In this document: piece by piece, positions 1 through 64,000 of the stretch
Layout of the letters: each line of letters begins with the position of its first letter
Position numbering within the stretch: the stretch's first letter is position 1
NCBI GenBank assembly: GCA_963575745.1
Contig: CAUYUJ010021170.1
Coordinates: forward strand, 291,801-355,800
Direction: 5' to 3'
Origin: Prorocentrum cordatum
Lineage: Eukaryota > Sar > Dinophyceae > Prorocentrales > Prorocentraceae
DNA: 64,000 nucleotides
Notes under the pieces: generated by a model
The model's database searches: none
The model's input: the letters and a program-made list of their open reading frames with translations, nothing else
Told to the model about the DNA's origin: nothing
Made by a program: the position numbers and the translations under genes

Positions 1-822
1 TGTTTTTTCCACCGCAGGACTCACACCAGCAATCCATATCCATATCCATCATCCGCGAGCAGCAGGGCCCCGACTCCAAAGTCGGGGCCCACCAAGGGTG
101 AGACCGAGCGGGAGGGGGGAGCAGCAGCAACAGAGGGGCAGCAAGGGGGGGAAAAGGAGGAACGGGTACTGGCTGAAGCCCTTCGGCCACAGCTCTCCCT
201 GGAACCACAGGCCGAGGTCGCCGCGGTACCTCGCGCGCGGGCGAGGGCGACCAATCCCGCCCCCCAGCGGAAGGGGCAGGAGGTCCCAATCGAAGGGGGG
301 GGCGCACTTGGCACAAGGGGGAGGACTGCAGTCGCCCGACAAGCGGGGTCCATGCCCCACAGACACTGGACTGCTTGCGGGTCCGTCTCGCCTGTGCAGA
401 CCCACGACCCAGGCGCGCAAGGGCAGGGGCACATGCACGCGCCGACCACATCAGCTCCCTAAGAGAGCAAGCGGAGGGCACTTCAGGAACGAGGCGAAAT
501 GGGCGGATGCAGGCGGCGGCGGGTGGCGGCGGGTGGGGGCGGCGGGGGGCGCCCGCGCGCGCGCGCCGTCGCCGCGCTCCCTCGACCCCCGACCGCGACA
601 GGCGAAAGCCCCAACCCAAGCCACACCACAAAGCAGCCAGCAGCAACAGCACAGCGGAGCACGCAGGGGACACACACGGGGGAGGGACACAAGACGACGC
701 AACCGCAAGGGGAACAGGGGGGGGGGGGGGAGAAGCAACAGAGGACCTAACACAACGACCCGCACAGCGAAAGCACCACAACAATCAAAGGGGGGGAGGA
801 AGGGGACGGAAGGAGAGAGCAA
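1..822. other. GC-rich low-complexity stretch, no gene recognised
   Basis: The stretch is G/A-rich on the + strand with long G runs. Open frames exist in several registers on both strands, but their translations are Arg/Gly/Pro-rich composition without any motif, so I treat them as artefacts. It lies downstream of the 3' end of LINE 1 and may include that element's 3' UTR. I see no poly(A) or clear tail. Confidence 0.5.
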
Positions 823-1533
823 TCACGCAACGTCAGGCTGACTCACACGTTGAGGCTGAGTGGGTCTCACTCCACGGAATACCTCGGTAACCTTCCTGTA
901 GCGGCGAACGGATAGACGGAGCCGGCCATGGGAGAGGGCCTTGGGGCAAACCCTGGCGTTCAGCCGATGGTGGGCGTGGGTCTTCCGGAAAGCATCTAAG
1001 ATAACTGCGCTGGCCAGATCGCGATCTCTCGCCCCCAGCGCGGCCCAAGAAGGGACAGCATCGGGAAGCAACCCTCGTCGCTCGACCTGCTCCCGCCACG
1101 GCCCTGGAAGGTTCACGGCGCCTGGGGGCCACCTAAGAGCAAGGGGCTTCAACTCGGGGCAGAACTTATAGTGGAGCATGTCATCCGAGCCCCTACACCT
1201 GAAGCGGCACCCCCGATCGACATTGTGAAACCTGGCCGAGGTGCAAACTCCCCAGGACAAATTCCGAATAATACCCGCGGTGAGGTGGGTGCCCGACGCC
1301 TTGTCAACCGCCCGAAGCCGTGCGCGTAGCGCCAGCATCACAGGGATAGACACCTCCAACAAGCACCTTCCAATTCGCGTCTGCAAGTGAACCAGCAGCG
1401 CGATGTCCGATCTTAAACCGCGCAAGTGGCGGTGAACACGGCCCTGGAGGTACCTGCAGCCCCGCCTGATCCCAGAGTGGAGGATGTCGGCGGCGTCGTC
1501 ATTAGTGCTTCGAATCATATAAAGTTTCTCCAC
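823..1533 (-). pseudogene. LINE 1 RT C-terminal region with CCHC-like motif
   Basis: A 236-codon open frame. Near its middle is the spacing C-R-F-R-C-R-G-S-D-D-M-L-H-Y-K-F-C, a Cys-Cys-His-Cys cluster of the kind found after the RT thumb in many LINEs, where it is thought to bind nucleic acid. The rest is Arg/Leu-rich without other motifs. It lies downstream of the RT on the same strand and in the right order. It is separated from the RT by the (GA)n array and frame changes, so it cannot be translated with it as it stands. Assignment rests on the motif plus position, since this domain is poorly conserved in sequence. Confidence 0.6.
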
Positions 1534-1631
1534 CAGACAGACCCAGTTCGCCCAGGGATAAAATCATAATCCAGAGGTCCCGCCGTGAGCTCCTCGAACA
1601 CATATAGGGCGCTGTCTAGCGCCCGACACTT

Positions 1632-1863
1632 CTATAATACTCTGAACTTAGTAGCCTTGTCCATTATCCCACGGTCCACACATTCCAGAGATGCCCCAAT
1701 ATGCCTCATCTGCGCGAGCATACAATGGTTGCATGCATGTCTGGGACCCGCGGTCAGGATCTGTGGGACTTCCCGATCCTGACGAAAAATTCCAGGGGCG
1801 ACTCTGACATGCAGCATTCGATGCTGCAACACGGAGAGGGAATTCGAGTGGAGGAGTCGAATA
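1632..1863 (-). pseudogene. LINE 1 RT thumb-region remnant
   Basis: In the minus frame that also runs through the (GA)n array, about 75 codons after the repeat read like the post-catalytic part of a LINE RT (ILTAGPRH followed by a His/Cys-rich helix and a Leu/Met segment). This fills the gap between the RT core (2325-2951) and the C-terminal motif (823-1533). It supports the view that the purine repeat expanded inside a formerly continuous gene. There is no independent start, and the fragment is not expected to be functional. Confidence 0.45.
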
Positions 1864-1875
1864 GTGGTAGGCAAA

Positions 1876-2260
<385 letters not shown>

Positions 2261-2324
2261 AATAAAGAAAGAAAGAGAGAGCGCGCAACAGACGAACTCG
2301 CTGCCAGAACTTAATCATCACTTC

Positions 2325-3204
2325 CTACAGTGCTACTGTGTGTGCCGTCGGTCCAGCCCAGAGCCCTGCGTGCAATGCATGCGTCGCAAAACGCATCGCC
2401 TGGAAACAGCTACCCTTTCGTCGCGCGTGCTCCGACAGGCGCTCGCATGAGGGGGGGCCGCGTATCAGCGCGCAGCACTTCCCGAGGTTCAGAGATAGGC
2501 CAATGGCAGCGGACAACAGACCAAGAAAGAGCAAGGTAGACATCAAATCCGTGAGAATGTTCTGAAGGCCGATGCAGCGATCATTTGCGCACGCCAGTTC
2601 CAGCTCCAATATAGGAGCCCCCATGCACCGAATCCACCGTGAGACGGGGCCCAGGGCGAGGGCGAACAGGGCCATCGAAGCTGGGCCCCCTTGGCGGACC
2701 CCCCGCCCAATGTCAAACCTGATTTCAGAAGCCCCAGTGAAACTCACCGCAGCAATATTGTCCATATACAAGGCCTCATGGAAACCAATCGCAGCCCTCG
2801 GAACCCACGTGGCCTGGGGAACCTTCAAGATCCACGCAGAGAAAATCGATGGAAAGGCAGCTCGGAAGCCGGCGAAGAGCATTCCCGCCTTATCGTGACC
2901 CCTCGCATGCTGAAGGAGACTACATTCCTCGACCTCGACGACGTCATCCAAGAGATTCCGCCCTTTGACCCCCCCTTCCCCGCTGCTGTTCCACAGCCGC
3001 GCGCGGGGCGACGTCGTTCAGGCCCACGCAGAAAGCATCGGACCATATTTTCGCGTCTGCGTGAGCGCAGGGTAGGGGTCGAGTCGCTCCAGGTGCCCGC
3101 GAGACGAAGGCGCCCTGATCAGCAAGGTCGTCACCATTGGGCAGCAAAACCATGCGGCTAGCACGAAGCTCACTCGGCAGACAGCCCCCAGCGGAATCAT
3201 ACAT
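2325..3204 (-). pseudogene. LINE 1 reverse transcriptase core
   Basis: Two overlapping minus frames (3204-2944 and 2951-2325) together show the RT order. An N-terminal LPNGDD and RPL..HADAKIW segment corresponds to the fingers (RPI..l..Dy+i). Next come FAGFRAAFPSI (motif A, normally DFxxAFxS, with the Asp lost), GRGVRQGGPASMALF (motif B, RQGxPxS, intact) and CANDRCIG (motif C, normally YADD, with the second Asp replaced), then LNLGKCCAL (motif D/E region). Loss of two catalytic aspartates and a frameshift near 2950 show that it is inactive. It follows the endonuclease on the same strand. The preceding frame ends with APEPDGAPHG, equal to the PGPDG(I/L)P segment that opens LINE RTs. Confidence 0.78.
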
Positions 3205-3222
3205 GCGCTCATAGGCCTCATA

Positions 3223-4860
3223 TTAAACCTCGACCGCCTCATGGGCCGCCCAGCAGCCATGCGGGGCCCCATCGGGCTCCGGGGCAGAGTGACTTTCGCG
3301 CCGCGCCCTTTGGGAGAATTCGCTATGGTCGAGACGCAACCTTGGATGGTCAGGGCAGACCTCGCACCGCTGAGCGCGCTCGAGAATGGCAGGCCAGCGC
3401 TGTGCATTGTGCTCCTGGCACGCGAACGCCCGAGACCAGTGCGCCGCCAAGGTGCCGGCAGCGATATCGGGGCTCGGACGTGGCACGCGCCCTTCATCCA
3501 GCCAGCCGCGGAGTCTCGCGCGCCTCTTCATTGTTGCCCGCCCCCTCCCGAGCGCAACCAGCCTCTTCTTCCGTCGATTCTTAGCCTCCTCGACCTCACC
3601 GCTGTGCTCGACCTCCTCCTCGCGATCGAACCACCGAAGCTTCGAGGTAACAATGAGAGAGTGAAGCCCATCAGGGTCAGCGCAAACTCCACGGTCGACA
3701 TCGAAGAAGCGGTAGAGAACATCATAGCAACGCTGCGCGCGGAGGCACACATACCACTGCTGCCCTCTCCACCCCCGGCATGCAAGAAAAGCGAAGTGAA
3801 GTCGCTCCACATCGCTCGAGGCCTGCCTGGACTTACGGAGCTGACGGAATTCGGTAGCTACCGTGGCAAAGAGGGCCTTCGCTCTTTGTATCCTTTCCTC
3901 TAAGTCACTCGGCAAGACCGACGTCCGTAGTTGTTCGCTGACCATCCGACGGTACTCCGCGTGCATGCTGACCCATTTCGGAATCGAGAACTGCCCGGCG
4001 GTTGTTGGAAGCGCCAAGGAAAACGCAACAGGAATATGGCCCGAGGAAGATCCAGGATGAGTCAGAGCACCAACAGAGGACGCCGTTACCCTCCTCCCAT
4101 TCAGGACGCCCGCTGGGAGGGCGGTGCATGCGCGGTCAAGCCTCGAGAAACTGCGGAGGGCCCCCCCCTTGATGTCCCTTCGGGTGGGGCCAGGCTGGTC
4201 CAGCTCGCACCAGTGGCCACAGATTTCCTTGAAAGCATCGCACTGCGCGCGGTCCCCTGGGCCAAAGGGACCGTCGCCGAGGAACCTGCCATCTTCCATA
4301 TGCACATAGTTCCAGCCCCCCAGGATGATCGACATACAATGAGGAGCAGGCGGCAACGCGCGTTCAATTGCACACAGGAACCGTCTGCACTCCAAAATGT
4401 CATCACAAGTGTTCGGCATGTGCACGTTCACAACCGCAAGGTCCCCCGCATCGCCCGTGCGCATGACAAGCAACACCCCGCCCTCGATCACAACGCGCCC
4501 CTTCGCTCCCTGAAAACACTCTCGCAGCTCCGATGGCATATAAGTGACGGCCCCACCAGCAGCACTTCCCCCACTGGAGCTACCAATCGCTATACCTGTG
4601 CAAAGCTCATCGCGGAGAATCGCAAGGTCAGCAACGGTTCCATGGACTTCCTGGAAACGCGCAACCTGGCAACGTTCAAGTAACTTCTTAGCATGACAAA
4701 AGCGTGAACTCGCTCTCAGAGAGGCAGACGAGATAGAAGCAAAAAAGAGCACGTGTGTTCCAAGCACAGAGATACAGAGGACGGAGAGGTCGGTATACTC
4801 CACCCGCGCCCCCATCAAGCGGCGGAGAACAATGCGACGCTGTGTCATGCGAATTAGCAC
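3223..4860 (-). pseudogene. LINE 1 EEP-type endonuclease and linker to RT
   Basis: A 545-codon frame. Its first part matches an APE-like (EEP) endonuclease: FQEVHG (normally lQEth), DLAVVNVHMPN, SIILGGWNYV (normally GDFN), SRLDRACTA and SSGHIPVAFSL (normally SDHxPv). The true start lies upstream in another frame: 5089-4688 contains LYLCAWNTRALF, the usual first strand of the fold, so one shift separates them near 4800. In the family this domain nicks target DNA for target-primed reverse transcription. Replacement of the Asp-Phe-Asn motif by GWN suggests inactivity. The last 300 codons are an Arg-rich linker ending in PEPDGAPHG, the entry to the RT. Confidence 0.75.
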
Positions 4861-4958
4861 TAGCGCTGCAGTCTGAGGCCAGGGGCTCCGACGTATCAGA
4901 ACCTGAAGCGTCTGGATTCCACCCCCCGTAGCCCTGGCTCTTCACGCAGCTTACGCAC

Positions 4959-5518
4959 TCACCGAAAGGGCCTGATCTGAGAGAAACGAGTTTGTAGGCA
5001 TGGAGCGTGCTGTGTCCCTCCGATCTCCTCGAGGCATTCGAGGTCAACAGGCACGGTAGCGCTTCCTGCGCTAGGCCCGTCATCAGCAATCATGATCTTG
5101 ACAACCTGAACTGGAATCGATCCGTTCTTCAGGACATTGATGGTGCCCCCACGCCCCGTGGAACCTGGGCGCTCATGCCCGAAGATGTTAGCCACGTGCT
5201 GATGCATATCCCCAAGGTAGGCAGAACAACTTCCGAGAGGTCTGGGGGAGGTCTCGCCGGATCCTGAACTCCAAATCATCGCCGCCCTCGGGGGTCGGGA
5301 ACTTGAAGGGGCCCAGAGTAGCTGCTTTCGCGTGGAAGGCCGGCGCCAGGAGAGTGCACGGGAAGCCCAGAACAAAAAATAAAATAAAACGTCTTACTGC
5401 AACTGAACGCCTTGACCTGGATCCCCGAACTCTCCTCCTGAGTAACGCACTTATCCAGAATCGGGCCCACCGCAAGCCGAAGGGTGTTCTCCATCAGCGC
5501 ACGCTTGAGGCCGAGCAC
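4959..5518 (-). pseudogene. LINE 1 ORF1 C-terminal fragments
   Basis: Three overlapping minus frames (5518-5276, 5475-5188, 5375-4959) each look coding for part of their length. One contains HQHVANIFGHERPG followed by GGTINVLKNGSIPVQVVKI, which reads as a genuine folded segment. They lie between the coiled-coil fragment and the endonuclease, the expected place for the RNA-binding half of ORF1. Frame changes show decay. No family is recognised from the residues alone. Confidence 0.4.
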
Positions 5519-5593
5519 GTCGAGCCGAGAGGGGTTACCGATATCACCGGTTTCGACACGATGTCGAGTGAATCTCCCGTCTGGAGTGGTGGT

Positions 5594-5953
5594 TCAACCG
5601 AGCGAGCTCCCTGCCGTACTCCCCTTCATTTCCGCTATCTCATCCTTCATCACCTGGATCATCCCCTTCACATCCTCCATGATTTTACCCTCTGCGATCT
5701 CACGGTCCTGGATGGCCTGCTGGAGAGCTTGCTCTTGGATCAAGCGGATACCCTCAAAGTTCTCACGAGTGGCCTTAGCCAGGTCAGCATGGGCGGACTG
5801 GAGCATCTGGAAGTTTTTCTCTGCCTGCAACTTCTGGCCTTGGATACCCGAGATCTGTTTGTTTATCTCCTGGATTCCGAAGTTCAGCTGGGACCCAAGG
5901 CTATCAACACTGCTAGAAAGTGGAGAAACCAGCTCTGTCAGGGCAGCCAACAT
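5594..5953 (-). pseudogene. LINE 1 ORF1 coiled-coil fragment
   Basis: An intact 119-codon stretch with heptad-like spacing throughout (for example LNFGIQEINKQISGIQGQ, then Gln/Glu/Lys-rich helix to MKDEIAEMKG). It predicts a long coiled coil. Coiled-coil ORF1 proteins that trimerise and coat LINE RNA are well known. The position, about 280 nt below the SL relic and upstream of the endonuclease, fits ORF1. The nearest ATG opens the frame at 5953. A host coiled-coil retrogene is the alternative, but the uninterrupted same-strand order with the LINE makes ORF1 more likely. Confidence 0.55.
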
Positions 5954-6229
5954 GCTGGAGTCAACCTTCTCTTCCGTACCTGGCGGCGTCGCGGGCGGCG
6001 AGGCAGGCGGGGTCGGGGTCGAACATTCTCCCTCGTCTCAACTGGCAATACATACAGGGATGGGTTCATTCATCCCACTTGGTAGTCCACCAGAGATTGT
6101 CCACGGCATCACCTGACGAACAGCCTCCATCTGGGAGGAGGAGGCTCGGGCGCGGGGGACGAGGACAGCGGCCGTCCCAGGCAGGTGGAGCGCGGCCGCG
6201 GCCCGCCCTCGGTGCCTGGCCACCAGGCG

Positions 6230-6251
6230 CCTTGAGCCAAAATGGCTACGG
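6230..6251 (-). other. Dinoflagellate spliced-leader relic, exact 22-nt match
   Basis: The minus strand carries the full canonical dinoflagellate SL with its first base T and no mismatch (core GTAGCCATTTTGGCTCAAG). The SL is added to nuclear mRNAs by trans-splicing, so a genomic copy directly 5' of LINE 1 indicates that a trans-spliced transcript was reverse transcribed. Upstream the sequence changes abruptly to a CTC-type repeat. Confidence 0.9.
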
Positions 6252-6257
6252 ACAAGG

Positions 6258-6415
6258 GGGAGGAGGAGGAGGAGGAGAAGGAGGAGGAGGAAGAGGAGGA
6301 GGAGGAGCAGGAGGAGGAGGAGCAGGAGGGGCAGGAGGAGGAGGGGCAGGAGGAGGAGGAGGAGGAGGAGGAGATGGAGGAGGAGGAGGAGGACGAGAAG
6401 AAGAAGAAGAAGGAT
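6258..6415. repeat. (GAG)n trinucleotide array
   Basis: About 160 bp of GAG/GGA triplets with GAA interruptions, ending in GATGATGATGATGAG. It abuts the SL relic of LINE 1. The poly-Glu and poly-Leu frames here are repeat artefacts. Confidence 0.95.
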
Positions 6416-6429
6416 GATGATGATGAGGA

Positions 6430-8091
6430 GGGCTATGTATAGCTCCATATATTGTGGCGTTTGGGGAGCCGTTTGGTTCCATCCTGGCTGTTCTGGGGCC
6501 CTCTTCGGCTTTCCTTGGGCCGTCCAGCAAGTGTCGTTGGACAGTTCGGTACTTTCATGGCTATCGCGACGTAAGTGTGTGTGGGATATGTTTTAATGCG
6601 GCCACTGCTCATTTTGCAAGACTATGGATTGCTCGGCGTCGGCGATGTCCAGCCCTGGGCGTTTGCACGTCCGCAGGAAGAAGCGCGTGGCTGGGAGGCC
6701 CCCTCCCTTGCCGCATGATTATGTTCCTCCTTTTCGTCCCTCTTCTGCAGCTTTGGCATCCTCCTCCTTTTGGCATCGTCAGTCAGATGAGTCGGAGACT
6801 TCAGCGCCTTGGCTCTAAATTCGGCCCAGGCGGCAAAGACTGTGGCTTGGGAGGCGGTGCAAGGATGCTCGAGTCAAGCACCATCACAAGAAAAAAACGG
6901 TGGCAGGCCTCCAGTGCTCGACGCTGCCGGAAAATACGCGAAGTGATACGAGGTGCCAAAGTGGTAACCGAGGAGGCCCGCCGAGGTGGCCCTCATCTAC
7001 TCGCTGAGCTAAGCCGGCGGCGGGCTCGGCGTCATGACTGACTCCACGGCGCCGCTGGCAAGAGAGGAGATGGATGACGAGGAGGGGCTCGGAGGACTGG
7101 GCCAAGGAGGAATGCTCAGACTGCACATCCTGCCCTCCAGCACTGAGCCCGCGGCCCGCCGTGGTTGGCACAATGTTGACAGGGCGGCCCTGGCAGTGAT
7201 GATATGCTGCCTCTGCACGAGCGGACGAGCGCGTTGCGCGAGCGCGGCTCGGAGACGCGCAAGAGCGCTCCAAGCCAACGCGGGGCGGCGCCGCTGGCTC
7301 CCTTGGGACCCAGCCTGGGGGCCTCTGCGGCCCTGGTGGAGCCGCCCCGGGCCCCCGTTGGAACTTTTCCTGCTTGACCCACCTTCCCGAGACAGCGAAG
7401 CATCCTCGACGCCAACCTTCAGGTTTGGACAGGGGACGGGAGGGCGCCCATGTGAGCTGGCCCGAAGACGCTTCGGGGTGCAACCGCAGCTGCAGCCGAG
7501 GCCAAAGCTGGCGTGCACAGAAACATGGAAAGGGCCATCCTGCAAGCTTGGTTGACAGCGCACCGTTGAGCGGTGCTGCAGCCTCCTCCAAGCACAGGGC
7601 CCCCCTCAGAGCATCGGCCAGACACCGAGCTCTATGGCACAGTCGCCCAATGAAGCTTCCAAGCGTCATGCTTCCCTGGCACCGAGAGAGTCGGGCGCAG
7701 CAATTGCGCACTGGCACCGAGAGCGCCAGGCACAGACGTTGCCAGGCCTCCGCTGCGACTGCCGGCACCGCCGTCCCCTCGTCAGAGCCACCGATTCGGG
7801 CGACGGCGACAGCGACAGCGGCGGCGGCCGACGCGTCCAAGCCTGACGGCGCGCAAAGACAGACTGCCGGGAGGAGGACAGAGAAGCGAGTAAGCAAGAA
7901 GGACAGAGGGAGGGCGGGAAGAAAAAAAACGGAGAAACCCAAAACGCATCAGCACAGACTTCCGGAGGGCCGCGTCAGCGTCCAGACGGCAAGCGCTGAC
8001 CCCCGCCAGCCCCAAACGGGTAGACGACTTATCAGAACTTGGCCCCACTGAAGTTCCCCAGCTCAGCTGTCCCAGTACGCAACACGAAACA
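6430..8091. other. Intergenic, no gene recognised
   Basis: Open frames occur on both strands (for example 7942-6884 minus, 352 codons), but they are Arg/Ala/Pro/Ser-rich, overlap on opposite strands and show no motif or start context. I find no RNA gene or repeat of note here. Confidence 0.5.
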
Positions 8092-8312
8092 CTAGAGGCC
8101 TTCCAGATGGGGTGCGAGTAGATGAGGTCGGAGGATCGCGCCAGATCGCCGATGCATCGGCGATGCACAGGCGACGAATCGTCGATGTCGGCGATGCATC
8201 GGCGACGTCGACGTGAAGCAAATCGGGCTCCACCTCGAGCCGCATCGGCGATGCATCGGCGACGCGGCGCGATCCTCCGGCCCCATCTACTCCGACCCCA
8301 TCTAGGAGGCCC
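8092..8312. repeat. Fold-back (terminal inverted repeat) element, about 220 bp
   Basis: The left arm (about 8095-8142, ending GGAGGATCGCGCC) is matched by an inverted right arm (about 8266-8312, beginning GGCGCGATCCTCC) at roughly 80% identity over 45 bp. The interior holds three copies of GATGCATCGGCGA(C/T) and related palindromic units. It resembles a small MITE-like or satellite fold-back. No target duplication was resolved and there is no coding capacity. Confidence 0.65.
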
Positions 8313-8374
8313 AGAAACATAGAAATGGCGTCTTGATGCTGAGCCCTACGTGTTCCGTATCAAACCCAGAGATC

Positions 8375-8475
8375 CGATGTCGTGATTTTTTAAATGCGGG
8401 GTCCCGGGAAGTCTCGGCCCATTCCCCGGGAACGGTTTTTCATCCTGAGTCGCTTTTTTGAAGCTCCCAGGGCCT
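8375..8475 (+). repeat. Dispersed repeat, inverted relative to 24797-24897
   Basis: About 100 bp containing GATGTCGTGATTTTTT, CCCCGGGAAC and CATCCTGAGTCGCTTTTTT. The reverse complement of 24797-24897 carries the same words in the same order. The two copies lie just outside opposite ends of the giant LTR element. They are not part of it, because they lie beyond the target duplication. Confidence 0.6.
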
Positions 8476-8828
8476 GGCGAGGGCCCCAAGAGGCCGAAAA
8501 CTGCGACAAACCTCCGTCTTGATGTTTTCCATACGTTCGATCTCTGGGCATCAAAGAGGGCGTATCGACGCAGCGGAGGTCACCCGCGAGGGGCTGCAAG
8601 CAGGTGCTCCCCGCGAGGGGCCGCGGCAGCAGCGCGCAAGGGCGCGGCCGTGCCGCGGAAACTCGACGCCGCCGTCTCTTCTGGGGTTGGGGCGGCGGGC
8701 GGAGCTTTGCGCAGCGGGCGCAGCGGCGGTGCTGGTCGATCGCACAGCCGCTGCCCACCCAGACATCCTCGTGCTGTGAGAAGAAGAAAAAAAACACGAC
8801 GGGAGGTTCTTCAACATTTTCAGTCTCC

Positions 8829-8832
8829 AGAG
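8829..8832. other. Target-site duplication, left copy
   Basis: AGAG immediately outside the 3' LTR, matching AGAG at 24782-24785. At four bp it is short but within the copia range of 4-6. The LTR edges were set by where the two repeat copies stop matching. Confidence 0.6.
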
Positions 8833-9085
8833 AGTCGAAAGTGAGCCGGGTAGCTCAAATGTGGCATATAGCCGGGCAAATTGCGTCCATCGCTCTGCTG
8901 TGAAGGTACAGTATGAGGGGTGGACGGATAAGATCGGATAAGATCGATGTAATGATCTTTCCAGCACATAGCGAACACTCGCGGCGTCCGGGCAAATAGG
9001 GCGCGCGTGCCTTGGGCCAAAGGCAACGGCGCGCGAGCTATGCTCCCGATACTGTAACATCTCCCAAAGAGCTACCCTTAAAGTC
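8833..9085 (-). repeat. Element 1 3' LTR
   Basis: Direct repeat of 24529-24781 with six substitutions and no indel. On the coding strand it begins GACTTTAAGGG and ends CTTTCGACT, so it lacks the usual TG...CA ends; the first and last four bases are both GACT. It still encodes the first 64 codons of Gag as an orphan frame (9026 downward). Confidence 0.92.
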
Positions 9086-9454
9086 GGGAGGGGAGGAGAC
9101 GGAGAGCATAGTCGCACGCAAAGATCGCGCGCACGACTGTTTGCAAAGAAAAGAAAACAGTGCGTACAGTCTGGTCAAACACCAGACTGTAAGGCGAGTT
9201 TCCTCGCAAAGTATTTCACGCAAATACAGGACAGCCCCTTCAAACAATGAAGGGCTATCGGCTCAGTTAGAGGTAAGCCAAAATTAGGCCATACCTCACC
9301 AAGCAAATGTGTATTAAGGCAAAGAGCCTGAGTTGTACGAAGCCGGCTCGTTGCCAGGCGTGAAATATAAGGCTCGTTTCCGAGCAACTAGAGGGGCGCC
9401 TTTATAGTAGGCGCCCGTGCTGGCAAACTGGACCGCGAGGGCAACAAGGACAGA
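9086..9454 (-). promoter_or_regulatory. Element 1 3' UTR with a cluster of hairpins
   Basis: There is no gene between the RNase H stop (9455) and the 3' LTR. The segment holds a perfect 11-bp stem with a 5-nt loop (9165-9191), a GNRA-array hairpin (9194-9207), a CCCTTC/GAAGGG stem (9236-9254), a broken array copy (9345-9359), another array copy (9372-9385) and an 8-bp stem GGGCGCCT/AGGCGCCC (9394-9416). The purine run expected as polypurine tract just before the 3' LTR is on the wrong strand: 9086-9108 is purine-rich on +, pyrimidine-rich on the coding strand. Confidence 0.7.
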
Positions 9455-10440
9455 CTAAAATTGATTAGACTTAGGTTTGTCTCTGTCCTCGGGACCCCGA
9501 AAGGGAACAAATTGCTTCACGTCATACTTAAATGACTGAGTGCCTGACATCACTTCCAGAAGCAGCTCCCGATCGATGCTTCCCTTTGTATGCCCATCTG
9601 CGGTCATATCCCTAGTATCACACCATTGCACATTATGTACTATACCTATATCCATGAGCTCACGTATCCAGCTGATATGTCCAAGCAGAGTCCGTTCTGT
9701 AGGTATTTTGAGATCCCTGCTTGATAAAGATTTGTAGACGGACTCGGCGTCTATGGTAAGAGAGACTTTGATAGCAAGGCCTCCAACTTCACGCATGTCT
9801 CGTAGTTGTCGTGGAGTCAAAGCCCCTGCCTTAAGCTCGTGGAGAGTAATGAGCGTAGGGTAACACTCATCAAGGTTATGTGCGGCTGCAAGTGCCTCCG
9901 CAACATAACTGGACCTCACCTGTAATCGGTGTGATTTGCATAGTCCGTCACAGAGGTGAACGACGGACTTGCCTTGGGGCGAGTTTCCTCGCCGTAGTGC
10001 GTTGGCCCCGCGTATGCCGTGGCCCTTGGTCTCGTCATCCTCCTCCCCGGTAAGCTTCGGATACCCCGAATCGCTATGGATGTCAACTTCATTCGTCGGC
10101 TTCATCCGAGGGAAGGTGATGCGCTTCGGACTGCTGATCAGCTTTCGCGTCACAGCATTCAAACGTCTGACTTGCAAATTGGCGGGCTCTTGAATTTTCT
10201 GAAGAGAGACCACATATACCATAAGCCAGATTTGGGTAAGAAGGGCGCGGGCGAGGGCTCCTCGCAGGCTGACGAACATGTCGGTAATGAGTTTCGTGGC
10301 TTTGGCGTCGGCCGCTGCTCCTGTAAGTTCTGGGTGTGTGATAGGACGTAATTGTTTAATATACTCGTCCTGGTCCATGATCACATCTCCCTGATCATTC
10401 TTAGTGTAGCGAACGGCGCAGTTCGCATGTGTGCTTGTTG
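9455..10440 (-). CDS. Element 1 RNase H domain (frame-shifted end of Pol)
   Basis: The frame runs from the RT end to a stop at 9455. It has the four acidic positions of a copia RNase H: Asp in VDIHSDSGYP, Glu in SSYVAEALAAAHNLDE, Asp in LTIDAESVYKSL and Asp in WCDTRDMTADGHTKG, the last being the usual (A)D..TK ending. The enzyme degrades RNA in the RNA:DNA hybrid during reverse transcription. It continues the Pol protein, but in a frame one nucleotide on (+1): the RT frame stops at 10401 while this one is open from 10480, and the real join is near KLNKHT at about 10430. A single-base indel in this copy or a programmed shift would explain it. Two GNRA hairpins lie in or near it (9979; 10764 upstream in RT). 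Confidence 0.8.
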
Positions 10441-13400
10441 AGCTTGCATTTGCCAAATACCTTTTCGACACGTTGTACATAGTCGTCTATATTTTTCTCT
10501 AGACCTGTCATGTTAATATCATCGACATGTTTTGCCGTCAGAAGGTCTTGGCTGAATTCAAATTCAGGATCGTAGCTGGTCGGTGCAAGTCCTATAGCTC
10601 GTGTGGTCGTACGAAGTTTGAGAGAGAACGCTCTTGGAGCGTCCTTAGTACCCGTTCCTGGTTTGAGGCATCTAAGACAGCGTCGACTTTCGTCGTAGGA
10701 TGAGAAGCCGGGTAAGGTACGAAGTACCTGAGCGCTTCCTGGTGGAAGAGTAAAGCAAACCATGCGAGTTTCCTCGCCGGTGGCATGGGCAAGTTCCTCA
10801 TAGGTCAAACCTTTTAGGAACGCCTTATCGATATCCATGGATGCTAAGATCCACTCTGGATGACATGCCGCTTCACTTGCCAGGAGTCGTTGGGACTGCC
10901 TTCGGGCGGTTCCCGAGAATGTTTCCACATCAAAAGCCTCAGTATCCATAAATCCACGAAGGACCAGTCTGAGACGAAGGGTTTTATCGTTCTCGGTACC
11001 CATCTTTACGAACTTCCACTTGTATACGTATCTGGATGTCATGATGTTGGAAGCTTTGGATAAATCGTACATCTCAAAGCATCGGTTATCAATCCAGATT
11101 TTGAGCTCAGTATATAAGGCTTCACTAACCTCCTTTGGATGTGCTGCTATGTCGGCTTTGGTCAGTAGATCATCTTCTTTGACAACCACAGCACGTTTAG
11201 CAGCAGAGGATACATATACTCTCATCGTTGCGACCATATCGGTATCGAGCTGTGCAAGTTGAGTCTGATCCAACACTATTTTTGACATTTCTGATGTAAA
11301 GCATAGTTCAACGTAAGGACCGTATTCATCACTGTCTAGAGAGTAGCTCTCGTCGGTTGTGTTTGAACAAAGAGATACTAGACAGGACTCACATGATTTC
11401 GGCTCGTCTCCGAGCATATCTGATGATGTAATATCATCTTCGTCCACAAATGCTGAAACCAAAACACATTGGTCGGGCAGCATAGTTGTTGGGACGCAAT
11501 AAAGATAATCATCGGTAATCGTCGTAGGATGAAGGTCCATACGTAGCTCGTCGTACCACTCTTCCAGCATCATAGCTTCGATATTGTGTTCCTCATTTTC
11601 CTCATAGATTGTCGACAGACGGCCTTCGCTCGGCGATGAAGCATCTGGTGTGTCTGGAGAAGGCCTGTTTCCAGGCGACTCGTGTTCTCCAGACGTGTTG
11701 CTTGGATGCTGATATTTGGCCAAATCGTCGTGAAATCCTAAGGAAGGGACACGTGAAGTCAAGCATTGAATAAGTCTGGAGTGAGCGCTACCAGTGATCT
11801 GAGAAATGTTTAAGCCGGTGCCCACACATTCGTAATAGTGGAACGCCGGGCTGATGTCGTTGTCATAGTGGATCAGCGTAGACCCGGTGGCGTACTTTAC
11901 TGCAGGTAGGCTTGACACACTCTTAGCCAATCGAACTGCTACTACATGTTCTACTCGGAAGTAATTTCGTACGAGATACTGTAGTGCTAAGTGTACGCGC
12001 GGGTGAAACTTGCTGTCGTCTGACAGATTAAGGTTTCCCTTGTAATCGGGGATATACCCGAAAACTTTGGCAGGTTTCCCTGCGCTGAGGTGTGCCACAT
12101 AAGCAAGGACGGTTTGCATGGCCATATTATCCATGCCAAGTTCCCGTGTGAGGAGACATTCGATGTATAGTGTGTGACGAGCATCAGGATACATCACAAT
12201 TACCTCACGAGATCCTGCCTTGACAACAATATGTCCTCTTTCAGGCACATTTCGGATCACCGGGAATGGGCCATTCCAGCCTCCATGGTCGTCCTTGGTG
12301 GCAGTAGGTCGGTGGTAGTCGACCAAATCCCCTGATGAGTAGAGGCGAGCACCATCAGGAGTCGTCTTAGCCCTAAGAGCCCGATTTGTCTTGGCCACAG
12401 CAGTAGCCTGAGTTATAGCTTCTAGGCTGACTTCCCTTACACGACGTTCTCGTTCGTGTCCTGAAGTCTCGGGTCCCTTGGGAAAGTCAAGGGTATCGAG
12501 ATCAGGAAGGAAGGAGGGCTGACGTCCTGTGTGTGCCTGATATGGCGATACTCCGTTATAAAACGTAAACGCATTAGTAACGAAGATGCCTTCCGCCAAT
12601 ACTCTAGTGAATACAACAGGGATGTTGTGTCTATTCAATTCTTCCTCAATCATGTGGAGGACGCCTCTGAGAATGCCGTTTCGTGACTCAATTGAAGTCG
12701 CGTGTTGGCCAGGTGCTCGGATACGAAGTTCCGTGCCCTTATTGGCCATCATGGTTTTAGCGGCATCGTTATTCAGGGCGCCTTCTCCGTCTGAGTATAA
12801 AACTTTGAAGGGTCCGTGATAGGCAATCCAGCAATAGTGGTAGGCGTCGATGATAGTGTCACGTTCTCTGTCGGAAATTTCTAGGCCTGCTGCCAGGCGA
12901 ATACAACGATCCATAATATGAAATATGGTCCGTTTCTTGTAAAACATGAGGTCCATTTCCCCTTCATCGAGCCAGTTACCAGGAAGGCTCACCGATGGTA
13001 GTGTTGAGTTTCCTGGACGTTCCCATGCTCTACATTCCCGACAGGTATCGCAGACTTCCTTGATCATGTTCAGTCGAACGTTATCAAGCCCCACCTTTTC
13101 GAGGATTAGCCTCATCTTTGGCTCCTTCGCATGATGCCATCGCAGATGCAGTTTTCGGAGTTCCTTTTTCACGACATGAGGTTCGTGACTACGGAGACTC
13201 TGTAGACTGTGTTGGATGTCGAATCTCGTCCAGTCGGGTAGTCGTGGAGCCCCAGAGCCGGTGGAGGTAAGAGGGTTCCTTGTAGCTCTCCGTAGTTGGT
13301 CCCCTGTGTTAACTGCGTCTGGAGGTGGTGGTGCGCCTTGTAGACGGCCGCGGCGGGCCGCCACCTGTGGCACTTCGCTAGAAGACGCAGAAGGCGTGTT

Positions 13401-15944
13401 TCCACGCTCGGGGGCGTCTCGTAGCATGTCGTAGCTGCTCGGATCGACGTTGCCGAAGGATCGTGGTCGTGGTGGCCTGGCGCTTGCGCCTTGACGGCCA
13501 CCTGAAGCTGAAGCTTGGCCCTCACCAGGTTTAGGTAAGGGTTTCCACCAAGCTGGCACGGTTTTGCCTTCGGGGTCGTGGTCGTCTGGCAATTTAAATG
13601 GTTCAGCAAAACGACATTTACCAGGTTCGGTATCGAGGTGGTTCTTAACACCCTTGCTTCTCGTAAGATCCCTCTGACATGCTGGACATGGCCAATATAC
13701 AGAGATGGAATCATGATATTTACACTGCGTAGGGTCTCTGTTATGGCTGGGACTGTCCTTTCGGACGTTGTCGATGCATGCCGGGCAAGTAGCCACCTTT
13801 GGGATGATACGATCACCGATGCGTCTCATACCTTCGCCTGGTTCAGCTTGATCGGGAAGGTCTGTAGGATAAGCATGTGCGGTACTTATAGGCGCGTTTC
13901 CGCGCGTGGTGTCAATGGCTTTCGCCAGATATACAGCTTCCACGAAGGCAGACTGCAGTCGTCGGGTGTATTTTTGTGCCAGTGAAAGCTCGGTATTGCA
14001 CGGTTGTGCGTGCACATGCTGACCGTTACACTTGAGTCGCTCAAAGGGTTTAAGAATTGTCTCGTCGTTGCTGGTGATATTTGTCGGCTTCTTAATATAG
14101 TCACCAGTCGTGTCTTTAAGTCCCGTAGCGCATTGGTCAATGCGTACGGTTGTAATGCGTGGTCGGTTGGCAAGCTTCTTCCATGGAGAAATATCGTCTA
14201 CCCATGTTCCTGTATGTTGTTCGCGTATAAACCACCTCCGAGAGTCATCTTGGGTTACAGCAATTTTACCACAATAAGTTATGTGTGGTAAGTCTTCTTT
14301 ATGGTGCTGTTCCCAAGTGTTGTAGTTGACTTTGTAGTTGTAGTAGGATGGTGGTCCTGTGGTGCGGCAGCTGGGTTGCAGTATGGCAACTCGTACGTAG
14401 CATATAGCAAAGTAATGGTCTATAACTTGCTGCACCGAGGGGTCTCCCAGGTCGACGTATGTAGTCTTGTCCAAGTTGCCGCCTGAGGAAAGTCCCCTTG
14501 AGAAGGCAAGCTCTGAGATGCCACCCTCACCGCCACAAAGCTCCAACATATCTACGCAGTTGTTATGACCATAGCATAGTGTAGCAACTATGCTGTATAT
14601 GTTAGCGCGTGTGTCGGGCATAGATGTGGGGAGGGTAAGGAACAGGTCATCGTCCTCGTCGGAGCTTATCAGCTCAACAGGGACGTCAGTACTCCAGGTT
14701 GCCATAAGATCCTGTCCGAGTCCTGACAAGTCGTCGCCGCAATCATCGTTTCCGTCTTCAACGTGCTTTTTAATGCGGCGAGGCTTGATGCCTGCTTCCT
14801 TTTCGGCTTTGAGCCTCTCCTTCTGTTTTATACGCGATTCAGTGGGTAAAGCTTGCTCGTCTTGTTCGTCGGTCTGTGTACTCATTGTCGTGGTTGAATG
14901 GGTACATGCGTCAATCGCCAGAGTCGGGAGGGGGAGAGAACAGTCATCTATGATGACGCGTCGATGTTTCTGTGGTGATTGAGTCGGCTCGTTTCCGAGC
15001 AAGACCGGTTCCTCGGGTTGCCAATACAACCGAGTACTGATGTTGGCAACCCCTGCAGGTAATGGTGCATGCCAATCATATCCTGTTGGTTGATCGGTAA
15101 CTGAGATATCCTGAATAACCGCATTGGTATCCAGGTTGATTGTTACACGTCGGATGACTTCAGACCATTTTGGTCCTCCCTTATTAGTCGTCACGTAGTG
15201 ACGGGTGTTATGGTCTGTACGTGTATACGTATTTTGGTATACGGGCACGTTTCCGTGCGTGGTGGTGCTCCCCAGGATGTTGTCGTTCAAGTGACGGATG
15301 AGTGTAGTACGTGTCTGAGCTCGCCATTTAGCATGCCGTACTGTATGGCCGTACCAATCCAACACATGTTGTGGTATTGCCTGCTTACAGGTACATGCCC
15401 ACAGCTTCGAGCTAATCGGTATTGATGATGCTACCTGCATATAAGTACCGCTTGGTGTACTGTCTTGCATATTGAACCGAATACCGAAATGACACAAACG
15501 CATCCGTATTACTGACAACTTTAGATCTTCCAGAGTATCACGTACTGGAGATAACTTCCAAACATATCCTGGGGGACCACATATTATGATCTTCATGCGG
15601 AGTTTCTTTGCTTTTATCAATAGGTTCTGGATACGTGACCAATGTGGGGCCACTTTCTTTCCTGGAGTTCTTACGTACCAGTCGCCCGGAGTACTGATCC
15701 ATATGAGAGTGTAATCTCCACTGATCACCGCACCTAGGTAGTTTGTGCCCACGCTTGTCATAAGTTCGTTGTGGGAAATACGATCACAAATATAACCTCG
15801 TGTGCGGAGGTCGGCACATGCCTCCCTCGTATCTTCAATGACAAAAGCCCTCTTGCTAAGGCAGGTTACCAAGCTGTCCTTGTTACCCCCCGGCTTTTCA
15901 GCCAACAGGCAAGACGACGAGGGGGCGACGTCGCCCTGCCATCT
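10401..15944 (-). CDS. Element 1 Pol: unknown N-domain, methyltransferase-like, zinc motif, integrase, RT
   Basis: Residues are numbered from the TTG at 15905. There is no ATG until residue 49, and the frame is open back to the protease stop. Residues 1-300 are an N-domain of unknown function; its part at 243-300 (GGPKW..V.RRVT, NISTRLYW) recurs in element 2. Residues 453-665 resemble a SAM-methyltransferase fold (MLELCGGEGGISELA), although no clear catalytic Cys motif is seen. CPAC...C...CPAC lies at 707-743. Integrase follows: HHCC at 920-958 and catalytic D985, D1039, E1073 (33 residues between the last two). RT occupies about 1603-1826 with SMDIDKAFLKG and AKHVDDINMT (HVDD in place of YVDD). 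Integrase before RT is copia order. Nine array hairpins lie in this frame. The methyltransferase call is the least certain. Confidence 0.88.
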   Translation of the reverse strand, partial: RWQGDVAPSSSCLLAEKPGGNKDSLVTCLSKRAFVIEDTREACADLRTRGYICDRISHNELMTSVGTNYLGAVISGDYTLIWISTPGDWYVRTPGKKVAPHWSRIQNLLIKAKKLRMKIIICGPPGYVWKLSPVRDTLEDLKLSVIRMRLCHFGIRFNMQDSTPSGTYMQVASSIPISSKLWACTCKQAIPQHVLDWYGHTVRHAKWRAQTRTTLIRHLNDNILGSTTTHGNVPVYQNTYTRTDHNTRHYVTTNKGGPKWSEVIRRVTINLDTNAVIQDISVTDQPTGYDWHAPLPAGVANISTRLYWQPEEPVLLGNEPTQSPQKHRRVIIDDCSLPLPTLAIDACTHSTTTMSTQTDEQDEQALPTESRIKQKERLKAEKEAGIKPRRIKKHVEDGNDDCGDDLSGLGQDLMATWSTDVPVELISSDEDDDLFLTLPTSMPDTRANIYSIVATLCYGHNNCVDMLELCGGEGGISELAFSRGLSSGGNLDKTTYVDLGDPSVQQVIDHYFAICYVRVAILQPSCRTTGPPSYYNYKVNYNTWEQHHKEDLPHITYCGKIAVTQDDSRRWFIREQHTGTWVDDISPWKKLANRPRITTVRIDQCATGLKDTTGDYIKKPTNITSNDETILKPFERLKCNGQHVHAQPCNTELSLAQKYTRRLQSAFVEAVYLAKAIDTTRGNAPISTAHAYPTDLPDQAEPGEGMRRIGDRIIPKVATCPACIDNVRKDSPSHNRDPTQCKYHDSISVYWPCPACQRDLTRSKGVKNHLDTEPGKCRFAEPFKLPDDHDPEGKTVPAWWKPLPKPGEGQASASGGRQGASARPPRPRSFGNVDPSSYDMLRDAPERGNTPSASSSEVPQVAARRGRLQGAPPPPDAVNTGDQLRRATRNPLTSTGSGAPRLPDWTRFDIQHSLQSLRSHEPHVVKKELRKLHLRWHHAKEPKMRLILEKVGLDNVRLNMIKEVCDTCRECRAWERPGNSTLPSVSLPGNWLDEGEMDLMFYKKRTIFHIMDRCIRLAAGLEISDRERDTIIDAYHYCWIAYHGPFKVLYSDGEGALNNDAAKTMMANKGTELRIRAPGQHATSIESRNGILRGVLHMIEEELNRHNIPVVFTRVLAEGIFVTNAFTFYNGVSPYQAHTGRQPSFLPDLDTLDFPKGPETSGHERERRVREVSLEAITQATAVAKTNRALRAKTTPDGARLYSSGDLVDYHRPTATKDDHGGWNGPFPVIRNVPERGHIVVKAGSREVIVMYPDARHTLYIECLLTRELGMDNMAMQTVLAYVAHLSAGKPAKVFGYIPDYKGNLNLSDDSKFHPRVHLALQYLVRNYFRVEHVVAVRLAKSVSSLPAVKYATGSTLIHYDNDISPAFHYYECVGTGLNISQITGSAHSRLIQCLTSRVPSLGFHDDLAKYQHPSNTSGEHESPGNRPSPDTPDASSPSEGRLSTIYEENEEHNIEAMMLEEWYDELRMDLHPTTITDDYLYCVPTTMLPDQCVLVSAFVDEDDITSSDMLGDEPKSCESCLVSLCSNTTDESYSLDSDEYGPYVELCFTSEMSKIVLDQTQLAQLDTDMVATMRVYVSSAAKRAVVVKEDDLLTKADIAAHPKEVSEALYTELKIWIDNRCFEMYDLSKASNIMTSRYVYKWKFVKMGTENDKTLRLRLVLRGFMDTEAFDVETFSGTARRQSQRLLASEAACHPEWILASMDIDKAFLKGLTYEELAHATGEETRMVCFTLPPGSAQVLRTLPGFSSYDESRRCLRCLKPGTGTKDAPRAFSLKLRTTTRAIGLAPTSYDPEFEFSQDLLTAKHVDDINMTGLEKNIDDYVQRVEKVFGKCKLNKHTCELRRSLH

Positions 15945-15947
15945 TCA
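15945..15947 (-). promoter_or_regulatory. Single in-frame UGA between protease and Pol
   Basis: The protease frame ends TCT-TCA-TCT-TGA. The very same frame continues without a break for 13 codons to 15905 and then for 1834 more. The 3' context is AGA-TGG, which is not a classical readthrough signal. This could be readthrough, recoding or a mutation; the length of the frames on both sides argues against general decay. Confidence 0.65.
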
Positions 15948-17348
15948 AGATGAAGAAGACGTGCCTACAATATCTGCCAGCATCTGGGCTTCCCTCAGAT
16001 GCTGGAGCTCAGCACTGCAGCGCGCCGTGGCCTCAGAGGCGGATTGCTCCGCAAATGCTGTCAGCATCGATGGATTATCCATCAGCTGTTTCAGCACGCC
16101 TTTGGACCTAGCGTCGCTGACCGTATGCAATTCACGGTTAGTGTATCCCATCACTATCTTACGGCGGGACTGTACAGCGTCCATGGGTACACTACCACCA
16201 TGCAGGGCCAGTGTCCTGGCAACAAAACAATCGAACGTCTCGAGATCGTCGATGTTGTCGCCTCGCATGGTGGCCTTGGCGAGCGTCTCCATCAACCCCT
16301 GGGGCAGGTTTCCCTGCAATTGCTTGCGCTCCTGCGCCGGGGTCGGCTCGCCTGTCAGCACTGTCTGGAAGGACGTGCTGCTTGAGCTCGAGGCGGGTTG
16401 CCCCGCAGCTCCAAAACAATCACACCTGATCGACAGATGCCCTGACGGCAACTTTGTCGTCGGCATGATTTTGGAGCCTTCTGGGAGCTCCATTTTGACC
16501 TGCCCCTTACCAGGGAATATCAGCTTCTCCTGGCCTCGTTCAAGCACGATGATCGTGCGTTTGTCCTGCATACTATCGAGACCTAGGATGGCTGGCAGGT
16601 CCTTGCCACAGCCTGACACAATGTTCGTCTTGTATGAATCGAGTTGGGCCGACCCCTGGTACTCGCAGGCAATACTGAATGTGCCTACGGTATCCGCTGG
16701 GGCCGACCCTTCTCCCACTCCGTTGATATTCAAACGAGAGCGGGGCTCGAACGTACAAGTACGGCCATGTGCCTCGGCAGCCTGGACGAACTTACGGCTC
16801 GTGTTCTCGCCCATGATGTTGATCTTCGAACCGACGTCGATGAGTATGGAATTTCCACCATCATCCAAGAACGTCTTACTCGGCTGCTTGATGTGCACAG
16901 TTTCTGAAGTGTCGGCTGTGTCGGTAGGCGGGTTTCCCCGCGGCACAGTCGTACTCCCTGGCGGGTTACCCCGCATGACACTGGCATGCGACTCGCTCTC
17001 GGCCATGCGTGCCAGGTCAATGTACTGGAAGTACGACACGTGCTGGGCGTGATCGCCACGCTCCTCCCGCCAGTTGGCATACTCATCACGTATGCTCATA
17101 TACTGCTCGCGGGTCGTGCGCCTTATCAACGTTAGGTACGAGTGAAGGGCGATGTCTTGCAGCCCCTCGTTCGTGATGTGATCCCGGCACCGCAGCCACT
17201 CCTCGAACTCCTCGTTCGTCGCTGAGATATTGACGGCCCTGGCTGCTGTTGCTGCTGACGCCACTGAGGATTCTGATAAGTCTAGCGACGGACTATCAGT
17301 TTCAGGATTGTTGGCATCCAGCATAAATGTTGTGTGCGTATTATCCAT
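15945..17348 (-). CDS. Element 1 aspartic-protease ORF
   Basis: The likely start is the ATG at 17348, which overlaps the previous stop. It gives 467 residues. The first 120 residues are Ser/Ala-rich and then helical with a WLRCRDHITNEG segment. The protease core follows: NSILIDVGSKINIMG, where the active-site triplet is Asp-Val-Gly in place of the usual Asp-Thr/Ser-Gly, and LPAILGLDSM, the second conserved hydrophobic-Gly segment. Retroelement proteases dimerise and cut the polyprotein. Valine at the second position is unusual and could reduce activity. Two adjacent array hairpins (16928, 16961) code for RGNPP twice, just before the core. The C-terminal third is helical and ends in a Ser run before the in-frame UGA. 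Confidence 0.78.
   Translation of the reverse strand: MDNTHTTFMLDANNPETDSPSLDLSESSVASAATAARAVNISATNEEFEEWLRCRDHITNEGLQDIALHSYLTLIRRTTREQYMSIRDEYANWREERGDHAQHVSYFQYIDLARMAESESHASVMRGNPPGSTTVPRGNPPTDTADTSETVHIKQPSKTFLDDGGNSILIDVGSKINIMGENTSRKFVQAAEAHGRTCTFEPRSRLNINGVGEGSAPADTVGTFSIACEYQGSAQLDSYKTNIVSGCGKDLPAILGLDSMQDKRTIIVLERGQEKLIFPGKGQVKMELPEGSKIMPTTKLPSGHLSIRCDCFGAAGQPASSSSSTSFQTVLTGEPTPAQERKQLQGNLPQGLMETLAKATMRGDNIDDLETFDCFVARTLALHGGSVPMDAVQSRRKIVMGYTNRELHTVSDARSKGVLKQLMDNPSMLTAFAEQSASEATARCSAELQHLREAQMLADIVGTSSSS
17341..17348 (-). promoter_or_regulatory. ATGGATAA stop/start overlap
   Basis: The TAA ending the Tpt1-RING ORF (17341-17343) lies inside the eight bases that begin with the protease ATG (17346-17348). 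Such overlaps support termination-reinitiation in some viruses and retroelements. The frames differ by one nucleotide, so a frameshift near this point is the alternative. Confidence 0.7.
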
Positions 17349-20300
17349 CTGATTCTGGAAATGTCGTACACGCAACACGCAGCTGATCAGGGTCCAGTGA
17401 CATCTCAGCCTCGCCTCCACTCTGAGGAGACATCTGAGGAGTATCATGCAGGTTTCCCTGCTGAGGCGCCGTCATCGGGATAAGCTGATCAAAATATCCC
17501 GTTTCCATAGGCGGCCTTACCTCTTCAGGCAGGTATCCCTGCTGTTGTGACGGAGCTGTCTGCATAGCTAGCATCCTGGACGTCATCTCCTCCACCATGC
17601 TCCTCAGCTCCCGCAGCTCTCTCGCTGACTGCTCAGGAGTCTGACTAAAGGAGCCGGTCCATGGGAAGGATGATGCTATAATGCCAGGTGCTCGACAGAT
17701 AGCACATGGTGGCTGCTGGGGATCTCCCTCACGCTGATTTGTAGCGTGGCCCACCACATTAGAATTCCAGCATCCCTCGTGGAATAGGTGATTGCACCTC
17801 AGGCGGTAAACACTATCCCTGGGCTGATATTCTTCGAGGCATACCGCGCAGGTATCTTCCATCCCAGTAAAGACTTCTACGTCTGCTGCCCTGGGATATA
17901 CCCGCCGTTGCCTCTCCAGTACCGTCTCGGAGGGCATGAAGGCTGATGGGGGTGTCCCCGTTGGATTCAGCACCTCCTGCACTTCCACATTTGGCATGGA
18001 AGTGGTAGGAGTCACGGCGGGCGAGTTTCCTCGCAAAGGTGAGCCCCTGTTCCTCACCACATCAAGTGCAGCTGCACGTGACTGATCCCGTGCGCTTTGC
18101 ACCGCCTGCCTTCTCCTGAAGCATGCCTGCTGAGTGTGGTGCGTCTGCCTGATGTAGTCAGGCACGCCCCTACTGCCAGACGATATTGAATGGGCAGTGG
18201 GCTGGACAACCACCTCTGGTGATGTCGGTGAAGGCATGAAGGCCATGTGCGGGTACATGGAATGGTCACTGCAGCGCACATTAGTGAGGTTATGCATCTG
18301 ATCCGCCAATTCACGAACAAATTTGTTCGGAACCCTTGACCCATCAGGGTATAATGGCGGGTTCATCTGCGCTGGTGGTGGCCTCTGGCCCTGAGACATG
18401 CTCGGATGGGCATTGAACGCCGGGATAAAGGCTCGTTGCCGAGCAGGATCCCGTGGGTTGGGACCCTCAGGCTCCCAGGACCAGGCTGGCCTCCACCTCT
18501 GCCCACTTGGGTGAGGCAGATTATGGCTCTGCACCTGCTGCACCGCGGCCGCCACTCTTGAGCGATAGTCGTCAGGTACACCCGCCCTGTGGTGGCTTGG
18601 TGTGCCAGGCAGGTTTCCCTGCTGACTCGTTGGCGTGCCGGGCGGCATCATGTTGAGGAGGGCTGTGCTGTGTTCAGCCCTAGCCGCAGCTATCCTCTCC
18701 ATGAGAGTGCCGTTTGTGGCAGGGCGGACAGGTGTCCCGAATGGGGATTGTGCCGGTGGTGTGCCCAATGGAGTCATGCCCCTTGGAGTGTGCATGCTCT
18801 GAGTAGGGCTTCCATGCATTGGTTCAAACCGAGCAGGTCCGCTTGTAGGCAGGTTTCCCTGCATGGCCTGACGATTTCTCGTAGCCATAGCGGACATTGC
18901 TCCCTGGCCTGCGGCCCAGGGATCCTGCTGGTATAACCTGTCCGCCAGCTGTTCTACCTGGTCAGGGTTCAGCGCGGCTGCGATCTGATCCAGGTCCGAG
19001 GTACTGATGGCCTGCCAAGACACGGCACTAGGCCCTTGGCTTGGGGCACGGCTTGGAGCCGCGCTCCCGGCCTCACTCTCGGTAATCATGAAGATCCGAT
19101 AGATCTCAGGCTGGTTTCCCAGCTGGGTAGGGCTGTGGTGGTCCCCAACTTCCCTGTGGAGGTAACCCATAGGGGGGTCAACACCCCCTTGGTCTCGGGA
19201 CCACTGGTACTTAACACTGGAAGTACCAACGTCAGCCCACCTGTCAGGAGCAGACATCGTTGCGACAGAGACTCGCGCATGGCGGCTCCCCAGATACTCT
19301 GGATTACGCCATTGCCTTCCTGTGGACAGGTCCTCTACATGAGAAATGTAATACGGTTCAATGATACCGTTATCTCCCTCGGACAAGAGGACTCCGTTAT
19401 CGGACCAACATAACTTCATACCATCTTGTATGGCCTTACGCCAATCTACGAAGATGATGATGTCTGAGTCTGGGTCCCACCCACTGTTCACGGCACGGCG
19501 GCGAACTGTCGGCACGAAGTGAATGTGCGACCGGCCTGTCCCCTTTTTCTTCGTGTTATGCTCAGGTCTACAGGGCAGGCCGTGCCACATAATCCCCTCG
19601 AAGGCGTGCCATCGAGTGCCATGCATAGCAACATCGGGGCATGGGGCCGGTCTCCCGGCAGGTTGGTCGCACAGCACAATGTAGCTGTACAGCGACCATG
19701 GAGCTTTCAATTCCCATGAATGCCCCTGAGAGGCGCGGACGAAGATAGCGGGCTCTCCGGAGCCCCGCATCAACACCTTGAACTGTAGGCGCTGTTTTTC
19801 TTCTCCGTCTGGTTCACGGACATGAACAACTGCCATCATGATGGCTGCTAGTTGGTCAACCGAGCGCCTACATAGATGCTCGTTGATGATCTTGGCCTCG
19901 TCATATCGTGGATTATACCCAGCGTGTCTTGATTGACCTGTGTTCCACGGATAACGGTCCACGAGTTCCACTAGGTTAACCCAACCATCACGATCACCGA
20001 AAGATTCCAAGCGCCACACAGGGTTGTGTTGCTTGTCTGGCGCATGTCTGCATATCCTGCTGAGAGCTTTGCTCAGCTGTTTGAGAATATCATTGGATGT
20101 GGGAAGGATTCCAGCTTTCCTGCATTCCTTCATGAACGTCTCATCCACCGAGCGTATCGGTGGGAGCTTCCGAAGCGCAAGTCTATCCCTGATCACATTT
20201 GGAGTCCCACTAGTGAAGGACGTGTCACCTGGGTGGTGCAGCTGAACCACTGGCGGGTTTCCCCGCATCGGAACCTCTGTTGCTGAAGAGGCTGCGGCTC

Positions 20301-22344
20301 CAGAAGAGGAGGAAGCTGCGGCGGCAGCGCCTGGCGGGTTTCCCCGCGGAGATGCGCGACTGGCGCTGCCCCTGATCTTCGGCGCCCAGGTACCCCTCGA
20401 CATAGCACCTTCATCGGACCTCCTGGAACGAGCCGCCACAGGCGAAGCTGGCGCAGGTGCATACCCACTGCGCTCGAAAGCTGCCGCCTTTTTCGCAATG
20501 GAGCTGCTGCGACTAGGCGGGCGTCTTCGTTCCTCCATAGGGTCCTGAGGTTGCTGCTTGGGCACAGACGCTTGTGTAGGAGTTGCGCCAATCGGCGGCC
20601 CCGGAGTTTCAGTTCGAGGCACCTCCATCTGCACGTCTGGCCCAGGGTCCTGAGGGCTCGTCTTCGGTTTCGGCACCGAGGACGGCTTAGGTGTCGGGGG
20701 TTCACTCTTGGCCTTCGAAGTTCGTGGGAGTGGGGGCCTCGTAGCCCTCTTCATGTAGATCTTACTAGAATCCTCCAACATATTGCGAGTTGCCTCGCGA
20801 GTGCGGTCTTCTGCTGTCCGCATACGCTCCTCGTCCTCCGCCACACGTTGAACCTTTTTCTCATCCTTGATTGTCGGTTCTGGTTGTTGGGACTGGCTAG
20901 AGACGCCAGGCGAGTTTCCTCGCATACTAGGAAGACTGAAGAGCGCGTCTTTCTCTTCCTGGGTCATGGCTACCAGTCCCCTTGGAACCGGGGTAGGCTT
21001 TTCTTCTTCTTTCGGATCCAAGTGGCTCAAGATCCCGAGACGACGATTCACTTCTGCGATCTCTTCCTGCGTCATCGGGATAAGTTGCGGATGGCCCTCT
21101 TTATGAGGGGTTTTGCCCCTGTTGGGGCTCAGGCCTTCGTTGTTGCCAACGGGGCATCCTGGTCTGTGGTTCTGGAACGGCTGGGAACAAGGTCCGCATG
21201 CTGCGTGAGGCCTATACTGCTTGCGCGCCGCGATAATGTCTCGCAGCTGAGTCCGCGCCTCTTGAATTTCAGGGCGGCGGGTATTTGTTGCAAGCTGATA
21301 GCCTCCGCGGATGGCCTTGCCATCACTGTCCCTATAGGCAGGGTTGCCCTTGCCGAAGGCCGAGTGTTCCCCTTTTCGGCGTCTTGGGTCGTTGTACGGA
21401 AGTAGCTGGCCACCTCTCCTAAGAGCGTGTTCTTTTGGGCCAGCCTGCCTCCACTCACGAGGAAGTCGCGCCTGTGGATGTGGCTCTTCTCTGACGCGCG
21501 TATGGGAACGAGACCTTCTGGTGTTCTCATCCGAAGAAGCTGCCGAAGCAGCAGGAGCGGCACCCGGTGGAGGTGCCTGAGGAGGCTCCTGTGCGATCCC
21601 AGATGGATCGTCCGATGGAGGCAGGTCTCCCTGCTGGGTGGAGCTCGGCGCAAATGGCGCTTGTGCCGATGGTGATGATGATTCAGACTCATCAGGATCG
21701 AAGTCAACCTCTTCCTCACCATTCATGTCCATCATGAGGATGGTGACGTCATCCTCATCTAACCCGCAACCATCGCCTTCTACTTCTTCTGATGTCGAAC
21801 TACCAATGATGATGGCCATTGGCGTATCTGATACAGGCAGGTTTCCCTGCATAGCCGGCGTCTGTGCGTCGCTCGGCTGTCCCGGAGTAGGAGGCACTGT
21901 TGTCGGCTCAGGCTCGTTGCCGAGCACAGGCTGCCCAGCAATGTTGCGCATGGCCGTATGGTTTGGCCTCATTCCCACCGCCTGGAGTCCCCATCCTGGC
22001 GGAGGAAGATCATGACCGCGCATAGCAATAGCCATTTCTAAAGCATTACGCCATCTACCACGGGAGTATATCAAGTGTCTCTGCACGCCCTGAGGATGCA
22101 CGCTGTCAACGAGGGTCAGAGCTGCCAACAACAGCTCTGAGCTACCGCAAGCATCAGTATCCTGTTCTGTCATAATGTCAGCTTCGATATGTTCTTGACT
22201 CTCATGATAACCAGTAACAAGTATCTCATGCATCCTCATGAGGGTCTGCAAAAGGGTGCGTGGTCCATATTCGCCTGGAGCAAGCGAACCAGGAGGTATG
22301 AACGGAGTATCTGGTTCGCCTGCAATGAAGGCCTGAACAAATGC
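17341..22344 (-). CDS. Element 1 large ORF: RNA 2'-phosphotransferase (Tpt1/KptA) domain plus RING finger
   Basis: The frame is open from the UAG at 22345; the first ATG is at 22239. Numbering is from 22251 (1636 residues). Residues 1-700 are Pro/Ser/Arg-rich and probably disordered. Residues 724-975 match Tpt1/KptA: LSKALSRICRHAP with DGWVNL (winged-helix lobe), IFVRASQGHS (839-845, the RxxQGHS signature), AMHGTRWHAF (HGT 877-879), SHIHF (908-912) and WSDNGVLLSEGDNGII near 950-963. Tpt1 uses NAD+ to remove a 2'-phosphate left at ligated RNA junctions; some members also ADP-ribosylate 5'-phosphate ends. All signature residues look intact. Residues 1468-1519 form a RING-H2 finger (CAVC, CNHLFHEGC, CAIC), typically an E3 ubiquitin ligase. 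The domain pairing within a retroelement is unusual. Seventeen array hairpins lie in this frame. Confidence 0.9.
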   Translation of the reverse strand, partial: AFVQAFIAGEPDTPFIPPGSLAPGEYGPRTLLQTLMRMHEILVTGYHESQEHIEADIMTEQDTDACGSSELLLAALTLVDSVHPQGVQRHLIYSRGRWRNALEMAIAMRGHDLPPPGWGLQAVGMRPNHTAMRNIAGQPVLGNEPEPTTVPPTPGQPSDAQTPAMQGNLPVSDTPMAIIIGSSTSEEVEGDGCGLDEDDVTILMMDMNGEEEVDFDPDESESSSPSAQAPFAPSSTQQGDLPPSDDPSGIAQEPPQAPPPGAAPAASAASSDENTRRSRSHTRVREEPHPQARLPREWRQAGPKEHALRRGGQLLPYNDPRRRKGEHSAFGKGNPAYRDSDGKAIRGGYQLATNTRRPEIQEARTQLRDIIAARKQYRPHAACGPCSQPFQNHRPGCPVGNNEGLSPNRGKTPHKEGHPQLIPMTQEEIAEVNRRLGILSHLDPKEEEKPTPVPRGLVAMTQEEKDALFSLPSMRGNSPGVSSQSQQPEPTIKDEKKVQRVAEDEERMRTAEDRTREATRNMLEDSSKIYMKRATRPPLPRTSKAKSEPPTPKPSSVPKPKTSPQDPGPDVQMEVPRTETPGPPIGATPTQASVPKQQPQDPMEERRRPPSRSSSIAKKAAAFERSGYAPAPASPVAARSRRSDEGAMSRGTWAPKIRGSASRASPRGNPPGAAAAASSSSGAAASSATEVPMRGNPPVVQLHHPGDTSFTSGTPNVIRDRLALRKLPPIRSVDETFMKECRKAGILPTSNDILKQLSKALSRICRHAPDKQHNPVWRLESFGDRDGWVNLVELVDRYPWNTGQSRHAGYNPRYDEAKIINEHLCRRSVDQLAAIMMAVVHVREPDGEEKQRLQFKVLMRGSGEPAIFVRASQGHSWELKAPWSLYSYIVLCDQPAGRPAPCPDVAMHGTRWHAFEGIMWHGLPCRPEHNTKKKGTGRSHIHFVPTVRRRAVNSGWDPDSDIIIFVDWRKAIQDGMKLCWSDNGVLLSEGDNGIIEPYYISHVEDLSTGRQWRNPEYLGSRHARVSVATMSAPDRWADVGTSSVKYQWSRDQGGVDPPMGYLHREVGDHHSPTQLGNQPEIYRIFMITESEAGSAAPSRAPSQGPSAVSWQAISTSDLDQIAAALNPDQVEQLADRLYQQDPWAAGQGAMSAMATRNRQAMQGNLPTSGPARFEPMHGSPTQSMHTPRGMTPLGTPPAQSPFGTPVRPATNGTLMERIAAARAEHSTALLNMMPPGTPTSQQGNLPGTPSHHRAGVPDDYRSRVAAAVQQVQSHNLPHPSGQRWRPAWSWEPEGPNPRDPARQRAFIPAFNAHPSMSQGQRPPPAQMNPPLYPDGSRVPNKFVRELADQMHNLTNVRCSDHSMYPHMAFMPSPTSPEVVVQPTAHSISSGSRGVPDYIRQTHHTQQACFRRRQAVQSARDQSRAAALDVVRNRGSPLRGNSPAVTPTTSMPNVEVQEVLNPTGTPPSAFMPSETVLERQRRVYPRAADVEVFTGMEDTCAVCLEEYQPRDSVYRLRCNHLFHEGCWNSNVVGHATNQREGDPQQPPCAICRAPGIIASSFPWTGSFSQTPEQSARELRELRSMVEEMTSRMLAMQTAPSQQQGYLPEEVRPPMETGYFDQLIPMTAPQQGNLHDTPQMSPQSGGEAEMSLDPDQLRVACTTFPESDG

Positions 22345-22347
22345 CTA
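22345..22347 (-). promoter_or_regulatory. Single in-frame UAG between zinc-knuckle ORF and Tpt1-RING ORF
   Basis: The zinc-knuckle frame ends GAG-TCT-TAG and the same frame stays open (GCA-TTT-GTT-CAG ...) into the 1636-codon ORF. UAG separating gag-like and downstream frames is the arrangement used for readthrough in gammaretroviruses. Element 2 has a similar TAG-GCA junction at 54334. Confidence 0.6.
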
Positions 22348-23307
22348 AGACTCCATTTCAATTAAGTCTTCAGTGGTCTGGGGATATTCTCCCATCAACG
22401 ACGGCCTGTTTCCAGGCGGGATTTCGGGCGGAGGTTCGAGGTTCCGTTGAACCTCGGAAGGCGAAGCCTCTATAGTGGTGTCCTCGTCGTCGCTCTCGTA
22501 GGCCATGATGTTGCCTGGGTTCCCGAACATCCAGTCGAAGAACGAAAGAGGCTGGTTTCCCAGCGTACCTTGGTCCACGGGAGTGAGCTCGTTACTGCCC
22601 ATAACGAACCGGCGGACGTACTCGAGGTAGTACGCGTACAATCCATGACCATACGCCTCGAGCTCGTCGACGTTGTCCACGCCAACAACCCAAGTGAAAA
22701 ATATCTGCTCCATAGCCTCAAAGTCCTGGAGGCTCAGATACTCAATGGATGGTTCACTTGAGCCAAAATGGACTTCGGTCGACCTGCCCTTTCCATTTCC
22801 CTTCACTGGACAATCTCGCACAAGATGATCGGAACTACCACATTCATGGCATTTGAGAACCTGGCCGTCTCTACCTCGCGGGTTTCCCCGCCTTCCTTTG
22901 CCTTTTCCTGAGGTCTCTCTACGGCCCTTACCACGGCCTTTTCCCCCAAAGAATATCTCATCATGTTGTTCATCTGAGAGCCTCTGGAGAAATGCCGCGA
23001 TACCTCGTCCGTTCAACCTCCGACGACCTCGCTTGCCTTTACCCTTTCCTTTAAAACTTCTACGTATCCTCCTTCTAACACGACGCACTGGTTTTCGTGT
23101 GAACCTCCTCCACCTTCGTTTAGCCTGTTGTAATAACCAGAACAAATGCTCAGCACGCTGATTGTCGTTATCCATATTCATAATATCTGACCAATCTAAA
23201 GCTTCAACACCATCTGATGATATAGTGTCTGTATCGGTGCCGGAGTCGAAATCCTCGTCTCCCAAGTAGGTGGATACACCGTCGGTTAGGGGGATTGATT
23301 CCCCCAT
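22345..23307 (-). CDS. Element 1 zinc-knuckle (nucleocapsid-like) protein
   Basis: The ORF has 320 residues and an ATG at 23307 that overlaps the Gag stop by 22 nt. Residues 1-50 are acidic and 60-150 extremely Lys/Arg/Gly-rich (KGKGKGKRGRRR). One retroviral-type CCHC knuckle lies at 153-166 (CHECGSSDHLVRDC, C-X2-C-X4-H-X4-C). The C-terminal half is acidic. The basic domain plus knuckle indicates RNA binding and packaging, as for retroviral nucleocapsid. Three array hairpins lie within it (22404, 22551, 22878). The segment VHFGSS is encoded by a spliced-leader-like sequence (22757-22778). Separation of capsid and nucleocapsid into overlapping frames is unusual for copia elements. Confidence 0.82.
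   Translation of the reverse strand: MGESIPLTDGVSTYLGDEDFDSGTDTDTISSDGVEALDWSDIMNMDNDNQRAEHLFWLLQQAKRRWRRFTRKPVRRVRRRIRRSFKGKGKGKRGRRRLNGRGIAAFLQRLSDEQHDEIFFGGKGRGKGRRETSGKGKGRRGNPRGRDGQVLKCHECGSSDHLVRDCPVKGNGKGRSTEVHFGSSEPSIEYLSLQDFEAMEQIFFTWVVGVDNVDELEAYGHGLYAYYLEYVRRFVMGSNELTPVDQGTLGNQPLSFFDWMFGNPGNIMAYESDDEDTTIEASPSEVQRNLEPPPEIPPGNRPSLMGEYPQTTEDLIEMES
22757..22778 (-). other. Spliced-leader-like sequence inside a coding frame
   Basis: The minus strand contains CCATTTTGGCTCAAG exactly as in the dinoflagellate SL, preceded by CCGAAGT where the SL has CCGTAG. That is one substitution and one inserted base over the leader. It is translated as part of the zinc-knuckle protein. Such a long match is unlikely by chance. 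Confidence 0.5.
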
Positions 23308-24722
23308 AAAGAACGGTGTGGTTGTGGTTCTCTAGAAGGAGGGCTGGTTGCCCAGCTTGGTTGTGATCGATCCCCTGCTAATGACGCAGTGGATTCACCT
23401 GGGTCATCGGCCCATATGTTTGAGGGCCCGTTTCCAGGCTGGGCCTCAGTAGTCAAGGTAGTGTAGAAATTTTCACTACCAGATCCCCTTCCCCTTCCAA
23501 ACACAGATCCTATGTTACCAGGAGACCGTTCGGATAGGTGGCCTATCGAACGCATCCTCTCCAGCAACTCATCATACTGTCGTTGTGTTCGGGGCATTTG
23601 GTGATTGAGTGGCTGTAAGAGTTGCATGGCTCGCTGGTTGCCGACGCCTAAGGCGCGGAATAGGATAGTGGTTAGCAGTTGGAAGTTGGGAAGGTCGAGT
23701 CCCACCGATTGTGCCTCAAGTCGGGCCATTTCGAATCGGGCAAGGGTGACATCGATTCGTTCCCCGTGAGGCACGTGGAAGTCGATGAGTTGTGTGCCGG
23801 AAGTGAGCTGTCGCTCATCTTCCAGGCGTTCGAACTTCATGCTTAGGAGGAACATGATGTAGGTCACTGGGTCTGTGTGGACCCCATCGATGTCAGCACC
23901 ATAGTTTATAATGTCAGGCGGTACCCTCATGGCGAGTGTCCTCGCTAGGCCACCTAGGCCGCGTTGTATTGCGGCCGCTTGGGCCTGTGGCGTCATACGT
24001 CCGCTTGTAACGTTGAGCCATGCGTTGACCTCGTAGATGTACTCACGAAAAGGTACATTACCTTGAGGGTCCCAATATGGGCCATGTGTTTGCCCATCGG
24101 TGCTGTTTTCTCCACGACGCATGTGTCCGATTGCTGCCCCCAGCGCGAACCATATAATAGCGAAAACGACTAGCCCGAGAATGTGTAACGAAGGACGGTT
24201 ATGATGCGCGTTGTCGCGCTGGGGTAGCGCCTTGTCGAGTCTTCGAGGCGCTCTGTCTGGCGGGTCTCCCCGCCCCTGCTTCAAGTATTGCGCTGTTAGC
24301 TCGTTGCCGAGCGGTTGGTGGTAACGCAATGATGAAGCGTATATGGTACCAGTCTGGTCGTCTAGACGTCGTACCTCTCGTGTTGCTTCTTGCTCTTGGA
24401 TAGATCCTCGTAAACGTACTGGGAGTGGTGGCGCAGGGTGGTAGATAGTCACGAAAATCGTGCCGAATAATATGAGGCTAAGAAGAGCAAGAGCTGACCA
24501 CACGAGAGTGCGGCCAGCTCCGCTACCAAGTCGAAAGTGAGCCTGGTAGCTCAAATGTGGCATATAGCCTGGCAAATTGCGTCCATCGCTCTGCTGTGAA
24601 GGTACAGTATGAGGGGTGGACGGATAAGATAAGATAAGATCGATGTAATGATCTTTCCAGCACATAGCGAACACTCGCGGTGTCCGGGCAAATAGGGCGC
24701 GCGTGCCTTGGGCCAAAGGCAA
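23286..24722 (-). CDS. Element 1 Gag (capsid-type) with two N-terminal membrane segments
   Basis: The ORF has 478 residues. The ATG at 24722 lies inside the 5' LTR, so the first 64 codons are LTR-encoded, a situation known from yeast Ty1. Predicted membrane helices lie at about 73-94 (LVWSALALLSLILFGTIF...) and 180-199 (LHILGLVVFAIIWFALGAAI). Residues 215-400 resemble the helical copia Gag/capsid region (PYWDPQ, FREYIYEVNAWLNVTS, LGGLARTLA, VTYIMFLLSMKFERL, LLERMRSIGHL). The protein would form the particle shell and, with the helices, might attach to membrane. Membrane helices in Gag are odd for copia elements. The stop lies within a GGGGG/CCCCC hairpin that also holds the next ATG. Four array hairpins lie within it. 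Confidence 0.82.
   Translation of the reverse strand: MPLAQGTRALFARTPRVFAMCWKDHYIDLILSYPSTPHTVPSQQSDGRNLPGYMPHLSYQAHFRLGSGAGRTLVWSALALLSLILFGTIFVTIYHPAPPLPVRLRGSIQEQEATREVRRLDDQTGTIYASSLRYHQPLGNELTAQYLKQGRGDPPDRAPRRLDKALPQRDNAHHNRPSLHILGLVVFAIIWFALGAAIGHMRRGENSTDGQTHGPYWDPQGNVPFREYIYEVNAWLNVTSGRMTPQAQAAAIQRGLGGLARTLAMRVPPDIINYGADIDGVHTDPVTYIMFLLSMKFERLEDERQLTSGTQLIDFHVPHGERIDVTLARFEMARLEAQSVGLDLPNFQLLTTILFRALGVGNQRAMQLLQPLNHQMPRTQRQYDELLERMRSIGHLSERSPGNIGSVFGRGRGSGSENFYTTLTTEAQPGNGPSNIWADDPGESTASLAGDRSQPSWATSPPSREPQPHRSLWGNQSP
24514..24528 (-). promoter_or_regulatory. Primer-binding site, initiator tRNA-Met-like
   Basis: The coding strand reads TGGTAGCGGAGCTGG directly after the 5' LTR. It begins with TGG, the complement of the tRNA CCA end, and resembles the primer sites complementary to initiator tRNA-Met. 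Direct contact with the LTR fixes the LTR edge and confirms orientation. Confidence 0.75.
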
Positions 24723-24781
24723 CGGCGCGCGAGCTATGCTCCCGATGCTGTAACATCTCCCAAAGAGCTACCCTTAAAGTC
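24529..24781 (-). repeat. Element 1 5' LTR
   Basis: Counterpart of 8833-9085. It contains the Gag ATG (24722) and therefore both promoter/leader and coding sequence. No TATA-like element is obvious, as is usual for dinoflagellates. A GATAAGATAAGATAAGAT run at about 24625 replaces GATAAGATCGGATAAGAT of the 3' copy. Confidence 0.92.
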
Positions 24782-24785
24782 AGAG
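24782..24785. other. Target-site duplication, right copy
   Basis: AGAG directly outside the 5' LTR, equal to 8829-8832. Confidence 0.6.
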
Positions 24786-24796
24786 GCCCTGATTGG

Positions 24797-24897
24797 CCCT
24801 CGGGACCGTCAAAAAGCGACTCAGGACGAACAACTGGTCCCGGGGAAGGGGTCCAGACGTGTGGGGGTCGACGTTGCGAACAAAAATCACGACGTCG
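24797..24897 (-). repeat. Dispersed repeat, inverted copy of 8375-8475
   Basis: Read on the minus strand it contains GACGTCGTGATTTTTG, CCCCGGGACC, and GTCCTGAGTCGCTTTTTGA, aligned in order with 8375-8475. A separate 26-bp word beginning GCTGGTCGATCGCAC also recurs in direct orientation at 8732 and 24939. Confidence 0.6.
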
Positions 24898-25359
24898 GGG
24901 GGGTCTGGGCAGAGCGCCTAGAAGCAACTGCTTGGAGGCTGGTCGATCGCACCGCCGCTGCCCTGTGCGCCTTCGTCAATGTTAAAACAGGAGCAAACGA
25001 TCGTATATCAGAACCTGGAGAAATGTGAATTCGGAAGAATCCGAAACGCATGAAGAACGGCAACACAAAGCAAGGATGGTGCATACGTTCTTCGGAAGAT
25101 ATGCGAACGATGACTCCAAAGCGTGTCAAGGACCCAGACGCCCATGCGCACTACGATGAGCCCACTGCGCCGCTTGTACGAAGCATGCGCCTGGGAAGCA
25201 GTCCAGACTAGCGCACAAAAGGGCAATGCCGAATCCCACCAGCCCTCTGGGCGCAGGTGGTCTAGGGCGTTTCCTTTTCCAACCTCCTTCCTTTCCCTGC
25301 TTGGGTGGTTTACCTCCCCCCCCTCCATGCGCTTGGACGGGGGGGGGCCGACCCATAGC

Positions 25360-25770
25360 AGCGTCCAAGATGGCCCAAGATGGCTCCAAGAAGGCCTCAG
25401 AGAGCGCAAGATGGCCTCCAAGATTGCCCAAGATAGCGGTAGATGGGTCAAGATAGCCTCCGACACACGTCTAAGAGGCCTCAAGACGGCCCCGAGACGG
25501 TTTCTGTCCGAGGCCTCCGAAGACCCCCCCAAGAGGCCAAACTCCTTCAAAAACCCAAGGAAAACCAATGTTTGTTGCCTTCTCGTTTTTTCGCCTCCGG
25601 TGGGCTCTAGAGGCCTCAAGATGGCCCCAAGACGGTCCAAGATAGCCCCAAGAGGGGTCCAAAAGGGCCCCAAGACGGCCCCCAAGAACGCCCAAGAGCG
25701 CTCCAACAGCGGGCCAATAGGGCCCCAGGACGGCACTTGTGAGCCTTCGATGGGGGGGTCCGAATTAAGG
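25360..25770 (-). repeat. Dispersed CTTGGGGCC-type repeat (copy 1, inverted)
   Basis: Irregular iterations of CCAAGATGGCC and CCCCAAGACGG units. The same family lies in the opposite orientation (TTGGGGGCC) at 28930-29320, 29930-30560 and 32255-32560, always with an internal AAAA/TTTT-containing gap of about 40-60 bp. The Trp/Leu/Gly-rich open frames are repeat artefacts. Confidence 0.7.
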
Positions 25771-26218
25771 CCTGCAGGTGTTTCACGCACATCGCCTCGA
25801 CGCTGCACGGGATAGCGGCACTGTCCTTCAGGGAGGTGTTGAAAGCGGCGTACGGCCCTGGCATCGCGCTGGATCGGGCGCCATGCACCATCTCAGCAAG
25901 TCTGTCGCGCTCCTCCTCGGCGATCAGGACCTTTGATGGGGTCTCGCTCTCGCTCTGGACCTTCGATGGGGTTAACATCAGCATGTTCGCGACGGACTGC
26001 TCGCCATGAATGACCTTCAGCTCCTGGTCGAGTACGATCACAGCGTCACACGTGCCCTGGATAGAATTTGCAGCCTTTAGCTCGCTCTTGGTTGTCAACG
26101 TCTGCATCTCGCCAAACACCCCCTGAATAAAATTACCCTGTGACGTACCCGACCCATTTGTATCAATGGAAACGAGGAGTTGGCCGCAACTTGCATGGAC
26201 AATCAACTTGACGTGCAA
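25770..26218 (-). pseudogene. PAS-domain-like host gene fragment
   Basis: About 120 codons read as a folded protein: TCDAVIVLDQELKVIHGEQSVANMLML, then LIAEEERDRLAEMVHGAR, then AAFNTSLKDSAAIPCSVEAMCVKH. The order (strand, helix with ANMLML, EEERDR helix, two C-terminal strands with DS) is that of a PAS sensor domain, and similar segments are common in dinoflagellate proteins. The upstream part (26218-26120) is also open. Downstream the frame runs into the CCAAGA repeat and is no longer protein-like, so only an exon or truncated copy remains. No motif allows prediction of ligand or partner domain. Confidence 0.5.
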
Positions 26219-26407
26219 GCTACTTGGGACACGCGCCTATGGCATGATGCGCAGGAGAACCATACAAGAACGAGGGGCGACAGCTACAGGTTCGAAGAGG
26301 ACATGGGGAGTCGGGAGCGCAGAGCAGGAGAAAAACGTGCGGGAAGCCGAACCATCAGCACGGCAGCAGCAGAGGGAAGGTGACTGCAGGAGGAGAACAA
26401 GGACGAA

Positions 26408-27940
26408 AACGGCGTCTAATTTGAGTCTGCGGTGGGTACCCACTGTGCTGTGCCCCTCAGCAGGCCTCGAACGTGGCGACAGTTTCACTGATCGCAGCCC
26501 CCCACAGGGATGGCGAGGTCTAATTTGAGTCTGCGGTAGGTACCCACTGTGCTGTGCCCCTCAGCAGCCCTCGAAAGTGGCGACGGTTTCACAGATCGCA
26601 GCCCCCCAAGGGATGGCGAGGTCTAACTTGGGCCCGCGCGTGGCGACACTGCGCTGGGCCTCCCAGCAGGCCTCGAAAGTGGCGACAGTTTCACAGATCG
26701 CACCCCCCAGGGATGGCGAGGTCTAATTTGAATCTGCGTGTGGCGTCACTGTGCTGGGCCCCCCAGCAGGCCACGAAAGCGGCGACAGTTTCACAGAACG
26801 CAGCCCCCCCAGGCATGGCGAGGTCTAATTTGAATCTGCGTGTGGCGTCACTGTGCTGGGCCCCCCAGCAGGCCTCGAAAGTGGCGACAGCTTCACAGAT
26901 CGCAGCCCCCCAGGGATGGCGAGGTCTAATTTGAATCTGCGGTGAGTACCCACTGTGCTGGGCCCCCCTGCAGGCCTCGAAAGTGGCGACAGTTTCACAA
27001 ATCGCAGCCCCCCCAAGGATGGCGAGGTCTAATTTGAGTCAGCGGTGGGTGGCCACTATGCTGGGCCCCCCAGCAGGCCTCGAAAGTGGCGACAGCTTCA
27101 CAGATCGCAGCCACCCAGGGATGGCGAGATCTAATTTGAGTCCGCGGTGGGTGCCCACTGTGCTGGGCCCCCCAGCAGGCCTCGAAAGTGGCGACAGTTT
27201 CACAAATCGCAGCTCCCCAGGGATGGCGAGGTCAATTTGAGTCCGCGGTGGGTAAGCAGGCCTCGATGGCGAACTTTCAGCTCGCGACCTTTCCAGATCC
27301 GACAGGATCGTGGCGAGGTCTAATGAGTCGCCCACCCACTGTGCTGGGCCCCCCAGCAGGCCTCGAAAGTGGCGACAGCTTCACTGATCGCAGCCCCCCA
27401 GGGATGGCGACGTCTAATTTGAGTCCGCGGTGGGTACCCGCTGTGCCGGGCCCCCCAGCAGGCCTCGAAAGTGGCGACGGTTTCACAGATCGCAGACCCC
27501 CAGGGATGGCGAGGTATAGTTTGAGTCCGCGGTGGGTACCCACTGTGGTGGGCCCCCCAGCAGCCCTCGAAAGTGGCGACGGTTTCACAGATCGCAGACC
27601 CCCAGGGATGGCGAGGTCAAATTTGAATCCGCGGTGCGTACCCACTGTGCTGGGCCCCCCAGCAGCCCTCGAAAGTGGCGACAGCTTCACTGATCGCAGC
27701 CCCCCAGGGATGGCGACGTCTAATTTGAGTCCGCGGTGGGTACCCACTGTGGTGGGCCCCCCAGCAGGCCTCGAAAGTGGCGACAGTTTCACAGATCGCA
27801 GCCCCCCAGGGATGGCGAGGTCTAATTTGAATCCGCGGTGGGTGCCCACTGTGCTGGGCCCCCCAGCAGCCCCAGCAGCCCTCGAAAGTGGCGACAGTTT
27901 CACAGATCGCAGCCCCCAGCAGCCCTCGAAAGTGGCACAG
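26408..27940. repeat. Minisatellite A, about 102-bp unit, about 15 copies
   Basis: The repeat unit runs from GTCTAATTTGAGTC through CCCACTGTGCTGGGCCCCCC and CTCGAAAGTGGCGACAG to CCCCCAGGGATGGCGA. Units differ by point changes and small indels; one near 27260 is truncated. Open frames on both strands through the array (for example ARSNLSPRWVPTVLGPP) reflect a unit length divisible by three, not coding. Confidence 0.93.
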
Positions 27941-28929
27941 GGATGACCAGGTAGGAGGCAGGCTGGCACGCAGCGACGAGCGAGGTAAAAGGCAGGGGGG
28001 AAGAGTAAAAGGCAGGGGGAAGGAGGGAAGGAAGAAGGGAAGGAAGGAGACGCGCGAGCAGTGCTCTATTCAAAACGAGAACCCAACGCAGGAGGGTTGG
28101 GAAATAACGTTACACAGAATTGTCCACACGGAAATGCCATAATAAATCCCATGGTATCTTCGTCGTTGCACGCTCCAGAGCTGTGACCATGTGCCGTTAG
28201 TAGGAGGGAACTCAGATCATGCAATTCCCGAGAGTATTGAGGGGTAAGGAAATGCCATAGCACGTAAACGTCCCCGAAGCCCACACCGCCCGCCGTATGT
28301 AGCACTCGGGATTATGCCCAGAAGTAAGCACTAGCGGTGATAGCCCCAGACAATACGATATCATGAAAACCGAGTACCCTGCATGCTGTACCCGACGTCC
28401 GTGCCGACTGGAAGCAATTGACACGAAAGACGCGTATATGAAGAAAACTGTGTAATGCCACAGGAAAAAAAAGTTCCCATCATCATCCGACCTCCAAAAG
28501 GGAACGGTCATCAGGGGCCATTTGGCATGTTGGCAGACCAGAAGGCCTATAGCCATGCCTTTGCTTTGCGCTCGCTTGGAAGACACATCACGGTCTCCGG
28601 CACAATTGATGCGGAGAACTCTTCCGACCGTGCGTGCGAATTCCTTTTACATTGACCACGCGCCCACACGAGCCAGATCCTGCGCGAAGATTCCTTATAT
28701 CTCTCCCCAACAATACGACTAGACATGTTACCGCCGCTACCTGCTCCGCTGGCTGCACCAAATTGATGGGCACCCCCCGCAAGATCCCGCCATCGGGGAC
28801 CATATCCTAACAACCGCCGATCTGCGAGCTGCCGCTTGCGCAGAGCAAGAGAGAGGTCAGAGACACATGCTCAAGCTCCGAAGCTGCTTTCTTGAGCCCA
28901 GATGTCTGCGAACGAGGTAAATGTATTGT
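27941..28929. other. Intergenic, no gene recognised
   Basis: Less GC-rich than its surroundings. Short open frames on both strands have no motif. A purine-rich run (GGAAGGA) lies at 28018-28050. Confidence 0.5.
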
Positions 28930-29320
28930 TGCGTTTTTGGGGAATGTCTCTTGGGGAATTGTTGAGCCGTGATGTTCCTCTCTTGGAAATTGTCTCTTGG
29001 GACTCTCGTGTGGCTCGCTTGAAGATGGCTTGGGGCAAAATGTAAAAAGGCTGGGGAAAGGGGAGGGTACCGCCACTGTGGCTGGGTTCTGGGTCAGAGG
29101 CCTGTTGGATACATGTTCGGGTCTCTTGGGAATCTTCTGGGGAGCATCTTGACGCAATCGTGAAGCCTCGTGGACCTCTGAAGGGCCGTTTGGGGGCCTA
29201 TTCCAAGTAAATTTGGGGCGTCCTGGGGGCATCTTGGAGGCTTCTTGGGGGCCAGCTGACAATCTCTGGGGCCCCCTTGAGGCGGAGAGCTCGAAATGTG
29301 AGTTCGAATTATCCTTTTCG
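28930..29320 (+). repeat. Dispersed TTGGGG-type repeat (copy 2)
   Basis: TTGGGGAAT, CTTGGGGGCC and TCTTGGGA units at irregular spacing, the inverse of 25360-25770. Confidence 0.55.
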
Positions 29321-29929
29321 GGCCATCTTTTTCTTTCCACCACACCACACGCCGCTCCCAAGTGCCGAAGATCGCTCAAGGTGGCCGCCGCCGTGAACAG
29401 AGAAGTGACGGAATGCAAAGGGAAGGCCGTCTGCAGCACGAGCTGCTTTTGAAACTATGATTGGCGTGCCGAGCGTGAGCTGCTTGTGATGTACAATCAG
29501 AGGAGGTCAGCTGCAAATAGTAGGCATTCATCCCCGCGGAGCTCAGGCGCAAGATCTTGAACTAGAACGATGTAAAACACATGTTGCCTGGCTCCAGGAA
29601 CTAAACACTTAAACCGTGCAGTCTCTGTCGTGTCCGACGCAGCAGGCATGGGAAAAGCTGGCAAACAGCGAGCGAGAGAAAGGTATAGAGAAATGGTTCG
29701 AAGAGGGGGAGGGACAGTGAGAGAGAGAGAGAGACAGTACAGCAGCGCGGGTACTAACCAGAAACACTACATCGAAATGGCCGGCCATACATTGAGAGCA
29801 GCGATCCGAGATCCGAGCATTGACCCGAAGCACGCCAATCTCAGCTCACAGGACGTTGCATTGGGAGCATGATCGGCACACAATTTATCTCAGTGCGACC
29901 GCTATCCGAAAAGAGCAACTTTTTATTTT
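29321..29929. other. Intergenic, no gene recognised
   Basis: No motif-bearing frame. A short GAGAGAGA run at about 29705-29725 is the only feature seen. Confidence 0.45.
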
Positions 29930-30620
29930 GCTTTCTTTTGGGAGGGGCGTCTTGTGCAACTTTGATGCCTTTCTTGGGCCGTCTTCATCCTCTCTTGGGC
30001 AACTTTGATGCCTCAGTGAGGGCCCAGTTGGCAGTCTTGAAGCAATCTTGGTGGAGCAGCTTGAGCCGTCTTGGAGCTGTGAGGACCCAGATGGTGAATG
30101 TTCTAAAGGATCTATTTTTCCGGATCGGAAGGCAGTTTGGAGGCTTGTAAGGGGGCTCTGGGGAGGCAGCTTGGAGGCCTCTTGGGGGCTGTTTTTGGAA
30201 GCTCTTGGGGCTGCTTCTTGGGTCTGCTGGGAGCCTCGGGACGGTCCTGGAGGCGTCTCGGCAGCCTCTTGGGGCTTCCTGTTCCCCCTCTTGGGCCTAT
30301 CTTGGGCATGTGCTGGGACGCTTTTGGGCAGTCTTGGGCGGATCCTGGGCAGTCTCGAGGCTTTCGTGGGTTGTCTTGGCGCTCTCTTGGAAGCCTTTTT
30401 GGCCATCTTGGGGAGGACTTGGGGGTCTCTTCGGCCTTCTTACAGCGTTGGAAGCTTGAAAACGTGAGAAGGCCAAAAACTGTTTTTTGTTGCCTCTCGG
30501 GGCTCTCTCGGGGGACTTTCTGTAGCTTTCTGGGGGTCCTTGTTGGCCGCTTACTGGATGTCTTGGGCCTATCTACGGCATGTCGGTGCCATCTGGGCTG
30601 TCTGGGGGGGGGGGGCTCGT
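29930..30620 (+). repeat. Dispersed TTGGGG-type repeat (copy 3)
   Basis: Longest copy of the family, with CTTGGGGGCTGTTTTTGG-like units and the internal AAAACTGTTTTTTGTTGCC gap that matches the gap of copy 1 in reverse orientation. It ends in a G-run at 30602. Confidence 0.65.
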
Positions 30621-30771
30621 CGAGGCCTCCTCATGCCACCCGGCGCTCCGTACCGAGTCTCGGGCACCATCCGGGACGCTCCCGGGGCCGCTCGTGTGAG
30701 CGTCGGAGGCCCCGAGCCGCGATGCCCTGTCAAGGCCCCATTGTTGGAGGTCCATGGCCCTCTATTCTGGT

Positions 30772-31670
30772 ACATGTATGTATGTAGGTATGTATGTATG
30801 TATGCAGGTATGCATGTATGTATGTATGTATGTATGTATGTATGTGTGTATGTATGTATGTATGCATGTATGTATTTATGTATGTATGTATGTATGTATG
30901 TATGTATGTATGTATGTATGTATGTATGTGTATATGTATGTATACGGATGTATGTATATGTAAATGTATTCATATGTACATGTAGGTATATGTATGTACA
31001 TGTATGAACATATATATATGTATGTATATGTATGTAGGTGTATATGCATGTATGGGTATGTTTATGTATATGTATGCACGTATGCATGTATGTATATATG
31101 TATGTGTGTATGCATGTACGCATGTATGTATGTATGTATATATGTATGTATACGTATGTATGTGTATGTAGATGTATGCATATGTATATGTATGTATATG
31201 TATGTACATGTGTGAACATATATATATATGTGTGTATGTGTATGTATATGTATGTAGGTGTATGTGTATGTATGTGTATGTTTATGTGTATGTATGCATG
31301 TATGCATGTATGTATGTGTGTGTGTGTATGTATGCATGTATGCATGTGTGTATGTAGTATGCCTGTGTGTATGTGTGTATGTATGTGTGTATGTATGTAT
31401 GTATGCTTGTATATATGTATGGGTGCATGCATGTGTGTATGGTAGTCTGCATGCACATATGTATGTATGCATGCATGGATGTATGTATGTATGCATGTAT
31501 GTATGTATGCTTGTGTGTTTGTGTGTATGTATGTATGCATGCATGCATGCATGTATGTATGTGTGAGTGTATGCATGCATGTATGTATGTATGCATATTT
31601 ATATATAACTATATTTATGTATTATGTGTATACATATATATGTATATATTCATGTGTACGTGGGTGTGTG
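30772..31670. repeat. (TATG)n tetranucleotide array, about 900 bp
   Basis: TATG/TGTA repeats, purest at 30772-30930 and then drifting into TATATG, TGTG and TACA variants. All six frames stay open (Tyr-Val-Cys-Met or Thr-His-Ile), which generates many false ORFs. Confidence 0.97.
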
Positions 31671-31684
31671 TATCTACTAGAACC

Positions 31685-31707
31685 ATCGCGCGCGATTCGC
31701 GCGCGAT
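31685..31707. repeat. CG-alternating perfect palindrome
   Basis: ATCGCGCGCG, a 3-nt ATT loop, then its exact complement. A 10-bp stem of alternating CG that could form a cruciform or Z-DNA, directly after the TATG array. Confidence 0.8.
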
Positions 31708-31961
31708 CAGGTGCTGGAAGGCCTCAGACCTTGACGACTTCACTGCTCCACTGAAAGAGTAGACCACAGATAGTTTGAACGGGAAATGAATAAGTGCTCA
31801 TGACGCTGAACGCATGATGGGCAGTGGAAAACCCATGCATGTCAATCCGCATTCCGGAACTCTTTAGGGGAAGCTGGTTGCGTAGGGGGGCGGAGGCCTG
31901 ATGAATCGGGTTCTCAGAAGGCCTTCTGGAACATTGGTCTTGGGGAGCCTGTTGGGACGTG

Positions 31962-32090
31962 TCGTCGTCGTCGTCGTCGTCTTCGTCGTATTGTCGTCGT
32001 CGCCACTTGGGGCATGCCGTCGACGTCGTCGTTGTCGCCCTCGTCTTCGTCGTCTCGTCGTCTTCGTCGTCGTCGTTGTTGGTTCCGAGG
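31962..32090. repeat. (CGT)n triplet-rich segment
   Basis: GTCGTCGTC runs at 31962-31995 and 32020-32080 with short interruptions. Poly-Val/Ser/Thr frames here are artefacts. Confidence 0.85.
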
Positions 32091-32254
32091 GGCATTTGGG
32101 GCAATTTTGTGCGAAACGATCTGCGGAGGGCCGCGAGAAGGCGATCACTCATGTTCCCAGTCAACTTCTCAGGCAGCTCTCCGGTAGCGCGATGGTACTC
32201 CGGAGCCTCTGGAGACTCTCGGGCCCATGATGAACCATGTCCAAGGAAGGCTTT

Positions 32255-32560
32255 CTGGGGACATGATTTGTTGGGGTGTGTTGGGGGGCCTGTTGGGCGT
32301 TCCCTGGGGGCCCCGTGGGGGCCTCTTGGGGCTTCCTGGGGGCCTCTTGGGGGCCTAACGCGGCTTTGTGGGAGCCTCTGGTGGCCTCTGAAAGCCTACT
32401 GGGGGCCTCTAGGGCCAGAGACCTCGAACTATACCAGTTCGCGGTCCCCCTGTGGACCCCCTCTTGGGGCGCTCTTGGGGCACACGTGGGTTGCCTGGGA
32501 GCCTCCTGGGCCGTCTTGGGGCCCTCTTCGGGGCCTCGTGGGCCGTCTTGGAACGATCTG
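32255..32560 (+). repeat. Dispersed TTGGGG-type repeat (copy 4)
   Basis: GGGGGCCTCTTGGGG units repeated at 14-25 bp spacing, followed by the CGAGAACGCCAAAA gap segment shared with copy 3. Confidence 0.6.
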
Positions 32561-32736
32561 AAGGAGGGAGCGCTGGGAAGCGGGAAAAGCGAGAACGCCA
32601 AAATCTTCCCAAAACCATCGGACAATACATCACTTTTGCCTCTGGGCCGTCTCGGGAGCTCTGAGACCCCCCGGGATCACCAGGGGGCGCCCATGGGGGG
32701 TACAGGCAGCGGCCCGCCCCCCCCCCCGGCCCAATC

Positions 32737-32738
32737 CG

Positions 32739-32771
<33 letters not shown>

Positions 32772-32827
32772 TATGGAATTATATATTCATATATTTATAT
32801 ATATATATATATATGTATATGAATACG

Positions 32828-32862
<35 letters not shown>
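32737..32862. repeat. (TA)n and (CA)n dinucleotide arrays
   Basis: TA repeats at 32740-32760, 32794-32816 and 32832-32859, with ACACACAC between. Confidence 0.95.
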
Positions 32863-35390
32863 GCACATATCTGACAAATTTATCGATGGCCAACCAAGCC
32901 GGGCCGAACAAAACGTCACAGCGTGGCGCTGCTTCTCGGCATATCGACCTCATCTGGAAGCTTTTCCCCCGCCCGACCACACGCGTCAAACCGTTGAATG
33001 AAACCGACATCATGACATCCATGTCCTCGGTCAGCGCATCCTTTGTGGTTCTATATGAAATACGGTCTCGACCACCCAATTGGGCGGAGAACGCAGCGAT
33101 GCGGTGTTGCCGCCAGGGAGCGTCGGAGACCCTCGCCGATTGCTTGCACATCAGAACGTACCCTCCCATGCCACACTGTTTGTCCCCGGACGTAGTGCTG
33201 AAATGGAACCGGCCAGTCGTCCCAACTGCGTTCGAATTTGGCGCTGCACTACCGTATCCCGCTGCGCAGCTAGAAGGTATGTGGTGCCACGCCACGCCGC
33301 GCCACAACACGCCATCCGCCTAGTCGGCCGCGAACGACCCGCGGGCCGGAAGGTGATGCTGCCGTCCTGAAACCTCTGGATGGGCAAGGAGGGACGCAGC
33401 GAAGGCGGGGAGACCCGGGGCCCCTAGCCCGCCGCTAACGTCAGTCTGCGACGACGCCATGGAAGCACACAGGACCCAATAAACAGAACGGTCCGAAAAA
33501 ATCGCCACACCAGCGGTGGCGCAGGGCGGATGACCAAGACGTCGCAGGGTGGCACCACAAAAGCAGATGACCAAGACATCACATAACAAATGCTGGCATC
33601 GCTTGGTGAGAGACACCCGACGTACCCTGAATCAGCGAGCTCGGCCCCATCTGCCAGGGACTCGGGGGAGGCTGACCACTCGGTAAAAACGGGCGGGCTG
33701 GCAGATGGAAGGGGCACGCACCCCCCTTTTATGCCGCCCCCGGACGGTCGGGGGAATCCGCCGCCAGCAGAGTGCAGCGTGGAGACACAGACACCGACGG
33801 TGCAGCCAAACCATGTGCCTGCCGACCAGGGAAGAGCCAGGGTTCCTCGCCCTGCCTGCTGTCCTTACCGAATCTCCCCACGAACACATGCAAACGTCGA
33901 ACCTAATGACCAGCTTCCGGTGTCGAAGGGTCATTTTAAGGCGCCCACCTCTCCCGACCATGGCCGCAGCCACCGCCGAGCGCACGGGCGCCCAGGGAGC
34001 GCGCGCCACCATCCGACCATGGCTGGAACCGTCGCCGAAAGACATGCGCCCACCCGAGTGACGGCGCGCCTGGACCGCGGGCGTCGCCGCCCTGCCTCCC
34101 CATGACCTCCCAGGGGACAGGCCCGAGGACCTAACCGCCCCTGGAAGGATGTTGGACGAGGATGGCTGTGCTCTCCCGCCCCCGATCGCCGCGCGAAAAA
34201 TCCAGAAATACGTACGACCAAACCCGCGAACAGAGACCCAACACCAAAGGCACAACAAACCCAGCCCCACCAGTGGCCCGGAAAGGGGGGCGCTTTCCCC
34301 GGGGGGGCGCGGGTGAGCCGAATCCCCTCCCGCCACCGCCCCTCCAGGCCCGCGCGCGCCGGTGAAGCTCAGACCACACAGACCCAACCCCAGAACGGGG
34401 GGCGAGCCACGTCAGGGCTGCGAACCCCAAGGGAGGAGAGGAGTGGAAAGGAGGAGGGGAGGAGGGCCAAAGGGAGGGGGGGATAGGAGGGGAGGAAGGG
34501 AGGGGGCGCAAGGAGAGCGGCAGAAGGAAGGGGCGCCGTCCAAACGCGGACTACCCCCCACCCAGTGGGGAACATGGGCTGGGGCCAGGCGGCGAGGAGT
34601 AGGGGCGCGCTGCACCATGTGAGGCCGCGTTCAAGCAGAACAGGAGGTCTGTGTACTCTGCACCTGGGTACATGGTGCCTCGCCTCGCCTCGCCTCGCCC
34701 TCCGGGTCGCTGCCATAGTGCGGTGCCCAGGCCAGCAGGCGGTCCAAAGTCTATGTGCAGCCTGGGGGGTCGCAGAGATCGATACGGAAGCCCCCCCCCT
34801 GCTGGACCCCCCTGCCACACTCTCCAAGCGGACCCCGAGGGAGGGGGGCAGGGGGAGCAGGAGCCCAGGAACCCAGGAGACCAGGAGCCAGGGGAGGGGG
34901 GGGCGGGGAGGGGGAGGACCAGGGGCCCCGAGGAAGGGGGGGAGGGGGGAGAGGGGTCCGACCGGGGAGTGGCAGGGGAGGCCAACCGGGGGAAGAGGGA
35001 GGAACATGGTGTATCATCGTGAGCACAGCCCCGTATCCAACCGCACATGCCCGCACGACACCCGCCAGAGGCGCGTGACCCCATAGCGGAGGCACATAAA
35101 CAGCGGGGTACTCCGTACCACGGGGGCGGCCGCAACAGCGGTGAGCGCCGAGCACAGTGGCCCCACTTGATGCATGCAGGCATTGGGGCCGACGCCCCAA
35201 AAGGCCCATTCATTCACGGCTGAGGGACGCGCCCCCCCTGGGCACTGGCCCCAGGAGGCCCGAGGGGGGCGCTCCCCCCCCTGGGGCCCCGCCCACCACA
35301 AGGGGGGCGTTGCGATCGAGACCTCCGTCCTGGAGAGAGCGTTCAGCGCAACGAGTTGGCGATGAGATTTCCGATCCCAGCCCGCGCGTT
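32863..35390. other. Long stretch without a recognised gene
   Basis: 32886-33323 has open frames on both strands (145 and 171 codons) that look less compositional than the rest, but I find no motif and cannot choose a strand. From 33400 the DNA becomes very GC-rich with A/G tracts (34430-34510, 34840-34990), whose frames are Gly/Arg/Pro artefacts. Confidence 0.45.
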
Positions 35391-35743
35391 CGCAGTCATG
35401 CAAAGGAATTCTGAACGCGCCCTTCTCCTGTCGCTCGCGGCCCCTCGCGGCCGCCGGCGTCCACGGCCGTCGCCGCGGCGCCCCCGCCATCGCCGGCTCC
35501 TCCGCCTGCCCCCGCGGCGGCTCCCGCCGCCAAGGCTGCTGCCGCAGGCGGGCCGCCCGCGGCAGCCGCGGGCCCCTCCGCCGCTCCTGCTGCAGCTGCT
35601 GGGCGCCGCAGCACTCCGTCAGGGCCCGCCTTGCCCTTGCCCTTCCCCCTGCCCCGCTTGCCCGGCGCCTGGCCCTTTTGTGGCCGCTCTTGCCATCCCG
35701 GCCGTCCTTCCCGGCGCCCTTCTCGCGCTCCGCCCTGGCGCGC

Positions 35744-36300
35744 TCAGCCCACGTGCAGCACCGCCCTCGGCGGCGCCTGGCCGGCAGGCACCGCCGGGAC
35801 CAGGACGCCCCCTACGGCCAAGCCAGAGGCCTGGCGCAGGTGGCGGTCCAGGGTCGTCAGTTTGCTCCTGATGACCCACGTCTCGTGGCACGGCTCCAGG
35901 ACAAGGTTGAACTTGCCCGGGAGCCTCACCCTGTGCCCCGCTGTCGCGTCGAAGCCCCCCTGGGCGTAGACGCCTAGGAGGACTCCGTCGGCGTTCATCA
36001 TCTGCTGGATCTCTCCAACACCGACGGCCTGGTCGACCTTCTCCTGGGCGGTGTCCTGCCGCGGCGCCAGGTGCCAGACCAGGCCCAGGTGCCTGGCGGG
36101 CCACTCGCGGCGCATCTCGCGGCGCTCTTTCTGTGGCTCGCGAGCAAGCCACAGCGACTCGCAGGGCCCCTCATACCAGACGGACACCCGCCGGGTTCCC
36201 TTCCCGAGGCGCTCCACCAGGCCCCCCAGGATCGCCTGCCCCTGGCGGAGCTCCCCCACCTCACTCTTGCTCCAGGGCACCCTGCCGCTGGGGCCTCCGG
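35744..36300 (-). pseudogene. Unrecognised coding fragment, about 170 codons
   Basis: The minus frame between the minisatellite and a Pro/Ala-rich tail has balanced composition: SEVGELRQGQAILGGLVERL, VSVWYEGPCESLWLAR, MRREWPARHLGLVWHLAP, and then GEIQQMMNADGVLLGVYAQG and FNLVLEPCHETWVIRSKLT. It reads like a real globular domain, perhaps an exon of a host gene or a retrocopy. I do not recognise the family. The start is unclear: upstream codons come from minisatellite B. Downstream of about 35830 the frame becomes compositionally biased, and 35396-35614 (minus) is an Ala/Gly run. Confidence 0.4.
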
Positions 36301-37090
36301 TGGGGCTCCCTATGGAGCCACGATCCTCGTGAGGGGTGTGCCGAAATGGGCGGGGTGACGCATGCGGACCCCGCCGCTGGGACCTTCGGTGAAGCTCCCC
36401 CTGGGGCCACGATCCTCGTGAGGGGTGTGCCAAAATGAGCGGGGAAACGCATGCGGACCCTACTGCTGGGGCCTTCGGCGGATCTCACTATGGGGCAACG
36501 ATCCTCGTGACGGGTGTGCCGGCACGAGCGGGGTGACGCATGCCGCATGCGGACCCCACCGCTGGGGCCGTCGGTGGAGCTCCCCATGGGGCCACGACCG
36601 TGATGGGTGTGCCGAAATGGGCAGGTGGACGCATGCGGACCCTGCCACTGGGGCCTTCGGCGGAGGTTCCTATGGGAAACGATCCTCGTGAGGGGTGTGC
36701 CGAAATGGGCGGGGTGACGCATGCGGACCCCGCCGCTGGGGCCTTCGGCGGAGCTCCCTATGGGGCAGTGATCCTCGTGAGGGGTGTGCCGAAATGGGCG
36801 GGGAGACGCATGCGGACCCCGGGTTTGCCGAAATGGGCGGGGAGACGCATGCGGACCCTGCTGCTGGGGCCTTCGGTGAAGATCCCCATGGGGCCACGAT
36901 CCTCGTGACGGGTGTGCCGAAATGGGCGGGGGGGCGCATGCGGACCCCGCCGCTGGCGCCTTCGGTGGAGCTCCTTATGGGGCCACGATCCTCGTGAAGG
37001 GTGTGCCGAAATGGGCGGGGTGACGCATGCGGACCCCGCCGCTGGGGCAGTCGGTGGAGCTCCCTATGGGGCCACGAACCGTGTGCAGGG
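36260..37090. repeat. Minisatellite B1, about 89-bp unit, about 9 copies
   Basis: The unit includes GGGGCCACGATCCTCGTGA, GGTGTGCCGAAATGGGCGGG, GACGCATGCGGACCC and CTTCGGTGGAGCTCCCTAT. It is related to minisatellite B2 (48420-49750), which shares GGACGCATGCGGAC and GGTGGAGCTCCCTATGGGG. Confidence 0.93.
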
Positions 37091-39400
37091 CGTGCTAGAA
37101 AGGGATGGGCATGCGGAGAGCAGAGGCAAGGATGGGGAGGAGGGGGGAAGGGGCAGCGGGAGGAAGAGGAGTGATGCGGGGCGCTGTCTCTTCAAAACGA
37201 GGACCCAACCCAACACCACAGGATGGTTGGGAAAAATATTCGCGCCTCGCAGGGTCTATTCATTAGCCCCTGGGGGGGGGTCTGGCCATTTGTTAATCAC
37301 AAGCTCACATTAACTGCTCGCAAATTGTCTGGATCCGCCGCGGAGGATTTACGATCCATGGCGCCGACGCAAATACTTGTTTCTGCTTCTGACGTTTACG
37401 AGCCGGCACCTTGCGAGTCGTGGAGCGCATTCGGTGATCCATGCCTCCTCCACATCATCCAGCCTGCCCCCTCCTCTTCCAACTCGGATCCTCCTTCCGC
37501 CCCCTTCCCCCCCCCCGCCCGCGCCCCCGCCGCCCTCCGGGGCCCCGCGGCACGACCTCTGCCGACCTCTCTGCCGAGCTCCGCTGCCGTCCACCGCGCG
37601 GCGGCGAGCGGCTCTCGGGCGTCGCCGCCCGTAGCCCCCCCAGGGGGGGCACAGCGCGGGAACCCCGCCCCAGGCTCCAAGGTTGGGAGGGAGAGCGATG
37701 ACCATGACCAAGACTGAGCGAAGACACTTCCGTGCCGGTCTTGGTCAGGGTTCATCTTGACCAGCGTCAATAAGGGGGGCATCCTCGCGGATCGGCGACG
37801 GCCGGCATGGACCAAGACCAAGATCGGCGTCGACAAGACCTCCTGACATCATGGTCATGGTCATGGTCATCGTGGTTCGCCCCTCGAAATTCGAAGCGCG
37901 CCCCCCCCCCTTCCTGGCCTCAAACAGGTAGTGGCCCTCGCCGCGCACCATGCAGAGGTCCCGCTTCCCGTAGTTGTTGAGGAGGCACTGCTCCGCCACG
38001 GCCTGGCAGGGGCGCCCCAGGGCTGACGCGCTGGGTGAAGGTCGAGGTGCGGGGGAGGGGAGGAGGGAGGGAGGGGACCCTGGACTCTGTAAGACGAAGC
38101 TATGATGATGATGAAATCAAGTGAGGATAAGTCGAGCATCTCTGAGATCCGGCGGCTCTGGAGGACTGTGGGCTCTTTTTGCATTTTCTTCCCAGCGCAA
38201 TCTTGGAGGGAGGGAAAGGAGCGGACACCACCCTGCCTGCTGCCCCATTCCCACTCTGGAGGGGGTCAAAAGCGTCAGATCGGCTCTCGCGAGATCCCTG
38301 AGAAGACGCTCAATCTGAGCGCCTGTGGTTGCCCCTGAGGCTGGTAACGCAGGCCTGCCGCGCCACCATGGCCTCTGCGAGGCCATGAGGTGCGGGCCCA
38401 GTACGAGGGGGACCCTTGCGTACACCACGGGAAGCCGAGCGGGCAGGAAGGCTGCTCGAGATGCTCCCGACCAGACCCCTCAGTACAGCCTCTCTAACTC
38501 GACCTCCGAAACAGCAGCAGGGAGGGAGGAGGCCGCGGAGGAATTAACCGATGCCGACCCCTGTCCCCGAGTTCGTGGGTTTGCGCATGGACACGGACCG
38601 AACACGTGGGGCCCAACTCGGGGATGTACGAGAGGGGGAGGGGTCCATCCTCGATAGGGTTGCGGCCGAATAGCCTCCTGGGGGTGCATCCCCGCGTGAA
38701 AGTCACGGATTGCGGGCGCGACGTGGCCCGCGAAGAGTGGCCTCGTCGACGCCTGCCTGCCGCCCGTGGGCCTCTTGGAGAGCCCCCCCGTGGCCCCGCT
38801 CGGCACGGCTCGCCCCAGAACCCTGCCCGGGAGCGCGTTCCGGGCCTGCTGCGGGAGTGCCAGCCTGAGTCAAGCTAACCGAAGCCTTCTTGGGGCGTTG
38901 CAAGCGGGGGGCCGTAAGCCTCCCCGCCAAACGCCGATGAACACGCCACGGGGCAGGGCTGGGTGGCGCTCGCGTTCTGTTTCGACCGCTGCCACTTTCG
39001 CCACCAGCCTGCCAAGCTGACATCGCGGCATCTGCGGGGGACTCACGCCGAAACTGCCAGTCCCGCAGTGCCGCGGAAACAACAAAATATTCGGTGCCAG
39101 ACGACGGGGGGCGAGAGGAGATAGCTCCAGGCAGGCTCCACGAACAAAACAGGATGACCCCGAAGAGCCAGACTCGCAGGGGAAACCGAACCTGTGGACG
39201 GCAACAACAGGAAAGGCTGCCCCGCTGATCAGCGATCACCGCAGGGGAAGCTTTACCTTCAGCACCCCACGTCCGTGCATCAGCAGGCAGAGTCCGAGAC
39301 AGCTGCAGCAGTGAAAAGGACGGCACAAGGGCCTCAGATCGAATCTACAAACGCCCACCACGGCCTCACGACAGCACGTGGTGAGAGGGGACCCGCTCCT
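37091..39400. other. Intergenic, no gene recognised
   Basis: Contains GC-rich compositional frames on both strands, a short TGGTCATGGTCATGG run at 37850-37870, and a 624-nt minus frame (39326-38703) with one hydrophobic segment but no other support. Confidence 0.45.
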
Positions 39401-39403
39401 TCC

Positions 39404-40060
39404 GCCTGAGGCGGGGCAGGGTGCCTGACACACGCGCAGACACAGAGACGCGCGCGCACACGCACGAGAGCCACGCGACGAACACGCGGTGACGCACGAC
39501 AACTGAGCAAGTGACCCTAGGCGTAGCGCCAAGACGGCGCTAACCTAGGGTCGCCTTGACCCGGCTTCAAGCGCAACTAAGCCTCGTCTTGCCCCACAAG
39601 GCCAGGGGCCAGAGGCCCTCGGCGGGTGTGCAACTGGAAACCAGCCGAGCGCACGGCAGCACTGTCAAGGGTGATGGAGGAGGCGGGAGCGCGCACATTC
39701 CACCTGAAGCGGGGTGCCTGACACACGCGCAAACTACGCCAATGCACGCGCACACACAAATACACACGCACACACAAACACAGACAGACAGATAGACAGA
39801 CAGACACACACACACACACACACACACTCTCTCACACACACACAACACATACACAGCGCGCGACAGTCACACGGCGACGCCAGGACGACGAGGCAAGCAC
39901 TCCTGGTGTAGCGAACGCCAAGGCGATGCAAGCCTCGCCCCTGGTTTGAGCCATTCTAGAAACGGAGGGTGCAAGGGCCGCGTCGAGCCGATTTCAAACG
40001 CCACCTGAGGCGTCGTCTCGCCCCACAAAGCGAAGGGCCGGAGGCCTTCGACGGGAGCCC
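39404..40060. repeat. Tandem duplication with (CA)n, about 330-bp period
   Basis: The series GAGGCGGGGCAGGGTGCCTGACACACGCGCA, CA-rich stretch, then CGCCCCACAAGGC.AGGGGC.AGAGGCC at 39404-39630 recurs in diverged form at 39708-40060 (there CGTCTCGCCCCACAAAGCGA). The second copy carries a larger (CA)n at 39745-39850. Confidence 0.6.
39513..39552. repeat. Two-step hairpin
   Basis: GACCCTAGG/CCTAGGGTC (9 bp) encloses TAGCGCC/GGCGCTA (7 bp) with loop AAGAC. A 40-nt fold with one small internal loop, lying between the CA-rich part and the CCCCACAAGG part of the duplication. Confidence 0.75.
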
Positions 40061-40899
40061 GATCCCGACCCGGGCATCTCAAAACCAGCGACTGCACGCA
40101 GCAGGGTCCGCAAGGCCACTGGGAGGAGACGCCGTCAGGTTTTCCCACCCCACCCCCGCGGCCCGACTGAACGGGGGCTCGCGGTATATGGGATCGAAGG
40201 ATGCCTTCGCAAGAGGGGGCCTCAGCGCCTGCGCTGTCGTAGGAGGGCGGACGATCAGTCGGAGTCGTCGGACAAAGCCGAAGACAGGGAGCGTGAAGAT
40301 TGACAGCCCAGACCACCCCAGAAAGACCCGCGGGCGCACAGCTGTCGGTCTTTCTCGACTCGCGTTAAGCTTCTGCCGTGCAGCTAGCAGCGCCCGGCGC
40401 GACACTCGGGGCTCCCGTGGCGGCATCTGCTGGGCGCCTAACAGTCGCCACTTGTCGGAGCACCCTCGTGCCACCATCGACGCCGACGCCGCCCCAGGGA
40501 GGGGCTCCGAGACGGGCCTGCGAGAACACGCAAAACACCCTAGCGCCGAGGCGAAACTCCTCGCGCGATGCAAGGCGTCGCAGCACTTGAAGCCCATGGT
40601 CCGACGGGTGGAGCGGACGCGGATGCGCCAAAGGGGGGGCGCGAACAGCTGCAAAGCAAGCGCCGTGGAAGCAACCAACGAGCAGGGGCCCGTTTTGCAG
40701 CTCCCGATCGTCTGCCCCCAACTTCGACTGGGCGGCGACGGCTCTCGACGCGACGTCTTTGAGGGCAAGGTCGCGCACCAAAATCAACTGCGCGCTCGGA
40801 GGTCGGCTCCGGGAGTTTTTGGGCGCACGCCCACAGTCGGCCAGGCCGGCCCCGAGACAACCCATACACTTCAACCAAGACCGAGCAAACCTTCTCACG
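40061..40899. other. No clear gene; possible LINE 2 3' region
   Basis: Both strands are open for long distances (40079-40768 minus, 39969-41045 plus) with Arg/Ala/Ser-rich translations and no motif. It follows the RNase H of LINE 2 and may be its 3' UTR. Confidence 0.4.
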
Positions 40900-40963
40900 A
40901 GCACGCAGCTGAAGGAGAGAAGCGGAGTCAGCACGCGCCGCTTCCGCCCCCCAGCGCGCGGCT

Positions 40964-41410
40964 TCATCTGTCTGCTGGTTGCCGAAACGAGACCGAGCTG
41001 AGATGTAGCCATTCTGCGCAGCAGCAGAAGACGCGCGCGCCTTGACAAGCACGAGCTCGAGACTCTCCCAATCCACAACGACGCGCAAGAACTCTCTCTC
41101 CAGAACTCTCTCCAAAGGTGAGCATGCGCGTGCACGTGCGCAGTGGTCGGAGTGCGCCCCTCGCGGAGGCTATCGAACGCGTGCTCGGAGTCCGCGTGGA
41201 CTCAGATGGGCGGGGAAGCAAGCGCAAAACCTGTATGACCGCCACCAGCTCAGCAGCACTGATGCACTGCAGGGGTCCAGAAGAGGCCCAAACAACCGAG
41301 CAGAGACCGCCCAACAGTCAGGATGGAGGGCGGCGCGCCCCCAGCCAGCTGAGGCTAGGGCAGGATAGCCGGCTTCAAGGACAGAGCCATCCACAAAGGT
41401 ATCCCCAGTG
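40964..41410 (-). pseudogene. LINE 2 RNase H domain remnant
   Basis: The first strand is clear: GDTFVDGSVLEAGYPALASAGWG, matching the (Y/F)xDGS...AGWG pattern of RNase H with the first catalytic Asp present. After a frame change the helix AAELVAVIQVLRLL (41260-41218) supplies the Glu-containing segment. Later motifs are not certain. In LINEs with this domain it removes template RNA after first-strand synthesis. It lies after the RT, as in I/R1-type families. Confidence 0.6.
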
Positions 41411-42117
41411 AGATCTTGCAGACCACCGACGGCCCACGCGACTTCTTCTCCTGTTGGTGAACGCGAAATCACAGACATGGGCACGAGACACAGCTCAGCC
41501 AAAAGGGCTGCCAACTCAGAGCCTCGAGCCTCGCTGGCAAGACGGGCGCGCATGGGGTGGGGGGGCAAGCTGGTCGAGGCGCGGACAGCAGCAATGCCCG
41601 TGGAGCAGCGTGCCCTGCCCCCCACGGCAGAGACAGTGCGGTGACATAAGGTATCCCTCGGCCCACTGGCGGCATTGTGGCCACCGTCCCCCTGCGACCG
41701 TGGATCCAAGGTGCGCACTTTGCTCAGCGGGCTGCTTACCTGCCAAGAGGGGCCGCAAGGGCTGCGGGAGGATGCAATTCCCGAGATCGGGGATCTCCAA
41801 CTGAGAGGCCACTTTGGAGGACTGCCACACGGAGACGGCGCGGAACACCAAGGCCTTGACGGTGGGGGGGCAGCACTCGTAGGGATTGGCCGCGGCACCA
41901 GCAGGCCAAACCCAAGTCGCGGCAGAGGTGGCAGTGATGCCGACACGATGTAACGTGGCCCAAAAAGCACAGAACGGGCCCTTGATGGAAGACCCCGGGC
42001 GCTCCACAGTAGACAGGTGGGCGCGAGCCTCTCGAACCCCATGATCGAGCGCCTGCAAGGGCAACCACAACCCATGATGGGGCATGGGGGAAGGACTGAA
42101 TGGGGAGCCAGGTTGCC

Positions 42118-43211
42118 CTATAGATGGGCCCAACATAAAGGATCAGGGGCCAACATGAGGGCCAAAGTGCGGGACTTGCCTGTCTGGTGCGAGTCCTGGA
42201 ACTTCCCAGCCGCACCTCGAAGCACCTCCAAACCCCGCCCATTCGCGCCCATGCCAGTGGCACCAAACATGACAGAGGACTCCAGAGCAGCCCGAGCCAT
42301 GCGCCCAGGCATGTGGCCACGAAGTTTGGCTCTCTGGAGAAGCCCCATCCGCTTCTTGCGAAGCTTCATGCTGCGCGCGCGACTGGCCGTGGCGGCCTTG
42401 CCCTCAACTAAGCCCAAAGCAAAGTAAACTCCCAGGTTCCGTTCCGAGCGAACGGGCAGGTGTTGGAGGCGCTTAAACTTTTTGGCCAGGGCCTTGCGCG
42501 CTGGCGGAGCGCTGCCCAGGGCCCGACTCTTGCCGAGGACAATCTCGAGGCCAATAGCCTCGAGGCGCTGGCGGGGAACGTTGGCAGCCGAGGCAACATC
42601 TTCGATCGCGCGCTGTTCCGCAGCGCAACACATGAGGCCAGAGTCGTCGACATTGACGGAGAGCTGCGCAGCGGGCCTCAAGGCCTGCGCGGCGTCCAAA
42701 GGGCTTCGCAACATTAACTGAAGCATACATGCGGCGAGCGCGCAGCCAGGGGCCACATTTCTCCAATCTGGGAAACGGTTCAGGCATCGCCCGCGAGATC
42801 GAGGACCCTGGGCGCCCTGTGAATCTCAACAAGCAGGTAGAGCTGCACAAAGGGAAGTTGCTACACCGAGCAGCGTCGATAAGATGGCGATGTTTCACGA
42901 GCTCGAAAGCCTCCGTTAGGTCTCAGAGGAGCGTGGCACGCGTTCGCCCCTTAAACGTGGAATGGTCGGACCTCGCCGTTCGCGCCCACGCGCGCTTCCC
43001 AGAGGACCTCCCATGGGAGAGCAGAAGAAGGAACGATAGTTGGCCTCCTGCTAAATCCGACGGAAGGGGGCGTCTCAGGCGGCACTGGGCCCGAGCGATG
43101 ACGCGGAGGGGCCCGAGAGGCCTGACCCCCCCTTTCTCTTGAGGATACAGACCATGCGGTTCCAAGCCGACGGCCGCGCGCGCCTGCGTTCAAGATGGGC
43201 GATGATATCAC
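42118..43211 (-). pseudogene. LINE 2 reverse transcriptase remnant
   Basis: Pieces in different frames: LYPQEKGGVRPLGPLRVIARAQCRLRRP (about 43150-43065) equals the LPK..GG.RPI.l...iyR fingers. 42898-42800 holds the region before motif C. LSVNVDDSGLM (about 42663) is motif C with VDD intact, followed by LEIVLGKSRAL (motif D). The chain then continues with a basic thumb-like region (LRKKRMGLLQRAKLRGHMPGRM) in one frame to 42118. At least two frameshifts separate these pieces. Confidence 0.65.
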
Positions 43212-43899
43212 GCGGCGCCTCCAACGCGGGGGGCGGCAACAGCGGCAAATATCTGGGCGAGACTCGACGGGGTCCTGCGCCAGCGCTGGCGCGTGAGGAC
43301 GTCCAAACAGCAGCGAGCTCAGCTGCCGCAGGCCGAGGAGAGGGGGGCGGCAAGCGGGGGCCGCTCGGGGGGGGGGGGCTCAATGCCGACAGACCGCATT
43401 TTCTTGCACTCGGCCTACAAGGCCGCGATGAACTCGATCGAGGCGCAGGGGCGAAGGGCGCGGAGGTCGACGACCGAAGGTTGCCGACCAATGGGGGGGG
43501 GGGGCGGTGAGCTTATGCAGGGCCGACATTCCCCCGCCGGATGTTTTTTCAACCCATCTGTTCCAATCCCGCTCCATGGCCTTGGCTGCGCGCGCGAGCT
43601 GGCCCCGGGCCTCCGCGTCGGTCAACTCGGCCAGGGCGCGGGCGGACAGCGGCGGCAAGAAGTCTAACTGCCGCGGGGCGGCTGCCCAGCCAGCGCACTG
43701 CGACTGGTCAGGCAACCCGTGAAAACCTGAAAGACGCCGCGCAGCAGCGACGCGCTGTCGCCTATGGGGGCCGACAGAGTCTCGAACAACTGCGCGCAAC
43801 AGCGCGGCGACCTCGCGCCGCCAGGAGGCAGGGGGGGGCGCCCTGGGAAACCTCGGCGGGCCGGGGGCCGCCGGGCTTTTGCTCGGGACCTGCAGGGGC

Positions 43900-44830
43900 C
43901 GACTTCTACCAACGAACGAATCAGCAGCTTCGCCCTCGATCTGATAGACGCAGGGCCACTCCGATTTCGGGGCCTCGGCGAAGGCGGTTCATTCTTATTG
44001 GATAGGCACGCTGGGGCCCCCGCGAACTTCGACCGCGGGGCCCCGGCGCCCACCGACAGGAGATCCAGCGCAACCGATGGGAAGCTCAAAGGGAACGTGC
44101 CGAGGGGCCCTGACAAAACTGGCTTCACAAAGGAGGCGGGGCCTCAATGACTCAATGACGAGCCCCGCTGGAAGGCGAGGTGAGATGAGCACGTTGCAAA
44201 CGACTTCGGACCTGGCATCACTTGCAATCAACGACGAGGAAGCCGATCCTGCGCACGGCTGGCCTGCGCGAGCCCTCGTCAGAAGCAACGGCCACCGCGT
44301 CGAAAACATCGACCCAACCCGTCTTGACAATATTCTCGTCCGCGTTGGCCCAGTCGCCGCCGATAGCGAACGGAAGACCAGCTCGCATGATATGCTGGCC
44401 GATGTTGGCGGGGATGGCTCAATTTACCTTACTCAACCCAACTGAATGAACTAAATGCAGATTTGCCGCATCAAAGCCTCTGCGAATCACGCCACCATCG
44501 TGATGGACCGAGGCTCGAGCAGGAGAGAGAACGGGCTCATGACCCCGCAGGGGGCGCCATGCCGATGTGCATGGGCGCGGCCGTGCGCAAGCCTCCAATG
44601 GGATTCCCCAAGGCAGGCAGCGCGGCCGTGGGCGAGGCAGACCACCCGATGCCGCGTAGTCGGGCGTCAGTGGGCTCCACCGTGGGGCCAAGAATGGGCG
44701 TCTCCTGTGCAAGAAGCACATCCGCCCGCAACCGCTCTGACAAAAATGCGTCGAGTCCAACCTGGCCACCGACGTTTGCAGATCCGAAAATTCAACTTCT
44801 CCACGAGAGAACGCTAGAGCTAGATGTTCC
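43900..44830 (-). pseudogene. LINE 2 EEP endonuclease remnant
   Basis: MSERLRADVLLAQETPI (44743 downward) is the aDivllqEt segment with the metal-binding Glu. In another frame at about 44385-44250 the minus strand reads NIGQHIMRAGLPFAIGGDWAN, then TGWVDVFDAVAV, the GDFN-equivalent motif with the Asp kept. The frames between are broken. Function in the family: nicking of target DNA. It lies correctly between ORF1 and RT. Confidence 0.6.
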
Positions 44831-45181
44831 AGCTGGCGTGAAAGGCGTGATTTTAAACTTCTTGAGGGCGGCCTCGGGCCTCGGCGATGTCATCCAGCAC
44901 CTCCGGAGCCTGCGCCGCCGAGGGCCCGCGCTTGCCAAGGAAGGTGCGGCAATCATCCTCCTTGACAAGCTGCTTGCTGTAGCCGGTGAACTGCTGGGCG
45001 GCAGGAGGCTGCAAAGCCTTCCCGCCAGCCACAGCGCCACTGGCCGATGATGTGTTCCCACCCCCACCAACGCCCCGCCCAGCCCACCCCCCCAGACGCC
45101 AGGGCAGCAGGCGCAGGTGCACCTGGGGCGAAGGGAGAACCTGGAGACGAACACATTGCGGCAGCAGCCTTCTCAACCACA

Positions 45182-45973
45182 TTAGGCGGTAGGCCACCTG
45201 ACTGGTATATCGGGCGGGGCAAAAAGGGCGTCAACCATTGCCGATATGTCGTCGTTATCGCCATCCGAAATGTACTCATCCTCGAGAACTCCAGGCTGCA
45301 GCATGTTGTCGCGGGCTGCAAGAAGTTCGCGCAGCGAGCGAGCCAAGTCACCGTCGAGGCTCTGGAACTGCAGTAGGAGCGCAACGGCAGGATCTTCAGG
45401 CGACACCGCCTGGCCCTAGGAACTGACGACGACGCTCCCAAAGGCGACCTGTGCCCAAACCGCAGAAGCCTTGGCAGAGGCGGCGCGCTCTTGCTCCTGT
45501 AGCGAGGCCAGCTGCTCCTTGAGCTGTACGGGCTCCAGCACCCTGGCGTGCATGCCAGCTTCGACATTGTCAACCCTTTTGGCCGTGGAAGTGGCCTGGT
45601 GCTTGAGGTCATCCAGCTCGGCCTGCGCGTGCTTGGACACAGCACGTGGGTCTCCCGCCGCCAAGGCACGCCTGGCGATGGCCCGCACTCCCTGCGAGGG
45701 GCCCAAAAGACTCTTGCACACATCGAAGTCGTCGTCTAACATCTGACCCAACAGTTTCTGCTTGGGCTCGGCTGCCTGCTTAGCTGCAGCAGCTGCAGCT
45801 GGCGGACCTCGGGCCCAGGCGCCCTGGGCACGAGGAGGAGACCCAGCAGCAGGAACAGGAGGCTGCGCAAGGCCACACTTGTAGCAGTGCTTCTTCCAAT
45901 TGAAGTAGGTCTTGACGCCGCATTTCTTCTTGGGGCAGCACCAGACATACGTTCGAGCAAGCGAATCACCCAT
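45182..45973 (-). pseudogene. LINE 2 ORF1: zinc ribbon plus coiled coil, with one in-frame UAG
   Basis: The ATG at 45973 opens MGDSLARTYVWCCPKKKCG, and then NWKKHCYKCGLAQ, a four-Cys zinc-ribbon-like motif (CP...C...C..C). Residues 40-70 are Ala/Pro-rich and 95-175 predict a coiled coil (QAELDDLKHQATSTAKRVDNV, LKEQLASLQEQERA). The frame meets a TAG at 45416-45418 and the same frame then continues as GQAVSPEDPAVALLLQFQSLDGDLARSLRELL to 45182, clearly the same protein. Such small RNA-binding ORF1 proteins precede the endonuclease-RT ORF in dinoflagellate LINEs. The stop is probably a mutation, though similar single stops occur in the LTR elements. Confidence 0.6.
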
Positions 45974-46124
45974 GGATGTGCGGGTGCGGGAAAATGAAAA
46001 CGCTCAAAAGGCAAGCCAAACAACTCGTCTGACCAGACAGCGGGGTGTCCGAGAAGAGAGAACAGTCGGGGGCCGCGACTCCCCCGTGCCAGCGAGGTCA
46101 GGTCCAGTGCCAAAGCACTACGCA

Positions 46125-46146
46125 GTTGAGCCAAAATAGCTACGGA
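46125..46146 (-). other. Spliced-leader relic at LINE 2 5' end (2 mismatches of 22)
   Basis: The minus strand matches the dinoflagellate SL except for C to T at position 9 and the last base (G to C). It lies 151 nt upstream of the ORF1 ATG and is followed upstream by a short spacer and a (CTC)n tract. Confidence 0.8.
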
Positions 46147-46159
46147 CGAGAAGAGAACT

Positions 46160-46219
46160 CCCCTCCTCCTCCTCTTCCTCCTCCTCCTCCTCCTCCTCCT
46201 CCTCCTCCTCCTCCTCCTG
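46160..46219. repeat. (CTC)n triplet array
   Basis: About 60 bp of CTC/TCC triplets between the LINE 2 leader relic and the downstream end of the retro-pseudogene. Confidence 0.95.
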
Positions 46220-46233
46220 GCGCTGAAGACGCT

Positions 46234-46694
46234 CTATATGACGTCCGGCTGCTGCTGCGCCAGGCTGAACGGGCGCGCGGGCGAGGCGGGGACAGGGCCC
46301 AGCTGCAGGAAGCTGGCGTTGGCCAGCGAGAGCTCCTTGACGCCGCAGCTGATGATGGTCGGTACGGGGCAGGCGCCGGCCTGCAGGGTCACCATGGCCT
46401 GGGGCGGCGCTCAGCCGCTAGCGGAGCGGACGTCGAGCCCGCGCACCTGCAGGGCGCTGATCTCGTCGCAGTCGCCGTCGGCTGGGCGCCTCGTCGGGCG
46501 CCGCCCCCGCGGGCGCGAGAAGCGCTGCCACCCCGCCGAGCAGGCACAGCCGCAGGGCGCGGGCCATGGCTGGTCGGCCGGCGTGCAGAGGTGCAGATGG
46601 TGGTCCAGCCAAGGTCTGCCAGCGGGGGCAGTGCGGCGAGCAGCGCCGCGGGGCACGCCCTCTTGAACCGAGCTTGAGCGAAAATGGCTACGGA
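46234..46694 (-). pseudogene. Spliced-leader-tagged retro-pseudogene of a secreted protein
   Basis: An SL relic at 46694-46673 is followed by a 105-nt leader and an ATG at 46567 opening MARALRLCLLGGVAALLAPAGAAPDEAP, a convincing signal peptide with an Ala-x-Ala type cleavage site. After one frameshift the second frame reads DGDCDEISALQVRGLDV, then an in-frame TGA (about 46411), then TLQAGACPVPTIISCGVKEL and FLQLGPVPASPARPFSLAQQ to a stop at 46234. The Cys-containing mature part is not recognised. The absence of introns, the encoded SL and the disabling changes fit an old processed retrocopy of a host mRNA. Confidence 0.6.
46673..46694 (-). other. Spliced-leader relic (1 mismatch of 22)
   Basis: The minus strand matches the SL except for a C-for-G change in TTTTGGCTC (reads TTTTCGCTC). 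It marks the 5' end of the retro-pseudogene. Confidence 0.85.
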
Positions 46695-46959
46695 AGACAT
46701 CCAAATCAGGCCTGATCACGAACCTCCGTTTCTTTGGCCAGGCTGCTGAGCTAATCATATTGAACCAGACGGGCCAAGCTGGACTAGGTCGGGTTGGGCT
46801 GGGCTAGTATCGAAGAAAGGACCGATGAATAATTCGACCGCCCAGGAGTTGCAACGCCTGGAGAACGTTCCAGAACGCCCTGCGATCCTCAAGGAGAGCC
46901 TGCCTGACCGCCACCCTCAGAGGACCACGGAGGCACCCCAACTATCTACCCATGACCCG

Positions 46960-47180
46960 ACCACGCCCACGACCACGACAGCGAAAACGACAACCACAAC
47001 GACCACGACGGCGACCTCGACAATGACAACGAACGGCAATGACAACGATCACCACGACGACGACGATGACAACCTCCGACGACGACGACCACGACGACGA
47101 CGACGATGACGAGCTCGACGACGACGACGCCGACGACGACGACGCCGACGACGACGACGACCACGTCCACAACGACGACC
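46960..47180. repeat. (ACG)n triplet-rich region
   Basis: ACGACGACGACG runs with GAC/CAC variants, dense at 47055-47165. Related triplet runs on the opposite sense (CGT) occur at 47430-47520 and 47600-47665, and (GAC)n at 47975-48055. Asp/Thr/Arg/Val-rich frames across 46825-48130 are artefacts. Confidence 0.9.
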
Positions 47181-48419
47181 TCGGCGGCGCCGAGCGGTAG
47201 ATGGACGATGGCAGCAGCAGCGCTCGCGGCGACACGCCCCGCCGAGGCCGCGGCGCCCGCGGCGGCGGCTCGCCCCAGCCGCCTGAACCTCCGAGGTCGC
47301 GCTGGACCTGTCGACCGCGGCGTCCCCGCGGGGGACACGCCCGCCGCGGCGGCGGCGCTGCAGCCGCGCGGCCGCCGCGGCGGCTCCCGACGCCACGCCC
47401 GCGAGCGCCTCGGCGCGCCCGCGGTGGGCCGAGGCGGTCGTCGTCTCGTCGTCGGCCGTTCGCCGTCGTCGTCCGCCGTCCGCCCTCGGTCGTCTCGTCG
47501 TCGGCCTTTGTCGTCTGGGGTCCGTCGCCCGTCGTCATCGTGGTCGTGGTCGCTGCCGCGGTTGTCGTGGTCGCGGTCTTGTCGACGTCGCCTGCGTTGT
47601 TGGCTCCGCCGTCGTCGTCGTGATCGTGATCGTGGTGGTGGTGGTGGTCGTCGTCGTCGTCCTCCGCCTCTCCGTTCTCCTCCTCCTCCTCCACACCCGA
47701 ACGCAGCGCCTCTCGGGGCCGTCTCAATTAGGCCCCGAGGCTGCCCGCAAGCGTTCTCCAAGACTGCCCGTGGCAACTCCTGACTGCCTCCAAGCAGCTC
47801 CATGGCGGGCACGGGTCACACCGAAAGACGGCGGGAAGGTTCCGAGCGAGGCACGCGAAGAGGCCGCCCACGGCACCCAGGAGGCCCCCGGGAGGCTGTC
47901 CGTGTGCCATCCACGCAACCTGACTGAGCCATGTGCCCTGCAGTGAAGACTGCCGTTGTTGCAAAGTGTTCCGTCGTCGACGACCTCGACGACGACGATG
48001 ACGACGATGACGACCTCGACGACGATGACGACAACGACGACGATGACGACCTCGACTCCTCGAAATCTGCCATTGTTGCAGAGTAATGTGAAACGGAACG
48101 GCAAGCCCATGAAGGCTTCCGAGAGGCCCCCCACGGGTCTGCAGGATGCCCCACCCCAGGCAGCATCGAAGATCGGATTCTACCAGCCGCCGTGCCCCCT
48201 CCCCTCCTCATCGCATTCAGTGCGTGCGCTCCCCTCGTCCCGAGGCCCCCCGGCGCCTCGATGCCCTCCACAGCTCCCCAAAGACCCACCATTGCTTCCA
48301 GGAAGAGCCGAAAAGGCCACTCAGGCGGCCAAGCGCTCCCTCCCCCCAGAAAAAAAAATCCTGGCGAGGTACCCACAACCGGCGAATTACCAGTTGTGGG
48401 TACCGTAATTGTGAATATC

Positions 48420-49750
48420 TGCTTCGGTGAAGCTCCCTATGGGGCCACGAAGCGCTGCACTGGGCGGGGGGGAACGCTGCATTGTGCGGGTGGTGTGCCG
48501 AATTGGGTTTCCCGGACGCATGCGGACGGTCCCACTGAGGGCCTTGGTGGAGCTCCCTATGGGGCCACGAAGCGCTCTACTGAGCGAGTGAAAATGCCAA
48601 ATTGGGTTTCCGGGACGCATGCGGACGGTGGCACTGGGGCCTTGGGTGGAGCCCCCTTATGGGGCAACGAAACGCTGCAGTGCGCGAGTGAAAATGCCAA
48701 AGTAAATTTCCCGGACGCATACGGACGGTGGCACTGGAGCCTTGGGTGTAGCCCCCTATGGGCCACGAAACGCTGCACTGGGTGAGTGAAAATGCCAAAT
48801 TGGACTTCCGGGACGCATGCGGACGGGGGCACAGGGGCCTTCGGTGGAGCTCCCTATGGGGCCACGAAGCGTTGTACTGGGTGTGCGGGACGCACGCGGA
48901 CGGTAGCGCTAGGACCTTCGCTGGGGCTCCCTATGGGGCCACGAAGCGCTGTACGGGGCGTGCGGGACGCATGCGGACGGTAGCACTGGGACCTTCGGAG
49001 CTTCCTATGTGGTCACGAAAAGCTGTACTGGATGGGTGAAACGCAGGAAGGAGGGGGAGGAGGGCAACGAAACGCTGTACTGGGTGTGCGGGACGCATGC
49101 GGACGGAAGCGCTGGGACCTTCGGTGGACCTCCCTTTGGGCCACGAAGCGCTGTACTGGGTGTGCGGGACGCATGCGGACGGTAGCACTGGGACCTTCGG
49201 TGGAGCTCCCTATGGGGCAACGAAACGCTGTACTGGGTGTGCGGAACGCATGTGGGCGGTAGCGCTGGGACCCTCGGTGGGGCTCTCTATGGGCCACGAA
49301 GCGCTGTACTGGGCGTGCGGGACGCATGCGGGCGGTAGCGCTGGGACCCTCGGTGGGGCTCCCTATGGCGCCACGAAACGCTGTACTGGGTGGGTGAAAC
49401 GCAAGGAGGAGGGGGAGGAGGGCAACGAAACGCTGTACTGGGCGTGCGGGACGCATGCGGACGGTAGCGCTGGGACCCTCGGTGGGGCTCCCTATGGGCC
49501 ACGAAGCGCTGTACTGGGCGTGCGGGACGCATGCGGACGGTAGCACTGGGACCTTCGGTGGGGCTCCCTATGGGGCCAAGAAGCGCTGTACTGGATGGGC
49601 GAAACGCAGGGAGGAGGGGGAGGAGGGCAACGAAACGCTGTAGTGGGTGTGCGGGACGCATGCGGACGGTAGCGCTGGGACCTTCGGTGGAGCTCCCTAT
49701 GGGGGCACGAAGCGCTGTACTGGGAGTGCGAGACGCATGCGGACGGTACA
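48420..49750. repeat. Minisatellite B2, about 77-bp unit, about 16 copies
   Basis: The unit contains GGGGCCACGAAGCGCTGTAC, TGGGTGTGCGGGACGCATGC, GGACGGTAGC and GGGACCTTCGGTGGAGCTCC. Some units carry a GGAGGGGGAGGAGGGCAACG insert (49040, 49400, 49610). Open frames on both strands span the array. Same family as B1 at 36260-37090. Confidence 0.93.
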
Positions 49751-49809
49751 CCGGACTCACTTCTATAGCGCTCACTTCTATAGTGCTCACTTTGAAATTG
49801 TGGTCCGGA

Positions 49810-49990
49810 AGGGGCCGCACATGCAGGCACATGCCGCACAGTCGCATGCACATGCCCATGCAAATATACAAAAGCCTCAACAGCATTGCCGCACATGCGC
49901 GCACATGCCACACCGTCCGACGCACAGTCGAATGCACGGTCTAGCAAAACTCTGAAAGCATAGAGGCACATGCCCGCACATGCCGCAGAA
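49810..49990. repeat. GCACATGCC-rich short repeats
   Basis: Multiple CACATGC/GCATGCACATGCC words (49815-49870, 49895-49920, 49965-49990). Purine-pyrimidine alternating, no coding support. Confidence 0.6.
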
Positions 49991-50505
49991 GTGTCGCAGG
50001 CGATAGTGGCCTGACCACCTGAGCTCGGGGCATTTCGCAGCCCAGATTTGCGAGGATGTCTCAGGCAAACGTGGCCGGACCACCATGGGGCAGGGCATCT
50101 TGGAAACCAGAGTGGCGAGGATGTCGCTGGTCAAGGTGACCAGACCACCATGGGGCAGGACACCTCCGAGTTCTGAGTTGTGAGGATGTCGCAGGCGAAA
50201 GTGGCCTGACCACCATGGGGCAAGAGATTTCTGAGGTCAGAGTTGCGAGGATGTCTCTGGCGAGAGTGGTCTGACCACCTCAGCCCAGGGCATCTCGGAA
50301 CCCAGAGTTGCGAGGATGTCTCAGGCAGGAGTCGCCTGACCACCTGCTCAGGGCATCTCGGAACCCAGAATTGCGAGGGTCTCAGGCGAAAAAGGCCGAG
50401 ACACGATGGAGCAGGGGAACATTGAGGTCAGAGTTGCGAGGATGTCTCAGGCGAAAGTGGCCTGAACACCTCAACTCAGGGCATCTCGGGCGAGGATGTC
50501 TTGCG
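49990..50505. repeat. Minisatellite C, about 63-bp unit, about 8 copies
   Basis: The unit includes GTTGCGAGGATGTCTCAGGC, GAAAGTGGCCTGACCACC and GGGCATCTCGGAACCCAGA. A single inverted copy (CCACTTTCGCCTGAGACATC) lies apart at 50665-50700. Confidence 0.9.
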
Positions 50506-50700
50506 CGCGGAAGCGAACGCGCCGGCGCCCGGAGACGAACGCCGGCCCCGGCATTCTTGCACGTCCCGCACATGCCCCGCACAGGTACGCACAGTATTCG
50601 CACAGGCCGAGCTCGCCAGTGGCCGAGCCCGGCCAGCGATTCCGAGATTTCCCGAGCTCGGGCCGTCAAGCCACTTTCGCCTGAGACATCCTCGCAACTC

Positions 50701-50750
50701 TCTCCTCCTCCTCCTCCTCCTCCTCCTCCTCCTCCTCCTCCTTCTCCTCT
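50701..50750. repeat. (CTC)n triplet array
   Basis: About 50 bp of CTC triplets directly after the inverted minisatellite C copy. Confidence 0.95.
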
Positions 50751-51030
50751 GGCCGAGCCGAACAGGCGGGCGGGCCGACCGAACCGGGGGCGTCCGCCTC
50801 CTCCGTCCCCCCCCTCCACCCACCCCCCTCCGCCCCCCCCCACCCCTGCTTCTCCGGCCAAACTGAGAAGGCGCGCGGGGGAAAGTTTTACTAGGAGGGC
50901 ACGCCACCGCCAGCTCACGAACCGGGCGAAGAACCGCCCCCCCCAGCAGCGGGCGAGGGGCTTCCTGGCACCCCCCAGGTTAGCTCTGCGAAAGCCAGGA
51001 GGCATTGGAGGCACAGGGGTCTCAGACAGC
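50751..51030. other. GC-rich, no gene recognised
   Basis: C-rich tracts at 50795-50850; frames are compositional. Confidence 0.45.
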
Positions 51031-51249
51031 TCCTAGGGCATGAGCGTGCATTGTGTATGGGGTTGGAGTACAAAGGCACAGAACCCCTGATCCGCTGGTG
51101 GAGGAAAGGAAGGAAAGATGGATATCTTTTCCTCCTGCACGATCAAAGGTCTGATCGATCTATTCCAATACCTGGGCCCAAACGGCCAGGCGCAGGAGAG
51201 GTGAGGATAAGGAGTATATACGAGGGTACTATACGGGTTATATTCGCAC

Positions 51250-51820
51250 TCCCCGTCCCGAATCCCGCCCGTAAGGGCAGGACTCGGGAAAAGGAGAAAA
51301 GAACCTGTCACCCATTTGCTCCTCAAGTCCTCAGCACTGCAAGGCAGCTGAGCGTAAATTCTGTACCGCTTCAGCTGCGTCCCGATCACGACAGAGGTGT
51401 GCAAAAAGTAGCGTAGCACAACAACTGTCATGATCATGCAAGTAAGGGTAAGAAGGAACACCCAGGGTCCCTGATTCTTCGCCTAGCACACTTTGGTGCC
51501 CCTCGGTGCGCCCCCCAAAAAACACTTCGGCACTCGAGGGCGGAGAAGAATGAGACACGGGTGGGCGGAGCAAGAGGGTCTGAGTACCTTAAAGCAACAT
51601 CAGAAGCTGCCGCGCCTGAACGCGGCAGGTGTTGCCACCAGCTCTCGAAGCAGAGCTGGGCATCATATCTTTCTCAACGCAATGTAATCATAGTGTAAAG
51701 AATAAGCAAAACAAAATGTGTAATACCAAGTCGTGTTGAGGAACACGATCGTGTTAAGAAGCACGTCTAAATTTCAAAACAAATGCATGGCCATGCGTAG
51801 AGTCGTGTTGACAAACATGA
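51250..51820. promoter_or_regulatory. Hairpin-rich noncoding region at the left end of element 2
   Basis: No gene. Stems seen: 51257-51288 (12 bp with two mismatches, GTAA loop on +), 51607-51628 (CTGCCGCG/CGCGGCAG), 51638-51659 (CCAGCTCT/AGAGCTGG), 51732-51747 (CGTGTT-GAGG-AACACG), 51750-51765 (the same with a G.T pair) and a decayed third copy at 51804-51819. Probably 3' UTR and/or LTR. Confidence 0.55.
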
Positions 51821-52034
51821 AGCACTGTATTCACAAATTCTGCAATTGGTTACTCCCCTCGGCGATGCCCCTGAGGAGTCTGCCTTGGGTTCCACAAGTA
51901 GTGAGTGTGTGTGTGGCCACTTTTCTTGTATAGTGAAGTGGCCTAAAATTATATTAGGAATCGCTGCTCGAGGCGAACGCGTATTAAAGATGAAGTTCAA
52001 GCCGATCGAGCAGTGGGCCTTGCGGCCAACGAAA

Positions 52035-52484
52035 CTACGAGTTACCTCTCATGTAGAACCTCTGGCCCCACACCCTGTGGCCATCATCCTCGACGCAGCT
52101 CGTCGTGAATGTCTCCCAGGGCGCCCTTGGGGTCCAGTTGGGGTGCCTCTCGTTGTGCAGCAGGTCGCGGACGTACACGAACTCGTCGTTGCTGTCCGCG
52201 ATGTATATCCAGCATTTGGCGTAGTAGCCCCAGTACCTGGGGCCCCACTGGCTGCCCTCCAGGTAGTGGCGCCACCGCGTCGCGTAGTCCTCTGTCGTGC
52301 GCGCCCGCTTGGCGCGTGGAGGCGTTGTTGGCCTGCGGCTGGCGTCGCCGCTCTGCCGCTGCGCGGCGGCCGCGCCGCGCGGCCCAGCGGGCATGTCATC
52401 CTGCGCGCCAGAGGCGCCGGATCCAGCAGCATCGCCATGGGCAGGGCGAGGCGGCGGCGGGTGCCGCGGCTGCTGCGGCTCCAT
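52035..52484 (-). CDS. Element 2 ORF F, unrecognised
   Basis: The ORF has 149 residues with an ATG at 52484. Residues 1-65 are Pro/Ala/Arg-rich. Residues 66-149 look folded and aromatic-rich: DYATRWRHYLEGSQWGPRYWG, CWIYIADSNDEFVYVRDLLHNE and WETFTTSCVEDDGHRVWGQRF. No family recognised. It overlaps the end of ORF E in another frame. The protein ends MRGNS, recalling the array peptide, but only a 3-bp stem is possible there. Confidence 0.5.
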   Translation of the reverse strand: MEPQQPRHPPPPRPAHGDAAGSGASGAQDDMPAGPRGAAAAQRQSGDASRRPTTPPRAKRARTTEDYATRWRHYLEGSQWGPRYWGYYAKCWIYIADSNDEFVYVRDLLHNERHPNWTPRAPWETFTTSCVEDDGHRVWGQRFYMRGNS

Positions 52485-53112
52485 GGCGCCATGTGTGTGT
52501 GTGCGAGGAGTGTGCGTTGGGGTCGTTAGGATCGGTTCTAACCCCTGAACTCACCCCCCTTGGACTGGCAGATCCCATGGCAGGTTCGACGGAGGCCAGT
52601 TTGGCAAGCTTGCGCTGCGTGACCTTCTCACAAGTGCCGTCCCCGCGGGGCAAAGCAATTGTGACAAGGCCACGCTCTTGCCTGGTGCCTCTGTCGAGTC
52701 TACCATCGTTCAGCCACCGGTTCCTGCGACCACCGAAGCCAAGCCTGACGCTGTGATCATAGATGTCACAGGCGTCGCGCATGTCATCGATGGTCCAGGC
52801 ATTTTTGCCAGTCTCAACGCGAGCGGCAGTCATCTGGTGGTGGAAACGTAGGTCATTGAGGAAACGCTGTACGACATTGCGAAAGGGGTGGTATAGAGGT
52901 CGATGATCCTCAGCCTCGCCCATCATCCTGGACATGCGTGCAGGAGGGGAGCCTGCGTCAAGCCACCTCTTATACCTCTCCTCTGCCTTCTTCGCATGTT
53001 TCCTCAAGGTACTCTTCTCCTGGCCAGCCTTGGAGCGCTTGCCCATCATGTAGACACGCGCTCCATCTGACATGTACCGGTTGACATCGTCCAGGGAGAG
53101 GTTCGCCTTGAT
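52396..53112 (-). CDS. Element 2 ORF E, basic protein, in frame with ORF D
   Basis: The first ATG is at 53073, but the frame is open from the ORF D stop (53113-53115) and only 13 codons (IKANLSLDDVNRY) separate them. About 225 residues: a basic helical start (KRSKAGQEKSTLRKHAKKAEERYKRWL), then FRNVVQRFLNDLRFHHQMTAARVETG and DDMRDACDIYDHSVRLGFGGRRNRW, and a Ser/His/Ala-rich tail. Possibly nucleic-acid binding by composition. No motif recognised. Confidence 0.5.
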   Translation of the reverse strand: MKANLSLDDVNRYMSDGARVYMMGKRSKAGQEKSTLRKHAKKAEERYKRWLDAGSPPARMSRMMGEAEDHRPLYHPFRNVVQRFLNDLRFHHQMTAARVETGKNAWTIDDMRDACDIYDHSVRLGFGGRRNRWLNDGRLDRGTRQERGLVTIALPRGDGTCEKVTQRKLAKLASVEPAMGSASPRGVSSGVRTDPNDPNAHSSHTHTWRHGAAAAAAPAAASPCPWRCCWIRRLWRAG

Positions 53113-53951
53113 TCAATAGTTCAACTGCTGGAGGTACGCTAGGTCGCTCTCCGCGGCGCCACCTTGGCCCGCGGCACCTACAGAGACACTGTACTGCCAG
53201 CAGATATCACAAATTGCACCGTCACCCGTGACGATTCCCAGAGAAAGGAAACGATCGCAATTCCGACATCGCGCTATATCATGCTGGATCGCTTCAGGAA
53301 CCCCGGAAGTGGCAAGATCCCTGAGAGATCCCCAGCGGGTGGTGCCACCGTCAGTTGACGCCAGACCACGACCGATTTGGTTCATTGCCTCACGATGGAC
53401 CTCTGCGGTCGGACGGGAAGCGATCGATCGGCCGATCCCCTCGATCTCGATCCTGGACAACCCTTCCCCAGGTAGTCCTACGTACCCGGAGGTGTCGGTG
53501 TCCGCGGTGTCCATATCACCATGGTGTACGTTGTCCGTGCGAATGCGGGTAGCCTCTGCCTGCAAGATGGCCTCGTTATCGCCCACCTCGCGGTCAATGT
53601 TCTGCGTCTCGGCTATGATATGTACCATGGTCTCTTGGTCGGGAGCTGCCGAAGCGACGCTACCTGGATCCCTGGGGACATCCTGCTTGGCGCCTGGATC
53701 GTCTGGGTCAGGCGCAGCAGGCGTTTCTACCGGCTCCTTCCATACGGGGAAGCCTGGGTTGCCATGTGTCTTGATGCGTTCTGTGAAGAAAGCACGAAAC
53801 GTATTGAGGGCAGGATGTAGATGGCATCGTTGGTGAACTGATGCAGCTCCTTGATGCTGTCCCACAATATGATTTGGTACACTTTGGAAATCCATTGAAA
53901 TATGCCCGTGGTCGATTCCTCAATGATCTCTGGGTCAAAATAATGTACCAT
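53113..53951 (-). CDS. Element 2 ORF D, Cys-pair protein, frameshifted near its start
   Basis: The likely true N-terminus is at 53951: MVHYFDPEIIEESTTGIFQW..., shifting near 53830 into the longer frame at ALNTFRAFFTERIKTHGNPG. The middle is Pro/Asp-rich. The C-terminus carries CRNCDRFLSLGIVTGDGAICDICWQY, a CxxC...CxxC zinc-ribbon-like motif. It ends at a UGA (53113-53115) after which the same frame runs on as ORF E. No family recognised. A zinc ribbon suggests protein or nucleic-acid contact. Confidence 0.5.
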
Positions 53952-54210
53952 CTTCTTGAAGAAACAATATGCACTGCATGTCGGTAAGTCGCGTGCCCAT
54001 TTATGGGTATGATCATAATCAATTTGGTATGCTTCCGCTTTTGGACCGAATTATATCTCAAATCGCAGGCATGACTCTATCCTGTCCACCACAAGGTCGG
54101 CCCTGCCAGTGTGTAAGTCCATAATTTATTTCACCTTTATCATTGGAGAGTCCACCAGTGGTTCCAATGTCCAGCGGTATACGCGGTGGTCATAAGATGA
54201 AATACTCCAT
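53952..54210. other. Short gap between element 2 ORFs C and D
   Basis: Lower GC than the surroundings; short minus frames without motifs. Confidence 0.4.
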
Positions 54211-55083
54211 TTAGTAATGGTCCTCTGGGTCATAGTCGGGGTGGGTGAGGAAATCTTCTGGCGGATCAATAATGTTGTCAAGGATGGACGAGCCAATGTC
54301 CTCATCAGCGTGAATCTCCGCCGATAAATCTGCCTACATGGTATCATTGGCTGCTCTTTCCTCATCTGTGAATGGTATGGTCGATATGCCGACGATGACA
54401 GTGATCAGAGGATCGGTGGGTTGGCCTGCGTCGTGTCGGGATCCCTCGTCGTCTGCCGTGGGGTCTTCGGCAGGTGTCGCCACCAGCTCGTCGGGATCGG
54501 GTGTCCGAGGAGCGGGGCGTCTGGTCGGCGTACGTGGGATGCGTGGTTTGTAAATGCTCGGCATTCCACGATATGGTAGATCACCTGTTTGTTTCTGATC
54601 ACTGCATGAAGATGGGCCCTGAAGTGCGACATTCAAGTGAACCGGGTTGATGCCAGCACGTACTGGCAAAGCGAAGATGACTCCCCTGAGGGGCATATTT
54701 CTGTCGCAATACCATATGCTTACCCATCGTAAACCGTAGTTGAGAAAATGTATTTGCACTGCAAAGAACTTCTCGAAGACTCCGAAGTGTATGACTCGTC
54801 CATATATATGGCCCTTGTTCGTGCGGACCTTCGTGTTGTAGTTGCCCTTGGGGTAGTGATTTTCATAGTGATAGCAATTGGTTGAACCCCAATTTTTGAC
54901 GATAGTGAAGTCCCCCATGCGGACGTCGTTAAAGATAGGCCGTCGATCCCACTCTTCCTGTGTAGTCCTTGCTGTAATGGGTCGGAGAGCCTCTCTGCAA
55001 TGTGGCATAGCGATCAACCATTCTTTATCCTGTGTGTTGTGCCCGCAGCTGCTGACCATATCACGGACAATGGCCTCATCCAA
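54211..55083 (-). CDS. Element 2 ORF C, unrecognised, with one in-frame UAG
   Basis: ATG at 55083. About 170 residues look folded: MVSSCGHNTQDKEWLIAMPH, GDFTIVKNWGSTNCYHYENHY, VIHFGVFEKFFAVQIHFLNYG and SIWYCDRNMPLRGVIFALPV. A Pro/Thr/Asp-rich tail follows. The frame meets TAG (54334-54336) but continues for 40 acidic codons (ADLSAEIHADEDIGSSILDN...) to a TAA at 54211, which look like the natural C-terminus. The codon after the stop is GCA, as at the UAG in element 1. The start overlaps the end of ORF B by 70 nt. Confidence 0.5.
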
Positions 55084-57176
55084 GGCGTCGGCGTCAGCTG
55101 TATGGCCAGCAGGGGTCGCCCCCAGCGGAGGGGCGATGGGTTGCTAGGCCGATGATGCTGAGGCGGACTGTGTCTGTGGCTGCTGAGCCGTGTCGTAGGC
55201 CTTGGCAGTTGGGGCAATCCAGGAGGATCATCAATTGTGTCCGTTCCAGGAGGAACAGCGCAGATCTCGCATTTGCTCAATGATTGTCTCGTAGCCAGCG
55301 GCGGGTAGTCCCACGCGGGGCCCATTTCTGGCCACAACTGCTTGCCACACTCGCGGAATGGTGTGAGACGGCGAATGACGAGTATTGCAGCAGCTGGAAC
55401 CACATCCTCAGTCATGATAGCGCCCTGTGCTCCCAGCCAAAATCTGTATCCAGCCTTCGTGGCGATTTGCGTGTCGATGACGAGCTCCACCTCGTTCTTG
55501 TCGTGCTTGAACTTGTACGGTTGTACCGAGGTGTGAGGGTTCTTCTTGGCGATCTGCACGTAGGTGCTGGAACTGTAGAATGCCTCCGAGCGTTGTGATC
55601 CTCTTTCACGTTTGTCTCTCTGAGACTGATCGACATAGCCTGGAATAATCCCTGACTTGAGGATGCTTCGCCAGGCACGAAGTGTCGTGCCGTGGTGGAG
55701 GTATTTGACGTCTGTCCATTGTAAGCTCTCCTCCCACCCCATATTCCATGGTTTGGAGAGTGGGTTGACGCAACTGTGGCCTCCAACGCATCTGATAGCG
55801 ATAACGCTGTTCCAATCGAAGCAGCTGGGATCGCCCCCGTCAAGTACTGGTTTGGCATATACCTCGATCCGGTTCTTCTCCGGGTCAATGTGCTCCTGGA
55901 ACGCATGAATGACGCAAATCGGATAGTAATCAGTCCAGCACTCGTATCCGTCTGGTTCACCGTCTTTGCGAAAGTGTGCCATAGCCGCCTCGGTGGATGG
56001 TCCGTTGTGAGGTCCACGACGCTCTTGCAATTTCCATTGAACCATGTCCCGAAATGATTTCCAATTGCTGGGAACCTTCCAAGATTGCTGCGCCGTGTTC
56101 GACCATATGTTGATCCGTCGGTGAAGAAATTGGTCAATATGGAACTTTTTGTAGTGGATCTCATGGCGAAGCATTGTCGTGATGTCCTTGCTCATGAAAA
56201 TAGGATCTCCAAGCCACTCATCAAGCAGCTCGGGTCCGTAGCGTACCTCTTCGTACGGCGGAAGCGATATCCATTTCCATTCTGGGAAACAACCAGACTG
56301 AACAATGTCAGGCGCATGGGCGATCACGCAATCGTCGCGCGTTAATTGGCTTGCCCAATCATCGTCCTGCAAGCAAGCCATGCCATCTATTGCAGGCGTG
56401 CCCCGCAACGGAGGAGGTACGTATGGATGGTCATCCACATGACCTGCTTGAAGCTTGTACTTACGAGGAGCGCACGCATTGTCGAATGTAGGGATCTGGC
56501 TTGTGTCCTCATGGGATGATCGCTCGCAGCAGTCTTGCCGCGACAGTATGTATACCGTACCCGATTGCTGACCAGGCGAAGGCGCATCGTCAGCAGGAGT
56601 TGCTTCCAGCTCCGCATCCACATCAGTGTCCTCGTCGGGGAGCGGGGCTGACGCGGCGGTCAGGAGCGGGCCTGGTGGCAATGGATCAGCAAGCGTGCTA
56701 ATCGGAAGCGGACCAGGTGGCAATGGCTCGGGTAGTGTGACGATCGGGAGCGGACCTGGCGGCAATGGCTCAGGCAGCGGGCCTGGCGGCAGTGGCTGCC
56801 TGTCCTCACGGTGCTCATCACTGCGCTGGCGTGCCCCAGCTGCCGCGGAGCCGTCGGGCGGCGCTGCGGCGAAGACAGTGGTCGGAGCGTCGGCCGTGAG
56901 CCCCATGGCGGTACGATCCAAGGCATTCTGCGTGTAGAAACCTTTGCATGCCGTAGTAGTTTCTGAATTGTCAATGCGAGGACCGACACGATGGGGGCAC
57001 AATCTGTTGCGCTCTGCGATGAGGCGTGATTTCGTCGTGTCGCCATCACCTGCCATGTCGTTAATCTGGAGCAGGAACTGTTCGTATACAACCCAAGTAA
57101 CAGCGTGTGCGTCATTGGTGCCCTTCACTATGTTGGGGTGAAAGAGTTCCTCTCGTCTGACTCCCAAGATGCCCAC
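55014..57176 (-). CDS. Element 2 ORF B: Tpt1/KptA-like RNA 2'-phosphotransferase
   Basis: 720 residues from an ATG at 57176, overlapping the end of ORF A by 49 nt. Residues 128-178 are PLPPGPLP-type repeats. Residues 455-605 carry the Tpt1 core signatures in order: VIAIRCVGGHS (461-468, equal to iRAxQGHS), YLHHGTTLRAWRSILKSGIIPG (HGT 495-497, then the G[LI]xPG element), SEAFYSSS (position of the hIHl/f strand) and VELVIDTQIATKAGYRFWLGAQGAIMTEDVVPAAAILV (equal to G..f..s.nGvilt...vp). Sequence similarity to the element 1 domain is low apart from these motifs, so the two were probably acquired or diverged separately. The N-terminal wing is not recognisable. Expected role as in family: NAD+-dependent removal of RNA 2'-phosphates or related ADP-ribosyl transfer. 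Confidence 0.75.
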   Translation of the reverse strand: MGILGVRREELFHPNIVKGTNDAHAVTWVVYEQFLLQINDMAGDGDTTKSRLIAERNRLCPHRVGPRIDNSETTTACKGFYTQNALDRTAMGLTADAPTTVFAAAPPDGSAAAGARQRSDEHREDRQPLPPGPLPEPLPPGPLPIVTLPEPLPPGPLPISTLADPLPPGPLLTAASAPLPDEDTDVDAELEATPADDAPSPGQQSGTVYILSRQDCCERSSHEDTSQIPTFDNACAPRKYKLQAGHVDDHPYVPPPLRGTPAIDGMACLQDDDWASQLTRDDCVIAHAPDIVQSGCFPEWKWISLPPYEEVRYGPELLDEWLGDPIFMSKDITTMLRHEIHYKKFHIDQFLHRRINIWSNTAQQSWKVPSNWKSFRDMVQWKLQERRGPHNGPSTEAAMAHFRKDGEPDGYECWTDYYPICVIHAFQEHIDPEKNRIEVYAKPVLDGGDPSCFDWNSVIAIRCVGGHSCVNPLSKPWNMGWEESLQWTDVKYLHHGTTLRAWRSILKSGIIPGYVDQSQRDKRERGSQRSEAFYSSSTYVQIAKKNPHTSVQPYKFKHDKNEVELVIDTQIATKAGYRFWLGAQGAIMTEDVVPAAAILVIRRLTPFRECGKQLWPEMGPAWDYPPLATRQSLSKCEICAVPPGTDTIDDPPGLPQLPRPTTRLSSHRHSPPQHHRPSNPSPLRWGRPLLAIQLTPTPWMRPLSVIWSAAAGTTHRIKNG

Positions 57177-59770
57177 GCACCCGGGTAGTCGTTGATCAGG
57201 AGGATAAGCTGGTTGAACAACTCTTCGTATGCCTCACCATATGGATCGTTTGCGAGTCCAGGGATAAGCATACATGGATCGCTTGTTGCCAACGGCATCA
57301 AATTCGGCAACGTGCCACTGGCGCGCGAGGCCATCCATGCACAATGAGCCACCTCCCCTGCGGTCTGAGTCATCGGCGTCGCGAGGCTGAGGTGCCTTTT
57401 CCATTCATTAGTCATTTTCTCACGAAAGTGAAGAGCATCAATAATCGCTGTGGCCTGTGTGTAGGCCTGCGGATCCGTGACTGCTGTCAGGAGAGGAGGT
57501 CTGAATGGATATGGCTGTGATGGTAATGATTGGATCAATGTACAGAAATTGCGATAGCATGCCGCATCGCAAAATTGAGTCGTCATCGCCGCCAGATTGT
57601 GATTATTCTGCTTTGAATGCCAAGCCGTAGGCGTGACTCTGCCGTACGCATCAACCCAGTGGTCTGAGGGAAGTACCGTAATACCACGACTTTGCATAGT
57701 CCTGGTCAGGTCGCCCGTGTGATGGTCGAAGTTAGGGTGTACGCCCCATTGTGCCGCTTTGCCTGGCCCCATGACGGTGGGGCAACGGAAGTATTGCATC
57801 GCGTCGATGAAACGTGACAGATCCACTTTCACGTGTATTGGCATACGCGTCGGGACGCCGTCCTGGCACTCCATCTTCATGAGCTCGCGCACGTTGGTAG
57901 GAGCGCGATCCTGATGGCGACGGATGTCCAACCAGTTCTGACCATGATTAGCGCAAGCAATGTCGTTTGCGCTCCAGACCACCATGGCGTTGACACCCCT
58001 GCTGTAGTGTCTTTGTTTCACGTATGCAGGAAAGGCGTTAGCCCAATAGCCCCATATGACCTCACTCAGTTTACGCCACTCAGTTATGGAATGATTGCCA
58101 TTCATCAGCGACAAGCCTGCCTTGCGAATCCTGGTGATCGTGTTTCGCTGTTCGAGTGTTGACTCGAACTGCGACTCCAGAATAGCTGCGATGCGGTTGT
58201 CCTGCGCCTTGGCAGGGTGCTCGCGGAGTTGTGCCATATCGCAACGGGTGTCGCCACCAGCCCCTGGCAATATAATACAATCCTGGCCAATCGGTGCGTC
58301 GTTTTGTTTGAACCGTTCTTTGTAATTGCCAAAGGAGAATGCCCACATCATGATGTCGTCGCGGATAGATGTCGACAAATGTTCGAGGGTGGCGCCGCCC
58401 ATGTCTTCGTCGCGGCTGAGGCGCGGCATGAAGAGAGGCACGAGGCCAACATTGGAGGCGCTGGCGAGGGCATCTCGCTGCTGTGGGCTGTTGAGCTCGT
58501 CGATGCCGTACCCTGGGTACTTCTTGTGCGGGGCAGACTGGGAACCTTTCTTGGGGTGCATGATCCACGTAGGGTCCGTATACAAATGTGTCCATTTGTA
58601 CGCATGCCCTGACGGGCCGAAAGCGTGGTGAAGGAGAAGTCCCAAGTCCTCCTGTATGATCCCATGCCATCCGCTGTCTGAAAGAAGAGCGGAAACCAGT
58701 CGACCACCACAAAACGCGCTGTATTTTGCCTGTGCCAGCCCGAGCGGATCTATGGCTGCTCCTGGGGTAAGACCAGGGTCCTCCACGGGAGGCGCTTCTC
58801 GGGCGAGCACAGATCCCTCCTCGCATGGCTGCCACTGGCTTTCGTCGTGCTCTGGGAGGATTTTCCAGCCGTCATGGTGATCAGATGGCGTTGCCACCGT
58901 CTTGGGGCTTGAGCCGATTCCCCCAAACCCTCCGCGTGTAGTCTGCCAAGTGCTGAGCTTGCGGCGGAATTTGCTTGTCTGGTGGATATCGGAAAATGCC
59001 CTCATTTCGGTGACGAGATGGTCCTCGACGGTGTGGCCGAGGTGCCCCGCCGTGTCCGATGTCCTGGCCACACCAGGTGGACGCACGGGTAGTTTGATCG
59101 CAGCGCGATCAAGATTCGGAGCGTAGCTGGGGGTGGATAAACCGCTGCTGTACACATCTGGAGGCGCACAAAGTTTTTCCTTGGACACCTGATTTGTAGC
59201 CTGAACGCTCTCTTCAGAATATTGCCCAAGAAATGCACTGCCCACTTTTGACCAGTCGTTGCGCATCATCATCCACTCTGCTTTCCACACCACCGTCGCA
59301 AGTTCCATTGGCGGGCACTTGCGGGGAGATCCAAGGATCACAGCATGCAAGTGCTCATGTAAACCACGAGTGTTCTCTTGGACGGATGTGTTGCGCGTGA
59401 AGAGGCCGGAGATCATGCACATGGCCTTCATGAGTGACATCCACGGTGTAGCCGTGGTCGTACTGTAATCATAGTGGGCGTTGCCGCCGACTCCACCCAT
59501 AGCTTTGCCGATACAACCCGTCACGTCGATGGGCGCAGAGCGGGTAACCTCGACAATGGCGGACTCGTCGGGCGCTCGTAGATCATAATCTGCACTATGA
59601 TCAAAGCGCAGATGATGTACGTAGGCGATGCCATCCTCGGGATCGCGAGGGCGACCCGTCTGAGCGTGGAACGCGAAGCCCACGCGATCGTCGTCCTTGG
59701 CGTTCGGGTCGTAGTTGGCGTCGCAGGCGATGGCCCAGCCGTTGAGGTGGAGCGGCGACGCCTGGTCCAT
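57128..59770 (-). CDS. Element 2 ORF A, large protein of unknown function
   Basis: I take the ATG at 59770 (MDQASPLHLNGWAIACDANYD) as start; the frame is open further up to 60319, but that part is low-quality coding. About 880 residues, mostly well-balanced composition, suggesting a real folded protein. Notable segments are GIAYVHHLRFDHSADYDLRA, LLSDSGWHGIIQEDLGLLLH, CIILPGAGGDTRCDMAQL and NAMVVWSANDIACANHGQNW. The last two recall the G..GD and (v)vxWsxND strands of SGNH hydrolases, but no catalytic set can be proved. Position just after RNase H and before the Tpt1 ORF is unlike standard copia elements. Confidence 0.55.
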   Translation of the reverse strand: MDQASPLHLNGWAIACDANYDPNAKDDDRVGFAFHAQTGRPRDPEDGIAYVHHLRFDHSADYDLRAPDESAIVEVTRSAPIDVTGCIGKAMGGVGGNAHYDYSTTTATPWMSLMKAMCMISGLFTRNTSVQENTRGLHEHLHAVILGSPRKCPPMELATVVWKAEWMMMRNDWSKVGSAFLGQYSEESVQATNQVSKEKLCAPPDVYSSGLSTPSYAPNLDRAAIKLPVRPPGVARTSDTAGHLGHTVEDHLVTEMRAFSDIHQTSKFRRKLSTWQTTRGGFGGIGSSPKTVATPSDHHDGWKILPEHDESQWQPCEEGSVLAREAPPVEDPGLTPGAAIDPLGLAQAKYSAFCGGRLVSALLSDSGWHGIIQEDLGLLLHHAFGPSGHAYKWTHLYTDPTWIMHPKKGSQSAPHKKYPGYGIDELNSPQQRDALASASNVGLVPLFMPRLSRDEDMGGATLEHLSTSIRDDIMMWAFSFGNYKERFKQNDAPIGQDCIILPGAGGDTRCDMAQLREHPAKAQDNRIAAILESQFESTLEQRNTITRIRKAGLSLMNGNHSITEWRKLSEVIWGYWANAFPAYVKQRHYSRGVNAMVVWSANDIACANHGQNWLDIRRHQDRAPTNVRELMKMECQDGVPTRMPIHVKVDLSRFIDAMQYFRCPTVMGPGKAAQWGVHPNFDHHTGDLTRTMQSRGITVLPSDHWVDAYGRVTPTAWHSKQNNHNLAAMTTQFCDAACYRNFCTLIQSLPSQPYPFRPPLLTAVTDPQAYTQATAIIDALHFREKMTNEWKRHLSLATPMTQTAGEVAHCAWMASRASGTLPNLMPLATSDPCMLIPGLANDPYGEAYEELFNQLILLINDYPGAWASWESDERNSFTPT

Positions 59771-60269
59771 CTCGGGAATGGGGGGATCGGGCTTAGAACC
59801 GATCTCTCGTGATTGAGTCTCGCGCACAACGAGCAAGATGCCGGTGAGCTTCGTCGCTCGAATGGTAAAAAAGCTGCGGCGCGATCGTATCATAAGTGTC
59901 CTAGACCTCTCTGTACCATGCGATGGCGGGGAAGGATGACGAGGGTGTCTACCGTGCGGCGAGCGAGCCCTCGCTCGGGGCGTTCGCGAATCGGTAGTCG
60001 CCGCAGGAACGCCTATATGGTACATGCATGCACTTATTCCCTCGTGATTGGCTTGTCCAACACACAAGAATCCGCATTCTGACCCTGTCTCGCCCCATTT
60101 TTCTTTGTCGGTAAGTAATGTCTTACATGTTTCCGGACATCCATCCACTTTTGGAGGTTCTGCGACATGAGGTAAACCATCGGGCCTCTGAGGCCCTCGT
60201 AGCGGTCGCCTTGGATCCTTTGGACCACACTGCAACGGGGTAGCAGGGAAAATGAGCGAGTGTTCCAAT

Positions 60270-62159
60270 AGATCCCTCCAGAGGTCTGCTTTCTTTGGCT
60301 CAAAATGTTTAGTCATCATATCTGCAATTTGTTCTTTGTACCCACATACTTGAGCTCGAAATGTTCAAATTGGCATGTCTCACATATCCAATTCAAGTTG
60401 ATACGATGAGTACGATGAAGGTGGCGAAGTGCGGGTGTACGTTCCTTTTGGGCAATCTTGATCACGGCCTGGTTGTCCTCGAGGACGATGAGATGCACTT
60501 TGGGAGAGCTGCTCTCCTGAGCGGGCTCTAGATCCACGCGTAGCACGGTACGCTCTTCTTTTTGGCGGCCAGCGTCGGACATATCGCCGTAGCGGCGCGT
60601 CCCAGGCAGCCCAGGCAAGTAGTCTTCTCGTTGCAGGTGTTGGCAACCTCCACCACGGCCTCCCAGAATGGGAGTAATGGTAATCCCTCCAGTCGTAGCA
60701 CCGGGTCAAGAGCAACGATCTCGGACTCTGTGGATGAGTGCGATACGACCGTTTGATTCTTGCACACGGCGTTGACGGGGAAAAACGCGTTGGGTCCAAC
60801 AAGCGCTACGAAGACGCCAGTAGTGGACTTGGAGGGGGTAATGCAATCGGCGAACGAGGCGTCAGTGAAGAGCATGATGGATAGCTTGTCTGATGAAAGA
60901 TCGCCAATCCATCCGTGTAAAAAATGGGCGCGCGTCGTTTTGATGTAGCATATCAGCCGATGAAGGCGCTTATCACACGTGGTATTCCATTTGGCAATTT
61001 CTCTGGCCAGCATACATACTGGCAGGGGGAAAACAAAAACCAAACGACAGCATCGTGCCAGGTAGAGAATCTTCATCAGTACACTCGCTGCATCCTGGCC
61101 GAGGATACCCTCGTCGGAATAGTCAGACTCGTTCAATGAGGTGTCCTCGATGCCAGGAGTCTCTGCGTCGGGTGGGTCATCGTATGTGACTGTCGTTGAT
61201 TGTGTCGTAGTGGAAGGTCTGTCGACCGACCCAGCTGGGCTGGGTGATCGCGACCGTGCGTTGAGCGCGCTAGTGGGTCTCACGGTCGACCCGGAGGAGC
61301 TAAGCGGTGTGGATCTCGAAGCCCTCGACGAGTCAGACCGTTTACGACGTGACCCTGGCCCATGGGTACGCTGTGAGACGCACTCCAGGTAGCGCTCAAT
61401 ACGTTGATCACTAAAACCAAGCATGTCATGTCGCATTCCACGAACTGGCCTAGCTGTATGATATTCTTTATCACTGTGGGCAGGCAACATAGGTCGAATG
61501 GTAGACATTCTTTTGTCGAAGACGTTCTCGGGGGCGTCGTATGCCTGTTGTCCACAGCCAAGGTATTGAGAGTATGGAGTAGGCGGATCCAAATCAATGC
61601 CGCCTGTGCGGATGCGATCCCAGCCGGCTTGTAGGTTGATGGCTGGTCCTGCCAGTTTGAAGTCGTCCACGCATGCTGATAGTATCAATCCCAGTTTGTT
61701 GTGTCTCCACACGCATTCCCAGCCTGGGATAGGCTCAAATCCAACACTTTCCAGACACGCGCGACACTTTCGTTCCCAAAACACACCTGCGAGAGGGTGT
61801 CCGTATAGTGCCAATTGTAGTCGGCACACGGGATTCTTGCATTTAGACCAAGATGCAGGTTGGCGCCACTTGCGTATGATAATCCAAGTATCGACTGGGT
61901 CGATTCGTCCATCTCCGTATAGCAAGGCCTGCGTATATGCGCCAGGTGCATCGCTCTGCTCGCCCCCATAATTTGGCAATAGCGCGGTGGCGTCACAGAT
62001 CTTGGAAGCTTCAATCTGCGACGCACTGGATGCGGCGTCGGCGAAGATGGCGGCCAAGCCAGTTTCATCTTTGCCAGTGTTGCCCTGAACCACCACTCGG
62101 CCGTTGAACTTACGTAGTTCAGGAGGAAGTTCTCCAGGTTTGACTGAAGATAACTCCAA
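60270..62159 (-). CDS. Element 2 reverse transcriptase and RNase H
   Basis: RT landmarks: SKICDATALLPNYGG, YTQALLYGDG (motif A region), CRLQLALYGHPLAGVFWERK (equal to LYGLkqapr.W) and GLILSACVDDFKLAG (CVDD for YVDD). RNase H follows: IMLFTDASFADCITPSKSTTGVFVALVG (equal to SDADWAGD..RKST.GY), TVVSHSSTESEIVALDPVLR (equal to LSSTEAEY.A) and VLEDNQAVIKIAQKE (equal to DNQ.AI.LA). The chain ends KYVGTKNKLQ and, one frame over, ADMMTKHFEPKK. One frameshift lies near 60545 and another near 60325. A Ser/Arg/Pro-rich segment of about 100 residues is inserted between RT and RNase H. This is clearly copia-type. Confidence 0.85.
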
Positions 62160-62269
62160 GATGTTGAAGAAGTGAACCTTCTTCCCTGTGCGAATCGCCT
62201 GTGATTCAATATCAATTTTTCAGCAACAGTCTCTAACATCCATGTTTGTTTCTTTTCAAGGCGCTCGTA

Positions 62270-62812
62270 TTATTTGCGTAGGGCCTCCTGTGCACGTGGC
62301 TCTGCGGCAACTTCTCGCTTGTTCCAATTTCTGGTAACAAGGGCCGGGCGTGCCCATGGTGAGTCAGTAATATTATCTCTGTGTGCCAGTGTGTATGTAG
62401 GTCCACGTGGCATAGTGGGCACTGCTACCGACGGAGTGAACTTGCGCGTGAGCGGGTTCACGGCCCCGAAGTCGTTCCCCTCACTGTCAATAAGTACCAG
62501 AGCACGTTCGGCCCCAGCAGGCTGCGGTGAGGGTTGGCGGTAGTATAATATTGTAGAAATGTCACGTGGCCCACCAGGTAGCTTGGCATACAGAATTTCT
62601 TTGTTGGTCACGCCCTTGACGTCCTCGTCTCGAATGACAGCACCGCTGTCTGTGTCGTAAGTAATCCGTCGTTCCACGGTGTTCCATGTGGGTCCACCAG
62701 CTGTAGTAGTACGGAATGTTTTGGCTTGTTTGTCCTGTCGGGTCCACACTCGAAGTGCAGCTCGTTCACGCGTTTCGCATTTTGCCGTCTGGTTACATCT
62801 TAGGGAGCTCAT
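62270..62812 (-). CDS. Element 2 fragment homologous to element 1 Pol N-domain
   Basis: The 180-codon frame contains AGGPTWNTVERRITYDTDSGAVIRDEDV and LPGGPRDISTILYYRQPSPQ. These align with element 1 Pol residues 243-300 (GGPKWSEVIRRVTINLDTNAVIQDISV and LPAGVANISTRLYWQPEEP). Here the domain lies between integrase and RT; in element 1 it lies before the methyltransferase-like region and integrase. Function unknown. Frame changes separate it from both neighbours (gaps at 62813-62993 and 62160-62269). Confidence 0.65.
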   Translation of the reverse strand: MSSLRCNQTAKCETRERAALRVWTRQDKQAKTFRTTTAGGPTWNTVERRITYDTDSGAVIRDEDVKGVTNKEILYAKLPGGPRDISTILYYRQPSPQPAGAERALVLIDSEGNDFGAVNPLTRKFTPSVAVPTMPRGPTYTLAHRDNITDSPWARPALVTRNWNKREVAAEPRAQEALRK

Positions 62813-62993
62813 AGAATCGAACCAGGCCGGTCCAAGGCTCGCTCAGCTCTCGGTGGTCTGTGGCGCTAACACCATCCCAAACATCGCGCAAGACACTTGC
62901 TCCCTCGAAGGTAGAAGTCGTCTCGAAGTCTCGTGTCGCATCGAGCTGATCAACTGGTACAGGTATGTTCATAACGTCGTCTGCTGGTATGAA

Positions 62994-64000
62994 CTACTTC
63001 CTGCGCGGAGTGCGGATGTGTCGGATGATGCAATATCCTCGCTGTTCCCAATATTCGGGCTCCGGTGCTGGTGCAGCAACCTCGGAGGCCGATGGGTGAG
63101 TATCAGCGAGGTTGTCGTCCATCGTCATTATAGATGGATCATCCCACTCCTTCGGGCAGGCAAGTGGAAGGTCGGGCATAGATTTGTCGCCCAAAGGGCG
63201 AGAAGTAGATGCCCTGACCTCGTCGTGCGCCTCCGGGTTGTGATGTCGTAGGGTACCGTCTTTCACAAGGAAGGTGAACTTGCCGTCGGGAATGATAATA
63301 TCTTTGACTCTGTGTACGTGACGCAGGTCGCCGTCTGGGCTCTTGGCGCATGTAGCCGTATCCAAGACAAGATAATCACCAGACCAGCGTCCACCTGAGT
63401 GTAAATGGTAACCCATAAATAACCCTTCCCGAATTTTCTCTTTGAGCTTTGCAGTCTCGTTGTTGATCTCGGGATTGAGGCATTTCCAAAAGATCCGCGC
63501 ACCAAATGGAATGCAGTGCCCGGGAAAACTTTCACCAAAACGCATTTCATGAGCTGTCTTGTCAGTATGCTCATCGCTAAGAGCGGCAACGCCCGCGGAT
63601 GGATGCACAAAGTTATGTCCACAGCAGAAGGCTTGCATGGCCTCTTTCCACCATTCGCGTCCCAGACCAGACATGTGCAACATAGCTCTCGCACCGAGGA
63701 TGACCATCTTGACAATGCGCTCGATCAATCCACTTGTCTGTGGATGATGAGGGGTGCTAGCGTCATGTCTCCATCCCAGTTGCCGGCATGCCTTCTGAAG
63801 CTCTCCAGAATTTTCTGCGTATATATACATATATGCTTCACCTCATCGTTTGCGGCGATGAACTGCTGGAAGGATGCCCTTGTAGTAGCTGCGTCTTTAT
63901 GCAATGCTGGGTACGCCATGAAGGTGCAAGTGTATCTGTCCAGTACGACAAGTGCGTACTTGTCACAGTGCTTGTCAGCGGCATCGTCTTTGGCCAAAAC
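62994..64000 (-). CDS. Element 2 integrase, partial at window edge
   Basis: From the window edge: KHCDKYALVVLDRYTCTFMAYPAL (the first catalytic Asp strand, D..S/yt). After a shift near 63810 in an AT-rich run comes YAENSGELQKACRQLGWRHDASTPHHPQTSGLIERIVKMV. The normal SDN is AEN here, so the second catalytic Asp is altered, while HHPQTSGLIER with its Glu is intact. AHEMRFGESFPGHCIPFGARIFW and the GxxxGY-like region (REGLFMGYHLHSGGRWSGDYLVLD) follow. The sequence upstream (zinc HHCC, protease, Gag) is outside the window. Integrase inserts the cDNA into the genome. Confidence 0.82.

Follow-up and report, generated by a model that had tools for sequence, protein, structure and literature searches.

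What keeps dozens of nearly identical five-base-pair hairpins in place along a single dinoflagellate retrotransposon, and what might read them? The window, a stretch of 64,000 nucleotides from Prorocentrum cordatum, contains a 16-kb copia-like LTR retrotransposon (8833–24781) on the minus strand, which is its sense strand and to which all features given below belong. Direct repeats of 253 bp with 6 differences mark both ends, the 5′ LTR at 24529–24781 and the 3′ LTR at 8833–9085, and neither carries an array hairpin. ORF O6 (23286–24722) is Gag-like by position and has no Pfam match. ORF O5 (22345–23307) encodes an arginine-rich stretch, visible in the translation, and a CCHC zinc knuckle (zf-CCHC, E 3.5e-4), which make it the candidate reader of the hairpins. 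ORF O4 (17341–22251) combines a KptA/Tpt1 domain (PTS_2-RNA, E 2.3e-22) with a RING finger (zf-RING_11, E 8.7e-8), and ORF O3 (15945–17447) is protease-like by a LIDVGS motif seen by eye, with nothing above the Pfam cut-off. ORF O2 (10401–15905) ends in a copia-type reverse transcriptase (RVT_2, E 2.3e-8, 34.4 bits vs a cut-off of 31.6) and is integrase-like by eye only, with no Pfam integrase match. ORF O1 (9455–10480), RNase H by position and without a Pfam match, matches the C-terminal part of the reverse-transcriptase ORF of a related element on contig C1 (the C1 element). No Rfam family scores above its gathering threshold in the window.

The original prediction placed 36 sites of the form GCNNG-GNRA-CNNGC on the minus (coding) strand between 9194 and 24312, and a recount finds the same number; no paired site of this form occurs on the plus strand or in the rest of the window. 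As described, all five pairs form in 36 of 36 sites, 35 of them purely Watson-Crick and one with a G.U (GCCTG-GAAA-CGGGC, 23426–23439). The variable pairs take 11 combinations, one being this wobble, rather than ten, and the loop is GNRA in all 36 of the strict set rather than in 35. Three extra paired GC..G sites with GNNA, non-GNRA loops, namely GCGAG-GACA-CTCGC (23932–23945), GCAGG-GATA-CCTGC (17529–17542), and GCCAG-GACA-CTGGC (16207–16220), bring the array to 39, and two more paired sites with other loops lie at 12885 and 24206. The loose pattern GC..GG..AC..GC has 41 matches, of which 39 are paired (all except 15861 and 9346), against a mean of 9.2 and a maximum of 19 when arms are re-dealt. 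In 300 dinucleotide shuffles of the element, the exact GC..G form appears on average 0.02 times (maximum 2) against 36 observed, and five-base-pair stems around GNRA, with G.U allowed, 3.5 times (maximum 9) against 41. The predicted background of one such hairpin per 33 kb can thus hold for Watson-Crick pairs only and fails once G.U is allowed. Scattered along the sense strand are many stem-loops built on one common recognition motif, as expected of a packaging-signal array.

Array members not described elsewhere in the text are, from the 5′ end, GCTCG-GCAA-CGAGC (24299–24312), GCTGG-GCAA-CCAGC (23343–23356), GCGGG-GAAA-CCCGC (22878–22891, 20334–20347, and 20253–20266), GCCTG-GAAA-CAGGC (22404–22417), GCAGG-GAAA-CCTGC (21837–21850, 18849–18862, and 17448–17461), GCGAG-GAAA-CTCGC (20910–20923 and 18021–18034), GCTGG-GAAA-CCAGC (19110–19123), GCACG-GAAA-CGTGC (15245–15258), GCTCG-GAAA-CGAGC (14987–15000), GCGCG-GAAA-CGCGC (13892–13905), and GCGTG-GAAA-CACGC (13394–13407). 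By eye, many sites lie in poorly conserved linkers between domains.

Selection on the folded structure of the array is well supported by diverged copies of the element. In four such copies, 10 of 960 stem positions have changed (1.0%), compared with 2279 of 37,467 non-stem positions (6.1%) and 164 of 2739 stem positions (6.0%) in 107 other hairpins with 5-bp stems and 4-nt loops. The loop G and A changed once in 192 positions and the middle loop bases 7 times in 192, and in close copies third codon positions changed in 0.67% of cases within stems vs 4.2% in the rest. Four of the ten stem changes form two re-paired pairs, so that structure is conserved with compensatory change; the other six are uncompensated, which counts against the reading preferred below. 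Compensated differences are found at 24260–24273 (GCGGG-GAGA-CCCGC; GCGGA/TCCGC in the C13535 copy) and at 22551–22564 (GCTGG-GAAA-CCAGC; GCTCG/CGAGC in L063). GCTCG-GCAA-CGAGC (21912–21925) is lost in L063, which also loses one pair of GCGGG-GAAA-CCCGC (16928–16941), while L064 loses one pair of GCAGG-GAGA-CCTGC (21621–21634) and has a broken GCAGG-GAAA-CCTGC (18609–18622). Local RNA folding gives a pair probability above 0.5 for 31 of 39 array stems vs 23 of 110 other hairpins. The dispersed RNA-level signal proposed at the outset, with pairing kept by covariation, is supported, and the checks made against shuffles, background matches in the same genome, and the element copies do not refute it. 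Packaging, condensation, and protein recognition would each fit these computed results.

The C1 element, the only related element compared as DNA, carries 32 paired hairpins of its own, 27 of them with GCGGG stems. Its loops are mostly GNCA, whereas those of the window element are mostly GNRA: loop position 3 is a pyrimidine in 28 of 32 C1 hairpins vs 3 of 39 here, and a purine in 4 of 32 vs 36 of 39 (Fisher 3e-12). A need for a GNRA loop is therefore not supported, and the strict loop rule first proposed is not upheld. Two sites are firmly homologous, each with one differing, compensated pair: GCAGG-GAAA-CCTGC (12070–12083) corresponds to GCGGG-GAAA-CCCGC, both changes being synonymous, and GCGAG-GAAA-CTCGC (9979–9992) to GCGTG-GCCA-CACGC. 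Near GCTCG-GAGA-CGAGC (11402–11415), the same variable stretch of C1 holds GCAAG-GCCA-CTTGC and GCGGG-GTCA-CCCGC, and alignments disagree on which of them, if either, is the homologue. In the well-aligned part, two of five sites are missing from C1, GCCTG-GAAA-CAGGC (11663–11676) and GCGAG-GAAA-CTCGC (10764–10777), and elsewhere most sites do not coincide; single positions are thus not essential. Where sites can be aligned, the differences are substituted bases rather than inserted units. The hairpin at 10764 overlies residues GE[K/Q]ER in C1 and in proteins P0001–P0004; it is an apparent gain in the window-element lineage and seems to have arisen on top of conserved residues of the reverse transcriptase. 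None of six proteins from other sources (P0001–P0006, integrase-to-RNase-H region) contains a peptide able to encode a Watson-Crick hairpin; the array is hence no general feature of the wider clade.

What the computation supports is an array whose sites are independent of codon phase, covary, and evolve slowly in their stems, together with a C1 array of another loop class and in-place substitution at alignable sites. The reading preferred here, which has about an even chance of being correct, is that recognition hairpins are dispersed as an array along the sense RNA, where a binder specific to the family, perhaps Gag, reads them for assembly or for selection of the genome. The recognition unit would be a five-base-pair stem whose base (G-C, C-G) and closing pair (G-C) are fixed and whose other two positions are free but paired, capped by a G-N-N-A loop; selection acting on the folded nucleic acid, in addition to the protein code, keeps the sites paired. 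Such an array could flag the genomic RNA as the element's own to a trans-acting binder, most likely the Gag-region protein with the arginine-rich stretch and CCHC knuckle, and the many sites may jointly select and condense the 16-kb RNA, akin to the dispersed packaging signals proposed in small RNA viruses. The differing loop classes suggest a binder that co-evolves with its element. Counting against the preferred reading, ViennaRNA assigns GAAA, GCCA, and GUCA loops equal energies when the stem is unchanged. C1 also has an arginine-rich stretch, and its CCHC match (E 0.0022) falls below the Pfam cut-off; both features are common among Gag proteins and are not proof of specificity. Neither LTR has an array site, and none lies in the stretch from the 5′ LTR to 24312, the region in which retroviral packaging signals are usually located; this, too, counts against the preferred reading. 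A bolder and doubtful extension is a self/non-self RNA code among dinoflagellate retrotransposons: every family would label its genome with one hairpin in dozens of copies, and the family's own Gag would match the loop class of that hairpin (GNRA, GNCA, perhaps GNGA in other sources), which would keep sister families within a nucleus from packaging one another's RNA. Selection acting site by site would spread the code, even across conserved residues of enzymes.

Just as compatible with the structural evidence is a selected RNA structure whose reader is something other than Gag for packaging: a factor of the host or of the element could use it in RNA stability, translation, or nuclear export, or as a shield against host RNases or silencing. 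The placement of many sites in linkers is also in favor of this alternative, which is less likely than the preferred reading. The hairpins GCTCG-GAAA-CGAGC (9372–9385) and GCGAG-GAAA-CTCGC (9194–9207) lie outside the listed ORFs and do not fit translation pacing alone, and one host factor common to both elements would not itself predict two loop classes in one genome.

Neither pairing nor conservation separates RNA from DNA, a palindrome being present on both strands, and the hairpin could in principle be recognized in single-stranded cDNA or integrated DNA. This is improbable: the predicted energy of one 14-mer is larger for RNA (−7.8 vs −4.4, from parameter sets that are not strictly comparable), and the sense-strand loop ends are fixed as G and A, recalling the G.A closing of GNRA folds.

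Two further explanations are less probable still. Template switching during reverse transcription might perfect near-palindromes that have no function; at 10764, clustered changes relative to C1 give the 3′ arm a sequence complementary to that of the 5′ arm, and although 4-nt loops stand out, with 63 stems of five Watson-Crick pairs against 14 expected, the remaining loop lengths of 3 to 10 are also about twofold over shuffles (25–34 vs 15–17). Such a process would not account for fixed loop ends, a fixed GC base, and a fixed G-C closing pair, or for the low divergence of the array while the 107 other hairpins drift at the general rate, which makes it a very unlikely sole cause; it may still help create sites. 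The equally remote idea of a mobile mini-palindrome inserted many times draws on numerous, near-identical units, mostly in one codon phase, and on the prevalence of GCGGG stems in C1. Rickettsia palindromic elements are mobile in-frame palindromes of this kind, and the corresponding presence or absence of an inserted unit is not seen in the C1-aligned stretch: no site there has a 14–15-nt gap, although this stretch covers a minority of sites and most align poorly. Flanking bases also vary, except for a C at +1 in the window element. With aligned sites differing by substitution and 10764 seemingly built over conserved residues, the self-propagating hairpin initially considered is not upheld.

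The array is not a protein motif, since its sites occur in all codon phases (28, 6, and 3 sites) and two more lie outside ORFs; other phases are used, for instance, by GCGAG-GCAA-CTCGC (20785–20798), GCCGG-GAGA-CCGGC (19646–19659), and GCTCG-GCAA-CGAGC (18431–18444). Synonymous shuffling (300 shuffles) leaves a mean of 2.3 ORF sites (maximum 6) against 37 observed. Peptides of other proteins line up with some sites: KRGDTPG of P0010 and P0011 aligns at GCGGG-GTAA-CCCGC (16961–16974), AG[KQ]PA occurs at GCGGG-GCAA-CCCGC (16393–16406; P0010, P0011, and P0012 aligned, P0018 and P0019 by eye), QGNLP is encoded by GCAGG-GAAA-CCTGC (16304–16317; HGNVP aligned in P0012 and, by eye, RGNLP in P0018 and RGNPP in P0019), and P0012 has QRGNTP at 17529 by eye. 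An xGNxP or AGxPA linker motif, for example a protease site, whose codons are complementary by chance has a negligible likelihood, even with one phase holding 28 of 37 coding sites here and another 23 of 31 in C1, given the three phases, the sites outside ORFs, the outcome of synonymous shuffling, and encoded residues that differ when the pair differs. The phase bias may stem from the linker residues that each loop class encodes.

Among known systems, boxB hairpins, read by arginine-rich phage N peptides, share the 5-bp stem and GNRA-type loop and differ in having a pentaloop, few sites, and another biology. Dinoflagellate copia-type retrotransposons of the same type as the window element have been described, and the word "hairpin" is absent from the main text of both reports (PMC5890265, PMC11453091). 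Nematomorpha mitochondrial genes contain coding palindromes (PMC6649704), inverted repeats that likewise coexist with protein coding; they reach 284 bp, whereas the array repeats a single unit of 14 nt whose loop pattern is fixed. In alphaviruses the packaging signal consists of 4 to 6 GGG-bearing stem-loops in nsP1 (PMC8233893); it is similar in its repeated stem-loops and conserved loop motif within an ORF, but comprises few loops in one gene, whereas the array extends over the entire interior of the element. If the preferred reading is true, the element would be a clear eukaryotic-retroelement case of nucleic-acid structure selected alongside protein sequence and, at one site, apparently against it. 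The dispersed packaging signals of MS2 and other single-stranded RNA viruses are likewise many small stem-loops sharing a recognition motif through the genomic RNA; there, one site is strong and the remaining stem-loops show its motif only in part (PMC6281560). Such signals are hard to prove because their sites are degenerate. The array, with its candidate binder, consists instead of 39 near-identical, covarying hairpins with a fixed pair frame in an LTR retrotransposon of an abundant family with a loop-variant relative, which makes a recognition rule readable from sequence and testable.

The hairpin array of the copia-like retrotransposon comprises 36 sites of the strict form GCNNG-GNRA-CNNGC with every pair formed, all on the element's sense strand, and 39 sites once the loop is widened to GNNA. 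The loose pattern GC..GG..AC..GC has 41 matches in the element, of which 39 pair; when the 3′ arms are re-dealt among the 41 sites (20,000 trials), the mean is 9.2 and the maximum 19. Among these 41 sites, 24 of them distinct, pairing holds in 97.5% of cells compared with 76.4% in shuffles, and the covariation score is 0.516 versus 0.092, with none of 500 shuffles as high. Two other measures of covariation, both-side-changed pairs and further pair types, do not rise above shuffles, since variation is confined to two pairs and the shuffled columns retain their letters. Four-nucleotide loops are prominent (63 stems versus 14 expected), and stems with other loop lengths are about twofold above shuffles. 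The base following the stem is C in 34/39 sites (25/28, 6/6, and 1/3 in the three codon phases and 2/2 outside ORFs), while a sixth Watson-Crick pair forms in 2 sites, with 5 to 10 expected. Regularity of spacing is weak (CV 0.76 versus a random mean of 0.98, with 4% of random sets as low). Simple counts of GAAA receptor motifs gave 3 occurrences of CCTAAG and 23 of TATGG, and Rfam returned 0 matches in the whole window.

An origin in base composition is ruled out by dinucleotide shuffles and by poorly pairing background matches. The shuffle comparison suggested in the original prediction leaves the array far above chance, with 39 sites of the GNNA form against an average of 0.04 and at most 2 in 300 shuffles. 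The background consists of the 100 genome matches to the GNRA pattern listed on contig C1 minus 4 inside the related element there; of these 96, 8 pair by Watson-Crick rules and 19 with G.U, versus 36/38 in the element. The 25.5-52 kb portion of the window likewise exceeds its own shuffles, with TATA and ATAT loops whose source is probably a simple-repeat stretch at 30569-31576 that yields a His/Thr-rich ORF. At 26440-27974 lies a tandem repeat whose period is mostly 102 bp.

A protein motif is likewise excluded as the cause of the array. In the commonest phase the sites encode xGNxP, where the two x codons are complementary (QGNLP, RGNPP, LGNEP, RGNSP, and others), but the 37 coding sites split 28, 6, and 3 over three codon phases, and 2 more lie outside ORFs. 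Synonymous-codon shuffles within ORFs (n = 300) retain a mean of 2.3 sites and a maximum of 6, versus 37 in the real sequence.

The element itself is an LTR retrotransposon of ~16 kb on the minus strand (window 24781 to 8833), whose insertion is probably recent because its two 253-bp LTRs differ at just 6 positions. One of its ORF products is Gag-like on the basis of position, another combines an arginine-rich stretch with a CCHC knuckle, and a third, long one has KptA/Tpt1 and RING domains (17341-22251, minus strand). Its ORFs also encode what looks by eye like a protease, together with a copia-type reverse transcriptase. The family is abundant: a search of the genome (4.13 Gb in 21,875 contigs) gave 9651 first-look candidates, and 140/140 of those scored matched with 97-100% identity. 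Relatives in a protein search include a Prorocentrum cordatum protein that covers 17% of the query at 97% identity. Domains of the KptA/Tpt1 RNA 2′-phosphotransferase and RING types occur inside copia-like elements both at window 17341-22251 and at L061:2895-9812 on contig C1, and searching the genome for KptA yielded 2877 first-look candidates, with 150/150 of those scored matching. A segment of the reverse transcriptase ORF (13986-14648, minus strand) resembles a methyltransferase by eye, an identity rejected since none of three PDB matches (best E 0.099) is convincing. P0017, filed under the green alga Pyramimonas sp., is 76% identical over 39% of the protease-like protein; either contamination or transfer may account for it.

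Diverged copies of the element indicate how its hairpins change. In four such copies (L063; L064; the C13535 copy, L066-L068; and L069), array stems differ in 10/960 comparisons, all positions outside array hairpins in 2279/37,467, and control stems, taken from the element's 107 other hairpins of 5-bp/4-nt form, in 164/2739 (Fisher 2e-12, with divergence P values too small because the comparisons share ancestry, an ancestry that the control hairpins share as well). The loop ends G and A differ in 1/192 comparisons and the middle bases in 7/192. A wider set adds L063 and L064 to 58 search loci (60, less two belonging to the window itself; some are pieces of one copy) and gives 15/3535 for stems, 289/14,652 for control hairpins, and 4906/191,054 for the rest. 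At third codon positions among close copies, stems differ by 0.67% and the rest by 4.2%. Four of the 10 stem changes are compensated, giving one re-paired pair each at 22551 (L063) and 24260 (C13535), and the other 6 are losses (21912 and 16928 in L063; 21621 and 18609 in L064).

The related element on contig C1 (2045001-2063000, L061 and L062), the sole related family read as DNA, harbors KptA, RING, and RVT_2 domains, with a CCHC match below Pfam's cut-off; larger tblastx pieces of its reverse-transcriptase part are 62-79% identical to the element. All 32 of its loose matches are paired. Its loops belong to another class: position 3 is a pyrimidine in 28/32 (GCCA 15, GTCA 8, others 5) versus 3/39 in the element (Fisher 3e-12), a contrast that holds in the two commoner phases (21/23 and 5/5) and fails in the third (1/3). 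Covariation within the C1 element is thin because 27/32 stems are GCGGG. C follows the stem in 9/32 sites, and a sixth pair forms in 4, with 8 to 9 expected. Additional paired hairpins closed by different pairs (GCGGA/TCCGC, GCGGC/GCTGC or GCCGC) occur at L061 1957-9763 and L062 923-2355, partly in alanine-proline repeats.

BLASTP-aligned stretches contain 29/39 sites of the element and 25/32 of C1, and the well-aligned part (63-72% identity) holds five element sites. Two of them, 12070 (A-T to G-C) and 9979 (A-T to T-A), fall on C1 hairpins whether DNA or protein is aligned, each differing by one compensated pair. C1 has no hairpin at 11663 and 10764. Site 10764 encodes GEETR, and its hairpin was probably gained in the element's lineage over otherwise conserved residues because C1 and P0001-P0004 (related proteins from other sources) keep GE[K/Q]ER there. 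Homology of 11402 is uncertain because the protein alignment leads to C1 GCAAG-GCCA-CTTGC and the DNA alignment to neither C1 hairpin of the variable stretch. In weakly aligned parts (21-51% identity), a single additional site comes to within one base of a C1 hairpin and the rest are not coincident. Spread by insertion of a mobile palindrome leaves no sign at sites alignable between the element and C1, as the DNA stretch aligned with C1 has no 14-15-nt gap opposite any site.

Peptides consistent with the rule occur in relatives from public data, read as protein only (RGDAP, RGDTP, RGNAP, RGNTP, HGNVP). P0001-P0019 contain 26 xG[NDHY]xP peptides, 6 of which were left out because no C-codon encodes their first residue; 17 of the remaining 20 are encodable as Watson-Crick stems and one more, RGNLP, with G.U, whereas RGDRP and HGNLP are not encodable as paired stems. 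Counter-evidence comes from P0001-P0006, which lack any fitting peptide; two C1 rows of that comparison (c1_2955, c1_13607) were excluded for wrong-frame translation. One site reads QGNLP in the element, HGNVP in P0012 (aligned), and, judged by eye, RGNPP (P0019) and RGNLP (P0018). Encodability alone may be taken as weak evidence for the array in other sources because arginine allows four partners, some proteins are near-duplicates, and all were read as protein. Scans of IMG/VR, which may pass over sequences close to this genome, gave no relatives.

A second copia-like element occupies window 53113-63830 on the minus strand (RVT_2 E 5e-4, below Pfam's cut-off), and BLASTP finds no significant similarity between its reverse-transcriptase piece and the first element (E 0.37). 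It has a KptA-like domain at 55014-57176 and no such array, which makes it a natural negative control and argues against KptA as the array's partner. A KptA locus on C15736 (L065) matches neither element and lacks the array.

Folded in 214-nt contexts, 31/39 array stems have a pairing probability >0.5, versus 23/110 other hairpins. The fixed frame, free paired positions, strict loop ends, and family-specific loops point to a binder that would read shape and a few bases and change together with its element. We infer the arginine-rich CCHC protein of the element as the candidate for this binding role. Titles and abstract starts among the matches listed for limited terms in the open-access literature contain no description of a hairpin array in a retrotransposon. 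With its many sites on one RNA, the array would suit selection and condensation of genomic RNA, a putative packaging role like that proposed for dispersed packaging signals (PMC6281560).
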